Positions 1 through 64,000 of a DNA stretch of 64,000 nt are shown here, in pieces. The stretch spans positions 2,474,830 to 2,538,829 of the forward strand of contig NZ_JOMH01000001.1 in NCBI RefSeq assembly GCF_000711245.1, given 5' to 3'. The notes under the pieces are model-generated. The model worked only from the letters and a program-made list of their open reading frames with translations, ran no database searches and had not been told where the DNA came from. The position numbers and the translations under genes were made by a program. Positions within the stretch are counted from its first letter, which is position 1; the number at the start of each line of letters is the position of its first letter. The stretch is from Polycyclovorans algicola TG408. GTDB taxonomy: Bacteria; Pseudomonadota; Gammaproteobacteria; Nevskiales; Nevskiaceae.

Positions 1-8
1 AGACAATA

Positions 9-1730
9 GTGGGCCTGGTGATTACACTCCTCTGGGCCATGCCGACCTTGGCTGCGCAGCGCGTGGCGCTGGTGATTGGCAATGGTCAGTACCAGCACGT
101 CCCGCAACTGCCAAATCCTGGGCGCGACGCCGATGCGATGACGCGTGTGCTCACGGATCTGGGCTTCTCGGTCACGACCGTCAAAAATGCCTCACGCAGG
201 GACCTGGGGCGAAAGGTCATCGAGTTTGGGCGTGCCACGGGCGGCGCCGAGGTGGCGCTGGTGTTTTACGCCGGCCATGGCATCCAGGTGGACGGCACCA
301 ACTACCTCATCCCGGTGGACGCCGCCCTGCAGGACGACCTGTCCCTGTCTGAAGAAGCCTACAAGCTCGACGACCTGCTCAACGCCGTCAGCGGTGCCCA
401 GACGCGGGTCATCTTGATGGATGCCTGCCGCGACAACCCGTTCTCCAATCGCATGAAGCGCACCGTCGCCACGCGTGACATCGGACGGGGGCTGGCGCGG
501 GTGCAAAGCAATGCCGGTGGCACCCTGATTGCGTTTGCGACGGACCCGGACAACATTGCCGCGGACGGGCAGGGAAACAACAGCCCCTTCACCACTGCCC
601 TGGTGGGCGTGCTGCCGCAGGCGGGGCTGGAAATTCGCCTTGCCATGGGCCGCGTGCGGGCCGAAGTGGCGCGACTCACCGGCAACCGGCAGATTCCCTG
701 GGTCAACGAGTCGTTGTTCGGTGAGCTGTATCTGGCGGGTCAGCCGGGTGCCGTCATGACCCCCACGTCGGCACCCGGCGTTGACCTGTCGGCGCTGGAT
801 CTGGCCCATTGGCAGAGTGCGCAGGCCATCGGCACAGCGGAGTCCTATCGGGATTATCGACAGAACAATCCGCAGGGCCGCTTTGCCGCGCAGGCCGACA
901 TGCAGATTGCCGCATTGACGAGACCTCGCCCAACCGCAGCACCGCAGACACAACCGCCTGCCTCCCGACCACCACCCACGGCGGTGCCTGCCGCGTCGTC
1001 GTCAAGCGGCGGTGCGCCGTTCTCCACCTTCCGCGACTGCCCGGAGTGCCCGGAGATGATCCACATTCCGGCGGGCAGCTTTCGGATGGGGGACCTCAGC
1101 GGCGAGGGTGAGCCGGATGAAAAGCCCGTGCGCACGGTCAACGTCCCGGCCTTCAGCGTGGGCAAGTTTGAGGTCACCTTTGACGAATGGGATGCTTGCG
1201 TTGCGGTAGGCGGCTGTAGTTACCCCCAAAGTGATGGTGACTGGGGCCGGGGCAAGCGCCCGGTGATCCATGTGAGTTGGAACGACGCGCAGGAGTACGT
1301 ACGCTGGCTCAGCCGTAAGACGGGGCAGCGCTATCGACTGTTGAGTGAAGCGGAATGGGAGTACACAGCAAGAGCAGGGACCAGCACTGAATACAGTTGG
1401 GGCAATCAGATTGATACCAGCAAGACCGACTACGATGACAGCGGCCACCGAAATGCCCAACCCGTGGGCAGCTACGCCGCGAACCCCTGGGGCCTGCACG
1501 ATGTGCACGGCAACGTCGGGGAATGGTTGGAGGACTGCTGGAACAATAGCTACGGAGGCGCGCCGACCGATGCCAGCGCGTGGACCTCGGGCAACTGCGC
1601 CGACCGGGCGCTCCGTGGCGGCTCGTGGTACGACGTCGCCGCAGTGCTGCGTTCCGCCTACCGTTTCCGCCTCGGTGCGGGCAGCCGCTCCCACCTCCTC
1701 GGTTTGCGCGTGGCCAGGACCGCTTTTTGA
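9..1730 (+). CDS. Exported caspase-like protease with variable FGE/C-type-lectin domain (DGR target 1)
   Basis: The frame is open to the left edge, so the GTG at 9 is only the first possible start in view; the true start may lie a few codons upstream. The first 16 residues are a hydrophobic signal-peptide core. A caspase-like (peptidase C14) domain follows, with the sequence ALVIGNGQY, catalytic His90 in YAGHG and Cys140 in DACRDNPF. After a Pro/Gln-rich linker, an FGE-sulfatase domain starts near residue 345 (CPECPEM) and runs to the end with GNVGEW and RGGSW motifs. The cysteine pair of true formylglycine-generating enzymes is absent, so a binding rather than catalytic role is likely. The last 45 residues are the variable region copied from the template at 1902-2021. 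The caspase module would act in the periplasm or outside the cell. Confidence 0.88.
   Translation: MGLVITLLWAMPTLAAQRVALVIGNGQYQHVPQLPNPGRDADAMTRVLTDLGFSVTTVKNASRRDLGRKVIEFGRATGGAEVALVFYAGHGIQVDGTNYLIPVDAALQDDLSLSEEAYKLDDLLNAVSGAQTRVILMDACRDNPFSNRMKRTVATRDIGRGLARVQSNAGGTLIAFATDPDNIAADGQGNNSPFTTALVGVLPQAGLEIRLAMGRVRAEVARLTGNRQIPWVNESLFGELYLAGQPGAVMTPTSAPGVDLSALDLAHWQSAQAIGTAESYRDYRQNNPQGRFAAQADMQIAALTRPRPTAAPQTQPPASRPPPTAVPAASSSSGGAPFSTFRDCPECPEMIHIPAGSFRMGDLSGEGEPDEKPVRTVNVPAFSVGKFEVTFDEWDACVAVGGCSYPQSDGDWGRGKRPVIHVSWNDAQEYVRWLSRKTGQRYRLLSEAEWEYTARAGTSTEYSWGNQIDTSKTDYDDSGHRNAQPVGSYAANPWGLHDVHGNVGEWLEDCWNNSYGGAPTDASAWTSGNCADRALRGGSWYDVAAVLRSAYRFRLGAGSRSHLLGLRVARTAF
1598..1717 (+). repeat. DGR variable repeat VR1
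   Basis: This 120-nt segment at the 3' end of the first caspase-FGE gene aligns without gaps to the template at 1902-2021. My hand count gives 22 mismatches, 20 at positions where the template has A (replaced by G, C or T) and two others (G to T, C to T). This is the adenine-specific signature of DGR mutagenic retrohoming. The identical 3' edge (GCGCGTGGCCAG) followed by a different base marks the likely initiation site. Confidence 0.95.
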
Positions 1731-1750
1731 CCCTTTTACCCTTTGGCTCT

Positions 1751-1771
1751 GGTCCTTGCGGAGCAAGGGCC
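1751..1771 (+). other. VR-downstream hairpin with GGA loop
   Basis: GGTCCTTGC, loop GGA and GCAAGGGCC form a 9-bp stem with one G-T wobble, 33 nt after VR1. The same GC-GGA-GC apex with a different but still paired stem follows four other VRs in this window. In the Bordetella phage DGR a hairpin or cruciform just after the VR helps target recognition; this is the likely counterpart. Confidence 0.6.
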
Positions 1772-1901
1772 GCGCGCCTGTAGGCGCGTGCTGTGGCGGT
1801 TTAGTTTTGGGGGTGCAGGGGGCGTAGCCCGTGCTTGCATCCATTTTTGCCTTGACCTTTTCCGCCGACCCGCGGATAAGGACAGCGGGCTCGCGCCCCG
1901 C

Positions 1902-2021
1902 CGCCGACCGGGCAATCCGTGGCGGCTCGTGGAACAACAACGCCGCAAGGCTGCGTTCCGCCAACCGCAACCACAACGATGCGGGCAACCGCAACAACAA
2001 CCTCGGTTTGCGCGTGGCCAG
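1902..2021 (+). repeat. DGR template repeat TR1 (no adjacent RT)
   Basis: This 120-nt adenine-rich template matches VR1. It contains ten AAC codons in the frame of the target gene. AAC mutated at A gives many amino acids but never a stop, a hallmark of DGR templates. It lies 184 nt after VR1 with no RT between or after, so mutagenesis would need an RT supplied in trans, most plausibly the one at 45779-46846. Confidence 0.93.
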
Positions 2022-2105
2022 TCCGCCCGTTGTCCGCGCCGGCAGGTAGTGCGGCGTGCTTCCAGAATGCCGTCGCTCAAGGGGCGCCGGCAGCGTGATG
2101 AAAAC

Positions 2106-2168
2106 GGGTGTCCATGGGTGCGATGTCCAGGTTCAGCAGGGAGGCTGGGCCGAACAGCAGGGCAGGGA
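2106..2168 (+). ncRNA. Conserved box 3' of TR1 (probable template-RNA element)
   Basis: About 85 nt after TR1, 63 nt align to 47040-47103 after TR2 with seven mismatches, including 31 identical contiguous bases that begin GGTTCAGCAGGGAGGCTGGG. It is non-coding in both places and the sequence between TR and box differs. In studied DGRs, RNA downstream of TR binds the RT-Avd complex and primes cDNA; I infer the same here. Confidence 0.6.
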
Positions 2169-2175
2169 TGCAGCG

Positions 2176-2218
2176 CCGCGCGGCCGGTAGGGCAACCGAA
2201 CGTCGCGCGGTGATTTTT
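2176..2218 (+). terminator. Terminator-like hairpin after TR1 region
   Basis: CCGCGCG (2176-2182) pairs with CGCGCGG (2204-2210), followed by a T-rich tail. The same placement after the conserved box is seen at the second template locus, which suggests that both template RNAs end there. Confidence 0.5.
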
Positions 2219-2321
2219 GTTCTTTTTGCAATTGCGTCATTGACGCCGGTTTTTCCGGCGGGCGGGTTGGGCTGCCACTGTTAAACGTCCTTGTCAGCGA
2301 CGCGGTTGCCACAGACTGCCG

Positions 2322-3080
2322 TCAGGGGTTCCACGCCTCGATGCGAATCGAGCAGGTAGCCGGCCCTGCTTCGGCGGCCTCGCCATCCCAATCGTGCAGC
2401 AGGTGGCCCAGTGCACGCGTTTCGGTTGGGGCCTCCACTTCTACGATGGCTGGCAGGTCTCGAATCATGAGCAGGCTGGGTTGGTTGGCGGCAAGGGCTT
2501 TGGTTTCCCCGGTGGCCGTTTTCATCAGTGCCTGCGCGCCATCAAGTTCGCCCACGACCAGCAGGGCGGAAGGACTGGCAGGTGCTGTTGCGTTCCAGTT
2601 CAACAGGTGTCGACGGCTACCGCGCCCCTGCCAGGTGGGGGGCATCAGCGGGTCGTCGATCCACACCGGGTTGGCGCAGGCCGTGGCGTCCGAATTCACG
2701 ACCTCAATGTACGTATGCAGCAGTTCCAGCGGCATGCCGCTCTGGCCCCGCCAGCTCAGCCTGCCATCTGGCTCACGCGGGTCAATGAGCTGCCCGGCGA
2801 TGTGCTCCACCCGCTGGCGCAGCTGCACGGCTTCGGCACAGCGTTGGCCGGGGCAATGGTCTGGAACATGGCCCACAAACACGAACCGCCAATGCGTCTG
2901 CTCGCTCGACTGGCGGATCAGACTTTTCAGTCGGGTTAGCGTGCGCTGTGTTTGAGTACCCGGCTCCGGCTGAAGCATCTGATTGGCATAGGTGAGCACG
3001 TAAGGGTGGTCCACCCCGAAAGTCGCCGACGTTGCCAATGCCAATGTGAGCGCCGCGAGTGGCTGCAGGAAAAATTTCAT
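2322..3080 (-). CDS. Exported protein of unknown function (third gene of operon)
   Basis: A 252-residue product with an N-terminal signal peptide (MKFFLQPLAALTLALATSAT). The ATG at 3080 overlaps the stop codon of the upstream gene as ATGA, so the two are translationally coupled; a TTG one codon earlier is less likely. The mature part has a charged N-terminal half with a helix-like segment (LTRLKSLIRQ) and paired cysteines (CPGQRC), but I recognise no family. It is the last gene of a three-gene unit read from a CCCATCCCGATA site at 4771-4782, which places it in the same regulon as the caspases. Confidence 0.7.
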   Translation of the reverse strand: MKFFLQPLAALTLALATSATFGVDHPYVLTYANQMLQPEPGTQTQRTLTRLKSLIRQSSEQTHWRFVFVGHVPDHCPGQRCAEAVQLRQRVEHIAGQLIDPREPDGRLSWRGQSGMPLELLHTYIEVVNSDATACANPVWIDDPLMPPTWQGRGSRRHLLNWNATAPASPSALLVVGELDGAQALMKTATGETKALAANQPSLLMIRDLPAIVEVEAPTETRALGHLLHDWDGEAAEAGPATCSIRIEAWNP

Positions 3081-4315
3081 CAACAGGCCCCGTCGGGTAG
3101 GGTGCGGAACAAATACTCGAGGTGGCCGCTGCCTTGCCGACTCAGCCAGTTTCGCGCCGCACTGAGTCTTTCGGTGGCCTGTAGAGGCATCAGAACGGCC
3201 TGCAGTTCAGCCTGCAGCGCAGTCGCATCCCACGGCCGCAGCCGCTGGGCTAACACGACCAACAAGTTGTCTTCCGCAGGGGGCAGCAAATCAACGGAGA
3301 ACGTGGTGGCCTGTGCATCGTTGAGTTGGGGGCGGGGCAGAGATTGAATCTGAGCGCCGCCATTGGGCGACACGCTCGCCACGACGCCATAGACGGCTGG
3401 CCAACTCTCCGCCACAGAATCAATCTTAATCGCCAACCGTTCACCCACGAGGTGAGCAGGGCCCGCTGAGGCGCGGGTACACGGCGGTAGCAGTTCCAAC
3501 GCTCCGCCTGCACTGGTGAGCGCTCTGGCGGGAGTTGTCACAATCTGTCCCTGCGTTGTTGCAATGGTGGCAAATGACAATGAAATAGGGCGCTTCAGCC
3601 AGGCAGCCGTCAACACGAAGAGCAGTGCAGCTGCCGATATCGACAGTAGGCCAAGCCGGAGCCTGTTTTCTCTTGGGTCGCGTGCAAGCCTGTTGAAGCC
3701 AAGTCGTTGTGTCGCCTCCCGCAGGCTGGAGACGGCGTGAACCTTTAAGCCTTTTGATTCCAATTCGGCAACTGCAAGTGCGTGCCGCGTTAACGTTGCC
3801 GTGCCATCCGGATCCTGTTTGGGGATGAATAGATGAGGCGGCGGCACCGTGGCCCCGGACCGACTGAAGTGCTGGGCAAATAGCCTTAGCTTTTCTTCCA
3901 GATGGTGTACCGGGCCGATGTCCACGTCGCTCCCATTTCCGGCATCGAGTATCCCAGTAGCGGCGACGCTTAAGATTGGACTGCCGCAGAGGTGCATCAG
4001 TCGAGCCAATGCGAGGCCAAGCTCGGCACTGCGTGCGTTCTCGGGCGCCAAACCACCGATATCTCCAGGATTAAGGACGCTCAGCGCGGCGGGTTGTGGC
4101 GGCAGTAATCCACTGCGTGGCAGGTGCAGCGACTGCGTTGCAGCGATTGCCTGTTGTCCTGCCGCATATAGCCCCGTTTCCAGTAAGGCGGAAGCGCGTC
4201 GGTCCAATTGTGCGGCATGGGGTGGCGGCATTTGTGCGTCACACACCACTCTGCAAATGGCACCGCCGCCCCCCACCATGGGGATCAAGACGGAGCGCGC
4301 CGGGAGTGCCCTCAT
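3080..4315 (-). CDS. Membrane protein of unknown function (second gene of operon)
   Basis: A 411-residue protein I do not recognise. It has no clear signal peptide. A single strong membrane segment lies around residues 222-242 (LLSISAAALLFVLTAAW), separating an N-terminal domain from a C-terminal domain of about 165 residues. The N-terminal part contains a glycine-rich stretch (MVGGGGAICRVVCDAQ), then helix-rich sequence. The start overlaps the end of the 139-residue gene upstream and the stop overlaps the next start, so all three genes are co-translated. A topology with an inner cytoplasmic domain and an outer periplasmic domain fits. The gene is specific to this regulon as far as this window shows. 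Confidence 0.65.
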   Translation of the reverse strand: MRALPARSVLIPMVGGGGAICRVVCDAQMPPPHAAQLDRRASALLETGLYAAGQQAIAATQSLHLPRSGLLPPQPAALSVLNPGDIGGLAPENARSAELGLALARLMHLCGSPILSVAATGILDAGNGSDVDIGPVHHLEEKLRLFAQHFSRSGATVPPPHLFIPKQDPDGTATLTRHALAVAELESKGLKVHAVSSLREATQRLGFNRLARDPRENRLRLGLLSISAAALLFVLTAAWLKRPISLSFATIATTQGQIVTTPARALTSAGGALELLPPCTRASAGPAHLVGERLAIKIDSVAESWPAVYGVVASVSPNGGAQIQSLPRPQLNDAQATTFSVDLLPPAEDNLLVVLAQRLRPWDATALQAELQAVLMPLQATERLSAARNWLSRQGSGHLEYLFRTLPDGAC

Positions 4316-4731
4316 GCAGGCGTAACCTTGGTGAGGAGGATTCGATAGTCGCCTAGCGCCCGGCGCACCGCTTCAGAGTTGGCCAGCACCAGCAGACCTG
4401 CCCCTTGCGAATCGAAGCCGAAATCAAGGTTAAGCAATCCATCGGCACTCACCAAGCGCGCATGTCGTTTGGAGACCTGCCTGAGCGCTGCATATCCTTG
4501 GGCCTGGACCTGCAAATGCAATTCTCTGTCGTGCAGCGTGGGCGTCACGCGTAAGAGCCGCGACAAGTCCAGCCAACCCGATGCGGGTAACTCTGGCTCG
4601 GCCTGGTCAGCGGCCGCCAGCAGGCGAAACTCGAAAACATCCGCCTTGTTGCCACGGCGCGAGTTCTCAACATCCATCCGTGCGGCTGCGATGGCCAGTA
4701 ATGTCTTTAATGTTTGGCTGAAACTGCTCAT
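4312..4731 (-). CDS. Small protein of unknown function (first gene of operon)
   Basis: A 139-residue protein without a signal peptide, beginning MSSFSQTLKTLLAIAAARMD. It is soluble-looking, with alternating helix and strand propensity and no motif I recognise. Its start lies 39 nt after a CCCATCCCGATA element on the minus strand, which supports this ATG. Its end overlaps the next gene by 4 nt. As first gene of the unit it may be a cytoplasmic partner of the membrane protein encoded next; that is inference from position only. Confidence 0.62.
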   Translation of the reverse strand: MSSFSQTLKTLLAIAAARMDVENSRRGNKADVFEFRLLAAADQAEPELPASGWLDLSRLLRVTPTLHDRELHLQVQAQGYAALRQVSKRHARLVSADGLLNLDFGFDSQGAGLLVLANSEAVRRALGDYRILLTKVTPA

Positions 4732-4770
4732 GTCATTTTGTGCAGACCCTGGTTGTGGCCTCGCCCTCCA

Positions 4771-4782
4771 TATCGGGATGGG
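4771..4782 (-). promoter_or_regulatory. CCCATCCCGATA element
   Basis: An exact copy on the minus strand, 39 nt before the 4731 start. It is divergent from the copy at 4918-4929. Confidence 0.75.
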
Positions 4783-4917
4783 TTGCGGCTTGGATGGCTA
4801 CAAAGTCTTCTTGGCCGCGTCGATTCATTGCAGTCGTAGGCTAGAGACGAGCCTTGCGGGCCTGAATCAGATCGGTCTACGAGGCTCTTGCTAGGGGGAT
4901 TGATGAGCGCCCATACC

Positions 4918-4929
4918 CCCATCCCGATA
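4918..4929 (+). promoter_or_regulatory. CCCATCCCGATA element
   Basis: An exact copy, 46 nt before the ATG at 4976 of the DUF4384/OmpA/trypsin operon. Confidence 0.75.
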
Positions 4930-4975
4930 ATGAGGGCATCGCCCGGAATGCCGGGTTAACGACTGGAGAATCGCA

Positions 4976-6172
4976 ATGTTTGAAGCCAATCCCGTACGGT
5001 CGCTGCTGAAGCGTCACGCGTCGTTGCTTGTGGTGTCTACGCTACTGATGGGTGGTGCCGTCGCGGCCGAGGACCCCAACCGCACCATGACCGTGGAGCA
5101 GGTGACTGTGACCTCATTGTCGGTACCCGCCTCAGACTTGACGGTAGACCTCTGGACTGACCGGCCCGGCGGCGTTTATGCCGATGGTGAGCGCGCGCGG
5201 GTCTTCGTGAAGGTGAATCAAACGGCACGCGTAGAGTTGCTCGATGTGGGTAGTACCGGGGTCAAGACGGTGTTGTTCCCGAACGCCTGCCAACCCAATA
5301 ACCTGATTCAAGCCGGTCAGACGGTTGAAGTGGGGGTGGGTCAGCAGGGAAATACGATTTGTCCGGGAATCCGCGTGGGCGCGCCTTACGGATTGAGCGT
5401 ACTTAAGGCGGTCGCCACTACCGACACCAAGGTTCGGTTCGACGCCGGGCGGGCCGGCACTGCGGCGGGACCTTTCTCCCAACTCCAGGGATCGGCAAGT
5501 GACTATGCGCGAACCATGACGGTGATCGTGACGCAGGCGCCGACGGCCAAATGGGCCACCACGAACCTCCACTACAGCGTTGCCCCTGCGGCGACCGCGT
5601 CGGCGCCAGCGAGTACCGCAACGGGCGGGACGCAGGTCACCATCACCAGCCCCGGCGGCAGCACGGTGCAGGTCTCAGGACCGCAAAGTGCTGCGGTTGT
5701 CGCCTCGCAGCCCAGCGCCGCCACGATCGCTCCCGCCTATTCACTGCCGCAGTTCAAATCTGACTTCGGTATCAATGTGGCAATGGGCGAAGCTGCTTAC
5801 AAGGTGGGGGACACCCTGAGCTTCTCGGTTACCGCTGAGCGCCGCTGCGACCTGCGGGTTATCAATGTGGATCACAAAGGTGGCTACAGCATCCTCTATC
5901 CCAATGCACTGGATGAGACGATCACATTGCAGGCGGGTAAGGCGATGTTTCTGCCGCGCGCCAAGGGTGACGTCACCATTCGCCTGAGTGGTGAGCCGGG
6001 CACGCAGACCCTGCTGGCAGTCTGTGCTCAGAACAAGAGCTTCTGGGAAACGGTCACCGGTCGCACGGCCATTATTGAGGCCAAACCCACGCTCACCCTT
6101 GAGGAAATTCTCAATGACAAGGGTGATGGCTTGGTGGGGCGCAAAGCGGTGACCTACTCGCTGCTTCCCTGA
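4976..6172 (+). CDS. Exported DUF4384-type protein
   Basis: A 398-residue protein with an N-terminal signal sequence after a short basic head (cleavage probably near VAAEDPN). Two related beta-rich segments carry the DUF4384 pattern: one near residues 40-125 (YADGERARVFVKVN followed by VLFPNACQ), the second near 265-345 (YKVGDTLSFSVTAERRCDL, then ILYPNALDE). A Ser/Thr/Ala-rich linker joins them. DUF4384 is common in bacterial caspase-like proteins and is thought to be a protein-interaction module. A paralogue lies at 28760-29884 and single copies sit on the caspases at 21.2-24.3 kb. It is the first gene of a tight operon with OmpA, an exported unknown and trypsin. Confidence 0.8.
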   Translation: MFEANPVRSLLKRHASLLVVSTLLMGGAVAAEDPNRTMTVEQVTVTSLSVPASDLTVDLWTDRPGGVYADGERARVFVKVNQTARVELLDVGSTGVKTVLFPNACQPNNLIQAGQTVEVGVGQQGNTICPGIRVGAPYGLSVLKAVATTDTKVRFDAGRAGTAAGPFSQLQGSASDYARTMTVIVTQAPTAKWATTNLHYSVAPAATASAPASTATGGTQVTITSPGGSTVQVSGPQSAAVVASQPSAATIAPAYSLPQFKSDFGINVAMGEAAYKVGDTLSFSVTAERRCDLRVINVDHKGGYSILYPNALDETITLQAGKAMFLPRAKGDVTIRLSGEPGTQTLLAVCAQNKSFWETVTGRTAIIEAKPTLTLEEILNDKGDGLVGRKAVTYSLLP

Positions 6173-6205
6173 ACCACGGTTTTCAGCCCTCTGAGAGGAT
6201 TCATC

Positions 6206-6697
6206 ATGATTAGATTTTTGATTGCCACGGCAGCACTGGTGCTCTCTAGCGCAGTAGCGGCTGACGACCAGCGATCCCGGACCGAATTTGGTGCCGACGT
6301 GCAGCGCGGCATGATTGTCGAAGTTCTGCAGCAGGCCCCCAGTTCCGCAGGAGCAGAGATCAGTGTGGCACTGCCCATAACGTTTGCATTCGGGTCCGCA
6401 AACCTTAGCGCAGAAGGCCGCAGCATCCTCGCAACAACCGCTCTGGCCCTGAATTCACAGGAGCTCATCGGGTTGTCGTTTGTCGTGGAAGGGCATACCG
6501 ATTCGGTCGGCAGTGAGCAGGCCAACCTGGTTCTGTCACAGCGCCGAGCAGATGCGGCTCGCAATTTCTTAATTGAACAAGGAGTGGCCGCCCCGCGACT
6601 CGCTGCGATTGGGTTTGGTGAAACAAGATTGATTCCGCAGGTCGTCAGCACCGATGGTCGCCAGCGCCGAGTCGAAATCGTTCGGCAGGGGGGGTGA
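6206..6697 (+). CDS. OmpA-like peptidoglycan-binding protein
   Basis: A 163-residue protein with a signal peptide (IATAALVLSSAVAADD) and an OmpA C-terminal domain from about residue 58. It shows FAFGSANLSAEGRSIL, the EGHTDSVGS motif and the QRRADAARNFL helix that contact peptidoglycan in this family. A GAGAGG ribosome site lies 8 nt before the ATG. It is short, so it is essentially a free periplasmic OmpA domain rather than a beta-barrel protein. Its place between a DUF4384 protein and an exported unknown suggests it helps tie this system to the cell wall. Confidence 0.85.
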   Translation: MIRFLIATAALVLSSAVAADDQRSRTEFGADVQRGMIVEVLQQAPSSAGAEISVALPITFAFGSANLSAEGRSILATTALALNSQELIGLSFVVEGHTDSVGSEQANLVLSQRRADAARNFLIEQGVAAPRLAAIGFGETRLIPQVVSTDGRQRRVEIVRQGG

Positions 6698-6698
6698 C

Positions 6699-7370
6699 AT
6701 GCAGCGCATCGTGATCGCAGCATGCAGCGTGTTCAGCCTATTTATTGGAACTGCCAGCGCCTCTGAAAGCTATGCCATCGACCTGTCCCGCTCGGCGGGG
6801 AGCGAGCGCGATGCCGCAGTGGCCATTTTGTCCAGCGAGGAGTACGACCAGCTGATGCGTGGTGTGACGCGCGCGTCCGAGGCCAGGCAAAAGTTGCGAC
6901 AACAGCGACGTCGCAGTCTTGAAGTGACTGCTGACCCAGGCGGCGAACAGGGCGCAGTTGAAGCCGCGCTCACCGAGCTTCGCCATGGCCAAAGAGTCGT
7001 GATCTGCGCCTTGGGCCCCGAAGAGGGAAGTCAGTCGCTATATCTCTCGCTATGGAATCGAAGCACTGATGGAAGCGGTCCACAATTTTCAAATTTCAAG
7101 AAAATCTACCCGGCAGGTTCGCCGGCGGTGCGTGTTAATAGCGACGAAGTTCTGTGCATTGGCCAGCCTGGTAGTGGGTTCAGTGTGAACGCCCAATACG
7201 ATGCTAAGGGTGCAACCGAGCAAATTTACGCCCACTACTCCACGTCAGAAGCCACGCAGTTTGATGAAGGTGACGTCCTGGTGCTTGGCAAAGGAGCCAC
7301 TCGAAGCACTCGAGCGCCCACTGGAGACTACTGGTCGGCCTTTGCGGTATTCAGCGTCAGTAAGAATTAG
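6699..7370 (+). CDS. Exported protein of unknown function
   Basis: A 223-residue product starting at the ATG one nucleotide after the OmpA stop. The signal peptide is RIVIAACSVFSLFIGTASAS. The mature protein has a basic helical segment (EARQKLRQQRRRSL) and a beta-rich second half with a GEEQ/CALGPEEG-like region. No family is recognised. It belongs to the operon 4976-8254, whose last gene is a trypsin-like protease; a substrate or chaperone role is possible but unsupported. Confidence 0.68.
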   Translation: MQRIVIAACSVFSLFIGTASASESYAIDLSRSAGSERDAAVAILSSEEYDQLMRGVTRASEARQKLRQQRRRSLEVTADPGGEQGAVEAALTELRHGQRVVICALGPEEGSQSLYLSLWNRSTDGSGPQFSNFKKIYPAGSPAVRVNSDEVLCIGQPGSGFSVNAQYDAKGATEQIYAHYSTSEATQFDEGDVLVLGKGATRSTRAPTGDYWSAFAVFSVSKN

Positions 7371-7381
7371 GGAGTGCCACC

Positions 7382-8254
7382 GTGAACTCAGCGAATAAAC
7401 TGGCGCGGTCCAGTATCGCCTTGTTTTTTGCAGCTTTATCAATAACGCCGGGGATCGTACATGCAAACAGCACTTGCAAAAATCATCTGAATCCTGAAAC
7501 GACGCTCTCCAGAATCGTTGGTGGCGAATCCGTATCAATCAAGGACTACCCGTGGCAGGTGTCGATACAGGTCAATGGTCAACACTTTTGCGGCGCAACC
7601 GTCATTCATCCTGAGTGGTTATTGACTGCGGCTCACTGCATTACTGGCTACGCCCCAAACGGCGAGCGCTACGACTTCCGATCGCAATATACTCCCGGTG
7701 GGAGGGCAAATGCCGTCGTAAATAGAACAGATTTGAGTAAATCTGGCGAAGCGTTGAAATTCTCTAAAGTGGTAGTTCACCCTAGCTGGAATGGCCGCGG
7801 CAATAACGGTTATGACATCGCTCTGGCCAAAATGGTGAAACCGATATCCAAGGACAAAGTTATTGGTCTGGCGACGGCGAGCTTTGACCGTAATCATCTG
7901 AAGCCAGGCCTGTGCTCCGTGGTGAGCGGATGGGGGCGGTTGGTGCAGGGGGGCGAGGGCAGCCCCACTTTGCAGGCCGCAGCCGTTCCAATCGTTTCTG
8001 AGAATGACTGTAGCAGGGCGTATCGCGGAAACGACCTTAGCAAAACAATTTGTGCTGGCTATGCCGAAGGTGGAATCGATAGCTGTCAGGGTGACAGCGG
8101 TGGCCCGTTGGTCGTGGACGCGCCAGTGGTTGGGCGCGTTCTCATCGGCGTGGTGGCCTACGGTAAAGGCTGTGCTCTGGCCAACATTCCAGGGGTGTAT
8201 ACCCGTGTTTCATCATTTACGGGGTGGATTCAGGATGCCATTCGGAAAAATTGA
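7382..8254 (+). CDS. Exported trypsin-like serine protease (S1 family)
   Basis: A 290-residue chymotrypsin-fold protease with a signal peptide. The mature N-terminus is marked by IVGGESVSIKDYPWQVS, which implies zymogen activation by cleavage just before IVGG. The triad is visible as His in TAAHC, Asp in DIALAK and Ser in GDSGGP. Asp six residues before the catalytic Ser (DSCQGDSGGP) predicts cleavage after Arg or Lys. The start is a GTG with an AGGGAG ribosome site. The stop codon TGA is the first three bases of an IS remnant's terminal repeat, so the original C-terminus may have been trimmed, though the GVYTRVSSFTGWI end helix is present. It could activate the caspases or be the target of the serpins; both are inference. 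Confidence 0.88.
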   Translation: MNSANKLARSSIALFFAALSITPGIVHANSTCKNHLNPETTLSRIVGGESVSIKDYPWQVSIQVNGQHFCGATVIHPEWLLTAAHCITGYAPNGERYDFRSQYTPGGRANAVVNRTDLSKSGEALKFSKVVVHPSWNGRGNNGYDIALAKMVKPISKDKVIGLATASFDRNHLKPGLCSVVSGWGRLVQGGEGSPTLQAAAVPIVSENDCSRAYRGNDLSKTICAGYAEGGIDSCQGDSGGPLVVDAPVVGRVLIGVVAYGKGCALANIPGVYTRVSSFTGWIQDAIRKN

Positions 8255-8577
8255 ACCGCCCCATCATTCCCGGAGGCTCTAAACCTTGAGTGGATGGAGC
8301 GATGAACAAAGGAATACGGTATTCCCCGGAGCAGAAGGAGCGAGCGGTACGGCTGGTGTTGGAGCATCAATCTGACTACAGCTCGCAGTGGGCGACGATG
8401 GAATCGATTGCTGGAAAGATGGGATGCAAGGCCGAGACCCTGCGGGTGTGGGTCCGGCAGCACGAGCGTGATGTTGGGCAGCGGGAGGAGCCGACCACCG
8501 ACTAGAAGGCGCACCTGAAGACGCTGTAGCGCGAGGTTCGCGAACTGCGTCAGGCCAATGAGATTCTGCTCAAGGCA
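8252..8577 (+). mobile_element. IS3-family remnant with broken orfA
   Basis: The first 60 bases match the terminus of the complete IS at 50817-52131 (TGAACCGCCCCAT, then CCCGGAGGC). From 8302 the sequence reads as its orfA ([20 protein letters not shown]) but is stopped by a TAG at about 8503 and another at 8528. Similarity ends near 8577, so orfB and the right end are missing. It is a decayed, non-functional copy. Confidence 0.85.
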
Positions 8578-8796
8578 GTTGCCCGCCACGCTCAATATCG
8601 AAACGCAAACGGAAGCTCGTGGATTCAGTTCGACGCTTCACCTATGGGATGGCCATTCCAGCACTGGCGATGCCGACACAAGTTGTGCACTGCTCATCGA
8701 GGCGTGGCTTCCGTAACTCGTACAGTATTCGGATTGTTGAGCCTGATCGCCGACGGCACGGGCGTGCGGCAGCGAATGGGACAAGGGTAATAATCC
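8578..8796. other. Unassigned intergenic stretch
   Basis: About 220 nt between the IS remnant and the caspase-FHA gene. I see no coding potential I would support and no CCCATCCCGATA element. It should contain the promoter of the 8797-14338 operon unless the IS remnant supplies it. Confidence 0.5.
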
Positions 8797-11040
8797 ATGC
8801 GATCAATGGTGTTGTTGTTGGGCTTACTCTTGCCGCTTGCGTCATTTGCGGCCGAGCGCCTCGCGCTGGTGATCGGCAACGGGGCATACGCCGATGCGCC
8901 TCTCGACAATCCAACCCATGACGCAGCATTGATTCGGGCTGCGCTGCAGCAGGTTGGTTTCGATGTCACGCAGGTCCAAAACGCGAACTTGAGTGCGATG
9001 GAGCGGGCGCTTGAAACCTTCACTCGAAAACTTTCGTCGGCGGGGAGCGATGCGGTTGGTTTCTTTTATTTCTCCGGCCACGGGGTGCAAACGGAAGAGC
9101 AACAGAACTTCCTCTTGCCGATTGGCCATCGAATCAATAGCCCGGCGGACTTGAAACGGCAGGCCATCGACGCCGCCTGGGTCATCGAGAAAATGAGTGA
9201 GGCCAGTAACGGCCTGCACATCGTGGTGCTAGATGCCTGTCGGAACAATCCACTGAAGACAGGGACCCGGGGCAAAGTCAGAGGCCTGGCCCGAGTCGAC
9301 AGCGTGCCGCAAGGCTCGTTGCTTGCTTTTGCAACTGCTCCCGGAATGGTGGCTTACGATGGTGATGGAAAGAACAGCCCCTACGCCTCCGCCCTGGCCC
9401 ACTACCTTCGCCAGCCGGGCCTTGAGGCAAGAGAGGTGTTTAGGCGCGTAGGCCGATCAGTCAGCGATGTGACCAGCAACAAACCCTCGCCACAGCGTCC
9501 GAGCCTTTTGGACGCTTCGTACGTCGACTTCTACTTCAATCCTGTTACTGGAAATGAGACCGGAGGAACATCTGTCGCGAGCTGGCAGTTCGACCCCAAT
9601 ACCCCTCTCCACCTGGGCGGGTCCCTAGAAGGCGGTCTTTGGAGTTCACCTCTGGTCATTGGAGGCCTTGCAGCGATGCTGCTAGCCCTTCTGTTGATCC
9701 CCTTCGGTCAGATGCATCGAAACCATGCTCAAGCGCTGGAGGAACTAGCCCGCGCTGGGAATGCAGAAGAGGGCTTGGCTTACCTTGACCGACTCTTCTA
9801 TTTCGGGCTGCCCTTGCCCGCCGGTTGGCGACGCTTAAAGGCGCAATGGCGCGAACAACAGTCCGTTGTCGAAGCCAATCTGGTGAGCGCCAAACAAGCC
9901 CACCTGGCAGGCCGCTTGGATCAAGTCGAGGACAATATCCAGAAAGCGCTCCGGCTCAACCCACTGCATGCCCAGGCGCGACAGATGCAGCAAAGCCTAC
10001 CGCAGTGGAAAGCCGGTCAAACAAAACTGAATGGCGCGAAGGCACGGGTGATTGCTGAGCCCCTACAGGCCCTTTGTGAACTGGAAGATGCCAAGCGCCT
10101 TGATCCGTCCCTTCGTGCTGCTGCAGATGAAGTGGGCCAACAAGCCAGTGCACTCATCCGCGCCCGGCTGTGGCCGCACTGTTTATCAGAGGCCGAACGT
10201 GCCCTGTCGGACCAAAAGCCGTATCTCGTTCTCTCATTCGTCAATCAAGCGCTCAAGGCACAGCGGATTCTGAGCGAGGCCCCGTACGATGCTGTTCTGC
10301 AGAAGCTGCGCACTAGCGCGCTGCAACAGCTGGAACCAATCCGCAGCAAAGCGGTGGTGATGGGCGGGCCAGAGACCTTGAATATCCAATTACTTGACAG
10401 CGTCGAAATAGGCAGACGCAGCGAGGGCACACCGGCGGATATTGCCCTTGGCTACCGACGCATCTCCCGGGCAGGAAAGCAGGGGCGCATTCTCTGGCGA
10501 GGCGGCCGCTTTCAACTGCAGGATCAGAACAGCACCAACGGCTGTTGGTTGAACCGACAACTTCTTCAACCCGGCGAGACACGTACCCTGCCCCTGCCCG
10601 CCACACTGGCCCTCGGGGGCAACCGTGAACAGAACCGCTCGGGCATTTGCCAACTGATGCTGCGCCAAAGTCCGCATGACAAGGGCGCGTTATGGCTCAA
10701 CCTTCCGCATGGAGCGGTCGAACTGTTGGATACCTCCGATATGGGTCAGTCTTGGCCCACCCTAGACGAGGACATGGAACAGCTTTGGTTGATCCTCCGC
10801 GGCCAAGCGGCCATTGGCATTCATGACGGCCGCTGGGACCTGGGCTGCATGAAAGGTGCCGAGCCTCTGTTTTTCCTGAAAGCTGATAACGAAGCGCTGA
10901 TAGTCGCGCCGTTTGAGGGTGCGAGTCAGGAGGTCAGGGTTGACGAGGCGCCCCTGCATGGAGCGGTTCCGATGCGCGTAGGGGCTCAGATCAAAGTTGG
11001 CGCGTTACAACTCACCTTTGCCGAAGGTTCGGAGTCATGA
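8797..11040 (+). CDS. Membrane-anchored caspase-like protease with cytoplasmic FHA domain
   Basis: A 747-residue protein. A signal-anchor (VLLLGLLLPLASFAAE) leads into a caspase domain with His95 (YFSGHG) and Cys148 (LDACRNNPL). A clear membrane helix lies at about 285-304 (LVIGGLAAMLLALLLIPF). The following region is helical and repeat-like (residues about 310-520), then an FHA domain about 528-610 shows GRRSEG and DQNSTNG, the signature that binds phosphothreonine. The predicted layout is caspase outside and FHA inside, a receptor-like arrangement. The stop overlaps the PP2C start (ATGA), and PP2C overlaps the kinase, so sensor, phosphatase and kinase are made together. Confidence 0.85.
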   Translation: MRSMVLLLGLLLPLASFAAERLALVIGNGAYADAPLDNPTHDAALIRAALQQVGFDVTQVQNANLSAMERALETFTRKLSSAGSDAVGFFYFSGHGVQTEEQQNFLLPIGHRINSPADLKRQAIDAAWVIEKMSEASNGLHIVVLDACRNNPLKTGTRGKVRGLARVDSVPQGSLLAFATAPGMVAYDGDGKNSPYASALAHYLRQPGLEAREVFRRVGRSVSDVTSNKPSPQRPSLLDASYVDFYFNPVTGNETGGTSVASWQFDPNTPLHLGGSLEGGLWSSPLVIGGLAAMLLALLLIPFGQMHRNHAQALEELARAGNAEEGLAYLDRLFYFGLPLPAGWRRLKAQWREQQSVVEANLVSAKQAHLAGRLDQVEDNIQKALRLNPLHAQARQMQQSLPQWKAGQTKLNGAKARVIAEPLQALCELEDAKRLDPSLRAAADEVGQQASALIRARLWPHCLSEAERALSDQKPYLVLSFVNQALKAQRILSEAPYDAVLQKLRTSALQQLEPIRSKAVVMGGPETLNIQLLDSVEIGRRSEGTPADIALGYRRISRAGKQGRILWRGGRFQLQDQNSTNGCWLNRQLLQPGETRTLPLPATLALGGNREQNRSGICQLMLRQSPHDKGALWLNLPHGAVELLDTSDMGQSWPTLDEDMEQLWLILRGQAAIGIHDGRWDLGCMKGAEPLFFLKADNEALIVAPFEGASQEVRVDEAPLHGAVPMRVGAQIKVGALQLTFAEGSES

Positions 11041-11792
11041 GGACTGCGACCGTCTCAGATATCGGCCTCCATCGGGAGCGCAATGAAGATGCGTTCCTCG
11101 TGAGCGTGGTGGGAAAATGCACGTTGGCACTGGTGGCCGACGGTGTCGGCGGGCGCGGCAACGGTGCGTTTGCCTCTGCCGCTGCTAGAGAATACTTCTC
11201 TGAACTCATTCGGCTGCGCAAACTCAACATGATCGATCAGCAGCCCCTGAGGGACGCCCTGATTCAGATGGCCGTGCATACGCTGCATACCGACGTGGTG
11301 CGGCGCAGTGCAGAGGATGAAAACTGTCGGGGAATGGCCTGTACGCTGACGTTGGTCATTGCTGACTCGGTTGAGTACACGCTGTATCAGGTCGGAGATA
11401 GCCGCCTGTACCACCGGAACTCGAATGGACTGAATCAGATATCGGTTGATCAGACACTGAGCGAAGAAATGTTCAAGGCAGGACGCATCTCGTCAGAGCA
11501 GCGCGCGACCCATCCAGACCGGCATACGCTCTCCCAAGCCATCGGGGTGGCACCGATGCGTGCTGCTCTACAACCTGCGGTTACCAGGGGTCAGTGGACC
11601 GAGGACGATATCTTGCTGTTGTGCTCGGACGGTCTTTCCGGGATGGTTCGCGATGAAGCCATCAATGCCATTTTTCAAGAGCATCCAGAGCCCGAAACTG
11701 CCGCTGAAGCCCTCAGGCAGGCCGCACTTGAGGCCGGCGGCAAAGACAACATTACGGTCGTGATCATGCAAAACAGGTCGCCACAAGCATGA
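11037..11792 (+). CDS. PP2C-family Ser/Thr protein phosphatase
   Basis: A 251-residue cytoplasmic PP2C (PPM) phosphatase. Metal-binding and core motifs are present in order: RNEDAFLV, ADGVGGRG, GDSRLY, SQAIG, CSDGLSGM and DNITVV. Length fits the bacterial PrpC/Stp type. It overlaps the FHA-caspase gene before it and the kinase gene after it by 4 nt each, so it should reverse phosphorylation by that kinase, possibly on sites read by the FHA domain. Confidence 0.92.
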   Translation: MRTATVSDIGLHRERNEDAFLVSVVGKCTLALVADGVGGRGNGAFASAAAREYFSELIRLRKLNMIDQQPLRDALIQMAVHTLHTDVVRRSAEDENCRGMACTLTLVIADSVEYTLYQVGDSRLYHRNSNGLNQISVDQTLSEEMFKAGRISSEQRATHPDRHTLSQAIGVAPMRAALQPAVTRGQWTEDDILLLCSDGLSGMVRDEAINAIFQEHPEPETAAEALRQAALEAGGKDNITVVIMQNRSPQA

Positions 11793-14338
11793 AAAGCATC
11801 GGCAAATACGCTGTACTCCGCGAGTTGGGTGCGGGAGGTTTTGGCGCGGTGTACCTGTGTGATGACCCGTTGCTTCAGGAGCAGGTGGCGGTCAAGGTCT
11901 TTCAGGTTCGGGATGCCAATGCGGCGCAACAGGCGACCTCGGCATCGGGGGATGCCAGCCGGATCTTGCGCGAGCGCTTTCTTGCCGAAGCGCGGGTCTT
12001 GCGTCGTCTGAGCGCCAATCCGCACATCGTGGAGGTCTACGACTTTGCCGAAACGGTGGACGGCACGCCGTATTACGTGATGCCGTATCTGAGCCAGACA
12101 CTCGTGGACGAGATCGGCAAGGACGCGATGGACCCGGCCGTCATTGCCGACTTGCCTGCGGAGCTGCGGCCCCGCAAGCTGCCGATCAACCGGGCCAGCA
12201 TCATTCTGGATCAGGTGCTGGACGCGCTGTCGGCGGTGCACAAGGCCGGCTTGATTCATCGAGACATCAAGCCCGCCAACATCCTGTTCAACGCCGATGG
12301 CGTGGTTCAGTTATGCGATTTCGGAATCGCCAAGCTGCCGGACACCGATCACAGCCAGACCAGTTCGGGCATGGCGATGGGCAGTCGCAATTACATGGCC
12401 CCCGAGCAACGCGAAAGCGCCAAGCATGTGGATGCCCGAGCGGATGTGTACGCCTTTGGCGTATTGGCGTATCGGGTCTATACCGGCGCGATGCCGGTGG
12501 GTCGCTTTGATGACCCCATCGCACTGAGCCCCGCCCTGGGCAAAGACCTGAATGAGCTGATTCTGTCCTGCCTTGATCAGAGCAAGGAGCGCCGCCCCGC
12601 GGACGCCTCGGTGCTACGGGTTCGGTTCAAGGCGGCGTTATCGGCCGCCTCTGGCGTCCCGGCAGCGGGCGCTGAGGATCACTCCGGCACCTGGGTGGAG
12701 GCTGGTCGTGGAGAAGCCAGCTACAAGGCGAGTGTCTCGCCCCTGGAGTCGCGGGTTGAGGCCCTGCTGGGGGAGCACGGAGAAATCCCGCAGGACGCCT
12801 GGCACGAGCTGAATGCGCTGGCAGCGATTGGCAGTGTCAGTGAGGGGGCCTTGCAGTCGCTGGTGGAACAGGTGGCCTCACGCCTGGGTACCCCCCTGGA
12901 AGCCAAGCGGAACTTCCTCAAGCATGTCGACAGCCTGGCGGCACGCGGGACGGATCTATCGGCACAACGACCCGCACTGCTCGCAGCCGCACAGGCCGTG
13001 GGCTGGGATGCAGCAAAGGTCGATGCCGTCATTGCCGCACGTGCACCCACACAGCCAGCGCCGACCCGTGCGCCCACCCCTTCGGCCGGTGCGGTGTCGC
13101 CCCCACCGACACACACGATCCATCCTCGTGCCCGTCCCTCAGCGCCCAGAGCCACAAACAAGCGCTCATCGGCTCGCTGGGTCATGGCCGGGCTGGTACT
13201 GGGCGTGGTGGGCCTCGCAGGTGCACTGCTAGGCCCCCCGCTTTCGACACGATGGGCAGAGCGGGCAGACGGGGCTGATCCCGCACAGGCCCAGAGCACA
13301 CCGTCGGCCCCTGCCAGTCAGCTTGCAGCGGCGCCTGCACCCCAACGCCCCCCGGCGGGCAGTGACGCCCGTCCTGCCCCCGCATCAACAGCGGCAGCCC
13401 CCAGCCAGGACCGCCCTGCGGCAACGCCAGCCGAAACCCCTGAACAGCGGATCACCGCCTTGTCACGGCGGCTGGACACCCAGGTTGCCGGCTTCAAGCT
13501 GACCCGGCCAGCGGGGGACAACGCCGCCGAGACCCTGGAGCAGATCAAAGCCATCAACCCGGATCATCCCAAGGTCGGTGAAGGGACCCGTGCCATCGCA
13601 GGGAAGTACCTGGAACTGTTCGAACGCGACCTCGCCGCCAACGACCTGCCCAAGGCCGCCAGCTATATCGCACTGGCAGAGGGGTTTACGCCAGGTTCGC
13701 AGGCTATTGAGCAGGCAAAGACAAAGATGAAGCAGGCCGAAGCCGACCTTGCAAATTGGAATGTTGTGGATCGTTCAAATGTCGACTCGCTGCATGGATA
13801 TCTGGGCCGTTATCCACAAGGCCGACATGCCGCTGAAGCACAACAACTGTTGGCTACACTCGCGAGCCCGGAACCTGCGGTGGTTCCAGTGGTGCCAAGC
13901 GTAGTACCCCCTGCGGCGCAGCCAACCGCCGATCCCGATCGATCATCCGGCCCGCGTTACCGAGCCGCTGACGAAGAGCGCAGCTACTTGAACGCATTTG
14001 AGCTGCTCAAGACTGGGGACTACGGTGGCGCGATACGTGGTTTTGAGATCCAGCTTCAGCGCTTCCCCAACGGACGCTTAGCGGACCAAGCGGCTTACTG
14101 GACGGGGGAGAGTTACTATGTTCAGAGCAACTATGCGGCGGCGGCAGGCTCCTTCCAGCGAGTGATCAATAGTCATCCTGACTCGCCGCGTGCTCCGGAT
14201 GCTTTATTCAAGTTAGCGTTAGCACAGCAAGAAATGAAGCAAACTCGTGAGTCCCAAGCCTCCCTTCGAGAGGTAATTGATCGATATCCCAGCTCCAGCG
14301 CCGCACGACTTGCGAGGCAGCGGCTAGAAGGACGCTAG
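11789..14338 (+). CDS. Membrane Ser/Thr kinase with periplasmic CpoB-like repeat domain (kinase A)
   Basis: An 849-residue PknB-type kinase. The glycine loop is GAGGFGAVYL, with Lys36, catalytic Asp159 in HRDIKPAN, DFG Asp177 and APEQRE. A helical region, a Pro/Ala-rich linker, a membrane helix at about 466-485 (VMAGLVLGVVGLAGALLG) and another Pro-rich linker follow. The last 120 residues form TPR-like repeats of the CpoB/YbgF type (YLNAFELLKTGDYGGAIRGF). The first 650 residues are practically identical to the oppositely oriented kinase at 15257-17557, which has a different tail. The extracellular repeat domain probably senses the envelope. Confidence 0.9.
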   Translation: MKSIGKYAVLRELGAGGFGAVYLCDDPLLQEQVAVKVFQVRDANAAQQATSASGDASRILRERFLAEARVLRRLSANPHIVEVYDFAETVDGTPYYVMPYLSQTLVDEIGKDAMDPAVIADLPAELRPRKLPINRASIILDQVLDALSAVHKAGLIHRDIKPANILFNADGVVQLCDFGIAKLPDTDHSQTSSGMAMGSRNYMAPEQRESAKHVDARADVYAFGVLAYRVYTGAMPVGRFDDPIALSPALGKDLNELILSCLDQSKERRPADASVLRVRFKAALSAASGVPAAGAEDHSGTWVEAGRGEASYKASVSPLESRVEALLGEHGEIPQDAWHELNALAAIGSVSEGALQSLVEQVASRLGTPLEAKRNFLKHVDSLAARGTDLSAQRPALLAAAQAVGWDAAKVDAVIAARAPTQPAPTRAPTPSAGAVSPPPTHTIHPRARPSAPRATNKRSSARWVMAGLVLGVVGLAGALLGPPLSTRWAERADGADPAQAQSTPSAPASQLAAAPAPQRPPAGSDARPAPASTAAAPSQDRPAATPAETPEQRITALSRRLDTQVAGFKLTRPAGDNAAETLEQIKAINPDHPKVGEGTRAIAGKYLELFERDLAANDLPKAASYIALAEGFTPGSQAIEQAKTKMKQAEADLANWNVVDRSNVDSLHGYLGRYPQGRHAAEAQQLLATLASPEPAVVPVVPSVVPPAAQPTADPDRSSGPRYRAADEERSYLNAFELLKTGDYGGAIRGFEIQLQRFPNGRLADQAAYWTGESYYVQSNYAAAAGSFQRVINSHPDSPRAPDALFKLALAQQEMKQTRESQASLREVIDRYPSSSAARLARQRLEGR
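11816..13736 (+). repeat. Long inverted repeat, left arm (kinase A)
   Basis: About 1.92 kb nearly identical to the reverse complement of 15611-17527. It spans almost the whole kinase, membrane and linker coding region. Divergence begins within AAAGATGAAGCAGG, exactly where the C-terminal modules differ. Confidence 0.9.
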
Positions 14339-14734
14339 GCCGCTATGTCGTAGGCATCGGCTGCCTACGTCGATAATGGACGACAGATCTCTTTTCTCGG
14401 TGAGCAACCTGGGGATCGGATCCAACTTTTTCCCTGTTGGCCTTCAGATCCAATTGGCCTATAGGAAGCGGATTACCCCGAATGCCAGCTCCACAATTAT
14501 ACAATTCCCATTGTCCTTGAAGGCCATCTTCAATCCGTAGTCAGCATTGCTGTCCCCAGAGCGCTTATTCAATGCAAAGCAGCTTTATTCTGATGGACGC
14601 GGACGATATGATTTCTCTAGTGGTTTCAGAGCAGAGTGGATGCGCTCCGTTGGCGTTTCACGCCAATGCAGTCCAGCCCTTGAATTCCTCAGCGCTAGCG
14701 CCATCCGGCTCAAAGGCCGTCATTTAGAGGGGCT
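14339..14734. other. Intergenic region with hairpin
   Basis: No gene supported. CGTAGGCA (14349-14356) and TGCCTACG (14362-14369) form a perfect 8-bp stem with loop TCGGC just after the kinase stop, without a T run. The rest is lower in GC than its surroundings and shows nothing I can name. Confidence 0.45.
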
Positions 14735-15175
14735 ATGACAATGAAAGTGCTTGTGATCTCGATCACCCTGCTGTTGATATCCGCGCGGTCTCAAGCGGCT
14801 CCCGATTTTTTGTGCCAAGGAGTAACACAATACAAGGAAATGTTATCAGTTGAAATCTACGATATTTCCACAGCAAATGAAGTGAAAGTCAAGATTGGCG
14901 GAGATTCATGCGACTTGGAAATTACAAGCATAATCATGAGTTATCGAAGCAAGGTCCCGCATTTGACGATCAAGCTCAATGGCCAAAGCTGCGAAATTTA
15001 TTTAAGAGGTGAGATTCGCAAAGAAGGTCATCTGCGGGTGCGTTTAGAAACAGAAGAAACGCATGTTGACCTCTTGGCCCGCCATCAACCAATAAATTGC
15101 ACAATAATTAATTTTGAAGAGAGGAGTTTCAGTCGGAGATTTTCTCAAAATCAACTCACCTTGCCCGAAGAGTGA
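14735..15175 (+). CDS. Small exported protein of unknown function
   Basis: A 146-residue product, with ATG at 14735 (a second ATG two codons later) preceded by GAGGGG. The signal peptide is KVLVISITLLLISARSQAAP. The mature part is strand-rich with four cysteines (CQG, CDL, CEI, CTI), probably two disulphides. Base composition is clearly more AT-rich than the flanks, which hints at separate origin. It sits in the segment between the two inverted kinase arms, so an inversion would flip it together with the kinase tails. Confidence 0.65.
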   Translation: MTMKVLVISITLLLISARSQAAPDFLCQGVTQYKEMLSVEIYDISTANEVKVKIGGDSCDLEITSIIMSYRSKVPHLTIKLNGQSCEIYLRGEIRKEGHLRVRLETEETHVDLLARHQPINCTIINFEERSFSRRFSQNQLTLPEE

Positions 15176-15256
15176 GTGTGTCAAAACACCAATAATGTTA
15201 TGAGGCCGGAGCCCCTATTTTGCATATTTTGATATTCTTAATACGTGCATTCATGG

Positions 15257-17557
15257 TCATCTGTTGGAACTGACGATTAAAGGTATTCCTTGATGGGCCT
15301 TTTCGTGCAATTGCAAAGGAACGCGAGGTAGCGGAGAGGAACGGGCGATGGCATTCAACACAGCTTCGTCGAAGGGTTTCGAGTCAGAGCTTCTTACTAC
15401 TTCTGCAGATAAAACATCACCGTAAGATGTCAATTTAACCAAAACTGTTGTTCTGGCTGAGGTGGTTAAATTTGGAGGATTTCGAAGGTTCTTTATTACT
15501 TTTTCTGAAGCATCGGCGGACCAGCGTTCTAAAAGGGCATCAATTTGTTCACTTGGTTTTTTGTCAGCCAATTCATCTCGTTGCCGAGGACTATTCACGG
15601 AGTTCGCCTGTTGCATCTTTGCCTTTGCCTGCTCAATAGCCTGAGAACCTGGCGTAAACCCCTCTGCCAGGGCGATATAGCTGGCGGCCTTGGGCAGGTC
15701 GTTGGCGGCGAGGTCGCGTTCGAACAGTTCCAGGTACTTCCCTGCGATGGCACGGGTCCCTTCACCGACCTTGGGATGATCCGGGTTGATGGCTTTGATC
15801 TGCTCCAGGGTCTCGGCGGCGTTGTCCCCCGCTGGCCGGGTCAGCTTGAAGCCGGCAACCTGGGTGTCCAGCCGCCGTGACAAGGCGGTGATCCGCTGTT
15901 CAGGGGTTTCGGCTGGCGTTGCCGCAGGGCGGTCCTGGCTGGGGGCTGCCGCTGTTGATGCGGGGGCAGGACGGGCGTCACTGCCCGCCGGGGGGCGTTG
16001 GGGTGCAGGCGCCGCTGCAAGCTGACTGGCAGGGGCCGACGGTGTGCTCTGGGCCTGTGCGGGATCAGCCCCGTCTGCCCGCTCTGCCCATCGTGTCGAA
16101 AGCGGGGGGCCTAGCAGTGCACCTGCGAGGCCCACCACGCCCAGTACCAGCCCGGCCATGACCCAGCGAGCCGATGAGCGCTTGTTTGTGGCTCTGGGCG
16201 CTGAGGGACGGGCACGAGGATGGATCGTGTGTGTCGGTGGGGGCGACACCGCACCGGCCGAAGGGGTGGGCGCACGGGTCGGCGCTGGCTGTGTGGGTGC
16301 ACGTGCGGCAATGACGGCATCGACCTTTGCTGCATCCCAGCCCACGGCCTGTGCGGCTGCGAGCAGTGCGGGTCGTTGTGCCGATAGATCCGTCCCGCGT
16401 GCCGCCAGGCTGTCGACATGCTTGAGGAAGTTCCGCTTGGCTTCCAGGGGGGTACCCAGGCGTGAGGCCACCTGTTCCACCAGCGACTGCAAGGCCCCCT
16501 CACTGACACTGCCAATCGCTGCCAGCGCATTCAGCTCGTGCCAGGCGTCCTGCGGGATTTCTCCGTGCTCCCCCAGCAGGGCCTCAACCCGCGACTCCAG
16601 GGGCGAGACACTCGCCTTGTAGCTGGCTTCTCCACGACCAGCCTCCACCCAGGTGCCGGAGTGATCCTCAGCGCCCGCTGCCGGGACGCCAGAGGCGGCC
16701 GATAACGCCGCCTTGAACCGAACCCGTAGCACCGAGGCGTCCGCGGGGCGGCGCTCCTTGCTCTGATCAAGGCAGGACAGAATCAGCTCATTCAGGTCTT
16801 TGCCCAGGGCGGGGCTCAGTGCGATGGGGTCATCAAAGCGACCCACCGGCATCGCGCCGGTATAGACCCGATACGCCAATACGCCAAAGGCGTACACATC
16901 CGCTCGGGCATCCACATGCTTGGCGCTTTCGCGTTGCTCGGGGGCCATGTAATTGCGACTGCCCATCGCCATGCCCGAACTGGTCTGGCTGTGATCGGTG
17001 TCCGGCAGCTTGGCGATTCCGAAATCGCATAACTGAACCACGCCATCGGCGTTGAACAGGATGTTGGCGGGCTTGATGTCTCGATGAATCAAGCCGGCCT
17101 TGTGCACCGCCGACAGCGCGTCCAGCACCTGATCCAGAATGATGCTGGCCCGGTTGATCGGCAGCTTGCGGGGCCGCAGCTCCGCAGGCAAGTCGGCAAT
17201 GACGGCCGGGTCCATCGCGTCCTTGCCGATCTCGTCCACGAGTGTCTGGCTCAGATACGGCATCACGTAATACGGCGTGCCGTCCACCGTTTCGGCAAAG
17301 TCGTAGACCTCCACGATGTGCGGATTGGCGCTCAGACGACGCAAGACCCGCGCTTCGGCAAGAAAGCGCTCGCGCAAGATCCGGCTGGCATCCCCCGATG
17401 CCGAGGTCGCCTGTTGCGCCGCATTGGCATCCCGAACCTGAAAGACCTTGACCGCCACCTGCTCCTGAAGCAACGGGTCATCACACAGGTACACCGCGCC
17501 AAAACCTCCCGCACCCAACTCGCGGAGGACGGTGTATTTGCCAATCATGCTCATCAT
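15257..17557 (-). CDS. Membrane Ser/Thr kinase with TonB-like C-terminal domain (kinase B)
   Basis: A 766-residue kinase whose residues from about 12 to 660 match kinase A almost exactly, including catalytic motifs and the membrane helix. The tail is unrelated: about 100 residues ending in a TonB C-terminal-like fold (TTVLVKLTSYGDVLSAEVV, then FDEAVLNAIARSSPLP). It starts at ATG 17557 or 17554, overlapping the stop of the lipoprotein gene, so serpin, lipoprotein and kinase form one minus-strand operon. The TonB-like domain would sit in the periplasm. The near-identical catalytic half argues that both kinases share substrates but respond to different signals. Confidence 0.88.
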   Translation of the reverse strand: MMSMIGKYTVLRELGAGGFGAVYLCDDPLLQEQVAVKVFQVRDANAAQQATSASGDASRILRERFLAEARVLRRLSANPHIVEVYDFAETVDGTPYYVMPYLSQTLVDEIGKDAMDPAVIADLPAELRPRKLPINRASIILDQVLDALSAVHKAGLIHRDIKPANILFNADGVVQLCDFGIAKLPDTDHSQTSSGMAMGSRNYMAPEQRESAKHVDARADVYAFGVLAYRVYTGAMPVGRFDDPIALSPALGKDLNELILSCLDQSKERRPADASVLRVRFKAALSAASGVPAAGAEDHSGTWVEAGRGEASYKASVSPLESRVEALLGEHGEIPQDAWHELNALAAIGSVSEGALQSLVEQVASRLGTPLEAKRNFLKHVDSLAARGTDLSAQRPALLAAAQAVGWDAAKVDAVIAARAPTQPAPTRAPTPSAGAVSPPPTHTIHPRARPSAPRATNKRSSARWVMAGLVLGVVGLAGALLGPPLSTRWAERADGADPAQAQSTPSAPASQLAAAPAPQRPPAGSDARPAPASTAAAPSQDRPAATPAETPEQRITALSRRLDTQVAGFKLTRPAGDNAAETLEQIKAINPDHPKVGEGTRAIAGKYLELFERDLAANDLPKAASYIALAEGFTPGSQAIEQAKAKMQQANSVNSPRQRDELADKKPSEQIDALLERWSADASEKVIKNLRNPPNLTTSARTTVLVKLTSYGDVLSAEVVRSSDSKPFDEAVLNAIARSSPLPRVPLQLHEKAHQGIPLIVSSNR
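15611..17527 (-). repeat. Long inverted repeat, right arm (kinase B)
   Basis: The reverse-complement partner of 11816-13736. The 1.9 kb between the arms holds both kinase tails and the small exported gene. Confidence 0.9.
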
Positions 17558-18036
17558 GCGGCTTCGCTCTTTTTCACCTCGTGCTCCGCAACGGCCTCAG
17601 ACCGTACCTCAATCCCGATATGAATTCGATATTGCTGACCGGCACGCTGGGTGCCGTAACAGGCCACGCGCAGCTCAGCATCAAATGGACCGCTAAGTGC
17701 TGGCACCCCGGTGATGGCAATCGCGCCTCGGGAATCGTGATCGAGGCTGAGCCCATCGGGCAAGGCACCGTCAACCACCGCAACCGAACTGACCGGCGTT
17801 CTCGCACCGGGCAGCACGATCGACTCATCGAAAGGCTGGTGGATCTCCGCATTGAACTTCATCGTCACAACGGTCTCGGTTGGCTTTTTACTACCGAAGA
17901 ATCCGAACCGTGGATCATTCGGGTGGCAGGCAGCCAACGTGGAGGCCATGAACAGAACGGCGACCAGCTTGCCCGTCGATAACCTGGCTTCCGGACTGGC
18001 CGTCTTTTTGGTGCGCCGTTCCGCATTCCTGTTCAT
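17554..18036 (-). CDS. Probable lipoprotein with Ig-like domain
   Basis: A 160-residue product with a basic head, a hydrophobic stretch and a lipobox-like LAACHPN near residue 37, so it is probably anchored by a lipid. Residues about 65-140 carry the pattern of the putative Ig (He_PIG) domain: LPDGLSLDHDSRGAIAITG, in which a predicted short beta sandwich repeats D and G turns. It overlaps the serpin stop (ATGA) and the kinase start. It is an envelope protein that may link serpin and kinase functions; partner unknown. Confidence 0.72.
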   Translation of the reverse strand: MNRNAERRTKKTASPEARLSTGKLVAVLFMASTLAACHPNDPRFGFFGSKKPTETVVTMKFNAEIHQPFDESIVLPGARTPVSSVAVVDGALPDGLSLDHDSRGAIAITGVPALSGPFDAELRVACYGTQRAGQQYRIHIGIEVRSEAVAEHEVKKSEAA

Positions 18037-19256
18037 TTCAGCGTGTTGATCGCCCCGGTCATCACCGGGATGCCCGTTGGCCGGTGGATCAACCAGACCA
18101 TGAACGGCCGGTCCACCACAAACGGGATGGCCGCTTCTTTGGAAGGGGCTGTCGAAGGCGACCCGGTAACGGCCGTTGCCGCCGCAGCCTCGGCGCCGTG
18201 CTCGTCCACGCTGAGCATCACCCGGTGGACGATGTCACCCAGGTGCAGATTCTCGTCGCTGAGATTGCTGAAATCGGCACACGCCTCGTACGCCGGGGCC
18301 AAGCCAAGATCCAGGGTGCGCTGACGGACGCTGCCGCCTTGGGTGAGTCGAAATCGGGGAAGCTGGAGGTCCACCCAACGCGGCTTGGACGCCTGGGTCG
18401 AAGATGGAACCCATTGGGCAACCGGCGCCTTGAAGGCCGCCTCGGCCAGAGTCTGACCCTCGGGCGGCAGCGCCACCAGCAGATCGAACCGATCTCCCTC
18501 AAACGCGAGGGAGATTGCACGCCAACCTTCCACCTCCTGCAGGGGGGCTTGCAGGGTCTGGCGCATCATCGCTACGGAGAGCGTGTTGCCTTGCCCCGTT
18601 TTGAATGGCGCGTCGGCGGTTTGGCCTGCTTGAAACGGAGTCGCCCAAGCGGCCTTGAAATGCAGGGCATTGGCGAGGATGAAACGGCCTTGTTGCGGCA
18701 GCGCCGACAGCATGTCCGGCATGTGACCCGCCGTCTCTTTCGAAAACCAGGTGTTCACCGTTTGCAACGCTTTGGGGGATGCAAAATCCAGGCGCATCAC
18801 CTCGGCGCCGAAGACTGTTTTGAGCGCCGTTTCGATGTCGGTCCGCACCTTCAGGTCCTCTGCGACGATGAACGCGTATGCCGTCTTGAGCCCTGGGGGC
18901 AACGGCGAGGTCGGATACATCAGGTCGTCGATCTCCCTGCCGCGCGCCCACCGCGGCTCGTTGTAGAGCAACTGCGCAAAGGCATCCTGCGTGCGGCCGC
19001 GGGCGGTCAGGGCCGCCATGCCCAGCGCCTCGCCCAGGCTCAGCGCGGAGTAGAGCTGGTTGCCCTGGGCAACTGCAGGGTCGAACCAGCGCTGGGACAG
19101 ATCCAGCAGCGCGCTGCCCACAAACTCAGGCTCAGCTTGATACACCTCTGTGATGGTGATGGCCGCGTGAGACGTCGGCACTGCGCAGGCCATGAGTAGC
19201 CCCAACGCCGCAGCGCGCCCGAACAGGGCGCTGCGCCCCCCAACAAGCACTTTCAT
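18033..19256 (-). CDS. Exported serpin (serine/cysteine protease inhibitor)
   Basis: A 407-residue serpin. I chose the ATG at 19256 because it opens a clean signal peptide (MKVLVGGRSALFGR, then LGLLMACAVPTSHA) and lies 50 nt after a CCCATCCCGATA site; a longer frame to 19418 would run across that site. Serpin hallmarks are FILANALHFKAAW, the flexible hinge HGAEAAAATAV and the C-terminal PFVVDRPFMVWLIH. The alanine-rich hinge predicts an inhibitory serpin that inserts its loop. By analogy to alpha-1-antitrypsin spacing, P1 is near the Ser-Pro-Ser stretch. Serpins inhibit serine proteases and some caspases, so local caspases or the trypsin are candidate targets. Confidence 0.88.
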   Translation of the reverse strand: MKVLVGGRSALFGRAAALGLLMACAVPTSHAAITITEVYQAEPEFVGSALLDLSQRWFDPAVAQGNQLYSALSLGEALGMAALTARGRTQDAFAQLLYNEPRWARGREIDDLMYPTSPLPPGLKTAYAFIVAEDLKVRTDIETALKTVFGAEVMRLDFASPKALQTVNTWFSKETAGHMPDMLSALPQQGRFILANALHFKAAWATPFQAGQTADAPFKTGQGNTLSVAMMRQTLQAPLQEVEGWRAISLAFEGDRFDLLVALPPEGQTLAEAAFKAPVAQWVPSSTQASKPRWVDLQLPRFRLTQGGSVRQRTLDLGLAPAYEACADFSNLSDENLHLGDIVHRVMLSVDEHGAEAAAATAVTGSPSTAPSKEAAIPFVVDRPFMVWLIHRPTGIPVMTGAINTLK

Positions 19257-19306
19257 GTACTGCACTCCCGGTTGGATGGCGACGCCTAACCATCTGCTGG
19301 GTCTTA

Positions 19307-19318
19307 TATCGGGATGGG
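19307..19318 (-). promoter_or_regulatory. CCCATCCCGATA element
   Basis: An exact copy, 50 nt before the serpin ATG at 19256. Confidence 0.75.
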
Positions 19319-19404
19319 GCTGACGCTCAGCCGGAAGGGCTGGGCCTCGTTCTGGCCCCTCCCCTGAAGCGAAGATCAACAGCACTCGCTCTGGCGAGCG
19401 CGCG

Positions 19405-19421
19405 TTTTTGCTCCGCAAAAA
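19405..19421 (-). other. VR-downstream hairpin with GGA loop
   Basis: TTTTTGC, loop GGA, GCAAAAA read on the minus strand; a perfect 7-bp stem 23 nt after the variable-repeat end of the 19434-21059 gene. Confidence 0.6.
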
Positions 19422-19433
19422 CAGCGCAAAGGG

Positions 19434-21059
19434 TCAATCGGTCCTGGCGAGCCGAAAGCCCAAGCCCATGGTCGCAGCCCTGGGGGTGCTCTCGCGGCGG
19501 CTCGCAGCCCGCAGATCCGCGGGTAGATCGCTCCAAGAGCCGGCGCGAATCACGCGCCGGCCACAGTGTCTCTCCGAGCAACCTTGCGTCCACTCCCTGA
19601 CGTTGCCATGCACATCGTGCAAGCCCCAGGGGTTGGCGGCAAAACTGCCCACAGGAGCCACTCCGAGAGAGTCCCATTGACTGCCACAAGTAAGGCAATT
19701 TGCCCGGTTGCGGCCGATGTCATTCCCCCACCAGTACTCCGTCGTCGTACCCGCCCGCGCGGCATGCTCCCATTCCTCCTCTGTCGGCAGCCGGTAGGTC
19801 TTGCCGGTCTTGTGGTTCAGCCAAGGAATGTACTGCTGGGTCACCTGCTCCCAGCTCACGTTGATCACCGGGCGACGGCCACGGCCCCAGCCCTCATCAT
19901 CCGGACGCTTGCTGCACCCACCCGCCGCATGGCAGGCGTCCCATTCATCAAAGGTCACTTCAAACTTGCCCATGCTGTAGTTACGGCCCGGAATCTTGAC
20001 CATCTCGGGGCAGTCCGGGCAGTCCTTGGCGGCCCAGCCCGTCGCGGCCACAGCCGGGGCTTGGGAGGGTGTCTGAAGCTGGGGCCGTGATTGGGGCTGC
20101 GTTGGTTGCGGTTGTGGCCGAGGGCGCGTCAGCGCCGCCAACTGGATCTCAGCCGTGGCGGCGTAGGCGCTGTTGGGGTAGCGACGCTGGAAAATCTGCC
20201 AGCCTTCCACGCTATTGGCGGCCTGTGCGGCCTTGAAGGCGGCTTCTTCCGCCAGTCGCGGATCAAGCGCGGGTGCGGCGGCCAACGCTGGGGGCTGGGC
20301 GCCCGGTACCAGGTAGAACACGTCGGGCAGGGAGCTCTCCGACCACGGTGTCTGCTGACTGCCCGAGGCGCTGCGCACGGCGTTGCGCACCTGGGTGAAG
20401 AGGTCGTCCACCCGCAAACCCGGCGTCCTGATCCGCGTCAGCAGCTCTTGCGTGAACAGGCCGTTGCTGCCCCGGCCATCCAAGGCCGCCTCGCCCAGAC
20501 CGGCGGCATAAACGATGAACGAGCCGAAAGGCGCCTGCATGCGCTGCAGGCCACGCGTTGCGCCGACGCTGCGCCTGCGATCCGGTAGCGGGTTGTTGCG
20601 GCAGGCGTCCAGAATCACCAGATTGATGCCGCCACCCCGCACCTCCAGCCGCTGCAGCACGGATTGCGCCGAAACGGCATAGTCCGGCACGTCCTCCTGA
20701 AACCGGATTTCGCCATCGTTGACCGGCAGCAGCCAGTTTTCACCGCCGCCGGCCACGCCGTGGCCGGCAAAGTAGAACAGGGCGATGTCGTCCGACGACA
20801 GGCTGCCCGTGAAATCCCGCACCAGCCGCAGCAAATCGCCGCGACTGACATCCAGGTGGGCTTGCCCTCCCGATAGGGTGAAGCCGATTTCCGACAGCGC
20901 ACCCGCCACCGCGCGGGCATCATTGCGCGCGTTCTGCAGCTTGGGGGAGGTCTGGTAGCTATCGTTGCCGATCACCAGCGCCACCCGCTTTGCAGCCGTG
21001 GCCTGCCCCGCGACCAGGGCCAGAAGCAGAAAAACTGATATGCCGCTCAAGCGCCTCAT
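19434..21059 (-). CDS. Exported caspase-like protease with FGE/C-type-lectin domain (DGR-type target)
   Basis: A 541-residue protein with a signal peptide (ISVFLLLALVAGQATA). The caspase domain shows FYFAGHG and ILDACRNNPL. A proline/glutamine linker leads to an FGE domain starting at CPDCPEM. Compared with its paralogues about 25 residues are missing after KIPGRNYSMG, removing the strand that normally precedes VGKFEVT, which may alter the fold. The end (AGSWSDLPADLRAAS, then GFRLARTD) lines up with the variable repeats of the DGR targets. A near-consensus AATCGGGATGGG lies 39 nt before the ATG. Confidence 0.85.
   Translation of the reverse strand: MRRLSGISVFLLLALVAGQATAAKRVALVIGNDSYQTSPKLQNARNDARAVAGALSEIGFTLSGGQAHLDVSRGDLLRLVRDFTGSLSSDDIALFYFAGHGVAGGGENWLLPVNDGEIRFQEDVPDYAVSAQSVLQRLEVRGGGINLVILDACRNNPLPDRRRSVGATRGLQRMQAPFGSFIVYAAGLGEAALDGRGSNGLFTQELLTRIRTPGLRVDDLFTQVRNAVRSASGSQQTPWSESSLPDVFYLVPGAQPPALAAAPALDPRLAEEAAFKAAQAANSVEGWQIFQRRYPNSAYAATAEIQLAALTRPRPQPQPTQPQSRPQLQTPSQAPAVAATGWAAKDCPDCPEMVKIPGRNYSMGKFEVTFDEWDACHAAGGCSKRPDDEGWGRGRRPVINVSWEQVTQQYIPWLNHKTGKTYRLPTEEEWEHAARAGTTTEYWWGNDIGRNRANCLTCGSQWDSLGVAPVGSFAANPWGLHDVHGNVREWTQGCSERHCGRRVIRAGSWSDLPADLRAASRRESTPRAATMGLGFRLARTD
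19444..19561 (-). repeat. VR-like segment without a matching template
   Basis: This 118-nt segment aligns without gaps to TR2 (46848-46965). Roughly half of the mismatches fall on template adenines and half do not, so it was either written from another, lost template or has drifted since. The GCCAG end and GACCGATTGACCC flank equal those of the true VRs. Confidence 0.65.
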
Positions 21060-21098
21060 TTGGCTTCGTTCCCCAACTTGCGGTTCTTAAATGGACTC

Positions 21099-21110
21099 AA
21101 TCGGGATGGG
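21099..21110 (-). promoter_or_regulatory. CCCATCCCGATT element (one mismatch)
   Basis: It matches the common element except for the last base and lies 39 nt before the ATG at 21059. Confidence 0.65.
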
Positions 21111-21251
21111 TGTGCGGCCAGCGATGGTCGCTTATCCCGAATGCGGAATCATTGTGGGAAAAACCTTAGGCAATTACGAGACATTTGCCCGTTAATTCAG
21201 GTCGGGTTTGGTCGCATGTTTTCGGCGACCGTTTGGATGCCCCTCGAATTC

Positions 21252-22784
21252 TCATTCAACCCGGTAATCCACGACCCCAACCGCCCACCGAGCTTCACGA
21301 TTGAGCTCGCCGCCCGTCCACGGTTTGCGAAGTCGCTCCGCGAGCTTGCCGAGGATGTCGGTGGCCTCCTCTTCGGGCACCACGCTGAGGCTACGGGTCG
21401 CGTCCACGATGTCCGATAGATCTACCGGGTCTTGGGTCACGAGGGCAATGAGCCGCCCGTTGCCCAAAGGCGGCTCGGCAGTGAACTCGAAGCCGTAGTA
21501 CGCGTCAGGGACGTTCAGAGGCTGGTCGCGCTGGATGCGTCCCTCCCGATTGCGGGCAACGCTCAGGCTGTTGGGGAAGAGCTGGATGAACTGGCCGGCC
21601 GGGTCGATATTCAGGAGGGTCAGGTAGCCGTCAAAGTTGCTTTGGGTTCGAAAGCTGACGGTCTGCCCGGACTGTAGTGAGCAGCCTGGGACTCTGCATG
21701 GTTGTTGATTTGCCACAACCTCGGTGACGACGCTGAGCGTGGTTTCATCCGGCGTATTGGTCGGGGGCGTCAAGGCTATTTCTGTGGCAGTGACGGTGTC
21801 CTGATCCATCGGTTTGCGCCCTAGCAGCGTGGTCTGTATCGGCTGCGTCAGCAGAGCGGCGTCGATCTCCAGCGTCGGCAGCAAGCCGGTTCTGCAATGC
21901 TGTGGAACGCGCTTGCAGTAGCTTTGAGCTTCGCTTCGCAGCCACGCCAGCAACTCCGAATGCGCGATCTGTCCGTCACGATTGGCGTTTGCCACCATCG
22001 TGGTGACACCCTGCACAAAGCGGTTCGTGAAATGCCCCGTACGGGGCCGCGTTTCCACGTCGTCCAGCGCCTCCTGAAATGAACTCACCGCTGTCCAGAC
22101 GGTTTGATTCTGCCCGCCCGCGACCAGTGCCTCCTCCTCGCGGTGAGCCGTTACGACAAGACTGCGAGCTGAGGCTTCGATCAGTGAGGCAACGCCCATT
22201 GGGGTGCGTGTTGGGGCTTCATCGTCATGGAGACCCAGCACCGAGCGGGTAATCGTTCCGCTATGGCAGGCATCAATCACCACCGTGACGATGCGCCCCT
22301 CAAGCCGTTTCAATATGACTTCAATTTCGTCGTCGAGGATGACGTTCTCGAGACGGCGCTCTGCACGATTGACCCGGGCGTCGTAGGCAACGAGAACCTC
22401 ATCAAGCCCATCTTCTTCATCGCCATTCAAATCGGGGGTTTGCGCCCCGTGCCCGCTGAAGTGCAGGAACACGCGGTCTCCGGATTGCGTCCCTTTGATC
22501 AACCAGTCGTCGATGGCATTCAGGATGCCCGCACGCGTGGCCTCAGCATCCAACAGAACTTTGATGTTCTCAGCCTTGTACTGCAGGGGGTCACTGAGCA
22601 TCGAGTGCACTAGGCGGGCGTCCTCCGTCGGGCCGCCGAGGGGGCGAATCGCCGGATCGGTGCGGTAGTCACCAATGGCAATAACCAGCGCCCGATTTTC
22701 CGCCAATGCTGGATTCAATGCTGAAATGGCCATCAGCAGGTGAGCGGCGATAGCGGTGGTCCATCGACCCTTGCTGTTTTTCAT
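21252..22784 (-). CDS. Exported caspase-like protease with DUF4384 domain
   Basis: A 510-residue protein with a signal peptide (IAAHLLMAISALNPALA). The caspase domain is of the metacaspase-like type: FLHFSGHGAQTPDLNGDEED holds the catalytic His, and VVIDACHSGT the Cys. The Asp-rich stretch after HGAQ resembles that of calcium-binding metacaspases. The second half, from about residue 350, is a DUF4384 domain (LQSGQTVSFRTQSNFDGYLTL, then QLFPNSL). It is the third gene of an operon from 25259; its start overlaps the previous stop (ATGA). It has no lectin-like domain, so the recognition part of this pair is probably DUF4384. Confidence 0.86.
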   Translation of the reverse strand: MKNSKGRWTTAIAAHLLMAISALNPALAENRALVIAIGDYRTDPAIRPLGGPTEDARLVHSMLSDPLQYKAENIKVLLDAEATRAGILNAIDDWLIKGTQSGDRVFLHFSGHGAQTPDLNGDEEDGLDEVLVAYDARVNRAERRLENVILDDEIEVILKRLEGRIVTVVIDACHSGTITRSVLGLHDDEAPTRTPMGVASLIEASARSLVVTAHREEEALVAGGQNQTVWTAVSSFQEALDDVETRPRTGHFTNRFVQGVTTMVANANRDGQIAHSELLAWLRSEAQSYCKRVPQHCRTGLLPTLEIDAALLTQPIQTTLLGRKPMDQDTVTATEIALTPPTNTPDETTLSVVTEVVANQQPCRVPGCSLQSGQTVSFRTQSNFDGYLTLLNIDPAGQFIQLFPNSLSVARNREGRIQRDQPLNVPDAYYGFEFTAEPPLGNGRLIALVTQDPVDLSDIVDATRSLSVVPEEEATDILGKLAERLRKPWTGGELNREARWAVGVVDYRVE

Positions 22785-24337
22785 TTCTGATCCCCGGTAA
22801 ACAAGCCAACGATGGCGATTTGCTGCCCGCCCTGGGTGACGGCCTGCTCAATCAGATTGACCGCCTGGTCTGCAGCACGATGACCCTCCAGTGCGGCTAG
22901 CGCGGCGCGAAGTCGGGTAGGTTCATTGCGGCTGGCAATCGCGATCACGTGATCGGCGCCATATGGCGGTTGCACCCGCAAAGGAGGCAATGTGAAAAGC
23001 CGATTGGGTGTGAGCGGCTGCGATTCAGCCGTGTAGATGGGGTAAAGCAGGTTCACCACACCCGTCCCGGCCAGATTGATGATGGTCAGATAGGGCTCTT
23101 TTCGCGGTTCAAAAGTCAGTGTCACCCGTTCTCCAGCCCCACGCCGGTGGTCCCCACCTGCCAGGCGTGCGCCAAAGTGCCGGCTTTCGGCAAGTGCGCG
23201 CAAACGCATGAGGGCCGTTGATTTGTCCACTTCGCCCTGCATCTCAGCGGCACTCCGCGCGTTGGCCACCCAATCGCCGGCCTGCGATAAGACCCTCCCC
23301 CTACCGAGATCCCAAACCAGTTCGGCGTCACTTAAACGGGTTGATTGCACGCGGGTAAGTTGTTGGGTCATCCGCTCAGCTTCACTGGCTGAAGCGCCAC
23401 GCACTGCGACTCGAACCGGTCTCAGCGGTATCGCAGAAGCCTGAAGGGGCGAAACCCTGAAGATGGGTTGCTCCGGCGAACCACCGCTTTGGATAACCGG
23501 TGTTTGCTGGCTTTCAGTGCGCTGGCGCACGTTTTCGACCAGATACTGTTGCAGTTCGGAAAAGGTGATCTGGCCGTCTTGATTCAGGTCTGCCGGGCCC
23601 CGAAGGCCGCGTGAAAAGTAATAACTCAGCGCCCCACGGGGCTGGCCACCAATATCGATCTCGGGCACTTTTCGGTCATCGGCCACGCCGCCAATGTAGA
23701 TCTCGTTGGGCCGCGCGCCCGTCTGGTCATCTGGCCGTGGTGGGGGAGGGGGCAGCGCATCGTCCTCAATTTTCTCGAATCGGCCACCAAAGCGTGATGG
23801 CCACAAAGGCGCTTCGGAGTACGCGCTGCGGGTCATGGTGCCGCTGTGGCAGGCATCCAGCAGCATGATCACCTTGATGCCCTTGACCCTCGAAATCCGC
23901 TCGCCCCACTCATCGTCCACGATGCGCTCGAAACTTCCGGGCCCTGAGTCAGAGAAGCCTCCAAGCGCCCAGATCTCGTCGTAGCCATCGTCTTCCTGCC
24001 CTGGAACGGCCTCGGCAACTTGCGCCCCATGGCCTGCGTACGAAACGAAAATGGTGTCGCCCGGCTTAGCCTTCGCCTCAATTTCGTCCCAGGCAGACAG
24101 GGTTGCCCGGCGATGAGCCTGATCGTCCACCAATACCTTCATCGTCTTGGGTTTGAACGATGCGATGGTTTGCTCGATATCACGGGCATCATTCACCGCA
24201 CCCCGCAGCGGCGTGAGGGTGGCGTAACGGTCAATTCCCACAATGAGCGCATGCAGGTCGCCCGCCTGCACGGCAGGGGTCACCAAGAGACCCATCATCA
24301 GGAGCACGCCGACAGCGGGGGCGAACACGTCTTTCAT
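22781..24337 (-). CDS. Exported caspase-like protease with DUF4384 domain
   Basis: A 518-residue protein, paralogous in layout to the next gene. Signal peptide GVLLMMGLLVTPAVQAGD; caspase motifs FVSYAGHGAQ and MLLDACHSGT. An acidic loop with QEDDGYDEIW follows the His motif. An EF-hand-like stretch (LNQDGQITFSELQQYL) near residue 265 closes the protease part and may bind calcium. The DUF4384 domain lies from about 400 (YLTIINLAGTGVVNLLYP). The start is one nucleotide after the OmpA stop. Tandem DUF4384 caspases behind an OmpA protein suggest a cell-wall-attached protease pair. Confidence 0.86.
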   Translation of the reverse strand: MKDVFAPAVGVLLMMGLLVTPAVQAGDLHALIVGIDRYATLTPLRGAVNDARDIEQTIASFKPKTMKVLVDDQAHRRATLSAWDEIEAKAKPGDTIFVSYAGHGAQVAEAVPGQEDDGYDEIWALGGFSDSGPGSFERIVDDEWGERISRVKGIKVIMLLDACHSGTMTRSAYSEAPLWPSRFGGRFEKIEDDALPPPPPRPDDQTGARPNEIYIGGVADDRKVPEIDIGGQPRGALSYYFSRGLRGPADLNQDGQITFSELQQYLVENVRQRTESQQTPVIQSGGSPEQPIFRVSPLQASAIPLRPVRVAVRGASASEAERMTQQLTRVQSTRLSDAELVWDLGRGRVLSQAGDWVANARSAAEMQGEVDKSTALMRLRALAESRHFGARLAGGDHRRGAGERVTLTFEPRKEPYLTIINLAGTGVVNLLYPIYTAESQPLTPNRLFTLPPLRVQPPYGADHVIAIASRNEPTRLRAALAALEGHRAADQAVNLIEQAVTQGGQQIAIVGLFTGDQK

Positions 24338-24338
24338 C

Positions 24339-25259
24339 TCAGCGAATTAGCTCCACTCGTCGGTCCATTTGGTGTCGCTCGGGTACCGTGTAGGCATCGG
24401 GATCATCGGGCTCATGCGGCTGCGACTTACCTTTGCCCAGAGTGACGATCTCGCCGGTGTAGCCGTTTCGGCGCAGATAGTCCGCCACCGCCTTGGCGCG
24501 CCGTTCTGAGAGCACCTGATTGGCAGCTTCGGAGCCGACAGGGTCGGTGTGGCCCACCAGGGTGATCCGCTTCGGCCCCTGGGCGCGCACCATGAACAGC
24601 AGATCATCGGCTGCTTTTTCTCCCTCCAGCGTGAAGTTGGCTTTCCCGAACTCGAACTGCACCGGAATGGCGGTGCGCTTCACCGCAAACCGAGAAACCT
24701 GCGCGGCGCCCAGTCCAGACGGTTGATCATTTCGGCTGCGGGTATTGGCCACGTAAGTCGGTGCCAGCAACCGCTGGGTCTCCGCTTTTCTGAAGAGCGT
24801 GGCAATGCGCGCTTCTTCAGGAGGGCGGGGGGTCCAAGTTTCATCGTCAATCGCCGTAAGTGCGGACTGGTATGCAAGCGTGGCCTCGGCGTGCTGCTTG
24901 CGGGCGGCGGCGATGTCGCCCAGCACCTCATGCGCCTGCCAGACTTGGCCGAACTCCAGGATTGCCCGCAAATCAGGTTCGAAAACGGCAGGATCAGTCG
25001 CTGTCGCAGCGCGATCCAGCAAGGCATTCCACATCGCCTGGGCTGTCAGTTGGCCCACGTATTCCAGCACCGCGCTGTCACAGGCGCTGGCGCCCCGTGC
25101 CAGCCGCTGCAGGCCCGCAACATCGCGCGCCTGACGGATGGCTTGAGCCCGCTCCGCGACATTTTCGCAGTCTACCGGGCGCTCCACGGCGTGCACCGGC
25201 AGCGCCAATCCCAGTGCCAATACAAAGCCGCTTGCCCCTCGTCGCCATATGCCAACCAT
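24339..25259 (-). CDS. OmpA-like envelope protein with helical N-terminal domain
   Basis: A 306-residue protein. The ATG at 25259 gives a signal peptide (SGFVLALGLALPVHAVE) and a 33-nt distance to the upstream CCCATCCCGATA-type site; the longer frame to 25334 would cover that site. Residues 35-160 are helical and TPR-like; the OmpA domain occupies about 195-306 with FEFGKANFTLEGEKAADDLL, VGHTDPVGSEAANQ and ERRAKAVADYL. It is the first gene of the operon with the two DUF4384 caspases, and likely anchors them to peptidoglycan. Confidence 0.85.
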   Translation of the reverse strand: MVGIWRRGASGFVLALGLALPVHAVERPVDCENVAERAQAIRQARDVAGLQRLARGASACDSAVLEYVGQLTAQAMWNALLDRAATATDPAVFEPDLRAILEFGQVWQAHEVLGDIAAARKQHAEATLAYQSALTAIDDETWTPRPPEEARIATLFRKAETQRLLAPTYVANTRSRNDQPSGLGAAQVSRFAVKRTAIPVQFEFGKANFTLEGEKAADDLLFMVRAQGPKRITLVGHTDPVGSEAANQVLSERRAKAVADYLRRNGYTGEIVTLGKGKSQPHEPDDPDAYTVPERHQMDRRVELIR

Positions 25260-25292
25260 GCTTCTCGTCCCCGCACAAAATGCTCGCTGACC

Positions 25293-25304
25293 TATCGGGA
25301 TGGC
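25293..25304 (-). promoter_or_regulatory. CCCATCCCGATA-type element, left half of a palindrome
   Basis: GCCATCCCGATA on the minus strand, 33 nt before the OmpA start. With the copy at 25306-25317 it forms an 11-bp perfect inverted repeat around CCC. Confidence 0.75.
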
Positions 25305-25305
25305 C

Positions 25306-25317
25306 CCCATCCCGATA
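25306..25317 (+). promoter_or_regulatory. CCCATCCCGATA element, right half of a palindrome
   Basis: An exact copy, 38 nt before the ATG at 25356. The pair serves two divergent units. Confidence 0.75.
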
Positions 25318-25355
25318 CAGGCAGGAATTGGCACCGTTAGTGATCGGGGATCGGT

Positions 25356-27254
25356 ATGGTCGGGTTGAAGCGTTTCAGGGTGTTGTCAGTGCTGGTCATG
25401 GCGTTCGCCACGCTTGGGGCCCAAGCCTCCCAGCGCGTGGCACTGGTGATTGGTAATGGCGCCTATCAGCACACCCAGCGGCTGACCAACCCAGTGAACG
25501 ACGCATCGGACATCAGCGCTGCCTTGCGTAAATTGGGCTTCGAAGTTCACAGCGGCAACAACCTCGACGCCAACAGCATGCGCAGCCGTTTGCAAAGCTT
25601 CGCCGGGGCCGCCAACGGCGCAGAACTGGCGTTGGTGTTCTACGCCGGTCACGGCATCCAGGCCGAAGGGACCAACTACCTCATTCCTGTCGATGCAAAG
25701 CTCGACACCCCCTTATCGCTGCGCTTTCAGGGCATCGCCATGTCCGACGTCATGGCCGCCACCAGCGGCGCCCGGACCAAAGTCTTGCTGGTGGATGCCT
25801 GCCGCGACAACCCACTGGCCAATCAATGGGCCAGTGAAGGACGCAACGTCAGCCGAGGGCTAGGGCGTATCGATTCCACCGACGGCGGCACCCTCATTGC
25901 CTTTGCCACCCGCCCTGGCGCCATTGCAGCAGACGGTGCCGGCCGCAACAGCCCCTTCACCAGCGCCCTGTTGCAGCACCTTGAAACGCCGGGGATTGAA
26001 CTTCGCATCCTGCTCACCCGCGTTCGCAACCGCGTCCTGGAACTCACCCGCAACGCCCAAGAACCGTGGACGGAAGAATCGCTGCGATCAGAGATTTACC
26101 TCCTGCCCGGTAGTGGCAGCACCGCCACCGCGCAGAGCGTGCCAGCGTTTGATCCCCGCTCGGTAGAACTCGCCTAATGGCAAAGCGCCGTCGCGGCCGG
26201 ATCGGTAGAAGCGTTTCAGGACTACAAGCGTCAATACCCGCAAGGTCAGTTTGTGGGGCAGGCCGACATCCAGTTGGCCTCCCTCACCCGCCCACGGCCC
26301 GCCGCACCGCCGCCCTCGTCTGGCGGCAGTGCGCCTGCCCCGGTGACGCAGAGCCAATATGGCGCGGGCGGCGTGTTGCTGCGGCCTGGGAGCCTCGGCG
26401 GCCTGAGCGCGGGCACGGTGTTCCGGGACTGCGAAGACTGCCCCGAGATGCTGCGTGTGCCCACGGGACGTTTCCAGATGGGCAGCCCCAGCCATGAGGC
26501 TGACCGGAAAACCAACGAAGGCCCGATGCACGAGGTGCGGATCGACTATGCCCTCGCGGTGGGCAAGTTCGAGGTGACACGCGGGCAGTGGCGGCAGTTT
26601 CTGAGTGAGAGCGGCCGCAGCGGCAGCACGGGCTGCACGGTGTTCGACACCAGCCAGAATAAGTGGGTGCTGCAGAACGACAAGAGCTGGCGCGATCCTG
26701 GCTTTGCGCAGGACGATAAGCACCCTGTCGTGTGCGTGAAGTGGAACGAGGTCAAGGCGTATGCGGAGTGGCTGGGTCGCAAGACGGGTAAGCGCTATCG
26801 GCTGCTGAGCGAAGCTGAATTTGAGTATGTCAATCGTGCCGGCACGAGCACGCCGTGGTTTTGGGGCAGTGATCCACAACAGGCGTGTCGCTATGCCAAT
26901 AACGCCGACACGCAGTATGCCCAGTGGCGGGGCTGGCCGGGCGTGACCGGCGGCGCCAAGTGTGACGACGGCTATGCCAACACCGGCCCGGTGGGCCGCT
27001 ACCAGCCCAACGTCTTCGGGCTTTACGACACCACCGGCAATGTCTGGGAATGGACCGAAGACTGCTGGAACGAGGGCTATGTGGGCGCACCAACGAATGG
27101 CGCGGTGTGGGCCGCTGGGGACTGCACCCGGCGCGTGGTGCGCGGCGGCTCCTGGGTCACTCTTCCCGCGAACCTGCGGGCGGCGCCCCGCAACTGGACC
27201 TCCGCCACGGCTGCGCTCAACGACCGGGGCTTCCGTCTCGCCAGGACCGATTGA
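25356..27254 (+). pseudogene. Caspase-FGE gene broken by an in-frame stop (DGR target copy)
   Basis: One reading frame encodes signal peptide, caspase domain (His99 in YAGHG, Cys149 in DACRDNPL) and FGE domain, but a TAA at 26175-26177 interrupts it after FDPRSVELA. The first gene in the window reads LAHWQSA at the same place and here the frame continues WQSAVAAGSVEAFQDY, so the TAA replaces one sense codon. The 273-residue caspase half can still be made from 25356. The FGE half has an internal ATG at 26253 but no signal peptide. From about 26660 to the end the DNA is identical to the 43556 gene, including the variable repeat. Confidence 0.85.
27128..27245 (+). repeat. DGR variable repeat identical to VR2
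   Basis: 118 nt identical to 45183-45300. It matches TR2 with 14 adenine-site changes and one other. Identity of two mutagenised VRs shows that one was copied from the other after diversification. Confidence 0.93.
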
Positions 27255-27289
27255 CCCTTTGGCCTATGGCCTTTGTCCCTTTGCCCTGT

Positions 27290-27306
27290 TTTTGCGGAGC
27301 AAAAAC
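27290..27306 (+). other. VR-downstream hairpin with GGA loop
   Basis: TTTTTGC, GGA, GCAAAAA; a perfect 7-bp stem 45 nt after the VR. A second inverted repeat (AAAACGCGC and GCGCGTTTT) follows at once and could act as a terminator. Confidence 0.6.
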
Positions 27307-27446
27307 GCGCGCCACAGGCGCGTTTTATGATGCCCTGCGTGAGTTGCTCCATCCTGACGCCGTAGCAGCTTACGAAACCTGTTCCACGGCTCTTTTTGCC
27401 AGAAGGTGACGCACAGGATTGCTTTTCTGGGTAGGCCTATCGGGCA

Positions 27447-28601
27447 TCACGAAAGCAGACGAAGCCTTATCGACTCGGCCCATTCTTCGCTGCCGCTCGC
27501 TTTCAATATCAGCGCAAAACGGGGGTCGTTATTAAGGTCATCAAAGCTGTCGCCGGCGTAAAGCCTTTCCAACATGGCCGCTTCGATTGAGCTCAGTTGA
27601 CCCTGCTCGACTCGCTCTGTGAGCAGGAGTTGCCATTCGCTTGCGTCAAGTAGGGATACGTCCTCGCGCTCGTCCTCAATGTCGTCACCGATGTCGAGGT
27701 CGTCCAGTTCTCCACGATAGTCCCGCTGCCGAGGTTCCCGAAGCGCACAGACGATGTCGGAGGCCCAGAACGCTTCAAAGTTACTAAACCCCGCCACAGG
27801 TTGACGCTGCCAGTGCTGAAGTGCCGTGTCCTGACTCCAGTCTGCAAGGCTGGCGCCCTCGGGTAGACCAGCAAGGTATCGCCTTAGGCTGCGCACCTGG
27901 TTGGTGCTAAGGGTGTCCAGCCAGTCGAACGGGCATAGGTTGTGCCCTAGTCCGAGCACCTCCTGCACCGGGCGGTTTGCGGTGCGCAGGGCGTCGATCA
28001 CTCGGCTACAGAATCGGTTGAATTCTTCGCCACTCTGCAACGTGGTGAGCCGGGGGGGGATGGTGATGATTGCATCCCAGAGGCTCATCTCTTCAGGCAA
28101 CTCCATCTGGACATGCCCGGCCACAATCCAGAGCAGTCCGTCACGTTCACGTAGCGGACGGGCCGCGTTGCCGTCTGAGATGGCGCGATCAAGTTTGTCC
28201 ACCCGCTGCTTTAAAGCCAGCTCGCTGGCAGCCGGGATGAGCACTTGAGCACGGTCTGACAATGGCTGCCGGGTGCGAACAAGCTCCGCACACCGCCAGC
28301 CCGGCGCCGGCAGGCGACGCACAAGCGCAAGGAAGACCTGATGCGCGATGGAGTAGGGCACCTTGCCCGAAAGCTTGAGTTTTCTGGCGAGTGTGGCGTC
28401 AAAGTATCTGCTGGCGGCCTCGTCGGCCTCCATACGCCATTGATAGCGAGCGTGCGATAGCAAAGGGCCGGCATAACGGTTGGCCAGATGGTGAAGCAGG
28501 TCCGCATAAATTACGCCGGGATCGAGCCAAACCGACTGACCATCAGGCTGATTTAACAGATGTGCAATGTGCGCCGCCAGGCGATCTAACGTCGCTGACA
28601 C
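27447..28601 (-). CDS. Cytoplasmic protein of unknown function
   Basis: A 384-residue protein without signal or membrane segments; I do not recognise the family. The N-terminal part is helical (LDRLAAHIAHLLNQ). The C-terminal region contains a strongly acidic patch (ELDDLDIGDDIEDERED) followed by helices with helix-turn-helix-like spacing (LSSIEAAMLERLYAGDSF). It is one of the few apparently cytoplasmic proteins in the caspase locus and lies 158 nt after the DUF4384 gene on the same strand. A regulatory role, for example acting at the shared upstream element, is possible but only inferred from its location and lack of export signal. Confidence 0.65.
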   Translation of the reverse strand: MSATLDRLAAHIAHLLNQPDGQSVWLDPGVIYADLLHHLANRYAGPLLSHARYQWRMEADEAASRYFDATLARKLKLSGKVPYSIAHQVFLALVRRLPAPGWRCAELVRTRQPLSDRAQVLIPAASELALKQRVDKLDRAISDGNAARPLRERDGLLWIVAGHVQMELPEEMSLWDAIITIPPRLTTLQSGEEFNRFCSRVIDALRTANRPVQEVLGLGHNLCPFDWLDTLSTNQVRSLRRYLAGLPEGASLADWSQDTALQHWQRQPVAGFSNFEAFWASDIVCALREPRQRDYRGELDDLDIGDDIEDEREDVSLLDASEWQLLLTERVEQGQLSSIEAAMLERLYAGDSFDDLNNDPRFALILKASGSEEWAESIRLRLLS

Positions 28602-28759
28602 GTTTGTTACCTGATTTTTTTATCGGTATCTGGATTAAACGCGACCTTGCCCGGCAAAACAAGCGTTTGAAGCCGACATGCCCGAAAGGCACAAACCAGC
28701 CACCCCATGCAGCGACTCAGATCATCATGTCAACACTCCTTTTTGGCTGGCCCAGACTC

Positions 28760-29884
28760 TCAGGGCAGCAACTGGTAGGTCACGGCCTTGCGGGCCACCA
28801 AGCCATCAACTCGATCGGCGAGGATCTCTTCCAGCGTCATCGTGGGCTTGACCTCCGTGATCGCAGACCGGCCCGTCATGACTTCCCAGAAGCTCTTATT
28901 TTGCGCGCAGACCGCCAACAGGGTTTGGGTTCCCGCCTCACCCGACAGCCGAACCTGGACATCGCCCGAGGAACGGGGAAGGAACTGAGCGCGGCCGGCC
29001 TGCAAGGTCAGCGATTCGTTCATTGCATTGGGAGATAGCACGCTGTAATCACCATTGTGATCCACGTTAACCACCCGCAGGTCACAACGACGCTCTGCGG
29101 TCACCGAAAAAGTCAAGGCGTCGCCAGCCCGGTAGCTGGCTTCACCCGTGCGGACGTTGAGGCCGAAATCCGACTTGAACGCCGGCAGCGGATATGCCGC
29201 CGGAATCGCCGCCGCGGGTGCTGCAGCCATGGTGGTTCGGCTGGAAGGGACCGAAGCCGTTGCTGACGCACTCGGTGCCACGCTGTAGTGCACGTTAGCC
29301 GTCGCCCACTTGGTCTGCGGAGGCGCCTGGTTGACCATGACCGTCATCGTGCGCGCATACACATCTGCGCTATCTCCAATCAATGCGAAGGGGGCTGCCC
29401 CCGTCATCACGCGCCCGGTCTGGAAACGAGCATTGGGATCGGTAGTGGCGACAGCCTTCAGCACGCTCAGACCGTAAGGTTGGGAAACCCGGATACCAGG
29501 GCAACTGGCCGAACCACGCTGCCCCACGCCCACCTCAACCGTCTGCCCGGCGCCAAGCGCTTTATTCGGCTGACACGCATTGGGGAATAAAACCGTCTTC
29601 ACGCCCCTGCTGTTCACTTCCACCAGTTCCACGCGCGCCGCCTGGTTCACCTTGAGAAACACCCGCGCCCGATCGCCATCGGCATAGACCCCGTTGGGGC
29701 GATCGGTCCATACATCCACTTTGAGGTCCGACTGCGGCACCGCAAGCGACGTGATCGTCACCTGCTCCGCCGTCATGGCACGCTGTTCGCTGGCAACCGC
29801 CATCGGGCTCGCCAAGCTGGCCACCGCCAGCAGCATCGCCACACTGTAAGAAGCCAAGGCCGCAGCGGGCTTGAAACAAGGCAT
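28760..29884 (-). CDS. Exported DUF4384-type protein
   Basis: A 374-residue paralogue of the 4976-6172 product. The ATG at 29884 is chosen because it gives a signal peptide (YSVAMLLAVASLASPMAVAS) and lies 45 nt after the element at 29930; the longer frame to 30031 crosses that element. The two domains keep the pattern YADGDRARVFLKVNQAARVE with LFPNACQ, and YRAGDALTFSVTAERRCDL with VLSPNAMNE. A shorter linker than in the paralogue separates them. It lies next to the decayed DGR cassette. Confidence 0.8.
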   Translation of the reverse strand: MPCFKPAAALASYSVAMLLAVASLASPMAVASEQRAMTAEQVTITSLAVPQSDLKVDVWTDRPNGVYADGDRARVFLKVNQAARVELVEVNSRGVKTVLFPNACQPNKALGAGQTVEVGVGQRGSASCPGIRVSQPYGLSVLKAVATTDPNARFQTGRVMTGAAPFALIGDSADVYARTMTVMVNQAPPQTKWATANVHYSVAPSASATASVPSSRTTMAAAPAAAIPAAYPLPAFKSDFGLNVRTGEASYRAGDALTFSVTAERRCDLRVVNVDHNGDYSVLSPNAMNESLTLQAGRAQFLPRSSGDVQVRLSGEAGTQTLLAVCAQNKSFWEVMTGRSAITEVKPTMTLEEILADRVDGLVARKAVTYQLLP

Positions 29885-29929
29885 GGAAACGCTCCTATTG
29901 ACCACCCGGGATTCGGGCACTGTTCCACC

Positions 29930-29941
29930 TATCGGGATGAG
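29930..29941 (-). promoter_or_regulatory. CTCATCCCGATA element
   Basis: One mismatch at the second base; 45 nt before the ATG at 29884. Confidence 0.7.
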
Positions 29942-30002
29942 CTCCTCCAAGGCAATGTGCCGTACAGCACATAAGTCCTGCGCGAGACCACCTTGGCCCC
30001 CA

Positions 30003-30338
30003 TCAGAAGCTAATCGAGTTGAATTCGACACGAGTGGGGCTTGAGGTCACACGCGGCTCCACCACCCGCATCAGCGCGTGGTGCACCACGCGGTCGGCAA
30101 AGGGCGCGGCCGAGATCAGTCGTGGTTTGCGGTCGTAGACCGTGAACTGGCGGTAGGCACCGGGCCGCCAGGTGCCGGCCGCCAACTGCTCGCGCAGGCG
30201 CCGCAGCTCGCCTTCCTGATTCAGCGCAAAGCGCGCCACCGCGTCGCGGTTGCGCTTGCCGCGCCGGGCAGCACGAAAGGCCGCTTCCAGATTTTCTGGT
30301 GCGATGATCTGCGGCCAGAGGCCGCCAATGCGCTTCAT
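30003..30338 (-). pseudogene. Truncated DGR reverse transcriptase
   Basis: The first 94 residues match the RT at 45779-46846 almost exactly (MKRIGGLWPQIIAPENLEAA to MRVVEP). Then the sequence switches to 17 unrelated residues and a stop. Everything with the catalytic core (KLD, the GLP/NLTSQ motif, YVDD) is missing, so it cannot polymerise. The start overlaps the avd stop as in the complete cassette. The breakpoint is near 30055, and the template repeat that should follow is gone. Confidence 0.92.
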
Positions 30339-30691
30339 GGGGCGCCCCGCGCGCGGCGCCAGCCGCCCACCTGCTTGGCAATATCCAGCAGCCGCTCCGC
30401 TGCATGGCTGTGCGTCTTGGGGGCCACGGCCTTGACCTCCAGCGCCACGCGCCAGAGGTGGCGCAACAGGTCCAGTTTGGCGTTGGCCGGTTCCAGATGC
30501 CGCGCCTGTTCCGATGGGCGCGCGCAGGTCGACAGCAGCAGCCGCTCCAGCACCTCGAGGAGTAGGGTCTCGATGCGAGTGCCGAGGGTGTAACGCTGCG
30601 AACGCGGAAACTGGTAGAGCTCGTTCACCATCCACACGATCAGCTCGCGGCAGGCATCCACAGCCAGCGGCAAGGCGAGGGGCGTGCTCAT
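30335..30691 (-). CDS. avd: Avd-type DGR accessory protein (decayed cassette)
   Basis: A 118-residue helical protein homologous to the Avd at 45429-45782: shared FPRSxRYTLGxRIET, the Leu-rich VLERLLL helix and LLRHLWRVALEVKAVAPK. Avd forms a barrel-like pentamer of four-helix bundles that binds RT and template RNA. It is intact and could still assemble with the distant RT. It follows the caspase-FGE gene at 30825 by about 130 nt, in the standard target-avd-RT order. Confidence 0.88.
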   Translation of the reverse strand: MSTPLALPLAVDACRELIVWMVNELYQFPRSQRYTLGTRIETLLLEVLERLLLSTCARPSEQARHLEPANAKLDLLRHLWRVALEVKAVAPKTHSHAAERLLDIAKQVGGWRRARGAP

Positions 30692-30764
30692 TTTTGCGTC
30701 CGAAGGAGGCTACGCCCCCTGCACCCCCGAAGCACAAAGCCACGGCACGCGCCTGTGGCGCGCG

Positions 30765-30781
30765 TTTTTGCTCCGCAAAAA
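30765..30781 (-). other. VR-downstream hairpin with GGA loop
   Basis: TTTTTGC, GGA, GCAAAAA on the minus strand, 54 nt after the variable-repeat end of the 30825 gene. Confidence 0.6.
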
Positions 30782-30824
30782 CACAGGGCGAAGGGGCAAA
30801 GGCCACAGGGCACAGGGCACAGGG

Positions 30825-32717
30825 TCAATCGGTCCTGGCGAGACGAAAGCCCGTATGGAAGTTCCCGGAGGTGGCGGTGTTCGGGCCACGGCTCGCAGCC
30901 CGCAGGTACGCGGGAATTTCGCGCCAAGCGCCGCCGCGCCCCACGCGAAGGGTGCAATCACCAGCGGCCCACACCGCGCCATTAGTAGGTGCACCGACAA
31001 AGCCCTCGTTCCAGCAGTCCTCGGTCCATTCCCAGACGTTGCCGGTCGTGTCGTAAAGCCCGAAGGCGTTGGGTGGGTAGCGCCCCACGGGCGCGGTGTT
31101 GGCATAGCCGTCGTCACACTTGGCGCCATCTTTGACGCCCGTCGTAAAGCCGCGCCACTGGGCATACTTCGTGTCGGCGTTGTTGGCATAGCGACAGGCT
31201 TGTTGTGGATCACTGCCCCAAAACCACGGCGTGCTCGTGCCGGCACGATTGACATACTCAAATTCAGCTTCGCTCAGAAGCCGGTAACGCTTGCCCGTCT
31301 TGTCACTGAGCCAAGCCGTGTAGTCATTGGCCCATTGCCAAGTCATGCACACCACTGGATGGCTGTCGTCTTGCGCATAACCCGGGTCCCGCCAGCTTTT
31401 GTCGTTCGCCTTTACAAACTTGCGCTGATCGGTGTCAAAAACGAAACACCCGTTCGGATAAGTCTTGCCGCTCTCACTCAGAAACTGCCGCCACTGCCCC
31501 CGTGTCACCTCAAACTTGCCTACCGCCAGCGCGTAGTCAATGCGCACCTCGTGCACCGGGCCTTCGTTGGTTTTCCGGTGAGCCTCTTGGCTGGGGCTGC
31601 CCATCTGGAAACGGCCGGTCGGCACCCGAACCATTTCCGGACAATCCTCGCAGTCGCGGAACACCGTGCCGGCGCTCAGGCCGCCGAGGCTCCCAGGCCG
31701 CAGCAACACGCCGCCCGCGCCGTATTGGCTGCTGGTGACCGGTGCGGGGGCACTGCCGCCAGAGGGGGCCTGCGCGGGCGGTGGCCTTGGCCGCGTCAGC
31801 GCCGCCAGCTCAATGTTGGCCGTCGCGGCATAGGGGCTGTTGGGGTAGCTCTGCACAAGCTGCCGCCAGGCGGCCTCACTGCCCGCACGCTGGGCGGCTT
31901 GAAATGCCAGCTGCTCAGGGTCGGGGGCCGACGCGGCAAGGCCAGCCGTGTCCCGCGGCCCGGGTACCAGGATAAACCGCCCGCGCAGGTTACTTTCGCG
32001 TATCGGGGTCTGCTGCCGGCTGGTGACGCGTTCCACCGCACCGGTGAGGTCAGCAAAGACATCGTCCATGGTGTAGCCGGGTTTGCCGAGCAGGCCCAGC
32101 AACTGCTCAGTGAAGACGCCGTTGCTGCCCCTGCCGTCAAATGACTTTTGCCCGGGGCTGGCGGCATAGCCGATGAAGCTGCCGGAGGGCGCCACCATGC
32201 GGGAGAGGCCGCGCGCCATGCCGCCGCGGGTGCGGCTGGGGAGCGGCTTGTCTCGGCAAGCATCGAGAATGACGATGTTGATGCCGTCGCCCCGCTGTTC
32301 CATGCGCCGCAGCACCGATTGCGCGTCAACGGAGAAGTCCGGAACGTCTTCCAGAAAGGAGATGTTCTGGTCGTCCACCGGAATCAAGTAGTTGGTGTCA
32401 TCGCCGCCCACGCCGTGGCCGGCAAAGTAGAAGAAGGCGACATCACCCGGGGATAGCGCCTCGCCAAACTGTTTGATCAGCACGTTGGCGCGGCTCTGGG
32501 TCACGTCCAGGTGCGCCTGTCCGCCCACCAGCTTGAAATCCAGCTCCTTGAGCTTGCCCGCCACTGCCCGCGCGTCATTACCGGCATTGCTGAGCCGGCC
32601 CATGGTCGGGTAGTTGTCGTTGCCAATCACCAGCGCCACGCGCTGCGAAGCCTGCGCGCCGAATGGCAGCAGCAGACCCAGCGAGAGCACCGCCGCCCAA
32701 AGGCATTTGTCCATCAT
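30825..32717 (-). CDS. Exported caspase-like protease with FGE/C-type-lectin domain (DGR target of decayed cassette)
   Basis: A 630-residue protein, the longest of the FGE group. The ATG at 32717 (or 32714) is preferred over a TTG at 32720. A signal peptide (AVLSLGLLLPFGAQA) is followed by a caspase domain with FYFAGHG and ILDACRDKPL. The linker contains the QYGAGGVLLRPGSLGGLSA block shared with the 43556 gene. The FGE domain begins at CEDCPEM and contains GNVWEWTEDCWNEG. The variable end reads RGGAWREIPAYLRAAS. A CCCATCCCGATA site lies 37 nt upstream. Avd and the RT stub follow. Confidence 0.88.
   Translation of the reverse strand: MMDKCLWAAVLSLGLLLPFGAQASQRVALVIGNDNYPTMGRLSNAGNDARAVAGKLKELDFKLVGGQAHLDVTQSRANVLIKQFGEALSPGDVAFFYFAGHGVGGDDTNYLIPVDDQNISFLEDVPDFSVDAQSVLRRMEQRGDGINIVILDACRDKPLPSRTRGGMARGLSRMVAPSGSFIGYAASPGQKSFDGRGSNGVFTEQLLGLLGKPGYTMDDVFADLTGAVERVTSRQQTPIRESNLRGRFILVPGPRDTAGLAASAPDPEQLAFQAAQRAGSEAAWRQLVQSYPNSPYAATANIELAALTRPRPPPAQAPSGGSAPAPVTSSQYGAGGVLLRPGSLGGLSAGTVFRDCEDCPEMVRVPTGRFQMGSPSQEAHRKTNEGPVHEVRIDYALAVGKFEVTRGQWRQFLSESGKTYPNGCFVFDTDQRKFVKANDKSWRDPGYAQDDSHPVVCMTWQWANDYTAWLSDKTGKRYRLLSEAEFEYVNRAGTSTPWFWGSDPQQACRYANNADTKYAQWRGFTTGVKDGAKCDDGYANTAPVGRYPPNAFGLYDTTGNVWEWTEDCWNEGFVGAPTNGAVWAAGDCTLRVGRGGAWREIPAYLRAASRGPNTATSGNFHTGFRLARTD
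30835..30952 (-). repeat. VR-like segment of the decayed cassette
   Basis: 118 nt aligning without gaps to TR2, with about as many changes at non-adenine as at adenine positions. It therefore was most likely written from its own template, which was lost with the RT 3' part. Confidence 0.65.
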
Positions 32718-32754
32718 CAACCCATCCCGAAGTACGATCCTGAATAATCTGAGT

Positions 32755-32766
32755 TATCGGGATGGG
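32755..32766 (-). promoter_or_regulatory. CCCATCCCGATA element
   Basis: An exact copy, 37 nt before the ATG at 32717. A partial opposite copy (CCCATCCCGAAG) lies at 32721-32732. Confidence 0.75.
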
Positions 32767-32874
32767 GTCCATGCCCCTGCGCGCCGCCCGGCCGTCGGTG
32801 ATACCGCGGATGACGAGAAATGCGAATAAACGCAGCGAGCTACTGCTTGGTCCCGGCGGCAAGCGGCCCAAGGG

Positions 32875-34629
32875 TTAATCGCTCTTGGCGAGCCTAAAGC
32901 CCACAGTGATGTCCCCAGCTTTGGGGGGGCCGCCGTTACGGGAGGCTGACCGCACGATTATCGGTTGATAAAACCAGGAGCCACCCCGCAACACTCGCTG
33001 TGAACAGTCACCCGAAGTCAAAGCACTGCCATCGGTGGGACCTCCCGCATAGCCGGCTTCCCAACAGTCCTGAACCCATTCCCAGACGTTGCCGTGCACA
33101 TCGTGCAGGCCCCAAGGGTTGGCGGCATAGCTGCCCACCGGCTGGGTCTTCTCCAGATAAACACCGGTCCTGCCACAACCCAGAAAATGATAGTTACCGT
33201 CGTAGTTGGCGCGGTCGTTATGTATGCAGTCACCAAAACTAAATTCCGTGCTGGTTCCCCCACGGGCAACATATTCCCATTCGGCCTCACTCAAAAGGCG
33301 ATAGCGCTTGCCGGTCTTGCGGCTCAGCCACTGCACGTATTGTTGGGTGTCTTCCCAACTCACGTTGATGACCGGACGACGGCCACGACCCCAGCCCCGC
33401 TCATCGTCAGGCCGCTTGCTGCAACCGCCCGCCGCGTAGCAAGCGTCCCACTCGTCAAACGTCACCTCGTACTTGCCCACCCAGAAAGATGACACTTGAA
33501 CCCCGCGCACCGGCTTTTCATGTGGGAAGCCCTTGCCGCTGAGGTCTCCCATACGAAAGCTGCCGCCGGGAATCTTCACCATCTCGGGGCATTCAGGGCA
33601 GTCCATAGCATTCGTGCCTGCCGCTGCAGTCGGCAATACCGCTCGTGGCAGCGCCTGCTGTACGGATGGCTGGGCTTGAGGTGGCTGCGGCTGCGGCCTT
33701 GGCCGCGCCAGGGCGGCCAGCTCAATATTCGCCGTCGCGGCATAGGCGCTATTGGGATAGCTCTGCACAAATTGCCGCCAGGTGGCCTCGCTGCCCGCAC
33801 GCCGGGCGGCCTGAAAGGCCAAAAGCTCAGGGTCTAGGGAGATTGCTTGCGCCGGGGCAGCGGCCATGCCAGGCGACGGGGGGGTGAAGTAAAACCGCCC
33901 AGACAGCGGGGGGCCGTAAACAAAGGGTTCCTGCTGGCGGTTGGTCATCCGTAGCACTTCGGTGCGCACTTCACCCCAAAGGTCTCGGATTTCAAGTCCC
34001 GGGGTCTTCAGACCCTGCAGCAGGGCGGTGGTGAAGGGGCTGTTGCGACCGGTGCCGTCGGCGGCGCGGCTGCCGTCTCTAGCTGCATAGACCACTTGCA
34101 GGTTGTCGATGGGCTCGATACGCGCCAAGCCGCGAAATGCACTGCGCGTGCCGCTGCGCCGGGTCATGTTGTTGACCAGCGGGTTGTCGCGGCAGGCATC
34201 CAGAAACACGATCCCCAGCCGTGAGGCGCCGACTATGTCCATCACGTCGTTTAACCGCACAGTTTGAAGCGCAGCAACGGCCTCACTTTCTAGCTTGGCG
34301 TCTACCGGGATCAGGTAGTTCTGCCCGTTCAGCTCCATGCCGTGGCCGGCGTAGAACAGCACGGCCATTTCCGAGCCTGCCGCCTTGCCGGCGAATGCCG
34401 ACAGCGCCTGTTCCATCCGACTCTTGCCGGCATCGGTCACTACATCCACCGCAAACCCGGCCGAACGCAGCGCAGTGCTGACATCGGCCGCGTCGTTGCC
34501 GGGATTGGCCAACCGCGAGGTGTGTTGATAGGTGGCATTGCCAATCACCAGTGCCACTCGTGCAGCGGCCGCCGGCTGCGCGATGATCATGAGCAGCACG
34601 GCCACCAGCCACCCGAATTTAAGCTTCAT
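32875..34629 (-). CDS. Exported caspase-like protease with FGE/C-type-lectin domain
   Basis: A 584-residue protein. The ATG at 34629 gives a signal peptide (GWLVAVLLMIIAQPAAA). Caspase motifs are FYAGHGMELNG and FLDACRDNPL. The FGE domain starts at CPECPEM, keeps all strands (MGDLSGKG, VGKYEVTFDEWDACYAAGGC, GNVWEWVQDC) and ends RGGSWFYQPIIVRSAS. Its 3' end differs from both templates at many non-adenine positions, so it is the least clear DGR target. The GC-GGA-GC hairpin found after the other VRs is not evident here. The upstream element lies 38 nt before the start. Confidence 0.86.
   Translation of the reverse strand: MKLKFGWLVAVLLMIIAQPAAAARVALVIGNATYQHTSRLANPGNDAADVSTALRSAGFAVDVVTDAGKSRMEQALSAFAGKAAGSEMAVLFYAGHGMELNGQNYLIPVDAKLESEAVAALQTVRLNDVMDIVGASRLGIVFLDACRDNPLVNNMTRRSGTRSAFRGLARIEPIDNLQVVYAARDGSRAADGTGRNSPFTTALLQGLKTPGLEIRDLWGEVRTEVLRMTNRQQEPFVYGPPLSGRFYFTPPSPGMAAAPAQAISLDPELLAFQAARRAGSEATWRQFVQSYPNSAYAATANIELAALARPRPQPQPPQAQPSVQQALPRAVLPTAAAGTNAMDCPECPEMVKIPGGSFRMGDLSGKGFPHEKPVRGVQVSSFWVGKYEVTFDEWDACYAAGGCSKRPDDERGWGRGRRPVINVSWEDTQQYVQWLSRKTGKRYRLLSEAEWEYVARGGTSTEFSFGDCIHNDRANYDGNYHFLGCGRTGVYLEKTQPVGSYAANPWGLHDVHGNVWEWVQDCWEAGYAGGPTDGSALTSGDCSQRVLRGGSWFYQPIIVRSASRNGGPPKAGDITVGFRLAKSD
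32885..33002 (-). repeat. Divergent VR-equivalent segment
   Basis: Positionally equal to the VRs and alignable to TR2 at protein level (RGGSW, RSASRN, GFRLA), but nucleotide changes are not adenine-biased. It is likely an inactive or differently templated site. Confidence 0.45.
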
Positions 34630-34667
34630 CAACCCTCTCCCTTGTCACCCGGTGCCCATAGTTTGTT

Positions 34668-34679
34668 TATCGGGATGGG
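34668..34679 (-). promoter_or_regulatory. CCCATCCCGATA element
   Basis: An exact copy, 38 nt before the ATG at 34629. Confidence 0.75.
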
Positions 34680-34786
34680 GCTTGAACTCGGCTCAGCCGA
34701 GGCCAGGCCACAACTTGACGTTCGTGCCAGGCGCCTCAATCAGGCGCGAAGCAGGTCAACCCCGAAAACACCGATCTGCAAGACCG

Positions 34787-35344
34787 TTACGAGGCCCAGC
34801 AGGCAGCGGCGCGCAGACTCTCGACATCCATCCCCGGACTGGGCGGCACAGAAAGTCGATGTGCCAGTGCGCGCCCATCTCTACACACCACCAGCGCTTC
34901 CCACATCGGCTGCAGGTAATCCGGCATGGGGCCGACGCTGTCATCCCAGTAGCTGTTGGGGTTAAGGAGCACTGCGGCGCTACCGAGCGTGTGCGCTACC
35001 CCTTCAGACGCAGACGAGAACCAAACCACGGCACCCGAGGGCTTGTGAAGCGCAAAGATGGCCTGACAGGACGTACCGCAGCCGACTTCCTGCATCACCC
35101 AACAACCGGCGAAGTTGGCGGGCTTGTCGCGCGCTTCGGCAACGCGGGTTCGATACAGCGCGCTCAGTCCGCGGTCGTCCCGCGCTTTCAGATCGGTGCG
35201 CTGACAGTTCTCCGCCGCAGGCGGTAGGTGCTGGAACGCGGCCTGCGCGGCAGGATCGAGCCTGTCATATTCGCTTTCAGCAGCCGCAGGGCCTATCGCC
35301 AGCCCTGACAGGAAAAGTGAGAGTGCCACGGGGTACAACCTCAT
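34787..35344 (-). CDS. Exported protein of unknown function
   Basis: A 185-residue product from the ATG at 35344, with a signal peptide (YPVALSLFLSGLAIGPAAA). The mature part has an even number of cysteines, including CWVMQEVGCGTSC, and a compact alpha/beta look, but no family is recognised. It lies last in a minus-strand run with three caspase genes (39.8 to 35.45 kb), separated from the nearest by about 100 nt, so it may be co-transcribed with them. Confidence 0.65.
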   Translation of the reverse strand: MRLYPVALSLFLSGLAIGPAAAESEYDRLDPAAQAAFQHLPPAAENCQRTDLKARDDRGLSALYRTRVAEARDKPANFAGCWVMQEVGCGTSCQAIFALHKPSGAVVWFSSASEGVAHTLGSAAVLLNPNSYWDDSVGPMPDYLQPMWEALVVCRDGRALAHRLSVPPSPGMDVESLRAAACWAS

Positions 35345-35450
35345 TCTGTGCACGGGAACGCCTCGTCTAAGGTTTTGAAAGGCTCAGCGGCAACGGCGAC
35401 AGCAATAGGGCCAGGGCAAGAAAAGTCTCTGTCGTAGGTGGCCAGCGTCC

Positions 35451-36845
35451 TCATTTGCGGCGCCCCCGGGCCAGATAATCCCGGCACCCAGAGGTCAAAA
35501 TCGCATACTGCGGGTCAAACTGCGATCGCATCATGGATGCCTCCGTGTCGGCCAAAGCGCTGCAGGATCCACCGATTGCACGGCGGGCATTGATGGCAAC
35601 CTGCATAAAGGCAAGGTCGTAGCACTGGCCCGCTTCACTGAACGGCGCCGCGGCGCGGTGCATGTCCTTGAGGGCCTGGTTAAGTTGCCACCGGGTGATG
35701 GCTGAACAATCGCTCGTGCAGTCGCGGCACTTGGCCAGGCTCCGCTGGGCCAATGACACCTCGACCGAAAGATTCAGGCCAAATTCCGAGGGTATGTCGA
35801 TTGGCGGCTTTGGCCGCCCCGCTGCTTCCTGTTCCGCTTGCAGGGCCAAAAAGGCAGCCGCGAGATCCGGAAGGGGCTCGAGGCTGTCGGTATCGAGCGA
35901 GTAGCGATCCCCACCCGTCGGAAGTTCATCCAGCAGGCTTCGGGCGGCATCGGCAAATTGCCCTGCGGGATAACGCCCGAGATAGGCCTCGACAAGGTCT
36001 CTGCGACCGCTGGTCTTCACGGTGTCCCAGAAAGCCATCTCAGCGGAAGCGCCTGGTGCCATCGCCACCTCGGCGCCCCCCGGCCGGAAATAGAAAGGCT
36101 GCTCAAGGCTGCTCAATCGCCAAGGTACTTGCGCACCGTCGGTTTGCTCTCTCACACGCCGTGACACGGCCCCGAATAAATCATCAATTCGCATGCCCGG
36201 CTCTGTGAGCTGGGCGACGAGCGCGCTGGCAAACAGACTGCGCCCACGGGCGTCCGTTCGTGCCACCTGACCCGGGGAGGCAGAGTAGGCAATAAAGCCA
36301 CCTGCCGGCGCCGAGACGCGTGCAAGACCACGACCCAAACCCGCCGATCGCAAGCCGGTGGGCAGCGGGCTGTCGCGGCAGGCATCGAGGATGAGAATGC
36401 TCATCCGCCCTGAGGCAGAGTCCAGCCGACGCTTGACGCTGTTGACCGAGACCGCACTTACACTCAAATCGTCAATGTGCTGAATATCGGCGTCGTCACT
36501 GGTCAGCAGGTAGTTGTCGTCCGTACCCGCCACGGCATGGCCGACGTAGTAAAAGAGGGCGGCCTCGCCATTCTCAGAAGCGTCGGCCAGGGTCCTGAGA
36601 TGACGGTAGAGCTGGGCACGGGTCACGTTTCTTTGCACCGAGTCGCCGACCAGTTTGAAACCCACCGCTTGCAGCGCGGTGGCTACCTCCGCCGCGTCCG
36701 CCGAGGCATGGCTGACCGACGGCGCCCGGCTGTAGGTTTCATTGGCCACCACCAGCGCAAGGCGGTTGGCTGATGCGGTTCCACTCATGCCCACGGCCAT
36801 CAAAAGGCAGAGCAGAACATTAAGGGGGCGCGATATCACCATCAT
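35451..36845 (-). CDS. Exported caspase-like protease with cysteine-rich C-terminal region
   Basis: A 464-residue protein starting at ATG 36845 (a second ATG follows). The signal peptide is LNVLLCLLMAVGMSGTASA. The caspase motif around the His is FYYVGHAVAG, with Ala where others have Gly; the Cys motif is LDACRDSPL, so the dyad is kept. A linker with LVEAYLGRYPAGQFADAA follows, then a C-terminal region with at least seven cysteines (CRDCTSDC and others) of unknown type. No FGE domain. It begins 34 nt after the previous gene and has no own upstream element, so it belongs to the operon starting at 39773. Confidence 0.82.
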   Translation of the reverse strand: MMVISRPLNVLLCLLMAVGMSGTASANRLALVVANETYSRAPSVSHASADAAEVATALQAVGFKLVGDSVQRNVTRAQLYRHLRTLADASENGEAALFYYVGHAVAGTDDNYLLTSDDADIQHIDDLSVSAVSVNSVKRRLDSASGRMSILILDACRDSPLPTGLRSAGLGRGLARVSAPAGGFIAYSASPGQVARTDARGRSLFASALVAQLTEPGMRIDDLFGAVSRRVREQTDGAQVPWRLSSLEQPFYFRPGGAEVAMAPGASAEMAFWDTVKTSGRRDLVEAYLGRYPAGQFADAARSLLDELPTGGDRYSLDTDSLEPLPDLAAAFLALQAEQEAAGRPKPPIDIPSEFGLNLSVEVSLAQRSLAKCRDCTSDCSAITRWQLNQALKDMHRAAAPFSEAGQCYDLAFMQVAINARRAIGGSCSALADTEASMMRSQFDPQYAILTSGCRDYLARGRRK

Positions 36846-36879
36846 TGAGCCAGTTATTTTTCTGCCGTCTTCCCAGAGC

Positions 36880-38703
36880 CTATGATTCAGAGAGCAATCT
36901 GGCTGAGCAGGCCTCATAATCTGAAATCCCTTTTGGCTCCAAGCGGCGTAGGTTGTTGTTGCATTCTTGGAGTCTCCCCGTAAACCTTTGGGCTACACGG
37001 CTGGGTTCGGTTCCCATCAATCCAGCCGTCATAATCTCGATTGCCAAAGGATAGTGATCTCCGCCCTGCGCCCCGGGCTGAAAAGAGGTTTGAATAAATT
37101 GACCGATCTCGGAAATAAACAAATACTCAAAGACCATTGGAGTAACTTTCGAAGACTCTGCACCAAATAGATTCCGGCTTTCGCAAACAACGCCATAACC
37201 AAACCCTGGTGCAGGAAAATCATTTCCGTATGAGCGAAGTGCGGTCACTTGACAATCATTTCGGGTCTCCATCTTAGAAGGAAACCCTTCTATTGCCGTG
37301 CTGGGTTCCACGGTCTGTAGCCATGCGAACCTCTCCCCTTCGCCAAGGGGAAAAACCTTTCCTGAAGTTTGAACATCAACCAACTTCTCAGTATTTTTAA
37401 TTCCCGCATCAGAAATGGAAATCAGGGAGAGAAGCCCGCCCATGGCCACAACTCCGTTTGTGGATAAGTCCATGCTTTCTGTTTTAGTTTGACTGGAGTA
37501 GCGAAGTATTCCTGGCAGGCCATCCGCGACTATTTTCATTCCTGATCCAACCTGCTGCTGCGTCACAGCACCGTCCTGAATTTTTTGCAGGTCAAGATCA
37601 TACTCGATTGTTTTTTCATAGCTGAGTGTTCGCGTCTCGAATGGAAAATTAAAGAATGGGTCACTTTCAAGCTTCGATACAAGCTGCGGATCAAGCAGTC
37701 CACGAATATCATCCGGCAGTTTCATCTGTCGGTGCGTCTGATTCAAACGGTCAAAATCGATTGTGCCGACATCAAGGGTTTGCTGCGGCGCCGTACTCGA
37801 AGGTTGCAGCATCAGGCGCGCAAGCTCTGCAAACTGGCCTTCTGGGTAAGATTGAAGATACTGACGCACCCGATCTGGATTCGGCTGCTCTCGGATCTGC
37901 TCCCAAAGGGCGAGTTCGGCGTTGCTTCCCTGCCGCGCCGGGGGAATGAAATAGAGGACGGACTCCAGGTTGCTTTCGCGAACCGGCACCTGCTGGCCGT
38001 TGCTTGCCTCGCGAACCCGGCGGGTCACCTCCGCCAGCGCGTCGTCCACTCTCAGTCCTGGGACCGTCAGAACCTCCAGTAGTGCGCCGGTGAAGAGCCC
38101 ATTTCTTGCTCGACCATCCATGGCGGCCTGCCCTTCGTCCGCCGCATACGCGATCAGGGTGCCGAGTGGGGCTGCAACACGGGTGAGGCCGACGGTGGAG
38201 CTTGATCTCGTTCGGCTGGGCAAGGGGTTGTCACGACAGGCGTCGAGAATCACGAGGTTGATTCCGCTTCCGCGTTGGCCGATCCGCTGCAAAACACGCT
38301 GTAACGATAAAGCGTAGTCCGGAACATCCTCAAAGACCGTCAAACCGCCATCGTCGACCGGCAGCAGAAAGTTGTCGCCGTCACCCGCAATTCCATGCCC
38401 TGCGAAGTAGAACAGAGCGGTGTCTCCGGGCGCGGCGGCCTCGGCCAGATCGCGCACCAAGCGATTGAGCTGAACCAGACTGACGTTCTGGTGGACCTGG
38501 TTGCCGACCAGGCTGAAGCCCAGCTCCTTGAGCTTGGCACCGATGTCAGTCGCGTCGTTTCCGGCATTCGCGAGCTGTGGGGCGCGCTCATAGCGGTCGT
38601 TGCCAATCACCAAAGCAACCTTTTGCGAGGCAGATGCCGCGGCCGAGAACAGTAGCGATAACGCAATGACAGACAACTTGACGACAGCACATTTCATTTT
38701 CAT
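36880..38703 (-). CDS. Exported caspase-like protease with large unknown C-terminal domain
   Basis: A 607-residue protein with a signal peptide (KLSVIALSLLFSAAASA), caspase motifs FYFAGHGIAG and ILDACRDNPL, and the conserved linker LWEQIREQPNPDRVRQYLQSYPEG. The last 280 residues form a domain I do not recognise, AT-richer than the protease part, with strand-rich sequence and few cysteines. This domain replaces the FGE module of the paralogues. No upstream element lies directly before it; the nearest is before the 39773 gene, 90 nt upstream of which the two genes are separated. Confidence 0.83.
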   Translation of the reverse strand: MKMKCAVVKLSVIALSLLFSAAASASQKVALVIGNDRYERAPQLANAGNDATDIGAKLKELGFSLVGNQVHQNVSLVQLNRLVRDLAEAAAPGDTALFYFAGHGIAGDGDNFLLPVDDGGLTVFEDVPDYALSLQRVLQRIGQRGSGINLVILDACRDNPLPSRTRSSSTVGLTRVAAPLGTLIAYAADEGQAAMDGRARNGLFTGALLEVLTVPGLRVDDALAEVTRRVREASNGQQVPVRESNLESVLYFIPPARQGSNAELALWEQIREQPNPDRVRQYLQSYPEGQFAELARLMLQPSSTAPQQTLDVGTIDFDRLNQTHRQMKLPDDIRGLLDPQLVSKLESDPFFNFPFETRTLSYEKTIEYDLDLQKIQDGAVTQQQVGSGMKIVADGLPGILRYSSQTKTESMDLSTNGVVAMGGLLSLISISDAGIKNTEKLVDVQTSGKVFPLGEGERFAWLQTVEPSTAIEGFPSKMETRNDCQVTALRSYGNDFPAPGFGYGVVCESRNLFGAESSKVTPMVFEYLFISEIGQFIQTSFQPGAQGGDHYPLAIEIMTAGLMGTEPSRVAQRFTGRLQECNNNLRRLEPKGISDYEACSARLLSES

Positions 38704-38792
38704 AACTCGGAACTCATCAGTGGTTTTACCAATCGTTCAGGCGACTTGGGGGAGAGCGTTCGCCCACACATGTAGCCCGAATACAGTAGGTT

Positions 38793-39773
38793 TTACGGAG
38801 GTGTTGCCATGCTCGCGCCTGGCCCTGCCAGATAGACTTCGCCAAACAGCGACTCGTTGACCCACGGGATCTGTCGATTCTGGGTAATGCGGGCCACTTC
38901 AGCCCTCACCCGTCCCATGGCAAGACGTATCTCAAGACCCGGCTGCGGCAGCACCGTCAGCAGCGCTTGCGTGAAGGGGCTGTTGTTGCCAACGCCATCG
39001 GCGGCGACGTTGTCGGGGTCCGTGGCAAAAGCGATCAACGTGCCGCCCGTTTGCGATGACACGCGCGCCAAACCGCGCCCAATACTGCGAGTCGCCACCG
39101 TTCGACGCATCCTGTTGGAAAAGGGGTTGTCCCGGCAGGCGTCCATGAGGATCAGCCGAGTCTGGGCACCGCTGACAGCACCAAGAAGGTCGTAGAGCTT
39201 GTAAGCCTCTTCAGATAGCGCAAGGTCGTCCTGCAACACCGCGTCAATTGGCAGCAGATAGTTGGCACCATCGACCTGAATGCCGTGGCCAGCATAGAAG
39301 ACCAGCGCCACGTCGGCGTCACTGGCGCTGCGGCCGAACTCGATGACCCGCCGCCCAAGGTCACGCCGTGTCGCATTCTTCACCGTGGTGACGGAGAAGC
39401 CAAGACCGCGAAGCGTTTCCGCCATTGCATCGGTATCTCGCCCCGGGTTGGGCAACTGCGGAACATGCTGGTATGCGCCGTTGCCAATGACCAGCGCCAC
39501 GCGCTGCTCGACATGATGCGAAGGCTGCTCGATGCCCTGCCAACTCTCGACGGGCGAGAAAACTGGCTGTGTAACCACCGCAGGCGTCGTCACAACTTCA
39601 CGTTCCGCAGGTTCGGGGTAGGCCGCAGCTTCACGTTGCACATAAGGCCCGGCCGCGTTCCGCACAAACTCACGCGAAGGCTCTGGGGAAGCCAGCCCTA
39701 TTACATCCCTTTCGCCAGATGAAGCACAGGCAGCGCATAGCAACACGACCGATAACGCCACTGTAGTGCGCAC
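38793..39773 (-). CDS. Lipoprotein-like caspase-like protease
   Basis: A 326-residue protein. I prefer the GTG at 39773, 7 nt after GAGGAGA, over the GTG at 39779. The N-terminus (ALSVVLLCAACASSG) looks like a lipoprotein signal, with the second Cys as the likely lipidated residue. A spacer of about 65 residues leads to the caspase domain (YAGHGIQ, DACRDNPF), which is very close to the first gene of the window. It ends shortly after the protease domain, so it is a stripped-down caspase held at the membrane. First gene of the operon running to 35451. Confidence 0.83.
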   Translation of the reverse strand: MRTTVALSVVLLCAACASSGERDVIGLASPEPSREFVRNAAGPYVQREAAAYPEPAEREVVTTPAVVTQPVFSPVESWQGIEQPSHHVEQRVALVIGNGAYQHVPQLPNPGRDTDAMAETLRGLGFSVTTVKNATRRDLGRRVIEFGRSASDADVALVFYAGHGIQVDGANYLLPIDAVLQDDLALSEEAYKLYDLLGAVSGAQTRLILMDACRDNPFSNRMRRTVATRSIGRGLARVSSQTGGTLIAFATDPDNVAADGVGNNSPFTQALLTVLPQPGLEIRLAMGRVRAEVARITQNRQIPWVNESLFGEVYLAGPGASMATPP

Positions 39774-39804
39774 AAGCACTCTCCTCGCGGGTGTATGCAG
39801 ACTT

Positions 39805-39816
39805 TATCGGGATGGG
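39805..39816 (-). promoter_or_regulatory. CCCATCCCGATA element
   Basis: An exact copy, 31 nt before the GTG at 39773. Confidence 0.75.
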
Positions 39817-39922
39817 GTGTTGCTACTGGACTTCCCCCAGTGCAGCAGGCAGCCAGCAGCCCACCGTCAGATCAAGGAGCTACACCACGTCAAGGGACAC
39901 GATCACACGATCGGCTTGGGAC

Positions 39923-39934
39923 CCCATCCCGATA
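39923..39934 (+). promoter_or_regulatory. CCCATCCCGATA element
   Basis: An exact copy before the second serpin; 74 nt to its first ATG, longer than elsewhere. Confidence 0.7.
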
Positions 39935-40008
39935 GTTCCACTGCAGGCGGGGCGCAACTCTAGACCTGACTTGTCCATGAAATTCCTGACACATGTGGAG
40001 CGTGAGCA

Positions 40009-41394
40009 ATGCAGCCCAATTTGCAAATCACTGTCAGTCCTGTAGCGAGGGTCCGACATTCGGAGGGCGCTCGGCTCATGCAACGGGCAATGGGTGTCAC
40101 CGTGATGATTGTGCTTGGTATCGCCTGCGCGGGGCATCTATCGTCGGCTAGCGCGGCTACCGATCCAACAACGTCTGCGCCCGATGTCGAGGGCTTTACT
40201 GCCGAGCACACGGACTCATCCCATGGAGTAGATGGCGGGCAGCCGATCGTTGATCAGGCTGATGCCGCCAGCCATAACGACCCGACTGCGAACTCAACAC
40301 TGTCAAAGTTGGGACTCTCGCTGCTGATTCAAAGGCTGGCTTCGGCGCCGCGTGACAACGTCATGCTCTCTCCTACCAGCGTCGGGGCTGCCCTAGGGTT
40401 GCTCGCGCAAGGGGCGCGAGGTGAAGCGGCTACGGCGCTCGCCAAAGTATTCGGACTGAGCCTGCCTGAAGATGCCGCCTTGCTCGAGAAGGTGGGAGAC
40501 GGCTTAAAGGCGTTGAAAGATGCCACTGGCGAGAATATTCAGTTCAGCAGCGCCAACGCGCTCTACCATTCGCCAGATCTAATGCCGTTGGCGTCCTTTG
40601 TAGAGAGGGCCGAGGAGGGCTTTGGCGCCATGATTCAGAGCGTCGATTTCGCATCACCAGAGACTCTTGGCGAAATCAATCAATGGTTCAAGGGCGAAAC
40701 GGGAGGGAAAATTCCCGAACTCCTCACCGACCTGTCGCCCAGCACGAGATTTCTAATCGGCAATGCCCTGTATTTCAAGGGCACATGGCTGCACCCATTT
40801 GACCCTTCGAAAACTCGGCCGCTACCTTTTGTGGCAACAACGGGCAAGCGAGATGTGCCCAGCCTCCATGACGAACGGCCGCTTCACTACGCCCAGAAAC
40901 CCGGGTATCAGGCGGTGCAGATCCCCTTCGCGGGCGAGCGCTTCGTCCTGACCGTCCTGCTGCCGGACAGAGAAAGCAACCCGGAAGCGGTACTCAAATC
41001 CTTCACACCCGAGTCGTTTGCAGAATCGTTGAGCTTTGTCTCGGCCAGGACGCAACCCGTGCAGCTGCGACTGCCAAAATTTGATCTAACCGATGGTGGC
41101 GAATACCGCGAAACGCTCGAAGCGATTGGCCTGGCACCCATCTTTGCAGCCGATGCCGATTTTGGCGGTATGGCCAACGAACCGCTGACCGTGAGCAGCG
41201 TTGTGCACAAGACCACGTTCACCGTGGATGAAGAAGGTGCCGAAGCCAGTGCCGCGACGGCCATTATTGGTGTGCGCAGTGCAGCACCAATGGCAGCGCC
41301 CGTCGATTTCACCGTAGACCGACCATTTATCGCCGCCTTGGTTGATCGGGCGAGTGGCGGTGCAGTAATGCTAGCGGTGATCTCTGAGCCTTGA
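40009..41394 (+). CDS. Exported serpin
   Basis: A 461-residue serpin. The ATG at 40009 has GGAG 8 nt before it, but the signal peptide (MGVTVMIVLGIACAGHLSSA) begins later, so the in-frame ATG at 40078 with GGAGG is a real alternative. Hallmarks: MLSPTSVGAALGLLAQGARG, FLIGNALYFKGTW, hinge EEGAEASAATAI and DFTVDRPFIAAL. With alpha-1-antitrypsin spacing P2-P1 falls on Arg-Ser in GVRSAAP; a shift of one residue would make Arg the P1, suited to trypsin or Arg-specific caspase-like enzymes. It is divergent from the caspase operon at 39773. Confidence 0.9.
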   Translation: MQPNLQITVSPVARVRHSEGARLMQRAMGVTVMIVLGIACAGHLSSASAATDPTTSAPDVEGFTAEHTDSSHGVDGGQPIVDQADAASHNDPTANSTLSKLGLSLLIQRLASAPRDNVMLSPTSVGAALGLLAQGARGEAATALAKVFGLSLPEDAALLEKVGDGLKALKDATGENIQFSSANALYHSPDLMPLASFVERAEEGFGAMIQSVDFASPETLGEINQWFKGETGGKIPELLTDLSPSTRFLIGNALYFKGTWLHPFDPSKTRPLPFVATTGKRDVPSLHDERPLHYAQKPGYQAVQIPFAGERFVLTVLLPDRESNPEAVLKSFTPESFAESLSFVSARTQPVQLRLPKFDLTDGGEYRETLEAIGLAPIFAADADFGGMANEPLTVSSVVHKTTFTVDEEGAEASAATAIIGVRSAAPMAAPVDFTVDRPFIAALVDRASGGAVMLAVISEP

Positions 41395-41460
41395 TTGATA
41401 GATCAAAGGCAATCGAAGAATAACTCCGATTTAAGTAATTTTCACAAGAGGTAAAATTTT

Positions 41461-42795
41461 ATGATGAACGCGATAAGAAAAAGTAAGTTTTGTATTTCAA
41501 GATCTAGCTTGCTATTAATATCGGCACTAGTCGCTGCCTGTGGCGGTGGCGGTGGCAGCGGCGGTGACGGCGCAAACGTTGTGGGTGGCGAGGCAGATAT
41601 GAATTCTCCGCCCGGTGCGATTTTGCTTCGAGAAACGAACCTAAGCGGCGCGCAGGATTCATTCCGAACATTTCAAATCACTGTGCCTGCCGGCGCAGCA
41701 GTATTAGCCGTTACAACTTCTGGCGGTACGGGTGATGTGGATCTCGATGTTTTCGGACCAAATGGTGAGCAATGCTCTTCATTCGAGAGTGATAATAATG
41801 AAAGTTGCTTTTTCGACCAGCCGTCTTCCGGGACATGGGACATTCTGCTGGATGGTTTTCTAGCCTATTCTGGAGTGTCATTGATTGCAACGACAGATGA
41901 TGCTGGCGTCGATATCTCGAATCCAGGCAATGGCAACGGAAACTCGGGCGATGGTGACAGCGAGAATAGTAGAACTGAAACCCTGGTCTCAGTTGCCAAT
42001 CAATCCGGAGCTGAAGGTTCATATCGCCCGTTCTTCGTGAATGTGCCAACTGGCACCTCAGTGCTTGCAGTCCAAACTACCGGTGGTTCTGGAGATGTTG
42101 ATCTCGACGTGATTGGCCCGAATGGTGAAGAATGCTTTTCTGAGAATATTGGAAATACAGAATCCTGTAGTATTGAAAGTCCGACTGCCGGTGAATGGGA
42201 GGTGGGTTTGTTCGGCTTTACGGCTTATAGTGGTGTTAGTTTGGTTGCTGAGGCAACCGTCGGTGGAAACGGTGGTTCAGACAGTGACGGTAACAATGGG
42301 GGCAATGACGGCTCAGGCGGAGGAAACGGTTCCAATGGGGGTGATGGCGGATCAAATGATGGAAGCGGCGGTGGAAATGGGGGGCTGAATCTTCAGTGCC
42401 CGAGCTCAAACTTACCTGCGGGCTTTCAGTGTGTCGAAATTAATGGCACTGAAAGATTGCTGAAATTTGATATACCTGCGTTGCATGACACCCGCGTTGA
42501 TACCGGCTTCCAATTTTGTTTGACTTTCAACTCCGACGGTACATCCGTGTTGCGGAACAGCTTTGGAGTAGAATTTCCCGGACGCGCTGGCCCTGGGGGC
42601 AAGTGGGGCGCGGTGGTCAATAGTGCAGGAGAATTCCAGCCGGTGACAGGGCCTTACTTTGTATACACAGGCCAGCCAGATGGACAAGTCGAATTGCTTT
42701 CTTACGACGCGGCTAATGATGAGTTCGTTGGCTTTCCGAATCTCAGAAGAGACGCTTGCCCTTATCCATTTCGATCCAATATAGATGACTTATGA
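41461..42795 (+). CDS. Lipoprotein with two PPC-like domains and Gly-rich linkers
   Basis: A 444-residue protein with a lipobox (ALVAACGGGG). Two repeats resemble bacterial pre-peptidase C-terminal (PPC) domains: residues about 55-145 and 180-270, each with TGDVDLDVFGPNGE or SGDVDLDVIGPNGE and ending in AYSGVSL. A long Gly/Asn/Ser linker (residues about 275-310) leads to a C-terminal domain of about 135 residues with four cysteines, unrecognised. Codon use is more AT-rich than in the serpin before it. The ribosome site is AAGAGG. It is an outer-membrane surface protein that probably binds other proteins or glycans. Confidence 0.78.
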   Translation: MMNAIRKSKFCISRSSLLLISALVAACGGGGGSGGDGANVVGGEADMNSPPGAILLRETNLSGAQDSFRTFQITVPAGAAVLAVTTSGGTGDVDLDVFGPNGEQCSSFESDNNESCFFDQPSSGTWDILLDGFLAYSGVSLIATTDDAGVDISNPGNGNGNSGDGDSENSRTETLVSVANQSGAEGSYRPFFVNVPTGTSVLAVQTTGGSGDVDLDVIGPNGEECFSENIGNTESCSIESPTAGEWEVGLFGFTAYSGVSLVAEATVGGNGGSDSDGNNGGNDGSGGGNGSNGGDGGSNDGSGGGNGGLNLQCPSSNLPAGFQCVEINGTERLLKFDIPALHDTRVDTGFQFCLTFNSDGTSVLRNSFGVEFPGRAGPGGKWGAVVNSAGEFQPVTGPYFVYTGQPDGQVELLSYDAANDEFVGFPNLRRDACPYPFRSNIDDL

Positions 42796-42870
42796 TCTTT
42801 AATTTATTGATGTTTTTCTGAATCGAAAATAAGATCGATTGCCTTACTGTCAACTTATGATCTTTATAGA

Positions 42871-42904
42871 TTGAGGGCCTTGCAAATGGTCGCAAGGCCC
42901 TCAA
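42871..42904. terminator. Strong inverted repeat, likely terminator
   Basis: TTGAGGGCCTTGC and GCAAGGCCCTCAA form a perfect 13-bp stem with an 8-nt loop, 75 nt after the lipoprotein gene. There is no long T run, so Rho-independent action is probable but not certain. Confidence 0.55.
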
Positions 42905-42907
42905 TGT

Positions 42908-43396
42908 TTGATGCAGAGCTGGGCAATGAATGTCTTTTTGCATATTGGTTTTGCGCAATCATCATACGGTCCTTGGATGCAAATCCTCTTGAAAAAAGCG
43001 GTCAGAAGGGGTGCCAGCATCGGTGGTGTATTTGCATTCCGCAATCTAGTCCCAACAGCCCATCGCGGGCTTTGCCGCTGTGTTGTTTTGCTCCTGTGTA
43101 CACTATTGAGCGCGTGCCAATTATTTCTTGTTGGCGGACCATGCGAATACGGCGATTCCCAGGATGTGCCGGTCGTCGTCGAAGCAATTGACGATCGCCG
43201 AGTCACCGTTCGAGTGCTCAATCACCACAATTCGGTTGCACTTGAGGCCGGTGAGCTACTGGATTTGCTGCGCCCGCCTGCAGCAGTCAACGTCGGGGAC
43301 CATGGTGCCGTGTCCATCCGGCCGCGGCTGACCGGTTCATGCGTGCCCTACAGTATTTCTTGGGTGCAAGAGTCGGCTCATCCCATTCACAAGTAA
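42908..43396 (+). CDS. Small lipoprotein-like protein of unknown function
   Basis: The frame gives 162 residues but the true start is uncertain. The first ATG leaves a 55-residue leader before a hydrophobic run and lipobox (VVLLLCTLLSAC), so a start closer to that run, for example a GTG downstream, is likely. The mature part of about 90 residues has four cysteines and strand-rich sequence (VVVEAIDDRRVTVRVLNHH). No family recognised. It precedes the complete DGR cassette by about 160 nt. Confidence 0.5.
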   Translation: MMQSWAMNVFLHIGFAQSSYGPWMQILLKKAVRRGASIGGVFAFRNLVPTAHRGLCRCVVLLLCTLLSACQLFLVGGPCEYGDSQDVPVVVEAIDDRRVTVRVLNHHNSVALEAGELLDLLRPPAAVNVGDHGAVSIRPRLTGSCVPYSISWVQESAHPIHK

Positions 43397-43510
43397 CCGG
43401 GTGAGACCTTGGACCACGGTGCGATGAATACGGGCAATAGGCACGTTCATTGGCCGATGTGGGTCCCACCGGCGGACGCTGAAGCCGCGTGATTTTCCTT
43501 CATTCGACAC

Positions 43511-43522
43511 CCCATCCCGATA
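43511..43522 (+). promoter_or_regulatory. CCCATCCCGATA element
   Basis: An exact copy, 33 nt before the ATG at 43556 of the complete DGR cassette. Confidence 0.75.
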
Positions 43523-43555
43523 GGTAAGTTCAGGGCAAACGGGTGAGGCAGACGT

Positions 43556-45310
43556 ATGTGTGACTGGACGACGCGGTTCGTGGCGCTGTTGTTGTTGTTG
43601 TGTATGGGCGGGCATGCGCAAGCTGCGCAGCGCGTGGCGCTGGTGATTGGCAATGGCGCCTACCAGCACGTGACCAACCTGCCGAATCCGGCCAATGACG
43701 CGGCGGCGATGACCCGCACGCTCAAGGGCCTGGGTTTTCAAGTGACCGAGGTGCGGGACGCAGGCAAAGGGGCCATGGAGCGCGGTGTACTCCAGTTTGG
43801 GCGGCAAGCCAGCGGCGCAGACGTGGCGCTGGTGTACTACGCAGGCCACGGCATGCAGGTGGATGGCCGCAACTACCTGATTCCCGTGGATGCCCGGCTC
43901 GAGGATGACCTTTCACTGCGCGTGGAGGCCGTGGATCTGGACCTGCTGCTCAGCTCGGTGTCCAGCGCCGAAACGCGACTGATTTTTCTGGATGCCTGCC
44001 GGGACAACCCCTTCAGCCGCCGCATGAAAATGTCTAACGCGACCCGCAGTGTGGGGCGCGGGCTGGCACGCGTGGAATCGGCTGCGGGCGGCACCCTGAT
44101 CGCGTTTGCCACAGACCCCGACAACGTCGCCGACGACGGCAGCACCGGCAACAGCCCCTTCGCCGCCGCGCTGTTGGAATACCTGCCCCAGCCGGGGTTG
44201 GAAATTCGACAGGTCATGGGCCGCGTGCGCCTGGCGGTGGCCAACGCGACCAACCGCCGGCAGATCCCCTGGGAAAATAGCTCGCTTTTTGGAGATCTGT
44301 ACCTCGCAGGTGGTGCTGGAGAGACCCAAGTTGCCTCCCTCACCCGCCCACGGCCCGTCGCACCGCCGCCCTCGTCTGGCGGCAGTGCGCCTGCCCCGGT
44401 GACGCAGAGCCAATATGGCGCGGGCGGCGTGTTGCTGCGGCCTGGGAGCCTCGGCGGCCTGAGCGCGGGCACGGTGTTCCGAGACTGTGAAGACTGTCCC
44501 GAGATGGTGCGCATCCCTACCGGGCGCTTCCAGATGGGCAGTCCCAGCCACGAGGCCGACCGCCACGGCGACGAAGGCCCGGTGCGCGAGGTGCGGATTG
44601 ACTACGCTCTGGCGGTGGGCAAGTTTGAGGTCACGCGGGGCCAGTGGCGGCAGTTTCTGAGCGAGAGCGGCCGCAGCGGCAGCACGGGCTGCACGATGTT
44701 AGACACCACCCAAAACAAGTGGGTGCTGCAGAACGACAAGAGCTGGCGCGATCCTGGCTTTGCGCAGGACGATAAGCACCCTGTCGTGTGCGTGAAGTGG
44801 AACGAGGTCAAGGCGTATGCGGAGTGGCTGGGTCGCAAGACGGGTAAGCGCTATCGGCTGCTGAGCGAAGCTGAATTTGAGTATGTCAATCGTGCCGGCA
44901 CGAGCACGCCGTGGTTTTGGGGCAGTGATCCACAACAGGCGTGTCGCTATGCCAATAACGCCGACACGCAGTATGCCCAGTGGCGGGGCTGGCCGGGCGT
45001 GACCGGCGGCGCCAAGTGTGACGACGGCTATGCCAACACCGGCCCGGTGGGCCGCTACCAGCCCAACGTCTTCGGGCTTTACGACACCACCGGCAATGTC
45101 TGGGAATGGACCGAAGACTGCTGGAACGAGGGCTATGTGGGCGCACCAACGAATGGCGCGGTGTGGGCCGCTGGGGACTGCACCCGGCGCGTGGTGCGCG
45201 GCGGCTCCTGGGTCACTCTTCCCGCGAACCTGCGGGCGGCGCCCCGCAACTGGACCTCCGCCACGGCTGCGCTCAACGACCGGGGCTTCCGTCTCGCCAG
45301 GACCGATTGA
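43556..45310 (+). CDS. Exported caspase-like protease with variable FGE/C-type-lectin domain (DGR target 2)
   Basis: A 584-residue protein with a signal peptide (FVALLLLLCMGGHAQAAQ). The caspase domain has His98 (YAGHGMQ) and Cys148 (LDACRDNPF). After a short Pro-rich linker with QYGAGGVLLRPGSLGG, an FGE domain runs from CEDCPEM to the end with GNVWEWTEDCWNEG and RGGSW. The final 40 residues (VTLPANLRAAPRNW and on) are encoded by VR2. FGE-fold C-termini are the commonest display scaffold for DGR variability. The gene heads the unit target-avd-RT-TR. Confidence 0.92.
   Translation: MCDWTTRFVALLLLLCMGGHAQAAQRVALVIGNGAYQHVTNLPNPANDAAAMTRTLKGLGFQVTEVRDAGKGAMERGVLQFGRQASGADVALVYYAGHGMQVDGRNYLIPVDARLEDDLSLRVEAVDLDLLLSSVSSAETRLIFLDACRDNPFSRRMKMSNATRSVGRGLARVESAAGGTLIAFATDPDNVADDGSTGNSPFAAALLEYLPQPGLEIRQVMGRVRLAVANATNRRQIPWENSSLFGDLYLAGGAGETQVASLTRPRPVAPPPSSGGSAPAPVTQSQYGAGGVLLRPGSLGGLSAGTVFRDCEDCPEMVRIPTGRFQMGSPSHEADRHGDEGPVREVRIDYALAVGKFEVTRGQWRQFLSESGRSGSTGCTMLDTTQNKWVLQNDKSWRDPGFAQDDKHPVVCVKWNEVKAYAEWLGRKTGKRYRLLSEAEFEYVNRAGTSTPWFWGSDPQQACRYANNADTQYAQWRGWPGVTGGAKCDDGYANTGPVGRYQPNVFGLYDTTGNVWEWTEDCWNEGYVGAPTNGAVWAAGDCTRRVVRGGSWVTLPANLRAAPRNWTSATAALNDRGFRLARTD
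45183..45300 (+). repeat. DGR variable repeat VR2
   Basis: 118 nt aligned to TR2 (46848-46965) with 15 mismatches, 14 at template adenines and one T to G. Changes cluster in the AAC/AAT codons after RGGSW. The edge GTCTCGCCAG is shared, then VR reads GACCG and TR reads TCCGC. Confidence 0.96.
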
Positions 45311-45388
45311 CCCTTCTACCCTCTTACCCTTTTAACGCTTTTACCCTGCTGTGGCGCGCCGCCAGGCGCGTGCTGTGTCTGTTTTTTT

Positions 45389-45405
45389 GCGCCGCGGAGC
45401 GGCGC
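45389..45405 (+). other. VR-downstream hairpin with GGA loop
   Basis: GCGCCGC, GGA, GCGGCGC; a perfect 7-bp stem with different bases from the other copies but the same GC-GGA-GC apex. It is 88 nt after VR2, just before the avd ribosome site. Confidence 0.6.
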
Positions 45406-45428
45406 CGCGCGATTTTTTGGAGGGTGGT

Positions 45429-45782
45429 GTGGAACCCAAGACCCCGCAGGCCATCGACGCCTGCCATGACTTGATCACCTGGCTGGTGGTCAAGCTCGAT
45501 GCGTTTCCACGCAGCCGGCGCTACACGCTGGGCGCGCGTATCGAGACCGAGGCGCTGGGCGTGCTGGAACGGTTGCTGCTGGCTACCTATGCGCCGAAAG
45601 CAGAGAAAGCGGCGCACCTGCGCGATGCCAATGTGCGCCTGCAGATCCTGCGGCATCTCTGGCGTGTGGCGCTGGAGGTCAAGGCGGTGGCGCCGAAGGC
45701 GCATCGATACGCCGCCGAGCGCATGGTGGACATCGGGCAACAGATCGGGCTCTGGACCCGCAGCCAGACGGCCCCGCCATGA
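45429..45782 (+). CDS. avd: DGR accessory variability protein Avd
   Basis: A 117-residue helical protein. I chose the GTG at 45429, 5 nt after GGAGG; the frame upstream crosses the hairpin. It has the family look: basic, Leu-rich helices with FPRSRRYTLGARIETEALGV, VLERLLLATYA and LLRHLWRVALEVKAVAPKAH-type segments. Avd oligomers bind the RT and template RNA and are needed for adenine mutagenesis. The stop overlaps the RT start (ATGA), so the two are made in step. Confidence 0.92.
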   Translation: MEPKTPQAIDACHDLITWLVVKLDAFPRSRRYTLGARIETEALGVLERLLLATYAPKAEKAAHLRDANVRLQILRHLWRVALEVKAVAPKAHRYAAERMVDIGQQIGLWTRSQTAPP

Positions 45783-46846
45783 AGCGTATTGGCGGCCTGT
45801 GGCCGCAAATCATCGCCCCAGAAAATCTGGAAGCGGCCTTTCGCGCCGCGCGGCGCGGCAAGCGCGACCGCGACGCGGTGGCGCGCTTTGCGCTGAATCT
45901 GGAAGGCGAGCTGCGGCGCCTGCGCGAGCAGTTGGCGGCCGGCACCTGGCGGCCCGGTGCCTACCGGCAGTTCACGGTATACGACCGCAAGCCGCGCCTG
46001 ATCTCGGCCGCGCCCTTTGACGACCGCGTGGTGCACCACGCACTCATGCGGGTGGTGGAGCCGCCTCTGGACCGGCGGATGTTTTTCCACAGCTATGCCT
46101 GCCGCGCCGGCAAGGGCGTGCACGCGGCGGTGAACCAGTACCAGCGCTGGGCGCGGCACTATGCCTATGTGCTGAAGCTGGACGTGCGCCAGTATTTCCC
46201 GAGTATCGACCGGGGCCTGTTGCAGGTGGAGCTGGCGCGCTACCTCAAGGAGGCCGAGGTGCTGCGGCTGTTCGGGGTGATCATTGAGCAGGCGCCGCTC
46301 ACCGCCGCCGCACCGGCCTACTTTGCCGGGGATGATCTGCTGACGCCGCTGGCGCATACGCGCGGGCTGCCGATTGGCAACCTCACCAGCCAGGTGCTGG
46401 CCAACCTGTATCTGAGCCGCGTGGATCACTGGATTGCGCAGCATCACCGGGGCGGCTACCTGCGCTACGTGGATGACCTGATAATGCTCGGTGACGACAA
46501 GGCGGCGCTATGGGGCCTGCAAGACGCCATCGACGACCAGCTTGCGGGCTTGCGCCTGCATCTGCACCCCAACAAGGCGCAGGTGATGCGCAGCGACCGC
46601 AAGGTGGATGTGCTGGGCTACCAGGTATCGCAGTCCCAGCGCTGGCTGCGCGCCGAGAACCCGCGCCGCGCGCGGCACCGGCTGCGGCGGCTGGCCCGCG
46701 GCTACGCGGCGGGGCGTCTCGGGCTTGATGCCGTTCGGCAGTCGGTGAGTGCCTGGATCGGTCATGTGCAGCACGCCGACTCGTGGGGATTGCGGCGGCA
46801 GATGCTGGACGCGCTATCGTTCTCCCGGGCCGGCATCCGAGCGTGA
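45779..46846 (+). CDS. DGR reverse transcriptase
   Basis: A 355-residue group-II-intron-like RT of the DGR class. Motifs: RxI-type region about 60-95, KLDVRQYFPSID with Asp135, GLPIGNLTSQVLANLYL (196-212; the DGR class often reads xGxxxSQ here) and catalytic YVDD at 230-233, then LHPNKAQV and LGYQVS. Length is normal for DGR RTs and there is no extra nuclease or maturase domain. It copies the template RNA into adenine-mutated cDNA that replaces the VR. It is the only intact RT in the window, with the template repeat one base after its stop codon. Confidence 0.96.
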   Translation: MKRIGGLWPQIIAPENLEAAFRAARRGKRDRDAVARFALNLEGELRRLREQLAAGTWRPGAYRQFTVYDRKPRLISAAPFDDRVVHHALMRVVEPPLDRRMFFHSYACRAGKGVHAAVNQYQRWARHYAYVLKLDVRQYFPSIDRGLLQVELARYLKEAEVLRLFGVIIEQAPLTAAAPAYFAGDDLLTPLAHTRGLPIGNLTSQVLANLYLSRVDHWIAQHHRGGYLRYVDDLIMLGDDKAALWGLQDAIDDQLAGLRLHLHPNKAQVMRSDRKVDVLGYQVSQSQRWLRAENPRRARHRLRRLARGYAAGRLGLDAVRQSVSAWIGHVQHADSWGLRRQMLDALSFSRAGIRA

Positions 46847-46847
46847 G

Positions 46848-46965
46848 CCCGGCGCGTGGTGCGCGGCGGCTCCTGGAACAATCAACCCGCGAACCTGCGG
46901 GCTGCGAACCGCAACAGGAACACCGCCACGGCTGCGAACAACAACCAGGGCTTCCGTCTCGCCAG
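46848..46965 (+). repeat. DGR template repeat TR2
   Basis: 118-nt invariant template for VR2. In the target frame it encodes eight AAC and one AAT codon, so mutation cannot create stops at those codons. It starts one base after the RT stop. A short CCCGGC-TT-GCCGGG hairpin follows at 46980-46993. Confidence 0.96.
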
Positions 46966-47039
46966 TCCGCCCGCTACAGCCCGGCTTGCCGGGTGTCCGG
47001 AATGGCGGCACTCACGGGTGTCGCCAGTGCGACGGTTGT

Positions 47040-47103
47040 GGGTGTCCATGGATGCCGTGTCTGGGTTCAGCAGGGAGGCTGGGCCGAACAGCAGAGCAAG
47101 GAG
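47040..47103 (+). ncRNA. Conserved box 3' of TR2 (probable template-RNA element)
   Basis: Partner of the 2106-2168 box: about 56 of 63 positions are equal, beginning GGGTGTCCATGG. It lies 75 nt after TR2 and before a terminator, so the template RNA probably spans about 46848-47149. Confidence 0.6.
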
Positions 47104-47110
47104 GCATGAG

Positions 47111-47149
47111 CGCCCGGTTGGTAGGCCATGCCGAAGACCGGGCGTTTTT
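47111..47149 (+). terminator. Rho-independent terminator of the DGR cassette
   Basis: CGCCCGGT (47111-47118) pairs with ACCGGGCG (47137-47144), followed by TTTTT. It ends the target-avd-RT-TR unit just before the next CCCATCCCGATA element. Confidence 0.8.
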
Positions 47150-47164
47150 CAGGCGTGATGTGTG

Positions 47165-47176
47165 CCCATCCCGATA
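47165..47176 (+). promoter_or_regulatory. CCCATCCCGATA element
   Basis: An exact copy; rightmost in the window. A start at 47216 gives a 39-nt distance. Confidence 0.72.
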
Positions 47177-47215
47177 GGGAAGGTCGTGTCTGCTGCTTGG
47201 GAGCGCTTACTGCCT

Positions 47216-48115
47216 GTGCGATTCTTGTGTCGTCATGTTGCCAGCGTGTCGGCTGTGCTGGGCTTGGTCGCCCTGATCACGTTGCTGTGGATTGACGATG
47301 CTGAATGGCCTGCGCACACGGTGGTGGTGGAGCAGCCTGCGAATCCGCCTTTTGAGGCAAAAGTTGGGCAGAACAGCCCCCAGCTCACGAAGAAGGACGC
47401 GCAGAAAGAGCTGTCCACTTGGCCATTGTCTATGACTCATTCAGTTGAGCGCGGATGCGCCGTGCGGCTGGCGGTTGTTGGCGTTGGTGCCGCTGCGGAG
47501 TCCGAGGCGCTTGCCGCATTGCCGGACGCCTGTGCGGCGTCGGCAGTTGACGCCGACTTGGTGTGGGATATTTCGGCAAGGGCGGTCATCGACAGCTTTG
47601 GCCGTCGCGTTATGGATGTAGACGATACAGCCACAGTGGCACTGGCCATCCAGCGTTTGACACTGGAGCGGGCCCTGATTGACGCAACCGACGGCACGCC
47701 GCTGGTGGCGGATGTCCACAATCCAACCGGCATGCTGGCCGAAGGCAGTCAGATGAACGTTTCGGTGGAGGCGCCGCATGCAGGCTACGTGCAATTGCTG
47801 AACCTCACGCCGGACGGGAGGCTGCTGCGGCTCTATCCCCTGTACGAAGGCGACCGCTATACGCCACTGGAAGCGGGTGAACGTCTGGAGTTGGGAGAGC
47901 TGCAGCCGGAGCCGCCCTATGGCCGGGAGTCGGTGTGGTTGATCGTGAGTGAAGCGCCCCTTCCGTTCGCGTTGGAAAGATTCGACGTGATGGCGGGCGA
48001 GGTTGATGCAGCGGGCTACCTGCGATGGCTACAGCATCAGAAGGACGCCGGGACGCTGGCGGTGAGGCGCTTCGATGTCTCAACCGTTTCAAACCGTTCT
48101 GAGCCGTCGCCATAG
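47216..48115 (+). CDS. Membrane-anchored DUF4384 protein
   Basis: A 299-residue product from the GTG at 47216, chosen because it lies 39 nt after the regulatory element and gives a normal anchor (VSAVLGLVALITLLW); the longer frame to 47162 would include the element itself. The C-terminal part (residues about 165-275) is a DUF4384 domain (EGSQMNVSVEAPHAGYVQLL, then RLYPLYEG). The middle part resembles that of the 22781 caspase between protease and DUF4384 (DLVWDIS), so this looks like that protein without its protease domain. A decoy or adaptor role is an inference. Confidence 0.75.
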   Translation: MRFLCRHVASVSAVLGLVALITLLWIDDAEWPAHTVVVEQPANPPFEAKVGQNSPQLTKKDAQKELSTWPLSMTHSVERGCAVRLAVVGVGAAAESEALAALPDACAASAVDADLVWDISARAVIDSFGRRVMDVDDTATVALAIQRLTLERALIDATDGTPLVADVHNPTGMLAEGSQMNVSVEAPHAGYVQLLNLTPDGRLLRLYPLYEGDRYTPLEAGERLELGELQPEPPYGRESVWLIVSEAPLPFALERFDVMAGEVDAAGYLRWLQHQKDAGTLAVRRFDVSTVSNRSEPSP

Positions 48116-48188
48116 AGGCTGCTCATCACTTAACAGATTGATTTCGTCGGTACCACAATAACGGCGTCAATCAACGAACCGGCCGACC

Positions 48189-48809
48189 ATGAAGCTCATC
48201 ACCAGCCGCCATGCTGAAACCGTTTTGCCCTCAGAGATCGTGCTGCGGATCGAGCTGGTGGGCATCAGTCCATCGGTCTGGCGGCGGGTAGCGGTGCACA
48301 GCGAGGCGACGCTGGAAGACCTGCACCACATCATTCAGGCCACGATGGGCTGGTACGACACACACAGCCATGATTTCTTGGTGGGCGAGGTGTACTACCG
48401 AGCCAACCCAAGTTCGGAAGATCCGACCACCGTGACGGTGCGGCAGGAGCGTCGCAAGAAGCTGCGGCTGGTGGCGCGTGAGACCGACCTGTTTACCTAC
48501 ATCTACGACTGGGGCGACGAGTGGCAGCACCGCATATCGGTCGAGCAGATTCGCCCGCGACCGCCGCAGCGACTGGCGTTTATCGAGGCCGGAGAACGGG
48601 CCTGTCCGCCCGAAGACTGTGGCGGCATTCCGGGCTATCTCTCGGCACTGGCGGCACTCGATCAACCAAAGAGTGCTGCAGCTCAGGAGTTCCTCGCGTG
48701 GGCTGGACGTGACTTTGATGCTGCTCGATTCGACCGCCATGCGGCTAATGCAGCGCTATCGCGCATGCACCGGAACCGATGGGTGGGCGTTAAGTTGAAC
48801 GAGCGTTGA
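48189..48809 (+). CDS. Plasmid pRiA4b ORF-3-like protein
   Basis: A 206-residue cytoplasmic protein of the pRiA4b ORF-3 family (PF07929): LRIELVGISPSVWRRV, the LHHIIQATMGWYDTHSHDF helix, and YIYDWGDEWQHRI followed by CGGIPGY. Function unknown; the family is frequent on plasmids and integrated elements. It is convergent with the HD gene. It has no upstream CCCATCCCGATA element, so it appears to be outside the caspase regulon. Confidence 0.88.
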   Translation: MKLITSRHAETVLPSEIVLRIELVGISPSVWRRVAVHSEATLEDLHHIIQATMGWYDTHSHDFLVGEVYYRANPSSEDPTTVTVRQERRKKLRLVARETDLFTYIYDWGDEWQHRISVEQIRPRPPQRLAFIEAGERACPPEDCGGIPGYLSALAALDQPKSAAAQEFLAWAGRDFDAARFDRHAANAALSRMHRNRWVGVKLNER

Positions 48810-48813
48810 TCGA

Positions 48814-49764
48814 TTAATGGCGCGCTGGCTCGCCGACAGTGCGGCCGTCCGCTGGCCAGTAGCCGACCCCACGATCGAGGGCCGTCGACATCTGGTCTAG
48901 GAATCGAACGATGTCAATCACCAGTGAGCGCGCGTGCCCGCGACCGGCGGTGGGTTGCCCCAGATAATCGAACACCTCATACAGGACCGAGGCTGATTCG
49001 GGACAGAACGCTTCAAGAGCCTTCAGGTGTGGATGCAGAAGTTGCAGCGTCAAGGCTTCGTGGCACAGCCCCGGCAGCGACGACGACAAAACTGGGCGCT
49101 GCGTGTCTCCCTCGCCGACAGTATGAATTTTGCCCAAGTCATGAAATAGCAGAGCCACCTGGGTTAGGGCAGCTGCTTCCTCGCGCCCGGGCATCAGCCT
49201 GTTTGCCAGTGCGGGCACGAGGTCGAGCATCTCCACACTGTGCAGCAGCAGCCCACCCCGAAATGCGTGGTGGTAGCGTCCAGCAGCCTTGGCACGGAGG
49301 AATGGAATTCCAATGGCAGGATCGATCAGCACCTGTCCAACAAACCGTCTAAGCGCGTCTGGCCATGTTTGCTCCAGGCGCAGAAGGCTCCCGAACGCAT
49401 CGAGCGCAGCCTCTGGGCAGAAGCGCTTCGGCAGCAGTCGAGCCCCGGTATCGATGCTGGTCAGAGGCATCATTTGAAGTGACACGATCGACAGGGCTCC
49501 CTCATTGCCTCGTCCGGTTGGTCGGCCCATCACCTGAACCACGGCTGGAACCATGACCGGCTGCACAAGGTGCAATCGCTCGGCCCACATGAAGCCCACC
49601 GTTGATCCGCCTGCATCATCGAGGATCAGCCGGACGTAGTGCTCGCCGCTGGCCTTTTGGCAGTAGCGAACCTCGGTCAACAGATATTGGCCAACGTGCA
49701 GATCCGATGGGGCCTGCTCTGGCATGCCTGCCGATGGGGGAAGGATGCGCGATGGGTTTGCCAT
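48814..49764 (-). CDS. OB-fold/HD-domain hydrolase (YhaM-like)
   Basis: A 316-residue protein. An N-terminal OB-fold-like part (LHVGQYLLTEVRYCQ, then VRLILDDAGGSTVGFMW) precedes an HD domain with HHAFRGGLLLHSVEML and LLFHDLGKIHTVG, whose His and His-Asp ligate metal. The layout matches YhaM-type 3'-5' exonucleases; related HD modules also occur in conjugative-element TraI_2 proteins. It is the last gene of the excisionase-integrase operon, so it likely serves the integrated element's DNA processing. Confidence 0.75.
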   Translation of the reverse strand: MANPSRILPPSAGMPEQAPSDLHVGQYLLTEVRYCQKASGEHYVRLILDDAGGSTVGFMWAERLHLVQPVMVPAVVQVMGRPTGRGNEGALSIVSLQMMPLTSIDTGARLLPKRFCPEAALDAFGSLLRLEQTWPDALRRFVGQVLIDPAIGIPFLRAKAAGRYHHAFRGGLLLHSVEMLDLVPALANRLMPGREEAAALTQVALLFHDLGKIHTVGEGDTQRPVLSSSLPGLCHEALTLQLLHPHLKALEAFCPESASVLYEVFDYLGQPTAGRGHARSLVIDIVRFLDQMSTALDRGVGYWPADGRTVGEPARH

Positions 49765-49767
49765 GGG

Positions 49768-50187
49768 TCAGCCCCAATGCTCGTCGTTGGCGGCGTCGTG
49801 CCAAAGACAGTGACGCTCCAGACGGATCAACAACTCGGAGAGCTCGGGGCCCGCACCACAGGTCAAATCGAATGAGGGATCGCCCAGCTGTTCCTGCACC
49901 CAGTGTTGTAAGGCAGACAGATTGTCGCGAACGTCGCTGCCACCCATCCAGATCAATAACTCCTTGCCTTCGGGACAGACGGTGAGATGCGGCAGCATCG
50001 ACAAGGCCAGCCGACGTGCCCTCCTCGCGAACCGGGTGGCTCGAAGTTCATCCTCGAGTTGCTGCCGGAGCAGCGGGATGTCCGGCGACCCTTCATCGCG
50101 TGACTTTGTGCCAAGCGAAGCAGTGCTTCGCTGAAAGACTGGCTGCTCAATTGCGTCAGCCGACTTTGCGGTTAGATCAATCTTCAT
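49768..50187 (-). CDS. Small cytoplasmic protein of unknown function in integrase operon
   Basis: A 139-residue protein whose ATG lies within the last codons of the integrase and whose stop is 3 nt before the HD gene. It has a basic helix (LRATRFARRARRLAL) and a Trp-containing C-terminal half (LQHWVQEQL). No family recognised. Tight coupling suggests a role with the integrase or HD protein. Confidence 0.65.
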   Translation of the reverse strand: MKIDLTAKSADAIEQPVFQRSTASLGTKSRDEGSPDIPLLRQQLEDELRATRFARRARRLALSMLPHLTVCPEGKELLIWMGGSDVRDNLSALQHWVQEQLGDPSFDLTCGAGPELSELLIRLERHCLWHDAANDEHWG

Positions 50188-50855
50188 TCGAGGTTCCTCC
50201 GGTCGGCATGGCGCCGCGAATCAGGCGATCAAACGCCGATCCGTCCTGACGGGTCAGGTTGGCGATATAGCGGCTGTAAACGCTGAACAGCATCTGCGTA
50301 CTGGTGTGGCCCATCTGCCTGGCGATCCATTCAGGGTTTTCGCCAGCAGCCAGCCACAAGGTCGCAGCGGTATGTCGGGTTTGATAGGGCCGTCGTCGCT
50401 TCAGCCCCAGCCGATCGAGTAACGGATTCCAGATTCGGTTCGTGAAGTTGTGGGTATCGATCGGCAGGCCGTTGCTGGTCTGGAAGACATAGACCCCGTT
50501 GCCGGTACGGACCTGCATCCGCTGCAGGGCGTCAAAGACCGGCTGGCTCATCTGAATCTCCCGCTGTGAGCCGTCGGTCTTGGTGTACTCCTCGCGGCCA
50601 TTGACGATGGTTTCCCTGACGCGAATCTCCCGACGATCGAAATCGACGAATCGCCACTTCAAGCCGTGAATCTCACCGCTGCGCATGCCGGTAAAAAATC
50701 GGGCGATCAGGTAGTCCTGAAAATCGGCACGAACTTCGTCGACAAGACGCCGCACCTCTTCAAGGCTGAAGGGTTCGATATCCGTCTTCTTGACCTTCAG
50801 ACGCTTGACCGCAGTCTGAACCGCCCCAAGTATCCCGGAGGCCATTTAGTCTGAG

Positions 50856-51761
50856 TCACGCAGCTTTGACGTACTCAGGGTGTTGTGCATAGTAGTTAGC
50901 TTCTGCTTCGGCTGGCGGGATGTGCCCGATGGGCTCCAGCAGTCTTCGGTTGTTGAACCAGTCCACCCAGTTCAAGGTGGCCCATTCGACGTCCTCGCGT
51001 TTGCGCCATGACGACTGCCGGTGGATGACTTCGGCTTTGAACAAGCCGTTGATGGTCTCGGCCAGGGCGTTGTCATAGCTGTCGCCGACGCTGCCCACCG
51101 AGGGCTCCAGTCCCGCGTCGACCAGGCGCTCGGTGTATCGAATCGAGAGGTACTGGACGCCCCTATCGCTGTGATGAACCAGCCGACCCGATCCAAAGGG
51201 CTTTCGGTCGTGCAAGGCTTGTTCCAAGGCATCGAGCACGAAATCGGTGCGTGCCGATGATGAGGCTCGCCAGCCGACGATGCGTCGGGCGTAAACATCA
51301 ATGACAAAGGCAACATAGACAAAGCCCTGCCAGGTGGACACATACGTGAAGTCGGACACCCAAAGCTGGTTTGGCCGATCTGCCTTGAACTGCCGTTGTA
51401 CGTGATCCAGTGGGCATGAAAGGTTCTTGTCACTGAAAGTGGTGCGCACCCCCTTGCCGCGAATCACGCCGCGCAGCCCCAGCCGCTTCATCAGCCGTGC
51501 CACGGTGCATCGCGCAACTCCTACCTGCTCGCGTCGCAATTGGCGATAGACCTTGCGTACTCCGTAGACCCGGAAGTTGTCGTTCCAGATTTGCTGAATC
51601 AACGGGGTGAGTTGATCGTCTCGTTTAGCTCGAAGAGATCGTTGTCCTGGATCCCGCTGCTGGGCAGCGTGTGCGTAGTAGGTCGATGGGGCAATCGGCA
51701 GCACTTTGCAGATCGGCTCGACCCCATGGACATCACGATGTGCGTCGATGAACGCCTTCAT
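50856..51761 (-). CDS. IS3-family transposase OrfB
   Basis: A 301-residue DDE integrase-type transposase. Helix-turn-helix-like HTH_21 region at 60-110 ([16 protein letters not shown]), then the rve core: Asp in WVSDFTYV, Asp in HHSDRGVQY, Glu in [12 protein letters not shown]. The ATG overlaps the OrfA stop (ATGA). Many IS3 members make an OrfAB fusion by frameshifting; here simple coupling is also possible. Looks intact. Confidence 0.94.
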
Positions 51762-52081
51762 CGTTTGAATGGGCGGTCGAGCTCCGCCTGAGCAAAATAC
51801 GCAGATGCCTTGCGCAGAATCTCGTTGGCCTGACGCAGTTCGCGAACCTCGCGCTCCAGCGCCTTCAGGTGCGCCTTCTCGTCGGTGGTCAGGCCCTCCC
51901 GCTGCCCAACATCACGCTCGTGCTGCCGGACCCACACCCGCAGGGTCTCGGCCTTGCACCCCATCTTTCCAGCAATCGATTCCATCGCCGCCCACTGCGA
52001 GCTGTAGTCAGATTGATGCTCCAGCACCAGCCGCACCGCTCGCTCCTTCAGCTCCGGGGAATACCGTATTCCTTTGTTCAT
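51758..52081 (-). CDS. IS3-family transposase OrfA
   Basis: A 107-residue helix-turn-helix protein ([31 protein letters not shown]) with a leucine-zipper-like C-terminal helix ([17 protein letters not shown]). It binds the IS ends. Intact, in contrast to the stop-bearing copy at 8302. Confidence 0.94.
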
Positions 52082-52683
52082 CGCTCCATCCTCTCAAGGT
52101 TTAGAGCCTCCGGGAAAGATGGGGCGGTTCAGTCAGCGGATTGTTGACGCCATGCTCAAGGGCGACCTCATCCAGAATCATGCTCAAGATGCCCATGATC
52201 CGGTTCACCGTTGCCGCCGATCTCACCTTGCCACTAGCGGAACGCTCGGTTGCCAACTGGGCCCGGTAGGTCAGCAGCGTGTTGCGATCAATCGCCAGAA
52301 CCGGCCGATCTCCAAACGCCGGAAGCAGATGACGCTGCAGGATGTGCCGTACCGATTCCGCATAGCTCTGACGCCATTCGATCGTCTTCGTGGACAGCCA
52401 CTGCTCGACGAATTCCGAGAACAACGGCCCCCGATTCTCATCAACCGACGGTCGTTGGATTGGAGTGGGGGAGACGTCTGCATCGAATCGGCTTGCCAGC
52501 TTGGAGTCAGGAAAGTAGCGCCGGTACTCGAAGGTCCCCGCATTGATGTCGGCTTCAATTCGTTTGAGCATGACCGTGAGCTTCTTTCGGTTGGGGGCAG
52601 AATCCGAAAGCGCGGTTAGTTCGCGGCATCGAACCCCTCGGTACCTGAAATCGAAAAAAAGCTTCCCTTCGCGCACTCGAACA

Positions 52684-52923
52684 CTAGCCATGGCAGTAGC
52701 CCCCCGAAGCCATTGGGATAGCAAAAGAGGGGGTTGTGGCCACAGCCGCCATGTCGTCACGGACGGCTTCCCAAATGAAGAGAATCTTGCGGCCACCGAA
52801 GGGCCGGATGTAGTGGCGTCCCTCAAGAAGAACAGTGTCCTTGAGTCGCTCGCGGATGGTTCGGGGGTCGTACTTGATCCTTGCGGCAAGTTCGTCGGTG
52901 GTCATGTAGGTTACGTCTTCCAT
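52684..52923 (-). CDS. Excisionase-like DNA-binding protein
   Basis: A 79-residue protein with a winged-helix/HTH pattern typical of excisionases and AlpA-like regulators: MTTDELAARIKYDPRTIRERL, then a basic hairpin (FGGRKILFIWEAV). Its end overlaps the integrase start by 8 nt, so the pair is co-expressed. It probably steers recombination direction or represses the operon. Confidence 0.72.
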   Translation of the reverse strand: MEDVTYMTTDELAARIKYDPRTIRERLKDTVLLEGRHYIRPFGGRKILFIWEAVRDDMAAVATTPSFAIPMASGGYCHG

Positions 52924-53054
52924 CGTCTAATCTCCGTTGCACTATGGGCGTCATACATCGACCAAATAGATCATACGTGATTAGTTTCATGGTTCAAGCT
53001 GGACTGATCATTTACACTTCCGACCAACCACAGATGGCCTTTTAAGTACTCCTC

Positions 53055-53276
53055 ATGATCAGAATTCGCCTGCGTCAGCTATTGGATGACAAGTCGTTCC
53101 ATGAGCGACGTCGCATCACCTTGAACGAGGTGAGCAAGGAGACTGGCATTTCGAGACCCACGCTCACGCGGATCACGAACACTGCGGGATACAACACCAA
53201 TACGGACACCATAGACGCGCTTTGCCGCTACTTAAATTGCGCGCCGGGTGAGCTGCTCGAATACGTCAGAGACTGA
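53055..53276 (+). CDS. XRE/Cro-type transcriptional regulator
   Basis: A 73-residue HTH protein: ITLNEVSKETGISRPTLTRI is the DNA-reading helix pair and DTIDALCRYLNCAPGELLEY the family's C-terminal signature. It is divergent from the excisionase-integrase operon with 130 nt between, the classical position of an element's repressor. Confidence 0.88.
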   Translation: MIRIRLRQLLDDKSFHERRRITLNEVSKETGISRPTLTRITNTAGYNTNTDTIDALCRYLNCAPGELLEYVRD

Positions 53277-53360
53277 CAGCGGTCGTGTGTTTGAGAGTGT
53301 GCAAAGTTCCTGTGCCTCACTCGAAGCAAGGGTCATTATGAGAAAGCACCTGTCCTAGCG

Positions 53361-53399
53361 GGGCACGAACAGGGCACCAGATGGGCACGGCATGGGCAC
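53361..53399 (+). repeat. Four GGGCAC direct repeats at 11-bp spacing
   Basis: GGGCAC begins at 53361, 53372, 53383 and 53394, exactly one helical turn apart. The array lies between the XRE gene and the tRNA cluster, where integrase arm-binding or accessory sites would be expected. The remaining sequence 53277-53482 shows nothing else I can name. Confidence 0.7.
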
Positions 53400-53482
53400 G
53401 GAGCGCTCTGTCGAGGCGAATGGCAAGTTCAACGCCAAATTACGCTTGAGGACAACTCGAGGCAGATGCCAGGAAAAAGCCT

Positions 53483-53522
53483 GAAAAAACAAAGCCCCCG
53501 GAACCTTACGGCGCCAGGGGCG
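53483..53522 (-). terminator. Terminator of the tRNA cluster
   Basis: On the minus strand GCCCCTGG pairs with CCGGGGGC-type sequence and is followed by TTTGTTTTTT, directly downstream of tRNA-Val. Confidence 0.75.
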
Positions 53523-53535
53523 GTGTTTTTCAAAT

Positions 53536-53610
53536 TGGTGGTCAGTACAAGGCTCGAACTTGTGACCCTCGCCGTGTGAAGGCGATGCTCTACCACTGAG
53601 CTAACTGACC
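53536..53610 (-). tRNA. tRNA-Val (CAC)
   Basis: Cloverleaf on the minus strand: acceptor GGTCAGT/ACTGACC, anticodon loop TTCACAC giving CAC, T-loop TTCGAGC and encoded CCA. It is the tRNA nearest the integrase, with its 3' end facing it, so it is the likely attachment site. Confidence 0.95.
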
Positions 53611-53614
53611 AAAT

Positions 53615-53690
53615 TGGTGGGTCGTGATGGATTCGAACCATCGACCTATTGGTTAAAAGCCAACTGCTCTACCAACTGAGCTAACGACCC
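53615..53690 (-). tRNA. tRNA-Lys (TTT)
   Basis: Acceptor GGGTCGT/ACGACCC, anticodon loop CTTTTAA giving TTT, T-loop TTCGAAT, encoded CCA. Four bases separate it from tRNA-Val. Confidence 0.96.
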
Positions 53691-53730
53691 GGCCCAGCCC
53701 ACGATTATAACGGCAAATTCCTGGGTGGTG

Positions 53731-53818
53731 TGGCGGAGGGGGAGGGATTCGAACCCCCGGAACCTTGCGGTTCAACGGTTTTCAAGACCGTCGCAATCGA
53801 CCACTCTGCCACCCCTCC
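53731..53818 (-). tRNA. tRNA-Ser (TGA)
   Basis: Acceptor GGAGGGG/CCCCTCC, anticodon loop CTTGAAA giving TGA, long variable arm typical of class II tRNAs, encoded CCA. Confidence 0.96.
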
Positions 53819-53859
53819 GGCGGCGCGGATTGTACGACATGCAGGCGCGCGCGGCGCGT

Positions 53860-55863
53860 TCACGGATCAGCCCTGACGGTGATCAGCGACTGCTTGTTGC
53901 GGACCTGGGTGCCGGCGTCGACGTGGATGCTTTCAACCACGCCGCCGACCGGCAGGCTGAGTTGAAACTCCATTTTCATGGCCTCAAGCACGGCCAGGGT
54001 TTGGCCTTTTTTGATTCGGTCACCGGGTGCGACGTGCACGGCGACAAACTTGCCGTCGGTGTGCGCCAGCAGGCGACCGTCTGAGCCCGGTGCAGCGCCT
54101 TCCACCGGCGCCAGCGTGCGGTCGTCCCAACACCAGGTGCGCCCCCGATAGCTGACCCAGATTTGGTTGTCATGACGCGCCCATTGCGCCCGCTGGGTCA
54201 ATCCGTCAACGCTGAACTGCAGCCCCAAGGCGTCATCCGCAATGACCGTCAGCGTGAATCGCTGATCGTCAAAGAGAATCTCAAAGCGCCTGCCGCGCTG
54301 GGCGAGCACCTCCAGCACGATGTCTTGCCCGCCACAGCGCAGGGTGAAGTCCACCGCCGCTTCGTGGGAACTGTGCCAACCCAGATAGTCGTCGCTGAGC
54401 GCGTGCTCGGCAGCCAGTCGACGCGCGTCGTCCAGGTACAAGCCAAGGGCGGCGAGGGCGGCGTCCAGCGGTGTGGGTCGAATGGCATCAACGCGACTCG
54501 CCGGGAAGTGTTCGGCAAGAAACGCGGTGGAAAACGTGCCCGCCGCGAAGGCCGGGTGGGCGATGATTTCAGCTAGGTAGTCCTTGTTCGAGACCACCCC
54601 GAACAGACGGGTCTCGGCCAGAAGCTTGAGCAGGCGCGTTCGCGCAGTCTCCCGGTCTTCGCCCCAGGCGATCAGCTTGGCCTGCATCGAGTCGTAGAAC
54701 GGACTCACGGTTATGCCGGTTTCAAGGTAGGTGTCGACGCGCAGTCCGGTGCCTTGTGGTACCTGCCAGCACAGGACCTCGCCGGTCTGCGGCAGGTCGC
54801 CAGCCAAAGGGTCTTCAGCACAAAGGCGCACTTCAATGGCGTGGCCATAACGGTTGTCGTCAATCTCGCCCTGGGTCATGGGCAGTGGTTCGCCTTGTGC
54901 GACCCGCAGTTGCCATTCGACGAGGTCGACGCCGTAAACCATCTCGGTGACGGGGTGCTCGACTTGCAGCCGCGTGTTCATCTCCAGGAAGTAGAAAGCG
55001 CCGTCGGCCGCGAGCATGAACTCCACCGTGCCGGCACCAACATAGTTCACCGCCTTGGCGGCGGCCACCGCGGCGGCGCCCATGCGTTCGCGCAGCGCAG
55101 GGTCGACGGCTGGGCTGGGCGCTTCTTCGACGACCTTCTGGTTACGCCGCTGCACCGAGCAATCGCGCTCGCCCAAGTACACCACGTTGCCGTGGTGGTC
55201 GCCGAAGATTTGAATCTCGACGTGACGGGCATTGAGCACCGCCTTCTCGATCAGCAGCTGGCCCGAGCCGAAGGCGTTCTCGGCTTCGCTGCGCGCCGAG
55301 GTGATGGCCGCTGCGAGGTCTTTCTCGTCCTGCACCAGTCGCATGCCGCGTCCGCCGCCGCCGGACGCGGCCTTGACCATCACCGGCAAGCCGACTTTGC
55401 CGGCTTCGGCGATCAAGGTCGCATCGGTCTGGTCATCGCCCTGGTAGCCCGGGACGCAGGGCACATGGGCCGCCAGCATGCGGATCTTCGACGCGCTCTT
55501 GTTGCCCATGGCGTCTATCGAGGCTGCGTCCGGCCCGATGAACACCAGGCCGGCATCGGCCACCGCCTGCGCGAAATCCGCGCGCTCGGAGAGAAAACCA
55601 TAGCCGGGGTGGATGGCCTGGGCGCCACTGGTGCGCGCGGCCTCCAGAATGCGCTCAATGACCAGATAGCTGTCTTTGGCGGGCGAGGGCCCAATATGGA
55701 CCGCCTGATCGGCCTCGCGCACGTGCAACGCCCGCCGGTCGGCATCGGCGTAGACCGCAACCGTCTGGTAGCCGGCCTTCTTGGCGCCGCGGATGACGCG
55801 AACGGCGATCTCGCCGCGATTGGCGACCAATACTTTGTTGAAACGGGTCATCTTCTGGCTCAT
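53860..55863 (-). CDS. Acyl-CoA carboxylase alpha subunit (biotin carboxylase + BCCP; LiuD/AtuF-like)
   Basis: A 667-residue protein with biotin carboxylase domains ([15 protein letters not shown], the ATP-grasp GGGGRGMR loop, [14 protein letters not shown]) and a C-terminal biotinyl domain with EAMKMEF. It carboxylates biotin for the beta subunit at 56657. With hydratase and beta subunit in one overlapping operon it fits 3-methylcrotonyl-CoA (leucine) or geranyl-CoA (terpene) degradation. Which of the two cannot be settled from this sequence alone. The start overlaps the hydratase stop (ATGA). Confidence 0.88.
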
Positions 55864-56656
55864 TTGTTTGAGGCCCACGCGGGCATTCGCTTCTGCATGA
55901 ACGCCGTCATGCCTTCGGTCGCCTCGGCGCTGCGCACGGCGGCTGCGAACTGCTCGGCAGCAGTGTCGAGTACGGCGTCCATGTCTGCTTGACCTACACC
56001 CATGATCAGGGCTTTGGTGACGGCGTTGGCACGGGGGGCGCACTGGCGAACGGCGTGTAGCTCGGTGTTGAGCAGGGCGGTCAATTCTTCTTCGCTTTCG
56101 AAAGTTTCGTGGACCAGGCCGTAGCGCAACGCATCGTGGCCGCGAAACTGGGCGCCGGTCAGGGCCAGCCGCCGCGCCTGCGTCAGGCCAATACGCGTTA
56201 CGACAAAGGGTGCGATTTGTGCGGGTGGCAGGCCGCGCGTGGTTTCCGGCATGCCGAATCTGGCATCCACATCAGCGAACGCGACATCCGACACGCAGGC
56301 CAAGCCAAAGCCGCCGCCGAGCACGGCGCCCTCGCAGATGGTGATCAGGACCTGTGGCAGTTGTTCGGCTTGGCGCAGCAGGGCGCCAAACGCACGGTTC
56401 ATCGCGGCGATGGGGTCGGGCTTGCCGGGCATGACGGGCTTTATGCCATCGGCCATCATGCTTTTCAGATCGCCGCCGGCGCAGAAGTGACCGCCCGCGC
56501 CGCGGATGACGACGGCGCGAATGGACGGGTCAGCGGCGATCTGCGCTAAGTTTGCTGACAATTCCGCGACCATCTCAGTGCTCATGGCGTTGCGCACCTC
56601 GGGCCGATTGAGAGTGATGTGACAAACGCCGCGCTCGGTGCGAATCAGCAGAGTGC

Positions 56657-56660
<4 letters not shown>
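55860..56660 (-). CDS. Enoyl-CoA hydratase/isomerase (LiuC/AtuE-like)
   Basis: A 266-residue crotonase-fold enzyme. The GTG at 56660 overlaps the beta-subunit stop (GTGA), which decides the start over a longer frame. Oxyanion-hole regions ITLNRPEVRNAM and IRGAGGHFCAGGDLKSM, then GGGFGLACVSD and GMPETTRGLPP are as expected. In this operon it should hydrate the glutaconyl-CoA product of the carboxylase. Confidence 0.88.
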
Positions 56661-58282
<1,622 letters not shown>

Positions 58283-58370
58283 TTCCGGGTCACTGCAAGG
58301 GTGTAAGACGGGTTGCCGTTTTAACAGCAAATGCCCAAGCCTTCACCAACAACGGTTCTTACCCGTGCCG

Positions 58371-59048
58371 CTAACTCTGGGCGTCTTCGGTCCACTGCGC
58401 GGCACCCAGGAAGATCAGCGTCAGCTGCTTGGTGGCATTGGCTTCCAGGCGCTTGCGATCACCGCGGTCGTCGGGGTCGGCGTCAAGCAGCAATTCGGTG
58501 GCCGACATCATGGTTTGCACCACCAGTCCGGCCACCAGCCGCAGGGTGTCGCCGTTGAGTTGGCGCAGCGGCGGAAACGGCGACAGGTCGGCGGCCAGCT
58601 CGCTGACCCACAGCCGAATTTCCTTGCGGATGCCCAGCCGCACTGCGGTCGAGCCGCTCATGCGCTCCTTGGCGATGAACTGGAATTGCAACCGGTGGGT
58701 GTCGGCGTACTGCAGAAACGTGGTCACTGACTTGGCGATCAAGTGTTCACTGGGCGCGGGCGCCGAGCGCGCTTCACGCATCAGCGCGTGCAGTGCCGAA
58801 AAGGCATCGTCGACCAGTGCCAGACCCAGGTCTTCCATGCTGCCGAAGTGCCGATAAAACGCGGCCGGAACCACGCCCCCCACCTTGGCAACTTCGCGCA
58901 GTGACAGGGACGAGAAGCTGCGCTCACCCTCAAGCAGGGTCAGCGCGGCGTCCATCAAGGCACGGCGTGTGCGTTGCTTGCGCCCGTCACGTGGGGCGTC
59001 GTCGTCAGTATCGGTGACTTTTGATTTGCTTTTGAGCAGACGCTTCAT
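58371..59048 (-). CDS. desT: TetR-family regulator, DesT/FabR-like
   Basis: A 225-residue regulator with an N-terminal HTH (RRALMDAALTLLEG, SLREVAKVGGVVPAAFYRHFGS), and a ligand-binding domain resembling FabR/DesT. Start at ATG 59048. It is divergent from a ferredoxin reductase and desaturase pair, the same layout as Pseudomonas desT and desCB, where DesT senses the ratio of saturated to unsaturated acyl-CoA. Symbol is by context and similarity of layout. Confidence 0.78.
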   Translation of the reverse strand: MKRLLKSKSKVTDTDDDAPRDGRKQRTRRALMDAALTLLEGERSFSSLSLREVAKVGGVVPAAFYRHFGSMEDLGLALVDDAFSALHALMREARSAPAPSEHLIAKSVTTFLQYADTHRLQFQFIAKERMSGSTAVRLGIRKEIRLWVSELAADLSPFPPLRQLNGDTLRLVAGLVVQTMMSATELLLDADPDDRGDRKRLEANATKQLTLIFLGAAQWTEDAQS

Positions 59049-59098
59049 GGCCGAAGTGTAGTCGACCTGCGTTGGGCGTTGAGTTATTGCCGCTCTAT

Positions 59099-59154
59099 AG
59101 TGAACAAGTGTTGACAAGTGAAAATGTGACGATTAATGTGCACACATGTTCACT
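59099..59154. promoter_or_regulatory. Candidate DesT operator region
   Basis: AGTGAACA (59099-59106) and TGTTCACT (59147-59154) are exact inverted copies in the intergenic region between the divergent desT- and desC-like genes. A nearby TTGACA could serve as a -35. Placement suits repression of both directions. Confidence 0.5.
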
Positions 59155-59174
59155 TACTCCTCGGACACGATTTC

Positions 59175-60245
59175 ATGAATCTGCTCAGCAACCCCCGGAC
59201 CCTGCAGTGGCTGCACCGCCTGGCAACGCCGTTGGTGCCGGATGATTACGTCGAGTTGGTCAACCCACTTTGGTCGACACGGGCCATCAATGCCCGCGTG
59301 GTGTCGACGACCCGGCAGACGGCCGATGCCACGACGGTGCGCCTGCAGCCCAGCCACCGCTGGACCGGCTTCAAGCCGGGGCAGTACGTGCGGGTCAGCC
59401 TGTCGGTGAATGGCATCCGCCAGACCCGCTGTTACTCCATTTGCTCGGCGGCAGGTGAAGTGAACAACTGTTTTGAGATCACGGTGAAGGCGATTGCCGA
59501 CGGCCGGGTGTCGCAGCACGTCAATCGTGCGCTTCAGGTCGGTGACGTGGTCGAGATCAGCGACGCCCAGGGCGCGTTCACCTGGGGCGCGAAGATGCCC
59601 GAGAAGGCCCTGTTCATCAGCGCCGGCAGCGGCATTACCCCGGTGATGGGCATGGCGCGCGACGCCGCCCGTAATGGCGTGATGCCGAATCTGGTGTGGC
59701 TGCATTACGCCCCGGCATCCAGCGAGGTGATTTTTGCCGAGGCCCTCGCGACCTTGCAGCACGACCATCCGCAACTCGACCTGCAGATCATCCACACCCG
59801 CCTCGATGGCGAGCATTTCTCTGAGAAGACGCTGGCCCAGCGCTGCCCGGACTGGCAGGAACGCAGCGCCTGGGCTTGCGGACCCGGTGCGATGCTCGAT
59901 GCTGCCGAAGCGCTGTGGGGCCAAACGACCGCACAACCGCTGATCACCGAGCGCTTCCAGGCCAAGACCGTGACGTTGGGAGACCTGACCCGCGGCACGC
60001 TGCGCTTCGCCGCGACCGGCCAGCAGGTCGAGGTCGATGGCAAAACCTCGATTCTCGAGACGGCCGAAGCTGCGGGTCTGACGCCCCAATGCGGCTGCCG
60101 TATGGGCATTTGCCACGGCTGCACGGTGAAGCTGAAGGCGGGCCAGGTACGCGACCTGCGAACCGGCAAGTGCTTCGGTGAAGAGGATGACCTGATTCAA
60201 ATTTGCGTCTGCGCACCTGCAGGCGATGTTGAAGTGGCGCTTTAG
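59175..60245 (+). CDS. desC: Ferredoxin reductase-like flavoprotein with 2Fe-2S domain (DesC-like)
   Basis: A 356-residue protein from ATG 59175 (the longer frame to 59136 would cover the operator). FAD-binding RCYSICSA, NAD-binding SAGSGITPVMGMAR, and a C-terminal plant-type ferredoxin domain with CGCRMGICHGC plus a fourth Cys in ICVC. It would pass electrons from NAD(P)H to the desaturase encoded 54 nt downstream. Confidence 0.88.
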   Translation: MNLLSNPRTLQWLHRLATPLVPDDYVELVNPLWSTRAINARVVSTTRQTADATTVRLQPSHRWTGFKPGQYVRVSLSVNGIRQTRCYSICSAAGEVNNCFEITVKAIADGRVSQHVNRALQVGDVVEISDAQGAFTWGAKMPEKALFISAGSGITPVMGMARDAARNGVMPNLVWLHYAPASSEVIFAEALATLQHDHPQLDLQIIHTRLDGEHFSEKTLAQRCPDWQERSAWACGPGAMLDAAEALWGQTTAQPLITERFQAKTVTLGDLTRGTLRFAATGQQVEVDGKTSILETAEAAGLTPQCGCRMGICHGCTVKLKAGQVRDLRTGKCFGEEDDLIQICVCAPAGDVEVAL

Positions 60246-60298
60246 CGCGCCGCCCGCAGTCCCACCTTCATTCGTTATCTCCCTTTAGGAGGCTCGCA

Positions 60299-61450
60299 AT
60301 GCCTTTTGACACCCGCCCCGAACAAGCGACCCAGACCCGCAAGCAGCCCTCGGGCGCGTGGCCGGTCGGTCTGCCGCAGCTCACGCCAGAACAGATTGAC
60401 GCTTTCGGCCGCGAGATGGACGCGCTGCGCGAAGGTGTGATTGCCACCCGCGGCGAGAATGATGCGGCGTACATCCGCAAGGTCATCGGCTTTCAGCGCG
60501 GCCTGGAAGTGACCAGCCGCGGGGTGATCTACGGCGGCATTTTGTTTCCGCCCGCACTGGTGATTGGCGCCATCGGCCTCGGCATGGCCAAGATTCTCGA
60601 GAATATGGAGATCGGCCACAACGTCATGCATGGCCAGTGGGACTGGATGCGTGACCCGACCATCCACTCCAGCACCTGGGAATGGGACACGGTGTGCCCC
60701 GCCGACCAGTGGAAGAGCACCCACAACGTCGAGCACCACACCTGGACCAATGTGCTGGGCAAGGATCGTGACGTCGGCTACGGCATTCTGCGCATGAGCG
60801 AAGCCGAAAAATGGCATCCCTCGCACCTGCTGAACCCGATCAACAACGCGCTGCTGGCGGTATTTTTCCAGTGGGGCGTGGGCGTGCACGACTCCGAGCT
60901 CGATCAGTTGGCGCGCACCGGCAAGATTCGTCCGGATTCCAAGGCCAAGCTCAAGGGCTTCTGGAAAAAGGCGCGCAAGCAGGTCATGAAGGACTACGTG
61001 CTGTTCCCGGCACTGGCCGGTCCGTTCTTTTTGCCGGTGTTGCTGGCCAACATCGTGGCCAACCTGATCCGCAATCTGTGGACCTACATGATCATTTTCT
61101 GCGGGCACTTCCCCGAGGGCGTGCATCAGTTCACCGAGGAAGAGATCGAAAACGAAACCCGCGGCGGCTGGTACCTGCGCCAGCTGATGGGTTCGGCCAA
61201 CATCGAAGGCGGCCCGCTGATGCACCTGATGAGCGGCAACCTCAGCTTCCAGATCGAGCACCACCTGTTCCCGGATCTGCCCAGCAACCGCTACGCCGAG
61301 CTGTCACCCAAGGTGCGTGACATCTGCGAACGCTACGGGCTGGCCTACAACAGCGCGCCGCTGAAGCGCCAGTTCGGCACCACGATGAAGCGGGTGTTTC
61401 GTCTGGCGCTGCCCAATCAGTTGCCGAATTGGGTGCCCGCCCTCGGTTGA
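60299..61450 (+). CDS. desB: Acyl-CoA fatty acid desaturase (DesB-like)
   Basis: A 383-residue membrane desaturase with three histidine boxes: HNVMHG, HNVEHHTW and QIEHHLFPD, which bind the di-iron centre. Hydrophobic spans flank residues 75-100 and 235-265. A near-perfect ribosome site AGGAGG lies 6 nt before the ATG. It inserts a double bond into acyl chains, probably at position 9, with the adjacent reductase. Confidence 0.9.
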   Translation: MPFDTRPEQATQTRKQPSGAWPVGLPQLTPEQIDAFGREMDALREGVIATRGENDAAYIRKVIGFQRGLEVTSRGVIYGGILFPPALVIGAIGLGMAKILENMEIGHNVMHGQWDWMRDPTIHSSTWEWDTVCPADQWKSTHNVEHHTWTNVLGKDRDVGYGILRMSEAEKWHPSHLLNPINNALLAVFFQWGVGVHDSELDQLARTGKIRPDSKAKLKGFWKKARKQVMKDYVLFPALAGPFFLPVLLANIVANLIRNLWTYMIIFCGHFPEGVHQFTEEEIENETRGGWYLRQLMGSANIEGGPLMHLMSGNLSFQIEHHLFPDLPSNRYAELSPKVRDICERYGLAYNSAPLKRQFGTTMKRVFRLALPNQLPNWVPALG

Positions 61451-61470
61451 TTCATTTGCAGTCTCTTACA

Positions 61471-61507
61471 AAAGCCCCGCGACGGTTTGCCATCGCGGGG
61501 CTTTTTT
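61471..61507. terminator. Bidirectional Rho-independent terminator
   Basis: AAAGCCCCGCGA and TCGCGGGGCTTTTTT form a strong stem between the convergent desaturase and PiT genes. Confidence 0.92.
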
Positions 61508-61524
61508 GATCTTGCAGACGCAAC

Positions 61525-62775
61525 TTAGGAGAGCAGGGCGCGCAGGACGTAGAAAAAGATGACCGACAGAATGGCGCCGGCGGGCAGGGTGATGATCCAC
61601 GACGCGAAGATGCTGCGAATCACCGACATGTTCAGCGCGCCAATGCCGCGGGCCAGGCCCACGCCGAGGACTGCACCCACCAACGTGTGGGTCGTTGAGA
61701 TCGGCAGGCCGGTACCTGAGGCGACCACCACCGTCCCTGCGGCGGCCAATGTGGCGGCAAAGCCCCGTGACGGGGTCAGGTCGGTGATGCGTGTGCCCAC
61801 CGTGGCCATCACCCGTTGGCCGAAGGTCACCAAACCCAACACGATGCCGACCGCGCCCAGCAACAGCACCCATGACGGCACCATGGAACTGGCGGCAATG
61901 CTGCCGCTCTCGACGATGCCGACCACGGCGGCGACCGGGCCGACGGCGTTGGCCACATCGTTGGAGCCGTGGGCAAAGGCCATTGCGCAGGCGGTGATGA
62001 TCATCAGCAGGGTGAACACCCGCTCGACGTTGGCGAACTGGAATTTATGGTCGGCCGCCGGGTCAAGTTTCAGGCGGCGAATGAAGAATCCCCCACCCAC
62101 GGCCACCAGCGCGGCCACCAGCGCCGACAGAATGTAGGCCTGTACGTCGCTCAGCCCCAGTCCGACGTGGCTGAGCCCCTTGGTGAAGGTCACCGCTGCG
62201 GTGATGAACACCGTCAGGAAGATGTAGCCGGGCACATAGCGCAATGCATTTTTCAGCGGCGTTTCGGTGTTGAGAATCAGCGCCTGCACGCTCATGAACA
62301 GGCCATAGGCGATGCTGCCGGCAAGCACTGGCGAGATCACCCAGCTGATCATGATGGTGCCAATGCGTGACCAGTGGACCGCGTCCATACCGATGCCGAC
62401 CGCGCCGAATCCGACAATGGCGCCGACGATGGAATGCGTCGTGGACACCGGCCAGCCCTTGATCGAGGCGACCAACAGCCAGGTCCCGGCTGCCAGCAGG
62501 GATCCGAGCATCCCGAACACCAGAATCTCGGGTGTGTCGGCAATTGACGCCGTGTCGAGCATGCCGTTACGGATGGTGGCGGTAACTTCACCGCCGGCCA
62601 GATAGGCACCGGCAAACTCGAAGATGGCGGCGATGATGATGGCCTGCTTGACGGTGATCGCCCGCGAGCCCACCGAGGTAGACATGGCGTTGGCGACATC
62701 GTTGGCCCCGACGCCCCACGCCATGAACAGGCCGAAGACGCAAGCCAGTGCAATAAACAGAAATCCGTAGTCCAT
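61525..62775 (-). CDS. PiT-family inorganic phosphate transporter
   Basis: A 416-residue membrane protein with about ten helices and the two inverted signature repeats GANDVANAMSTSVGS and GSNDVANAVGPVAA, each with the phosphate/cation-binding Asp. Uptake of phosphate with H+ or metal is typical. It follows the DUF47 gene by 17 nt, a common pairing in which the DUF47 protein modulates the transporter. Confidence 0.93.
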   Translation of the reverse strand: MDYGFLFIALACVFGLFMAWGVGANDVANAMSTSVGSRAITVKQAIIIAAIFEFAGAYLAGGEVTATIRNGMLDTASIADTPEILVFGMLGSLLAAGTWLLVASIKGWPVSTTHSIVGAIVGFGAVGIGMDAVHWSRIGTIMISWVISPVLAGSIAYGLFMSVQALILNTETPLKNALRYVPGYIFLTVFITAAVTFTKGLSHVGLGLSDVQAYILSALVAALVAVGGGFFIRRLKLDPAADHKFQFANVERVFTLLMIITACAMAFAHGSNDVANAVGPVAAVVGIVESGSIAASSMVPSWVLLLGAVGIVLGLVTFGQRVMATVGTRITDLTPSRGFAATLAAAGTVVVASGTGLPISTTHTLVGAVLGVGLARGIGALNMSVIRSIFASWIITLPAGAILSVIFFYVLRALLS

Positions 62776-62792
62776 GAGGGTGTTCGCTCGCC

Positions 62793-63473
62793 TTATTTGG
62801 CGACGAGAACCTGCAGGCGGCTACCCACGCGCTGGGCACGATCTGCAAGATCGCCAATCCAGTCAATGATTTGATAGAGGAACATCACGTCCACCGGCGG
62901 CCAATCACGTTCCAAGGCCATGAGTTGCTCGCGCAGTTCGATCTGCAAGGTGTCGGTTTCGTGTTCGATGTGGTCGAGCTCACGCAGCAGGCCCTCGACA
63001 AACGCGGTTTCGCGCCCCCGAAAGCCGGTATCGAGCAGTGCGTCGAGCTCCTGAATGGCCTTGAGCGCCTGATGCGCCGCCGCAACGGTGCGGGCCACGT
63101 AACGGGTGAACAGGTCGACCATGGGTGGCGGAATGCGCATGCGCCGGCCCAGCATCAAGCCGCTGACATCCTTGGTCTTGTTGGCGACCTTGTCCTGCAT
63201 TTGCAGCATGTCCAGCAGGTCGCGGCGGTCCACTGCCATGAACAGGTGGGTGGGCAACTGTTTGCGCAGACTTTTCTTCAGCCGGTCTGCATCATGCTCG
63301 CCGCCGACGATCTGCTTGCGCCATTCGGCTGCTGCAGTCCAGTCCTCGCGGATCACCGCTTCGACGAACTTTGGCAGCAGGTCGACACAGGCGACGACGC
63401 TCTCCATGTGCTGCTGCAGGGGTCGAATGGGCGAGCCGCCCAACATTTCCGCAATCGTACTTTTTAGCGCCAT
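62793..63473 (-). CDS. DUF47/PhoU-like regulator of phosphate transport
   Basis: A 226-residue helical protein of the TIGR00153/DUF47 family. I chose ATG 63473 (MALKSTIAEMLGGSPIRPLQ), which gives the normal family length; longer frames add an unrelated leader. Features: EHDADRLKKSLRKQLPTHLF and DRRDLLDMLQMQDKVANKTKD, the acidic metal-binding helices. Co-transcribed with the PiT gene. Confidence 0.9.
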   Translation of the reverse strand: MALKSTIAEMLGGSPIRPLQQHMESVVACVDLLPKFVEAVIREDWTAAAEWRKQIVGGEHDADRLKKSLRKQLPTHLFMAVDRRDLLDMLQMQDKVANKTKDVSGLMLGRRMRIPPPMVDLFTRYVARTVAAAHQALKAIQELDALLDTGFRGRETAFVEGLLRELDHIEHETDTLQIELREQLMALERDWPPVDVMFLYQIIDWIGDLADRAQRVGSRLQVLVAK

Positions 63474-63577
63474 GCGACATTGTAATGAAACCGTCATAGG
63501 GTCGGTTGCGACAGCGGCTTCGATCCCGCTTCTCACGGCACGTCGGCGCTGCTCGACTCAGTGCTAACCTGCGTGTC

Positions 63578-64000
63578 ATGTCCGTGTCGCTCCTGCTTTT
63601 TGGCCTGTCTGCGCTGCTCTATGGGGCGGCGGGCCTGCGTCTGTGGTTGCGGCCCGGAACGGCCAGCGGTCACGCTGGCGGGTTGGCCTTGCTCGCCGTG
63701 GCGCTGCACGCGGCGGCGCTGACGGGCCGCATGGTCGGGCCCGAGGGTTGGAGCATCGACTGGGTTACCGCACTCAATCTGTTTGCCTGGCTGGCCAGCG
63801 GCCTGTTGTGGGTGTTCGCGCTGCGTCACCCGGTCAAGGTCTTGGGGCTGGCCGCCTATCCATTCGGCGCCGTGGCCAGTGGCGTCGCCGCCGTGGTGCC
63901 TGCGGCGGCGGCGACCGTTGAGCACGGCCATTGGGTGGGTCTGCACGTCTTGTTGTCGTTGCTCGCGGCGGGCTTGCTGACCCTGGCGGCGATGCAGGCA
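63578..64000 (+). CDS. CcsA/YpjD-like cytochrome c assembly membrane protein (partial)
   Basis: The frame starts at ATG 63578 and runs off the right edge (141 residues seen). Hydrophobic helices alternate with short loops (LLLFGLSALLYGAAGLRLWL, LNLFAWLASGLLWVFAL, HVLLSLLAAGLLTLAA). The pattern and conserved HVLLS region match the YpjD/CcsA-like family often found near ffh. The heme-binding WWD region is not in view, so the assignment is provisional. Confidence 0.75.
   Translation, partial: MSVSLLLFGLSALLYGAAGLRLWLRPGTASGHAGGLALLAVALHAAALTGRMVGPEGWSIDWVTALNLFAWLASGLLWVFALRHPVKVLGLAAYPFGAVASGVAAVVPAAAATVEHGHWVGLHVLLSLLAAGLLTLAAMQA

Follow-up and report, generated by a model that had tools for sequence, protein, structure and literature searches.

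We analysed a 64,000-nt window of the Polycyclovorans algicola TG408 genome (NZ_JOMH01000001.1, positions 2,474,830-2,538,829, forward; all coordinates below are window positions) and found at 43556-47149 what is almost certainly a complete diversity-generating retroelement (DGR), with all its parts intact on the plus strand in the order target, avd, reverse transcriptase (RT), template TR2 and terminator. A sequence-only reading had listed the same parts, including an RT with the YVDD motif, and our analysis confirmed them to the base. The cis target gene G6 (43556-45310) encodes 584 residues with a signal-like N terminus, a Peptidase_C14 domain and an FGE/C-type lectin domain, as seen from Pfam, motif and hydropathy searches and fold matches. 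Its VR2 segment (118 nt, 45183-45300) ends 10 nt short of the end of the stop codon at 45310, that is, at the 3' end of the lectin-fold gene. The avd gene (45429-45782) begins with GTG and is followed by the RT gene (45779-46846), and TR2 (46848-46965), delimited by repeat comparison with VR2, starts one base past the RT stop codon (46844-46846), as the earlier reading had it.

The non-coding elements around these genes are of varying distinctness. VR2 and TR2 have in common a GC-rich 18-bp 3' end (45283-45300 in VR2), identical in sequence, which can be labelled IMH-like by analogy. A 6-bp hairpin, CGCGCC-N4-GGCGCG, lies 3' of VR2 at 45355-45370, a weak signal given 48 such sites genome-wide, and a similar hairpin also occurs 3' of VR1, the VR2 copy and G4 (described below). 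Downstream of TR2, a conserved element (47028-47149), delimited by sequence conservation and a fold test, includes the terminator hairpin at 47111-47149, which has an 8-bp stem followed by TTTTT (fold z -2.96, with 2 of 200 shuffles equally good). This terminator is not listed by a consensus terminator scan, which takes loops of 3-8 only; the four terminator-like sites that the scan lists in 45100-47300 include one overlapping the post-VR2 hairpin. Two promoter scans returned none. For the element 3' of TR, the covariation term contributes only -1.58 of -29.4 across six sequences, so our claim is limited to sequence conservation. A tRNA-Asn call on the minus strand at 46888-46970 was rejected, as it lies inside TR2 and has no Rfam match.

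Adenine-confined TR/VR differences in a caspase-lectin target

Of their 118 sites, TR2 and VR2 disagree at 15; 14 of these are among the 25 template adenines and one is among the 93 remaining positions (hypergeometric P 1.15e-10). These counts agree exactly with those first read from the sequence. With a P of about 1e-10, a chance repeat was rejected as the origin of the pair. The adenines are replaced in VR2 by T (six), C (five) and G (three). None of the 38 in-frame codons of the template can be converted to a stop by an adenine change, nine of them being AAY, and the variant space reachable from TR2 is about 1.1e15 DNA and 3.7e13 protein sequences. Other TR2 matches in the genome of 25 bp or less (8 such, two at E <1) were taken as chance.

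The sequence-only reading also held that VR2 encodes the end of an FGE/C-type lectin domain fused to a caspase-like protease with a signal peptide, and Pfam and fold matches bear out the two domains. Residues 26-249 of G6 match Peptidase_C14 (E 9.9e-43) and residues 314-582 match FGE-sulfatase (E 1.2e-58); the caspase motifs GHG and DACR, forming a His-Cys dyad, were found by regex, and the N terminus carries a hydrophobic, signal-like stretch ending in AQA, as judged by hydropathy and regex. In a structural model of G6 (pLDDT 76.3, pTM 0.49), in which the domains are usable and their arrangement is unreliable, the caspase domain matches the MALT1 caspase (Z 26.0, rmsd 3.0 over 214 residues), and the lectin domain matches PvdO (Z 30.3, rmsd 2.7 over 253) and the Treponema variable protein TvpA, 2y3c (Z 24.8, rmsd 3.0 over 228). 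Codons with template adenines correspond to residues 553-555, 558, 563, 565-568, 570, 573-576 and 582. Modelling these residues on the lectin fold, as the earlier reading had proposed, places them in its final strands and loops, where block pLDDT over the last 50 residues ranges from 55 to 88. No cysteine occurs in the final 36 residues, the part of G6 aligned with the stretch of human FGE that holds Cys336 and Cys341. Because the catalytic cysteine pair is absent, a working FGE enzyme was rejected, and the FGE-type domain of G6 is likelier to be a binding fold than an enzyme.

Avd was identified by Pfam bAvd (50.2 bits against a cut-off of 40, scanned from the second codon) and by the PHROG family "Avd protein of DGR" (E 2.1e-15), with NCBIfam DivGenRetAVD at 78.4 bits falling 1.6 below its cut-off of 80; a sequence search of the PDB with Avd gave no match. 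The RT matches Pfam RVT_1 and carries the motifs YVDD and GLPIGNLTSQ, of which IGNLTSQ is, we presume, DGR-associated. Among solved chains its closest match is 8ub7 (E 2.6e-41), which we take to be the RT of the BPP-1 DGR, whereas the top-scoring group II RT gives 8.6e-16. Fifteen RTs were placed in a tree, 12 on the DGR side (including BPP-1 Brt) and three of group II, and the two sides separate at 100/100. Placement of the RT in the DGR clade had been set beforehand as a test capable of overturning the DGR reading, and the tree puts the window RT on the DGR side. There it joins Nevskia sp. D1_Bin_22 (100/100), then the gammaproteobacterium FW602_bin.2 (95/92) and, next outward, Thiohalocapsa and Chromatiaceae bins (99/98); five of the 12 inner branches of this tree are open, and a long-branch warning applies to three rows, namely the family genome G047, BPP-1 and one of group II. 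Other RT types were rejected: a group II RT by the tree and an NCBIfam score of 115 bits where the cut-off is 300, a retron RT by a retron St85 score of 54 bits against 235, and a DRT since the top of many PADLOC RT matches is a general RT model. A search for close relatives on viral contigs found none among 18 loci, 17 being at 29-36% identity and one a partial match at 53%.

A caspase array with an orphan template and a second copy of VR2

The DGR system extends beyond 43556-47149 to a VR2 copy, an RT-less TR/VR pair and a 12-caspase array. We counted Peptidase_C14 genes (E 1e-10 or better) and RTs (E 1e-20 or better) in 58 family genomes. All 12 Peptidase_C14 genes found in P. algicola fall within one 44-kb array in the window, one end of which is occupied by the DGR, and all 11 found in Nevskia sp. 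D1_Bin_22 fall within 39 kb that hold its orthologous DGR. Among the other 56 family genomes, 50 have no Peptidase_C14 gene and six have one or two. RT matches occur in three of the 58 genomes, namely P. algicola, Nevskia sp. D1_Bin_22 and G047; the RTs of the two caspase-array genomes are at least 71% identical, and that of G047, a genome without a caspase, is 32% identical. Both congeners lack RT and caspases alike. Since all caspases found in two genera sit beside the same DGR and most family genomes are caspase-free, caspases and DGR appear tied together as one system.

Of the 12 array caspases, six have a lectin domain within or next to them (G1, G2, G4, G5, G6 and the split G3). By regex, ten of the 12 have His and Cys caspase motifs and two have neither. 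On the minus strand, the caspase-lectin genes G4 (30825-32720) and G2 (19434-21059) have VR-like ends unmatched by TR2, with 16/93 and 13/93 non-adenine differences, respectively, which suggests that TR2 is not feeding them now; for G5 (32875-34632, minus), another caspase-lectin gene, no TR match was found. Beside G4 on the same strand lie a second avd-like open reading frame (30338-30673), 63% identical to the DGR avd, and an RT fragment (30045-30338) covering the first 98 residues at 94% identity. Further neighbours in the array are two kinases, a PP2C, an FHA-caspase, DUF4384 proteins, an OmpA, a trypsin and two serpins. Genes for an integrase (50180-50845) and a transposase (50859-51761), the latter gene with an ALIL pseudoknot, are close by. 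A Pfam scan of 40 window proteins, all left of about 52 kb, gave no MoxR/vWA, no STAND NTPase, no adaptor known from published conflict systems, no phage structural family and no recognisable secretion machinery.

At the array end opposite the DGR, on the plus strand, lies a second template, TR1 (1902-2021), with neither avd nor RT. Its target is the caspase-lectin gene G1 (9-1730, the full open reading frame beginning left of the window at L017:9955), which contains VR1 (1598-1717). TR1 and VR1 differ at 22 of 120 sites, comprising 20 of 28 adenines and two of 92 other sites (P 2.1e-14). In a genome search with TR1, VR1 is the sole match, and the TR2 query does not return TR1. Three-frame translation of 1701-2240 revealed no avd or RT. 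Genome-wide, RT matches are confined to the full RT of the DGR and the 98-residue fragment beside G4, and Avd matches to the DGR avd and the 63% identical reading frame beside that fragment. The element 3' of TR1 (2104-2212), recognised by its likeness to that of TR2, is 90% identical to it over 58 nt, and the two are the only occurrences in the genome; it ends in a hairpin (2174-2212; z -1.81, 9 of 200 shuffles equally good) and a T run. The element of TR2 is also present in the Nevskia sp. D1_Bin_22 DGR. Either TR1 is served in trans by the single RT, or its own RT was recently lost.

VR2 itself occurs a second time, base for base, at 27127-27244 within G3b (26253-27254), a lectin reading frame recognised by its identity with G6. 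Upstream of it on the plus strand is G3a (25356-26177), which encodes a different caspase, identified by Pfam; G3a and G3b are in one frame and are split by an in-frame TAA at 26175. The identity of G6 and G3b covers a tract of 599 bp (44717-45315 and 26661-27259) and a second tract of 123 bp in the linker (44359-44481 and 26303-26425), between which 60-column bins are 82-97% identical. At 38 upstream sites that distinguish G3 from G6 and are not gapped in G4, the G4 base is that of G3 at 20 and that of G6 at 10, in an imperfect alignment. Retrohoming alone was rejected as the origin of the copy, as the identity extends 466 bp upstream of the VR, past the content of the TR. Because 14 identical random adenine changes are not expected twice, the mutated VR2 cassette appears to have been exchanged between the two genes, passing between G6 and G3 by homologous recombination or duplication. 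The copy may instead be an assembly duplicate, against which stands the fact that the genome is one contig. The identity of VR2 and its copy further suggests that no rewriting of either has followed the exchange.

Related and published systems

The adenine pattern recurs in related-RT DGRs of five named genomes, whose differences are mostly confined to adenines. In Nevskia sp. D1_Bin_22, the RT is flanked by two targets, each a caspase-lectin fusion, and their VRs differ from the TR at 16/26 adenines with 0/89 other sites and at 17/26 with 1/89; two more VR-like places fit this TR poorly, with 11 and 21 of 89 non-adenine sites differing. In other relatives, adenines account for 6/6 (L023), 10/11 (L025) and 15/16 (L026) differences, and for 13/18 and 21/26 in the two VRs of L024, where the remaining five are common to both VRs and lie at the 5' edge. 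Targets are of the nSTAND1-FGE type in the Thiohalocapsa and Chromatiaceae relatives, the FW602 relative has an FGE target without a caspase, and a Bryobacteraceae bin has a caspase reading frame adjoining an FGE one.

Passages of a cyanobacterial survey describe DGR-diversified lectins fused to orthocaspases, with target paralogues, and an RT-less TR-VR remnant, all3226 (PMC7517822). Our system is like these in its N-terminal caspase and C-terminal diversified lectin, its paralogues and its RT-less TR-VR pair. It differs from what those passages report in that its targets have signal-like N termini, whereas most cyanobacterial ones are predicted to be cytosolic; in belonging to a Nevskia-type gammaproteobacterium with all caspases found in one array with the DGR; and in having one VR common to two genes base for base (PMC7517822). 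For the clade 5 DGRs of Thiohalocapsa PB-PSB1, portions of the published account give inferred trans action, lectin shuffling and mixed localisation (PMC10907252), and its abstract states that the cellular role of DGRs is still open (PMC10907252). The two systems are alike in lectin ends shuffled onto other N termini, in RT loss at some loci and in a signal peptide, on one PB-PSB1 target there and signal-like here, as far as those portions describe them (PMC10907252). Their RTs are related by the grouping with Thiohalocapsa and Chromatiaceae bins in our 15-RT tree, which is not a clade 5 placement. The PB-PSB1 targets described there include a STAND NTPase, a MoxR/vWA ternary system and CHAT/TIR proteins, whereas the fusion here is to Peptidase_C14, with no NTPase seen (PMC10907252). 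FGS domains and DGRs are also noted to occur in ternary systems, in part of a further report (PMC7159879).

The domain architecture of G6 is the same as that of metacaspase-FGE fusions, of which 33 sequences were reported in 2012 (PMC3501461); the excerpted survey treats the FGE part as a possible enzyme, whereas here its end is a DGR VR without the FGE cysteines (PMC3501461). RT, Avd, TR/VR logic and a lectin-fold variable protein are held in common with the DGRs of BPP-1 (Bordetella phage) and TvpA (Treponema denticola). In BPP-1, however, TR lies between avd and brt, in contrast to the target-avd-RT-TR order here, and the function of the target also differs. Among open-licence papers, we found no pairing of DGR with Nevskia and, in titles or abstract openings, no exported caspase array with a DGR. 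A few of these papers mention DGRs together with gene conversion. DGR-targeted orthocaspases, trans action and lectin shuffling are thus already published; features beyond an ordinary DGR are the exchange of a VR, a TR lacking its own RT and the clustering of the caspases with the DGR.

A proposed hypermutable trigger for a probably exported protease

As read from the sequence, the locus offers DGR parts, adenine-confined differences, the domain content and the apparent recombination of a VR into a second gene. With a probability of about 0.55, we explain these as a cellular DGR that serves an exported caspase-lectin array and acts as a hypermutable trigger for the protease. We infer that the DGR is active at present: RT and Avd would copy the template RNA, randomising the bases at its adenines, and the resulting cDNA would take the place of the VR at the lectin domain's 3' end in the gene at 43556. 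The G6 protein would be exported, and its lectin tip would probably bind a ligand located at the cell envelope or beyond it. Ligand binding would probably cluster or free the fused caspase, which would then cut envelope or self proteins, most likely in defence or kin recognition. The earlier reading of a hypermutable periplasmic or surface sensor coupled to a death-type protease is thereby partly supported, with sensing and killing as putative roles. This explanation is favoured by the adenine confinement seen twice here (14/15 in VR2, 20/22 in VR1) and again in related-RT DGRs, by the RT, Avd and fold assignments, by the lack of FGE cysteines and the position of template-adenine residues in lectin strands and loops, and by caspase motifs in 10/12 proteins and the 12/12 and 11/11 caspases beside this RT in two genomes. 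Against it stand the facts that VR2 is identical to its copy and that this copy lies in a split gene, that the G2 and G4 ends are not fed by TR2, that the domain arrangement of the model is unreliable, that no NTPase or adaptor was seen and that motifs are missing in two of the 12 caspases.

A quite different role for the protease is possible, at odds well below even: the DGR would truly diversify a lectin, and the caspase would serve the envelope as a processing or regulatory protease, acting in surface remodelling, aggregation, adhesion or signalling together with the neighbouring kinases, with no trigger of death or defence. The kinases, PP2C, FHA-caspase, DUF4384, OmpA, trypsin and serpins of the array fit such a role, toward which the cyanobacterial survey also leans in the passages that favour signalling and a wider part for orthocaspases (PMC7517822). 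However, a randomised tip suits an unpredictable partner more than a fixed cell process, and the nearest Chromatiaceae RT relatives have nSTAND1-FGE targets, a class proposed in the published portion to be antiviral (PMC10907252). It is improbable that the island is decaying, the DGR having formerly been active and the array breaking up by recombination and insertion, with the 43556 locus intact by chance. The RT fragment beside G4, TR1 without an RT, the stop that splits caspase from lectin in G3, the VR-like ends without a TR match and the nearby transposase and integrase would all be expected of such decay, but every part of 43556-47149 is intact, as is the orthologue in another genus, and non-adenine differences are only 1/93 for TR2/VR2 and 2/92 for TR1/VR1, compared with 16/93 for G4 and 13/93 for G2. 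Very improbable, finally, is a secreted weapon acting on other cells, or cargo riding a mobile element for that element's benefit: the signal-like N terminus, the integrase and the ALIL-bearing transposase, and the absence of RT and caspases in both congeners are in keeping with it, but the Pfam-scanned proteins include no phage structural family or secretion machinery, and a Sec-type signal directs export only as far as the periplasm.

Returning to the preferred explanation of a hypermutable protease trigger, a tentative and rather unlikely extension is a two-tier diversification, in which one RT would mutate lectin tips from TR2 in cis and from the orphan TR1 in trans, and gene conversion would then spread the finished lectin cassette, including its mutated VR, to other exported caspases. 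If true, this scheme would resemble the hypermutation and gene conversion of immune-receptor gene arrays. The presence of one mutated VR in two genes would then document, in nature, how recombination carried a diversified lectin tip from one effector to another. A randomised tip, a protease and a putative export signal are combined in one polypeptide with no NTPase partner seen, which makes direct testing possible. For P. algicola, the array looks like a built-in source that is predicted to supply endless new binding specificities to a protease sensor.

DGR-like loci in other genomes and the template repeat

Searching beyond this genome, we found a related DGR in a Bryobacteraceae bin (L026:2921-5368), where an FGE ORF carrying the variable repeat (VR) adjoins a caspase ORF, and 15 of the 16 differences between this VR and its own template repeat (TR) fall at adenine sites. 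Possibly, the two ORFs are a single gene split by a frame change. An RT of uncertain type from another Nevskiaceae genome (L016 in G047) shows 32% identity to the P. algicola RT, carries the motifs YVDD and IGNLLSQ, and forms a long branch in the RT tree; that genome has no caspases. Within TR2, the template repeat of the intact P. algicola DGR, ARAGORN called a minus-strand tRNA-Asn (46888-46970), probably falsely, owing to repeated AAC codons.

A second avd-like ORF with an RT fragment

Within 30045-30673 (-), compared with the intact avd and RT, an avd-like ORF is only 63% identical to its counterpart, whereas the RT fragment directly after it is 94% identical, and this disparity points to a mosaic history of the segment. 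The ORF is a possible second Avd. Immediately adjoining the cut RT fragment is a DUF4384 gene (28760-30031, (-)), related to another at 4976-6172 (+), and it may mark how the truncated RT was lost.

Repeats and exchanged modules in the caspase array

A 331-nt piece beside a trypsin gene (8252-8582) matches, at 95% identity and in inverted orientation, the region near 51 kb (50859-52131) where a transposase gene, taken here as IS3-type, carries an ALIL pseudoknot. Two serpin genes inside the array (18033-19418, (-); 40009-41394, (+)) encode possible inhibitors of its proteases. Two kinase genes (11789-13737, (+); 15606-17554, (-)) form an inverted repeat with 99% identity over 1949 nt, yet their C-terminal domains differ, being TPR in one and TonB C-terminal in the other, a further case of module exchange within the caspase array.
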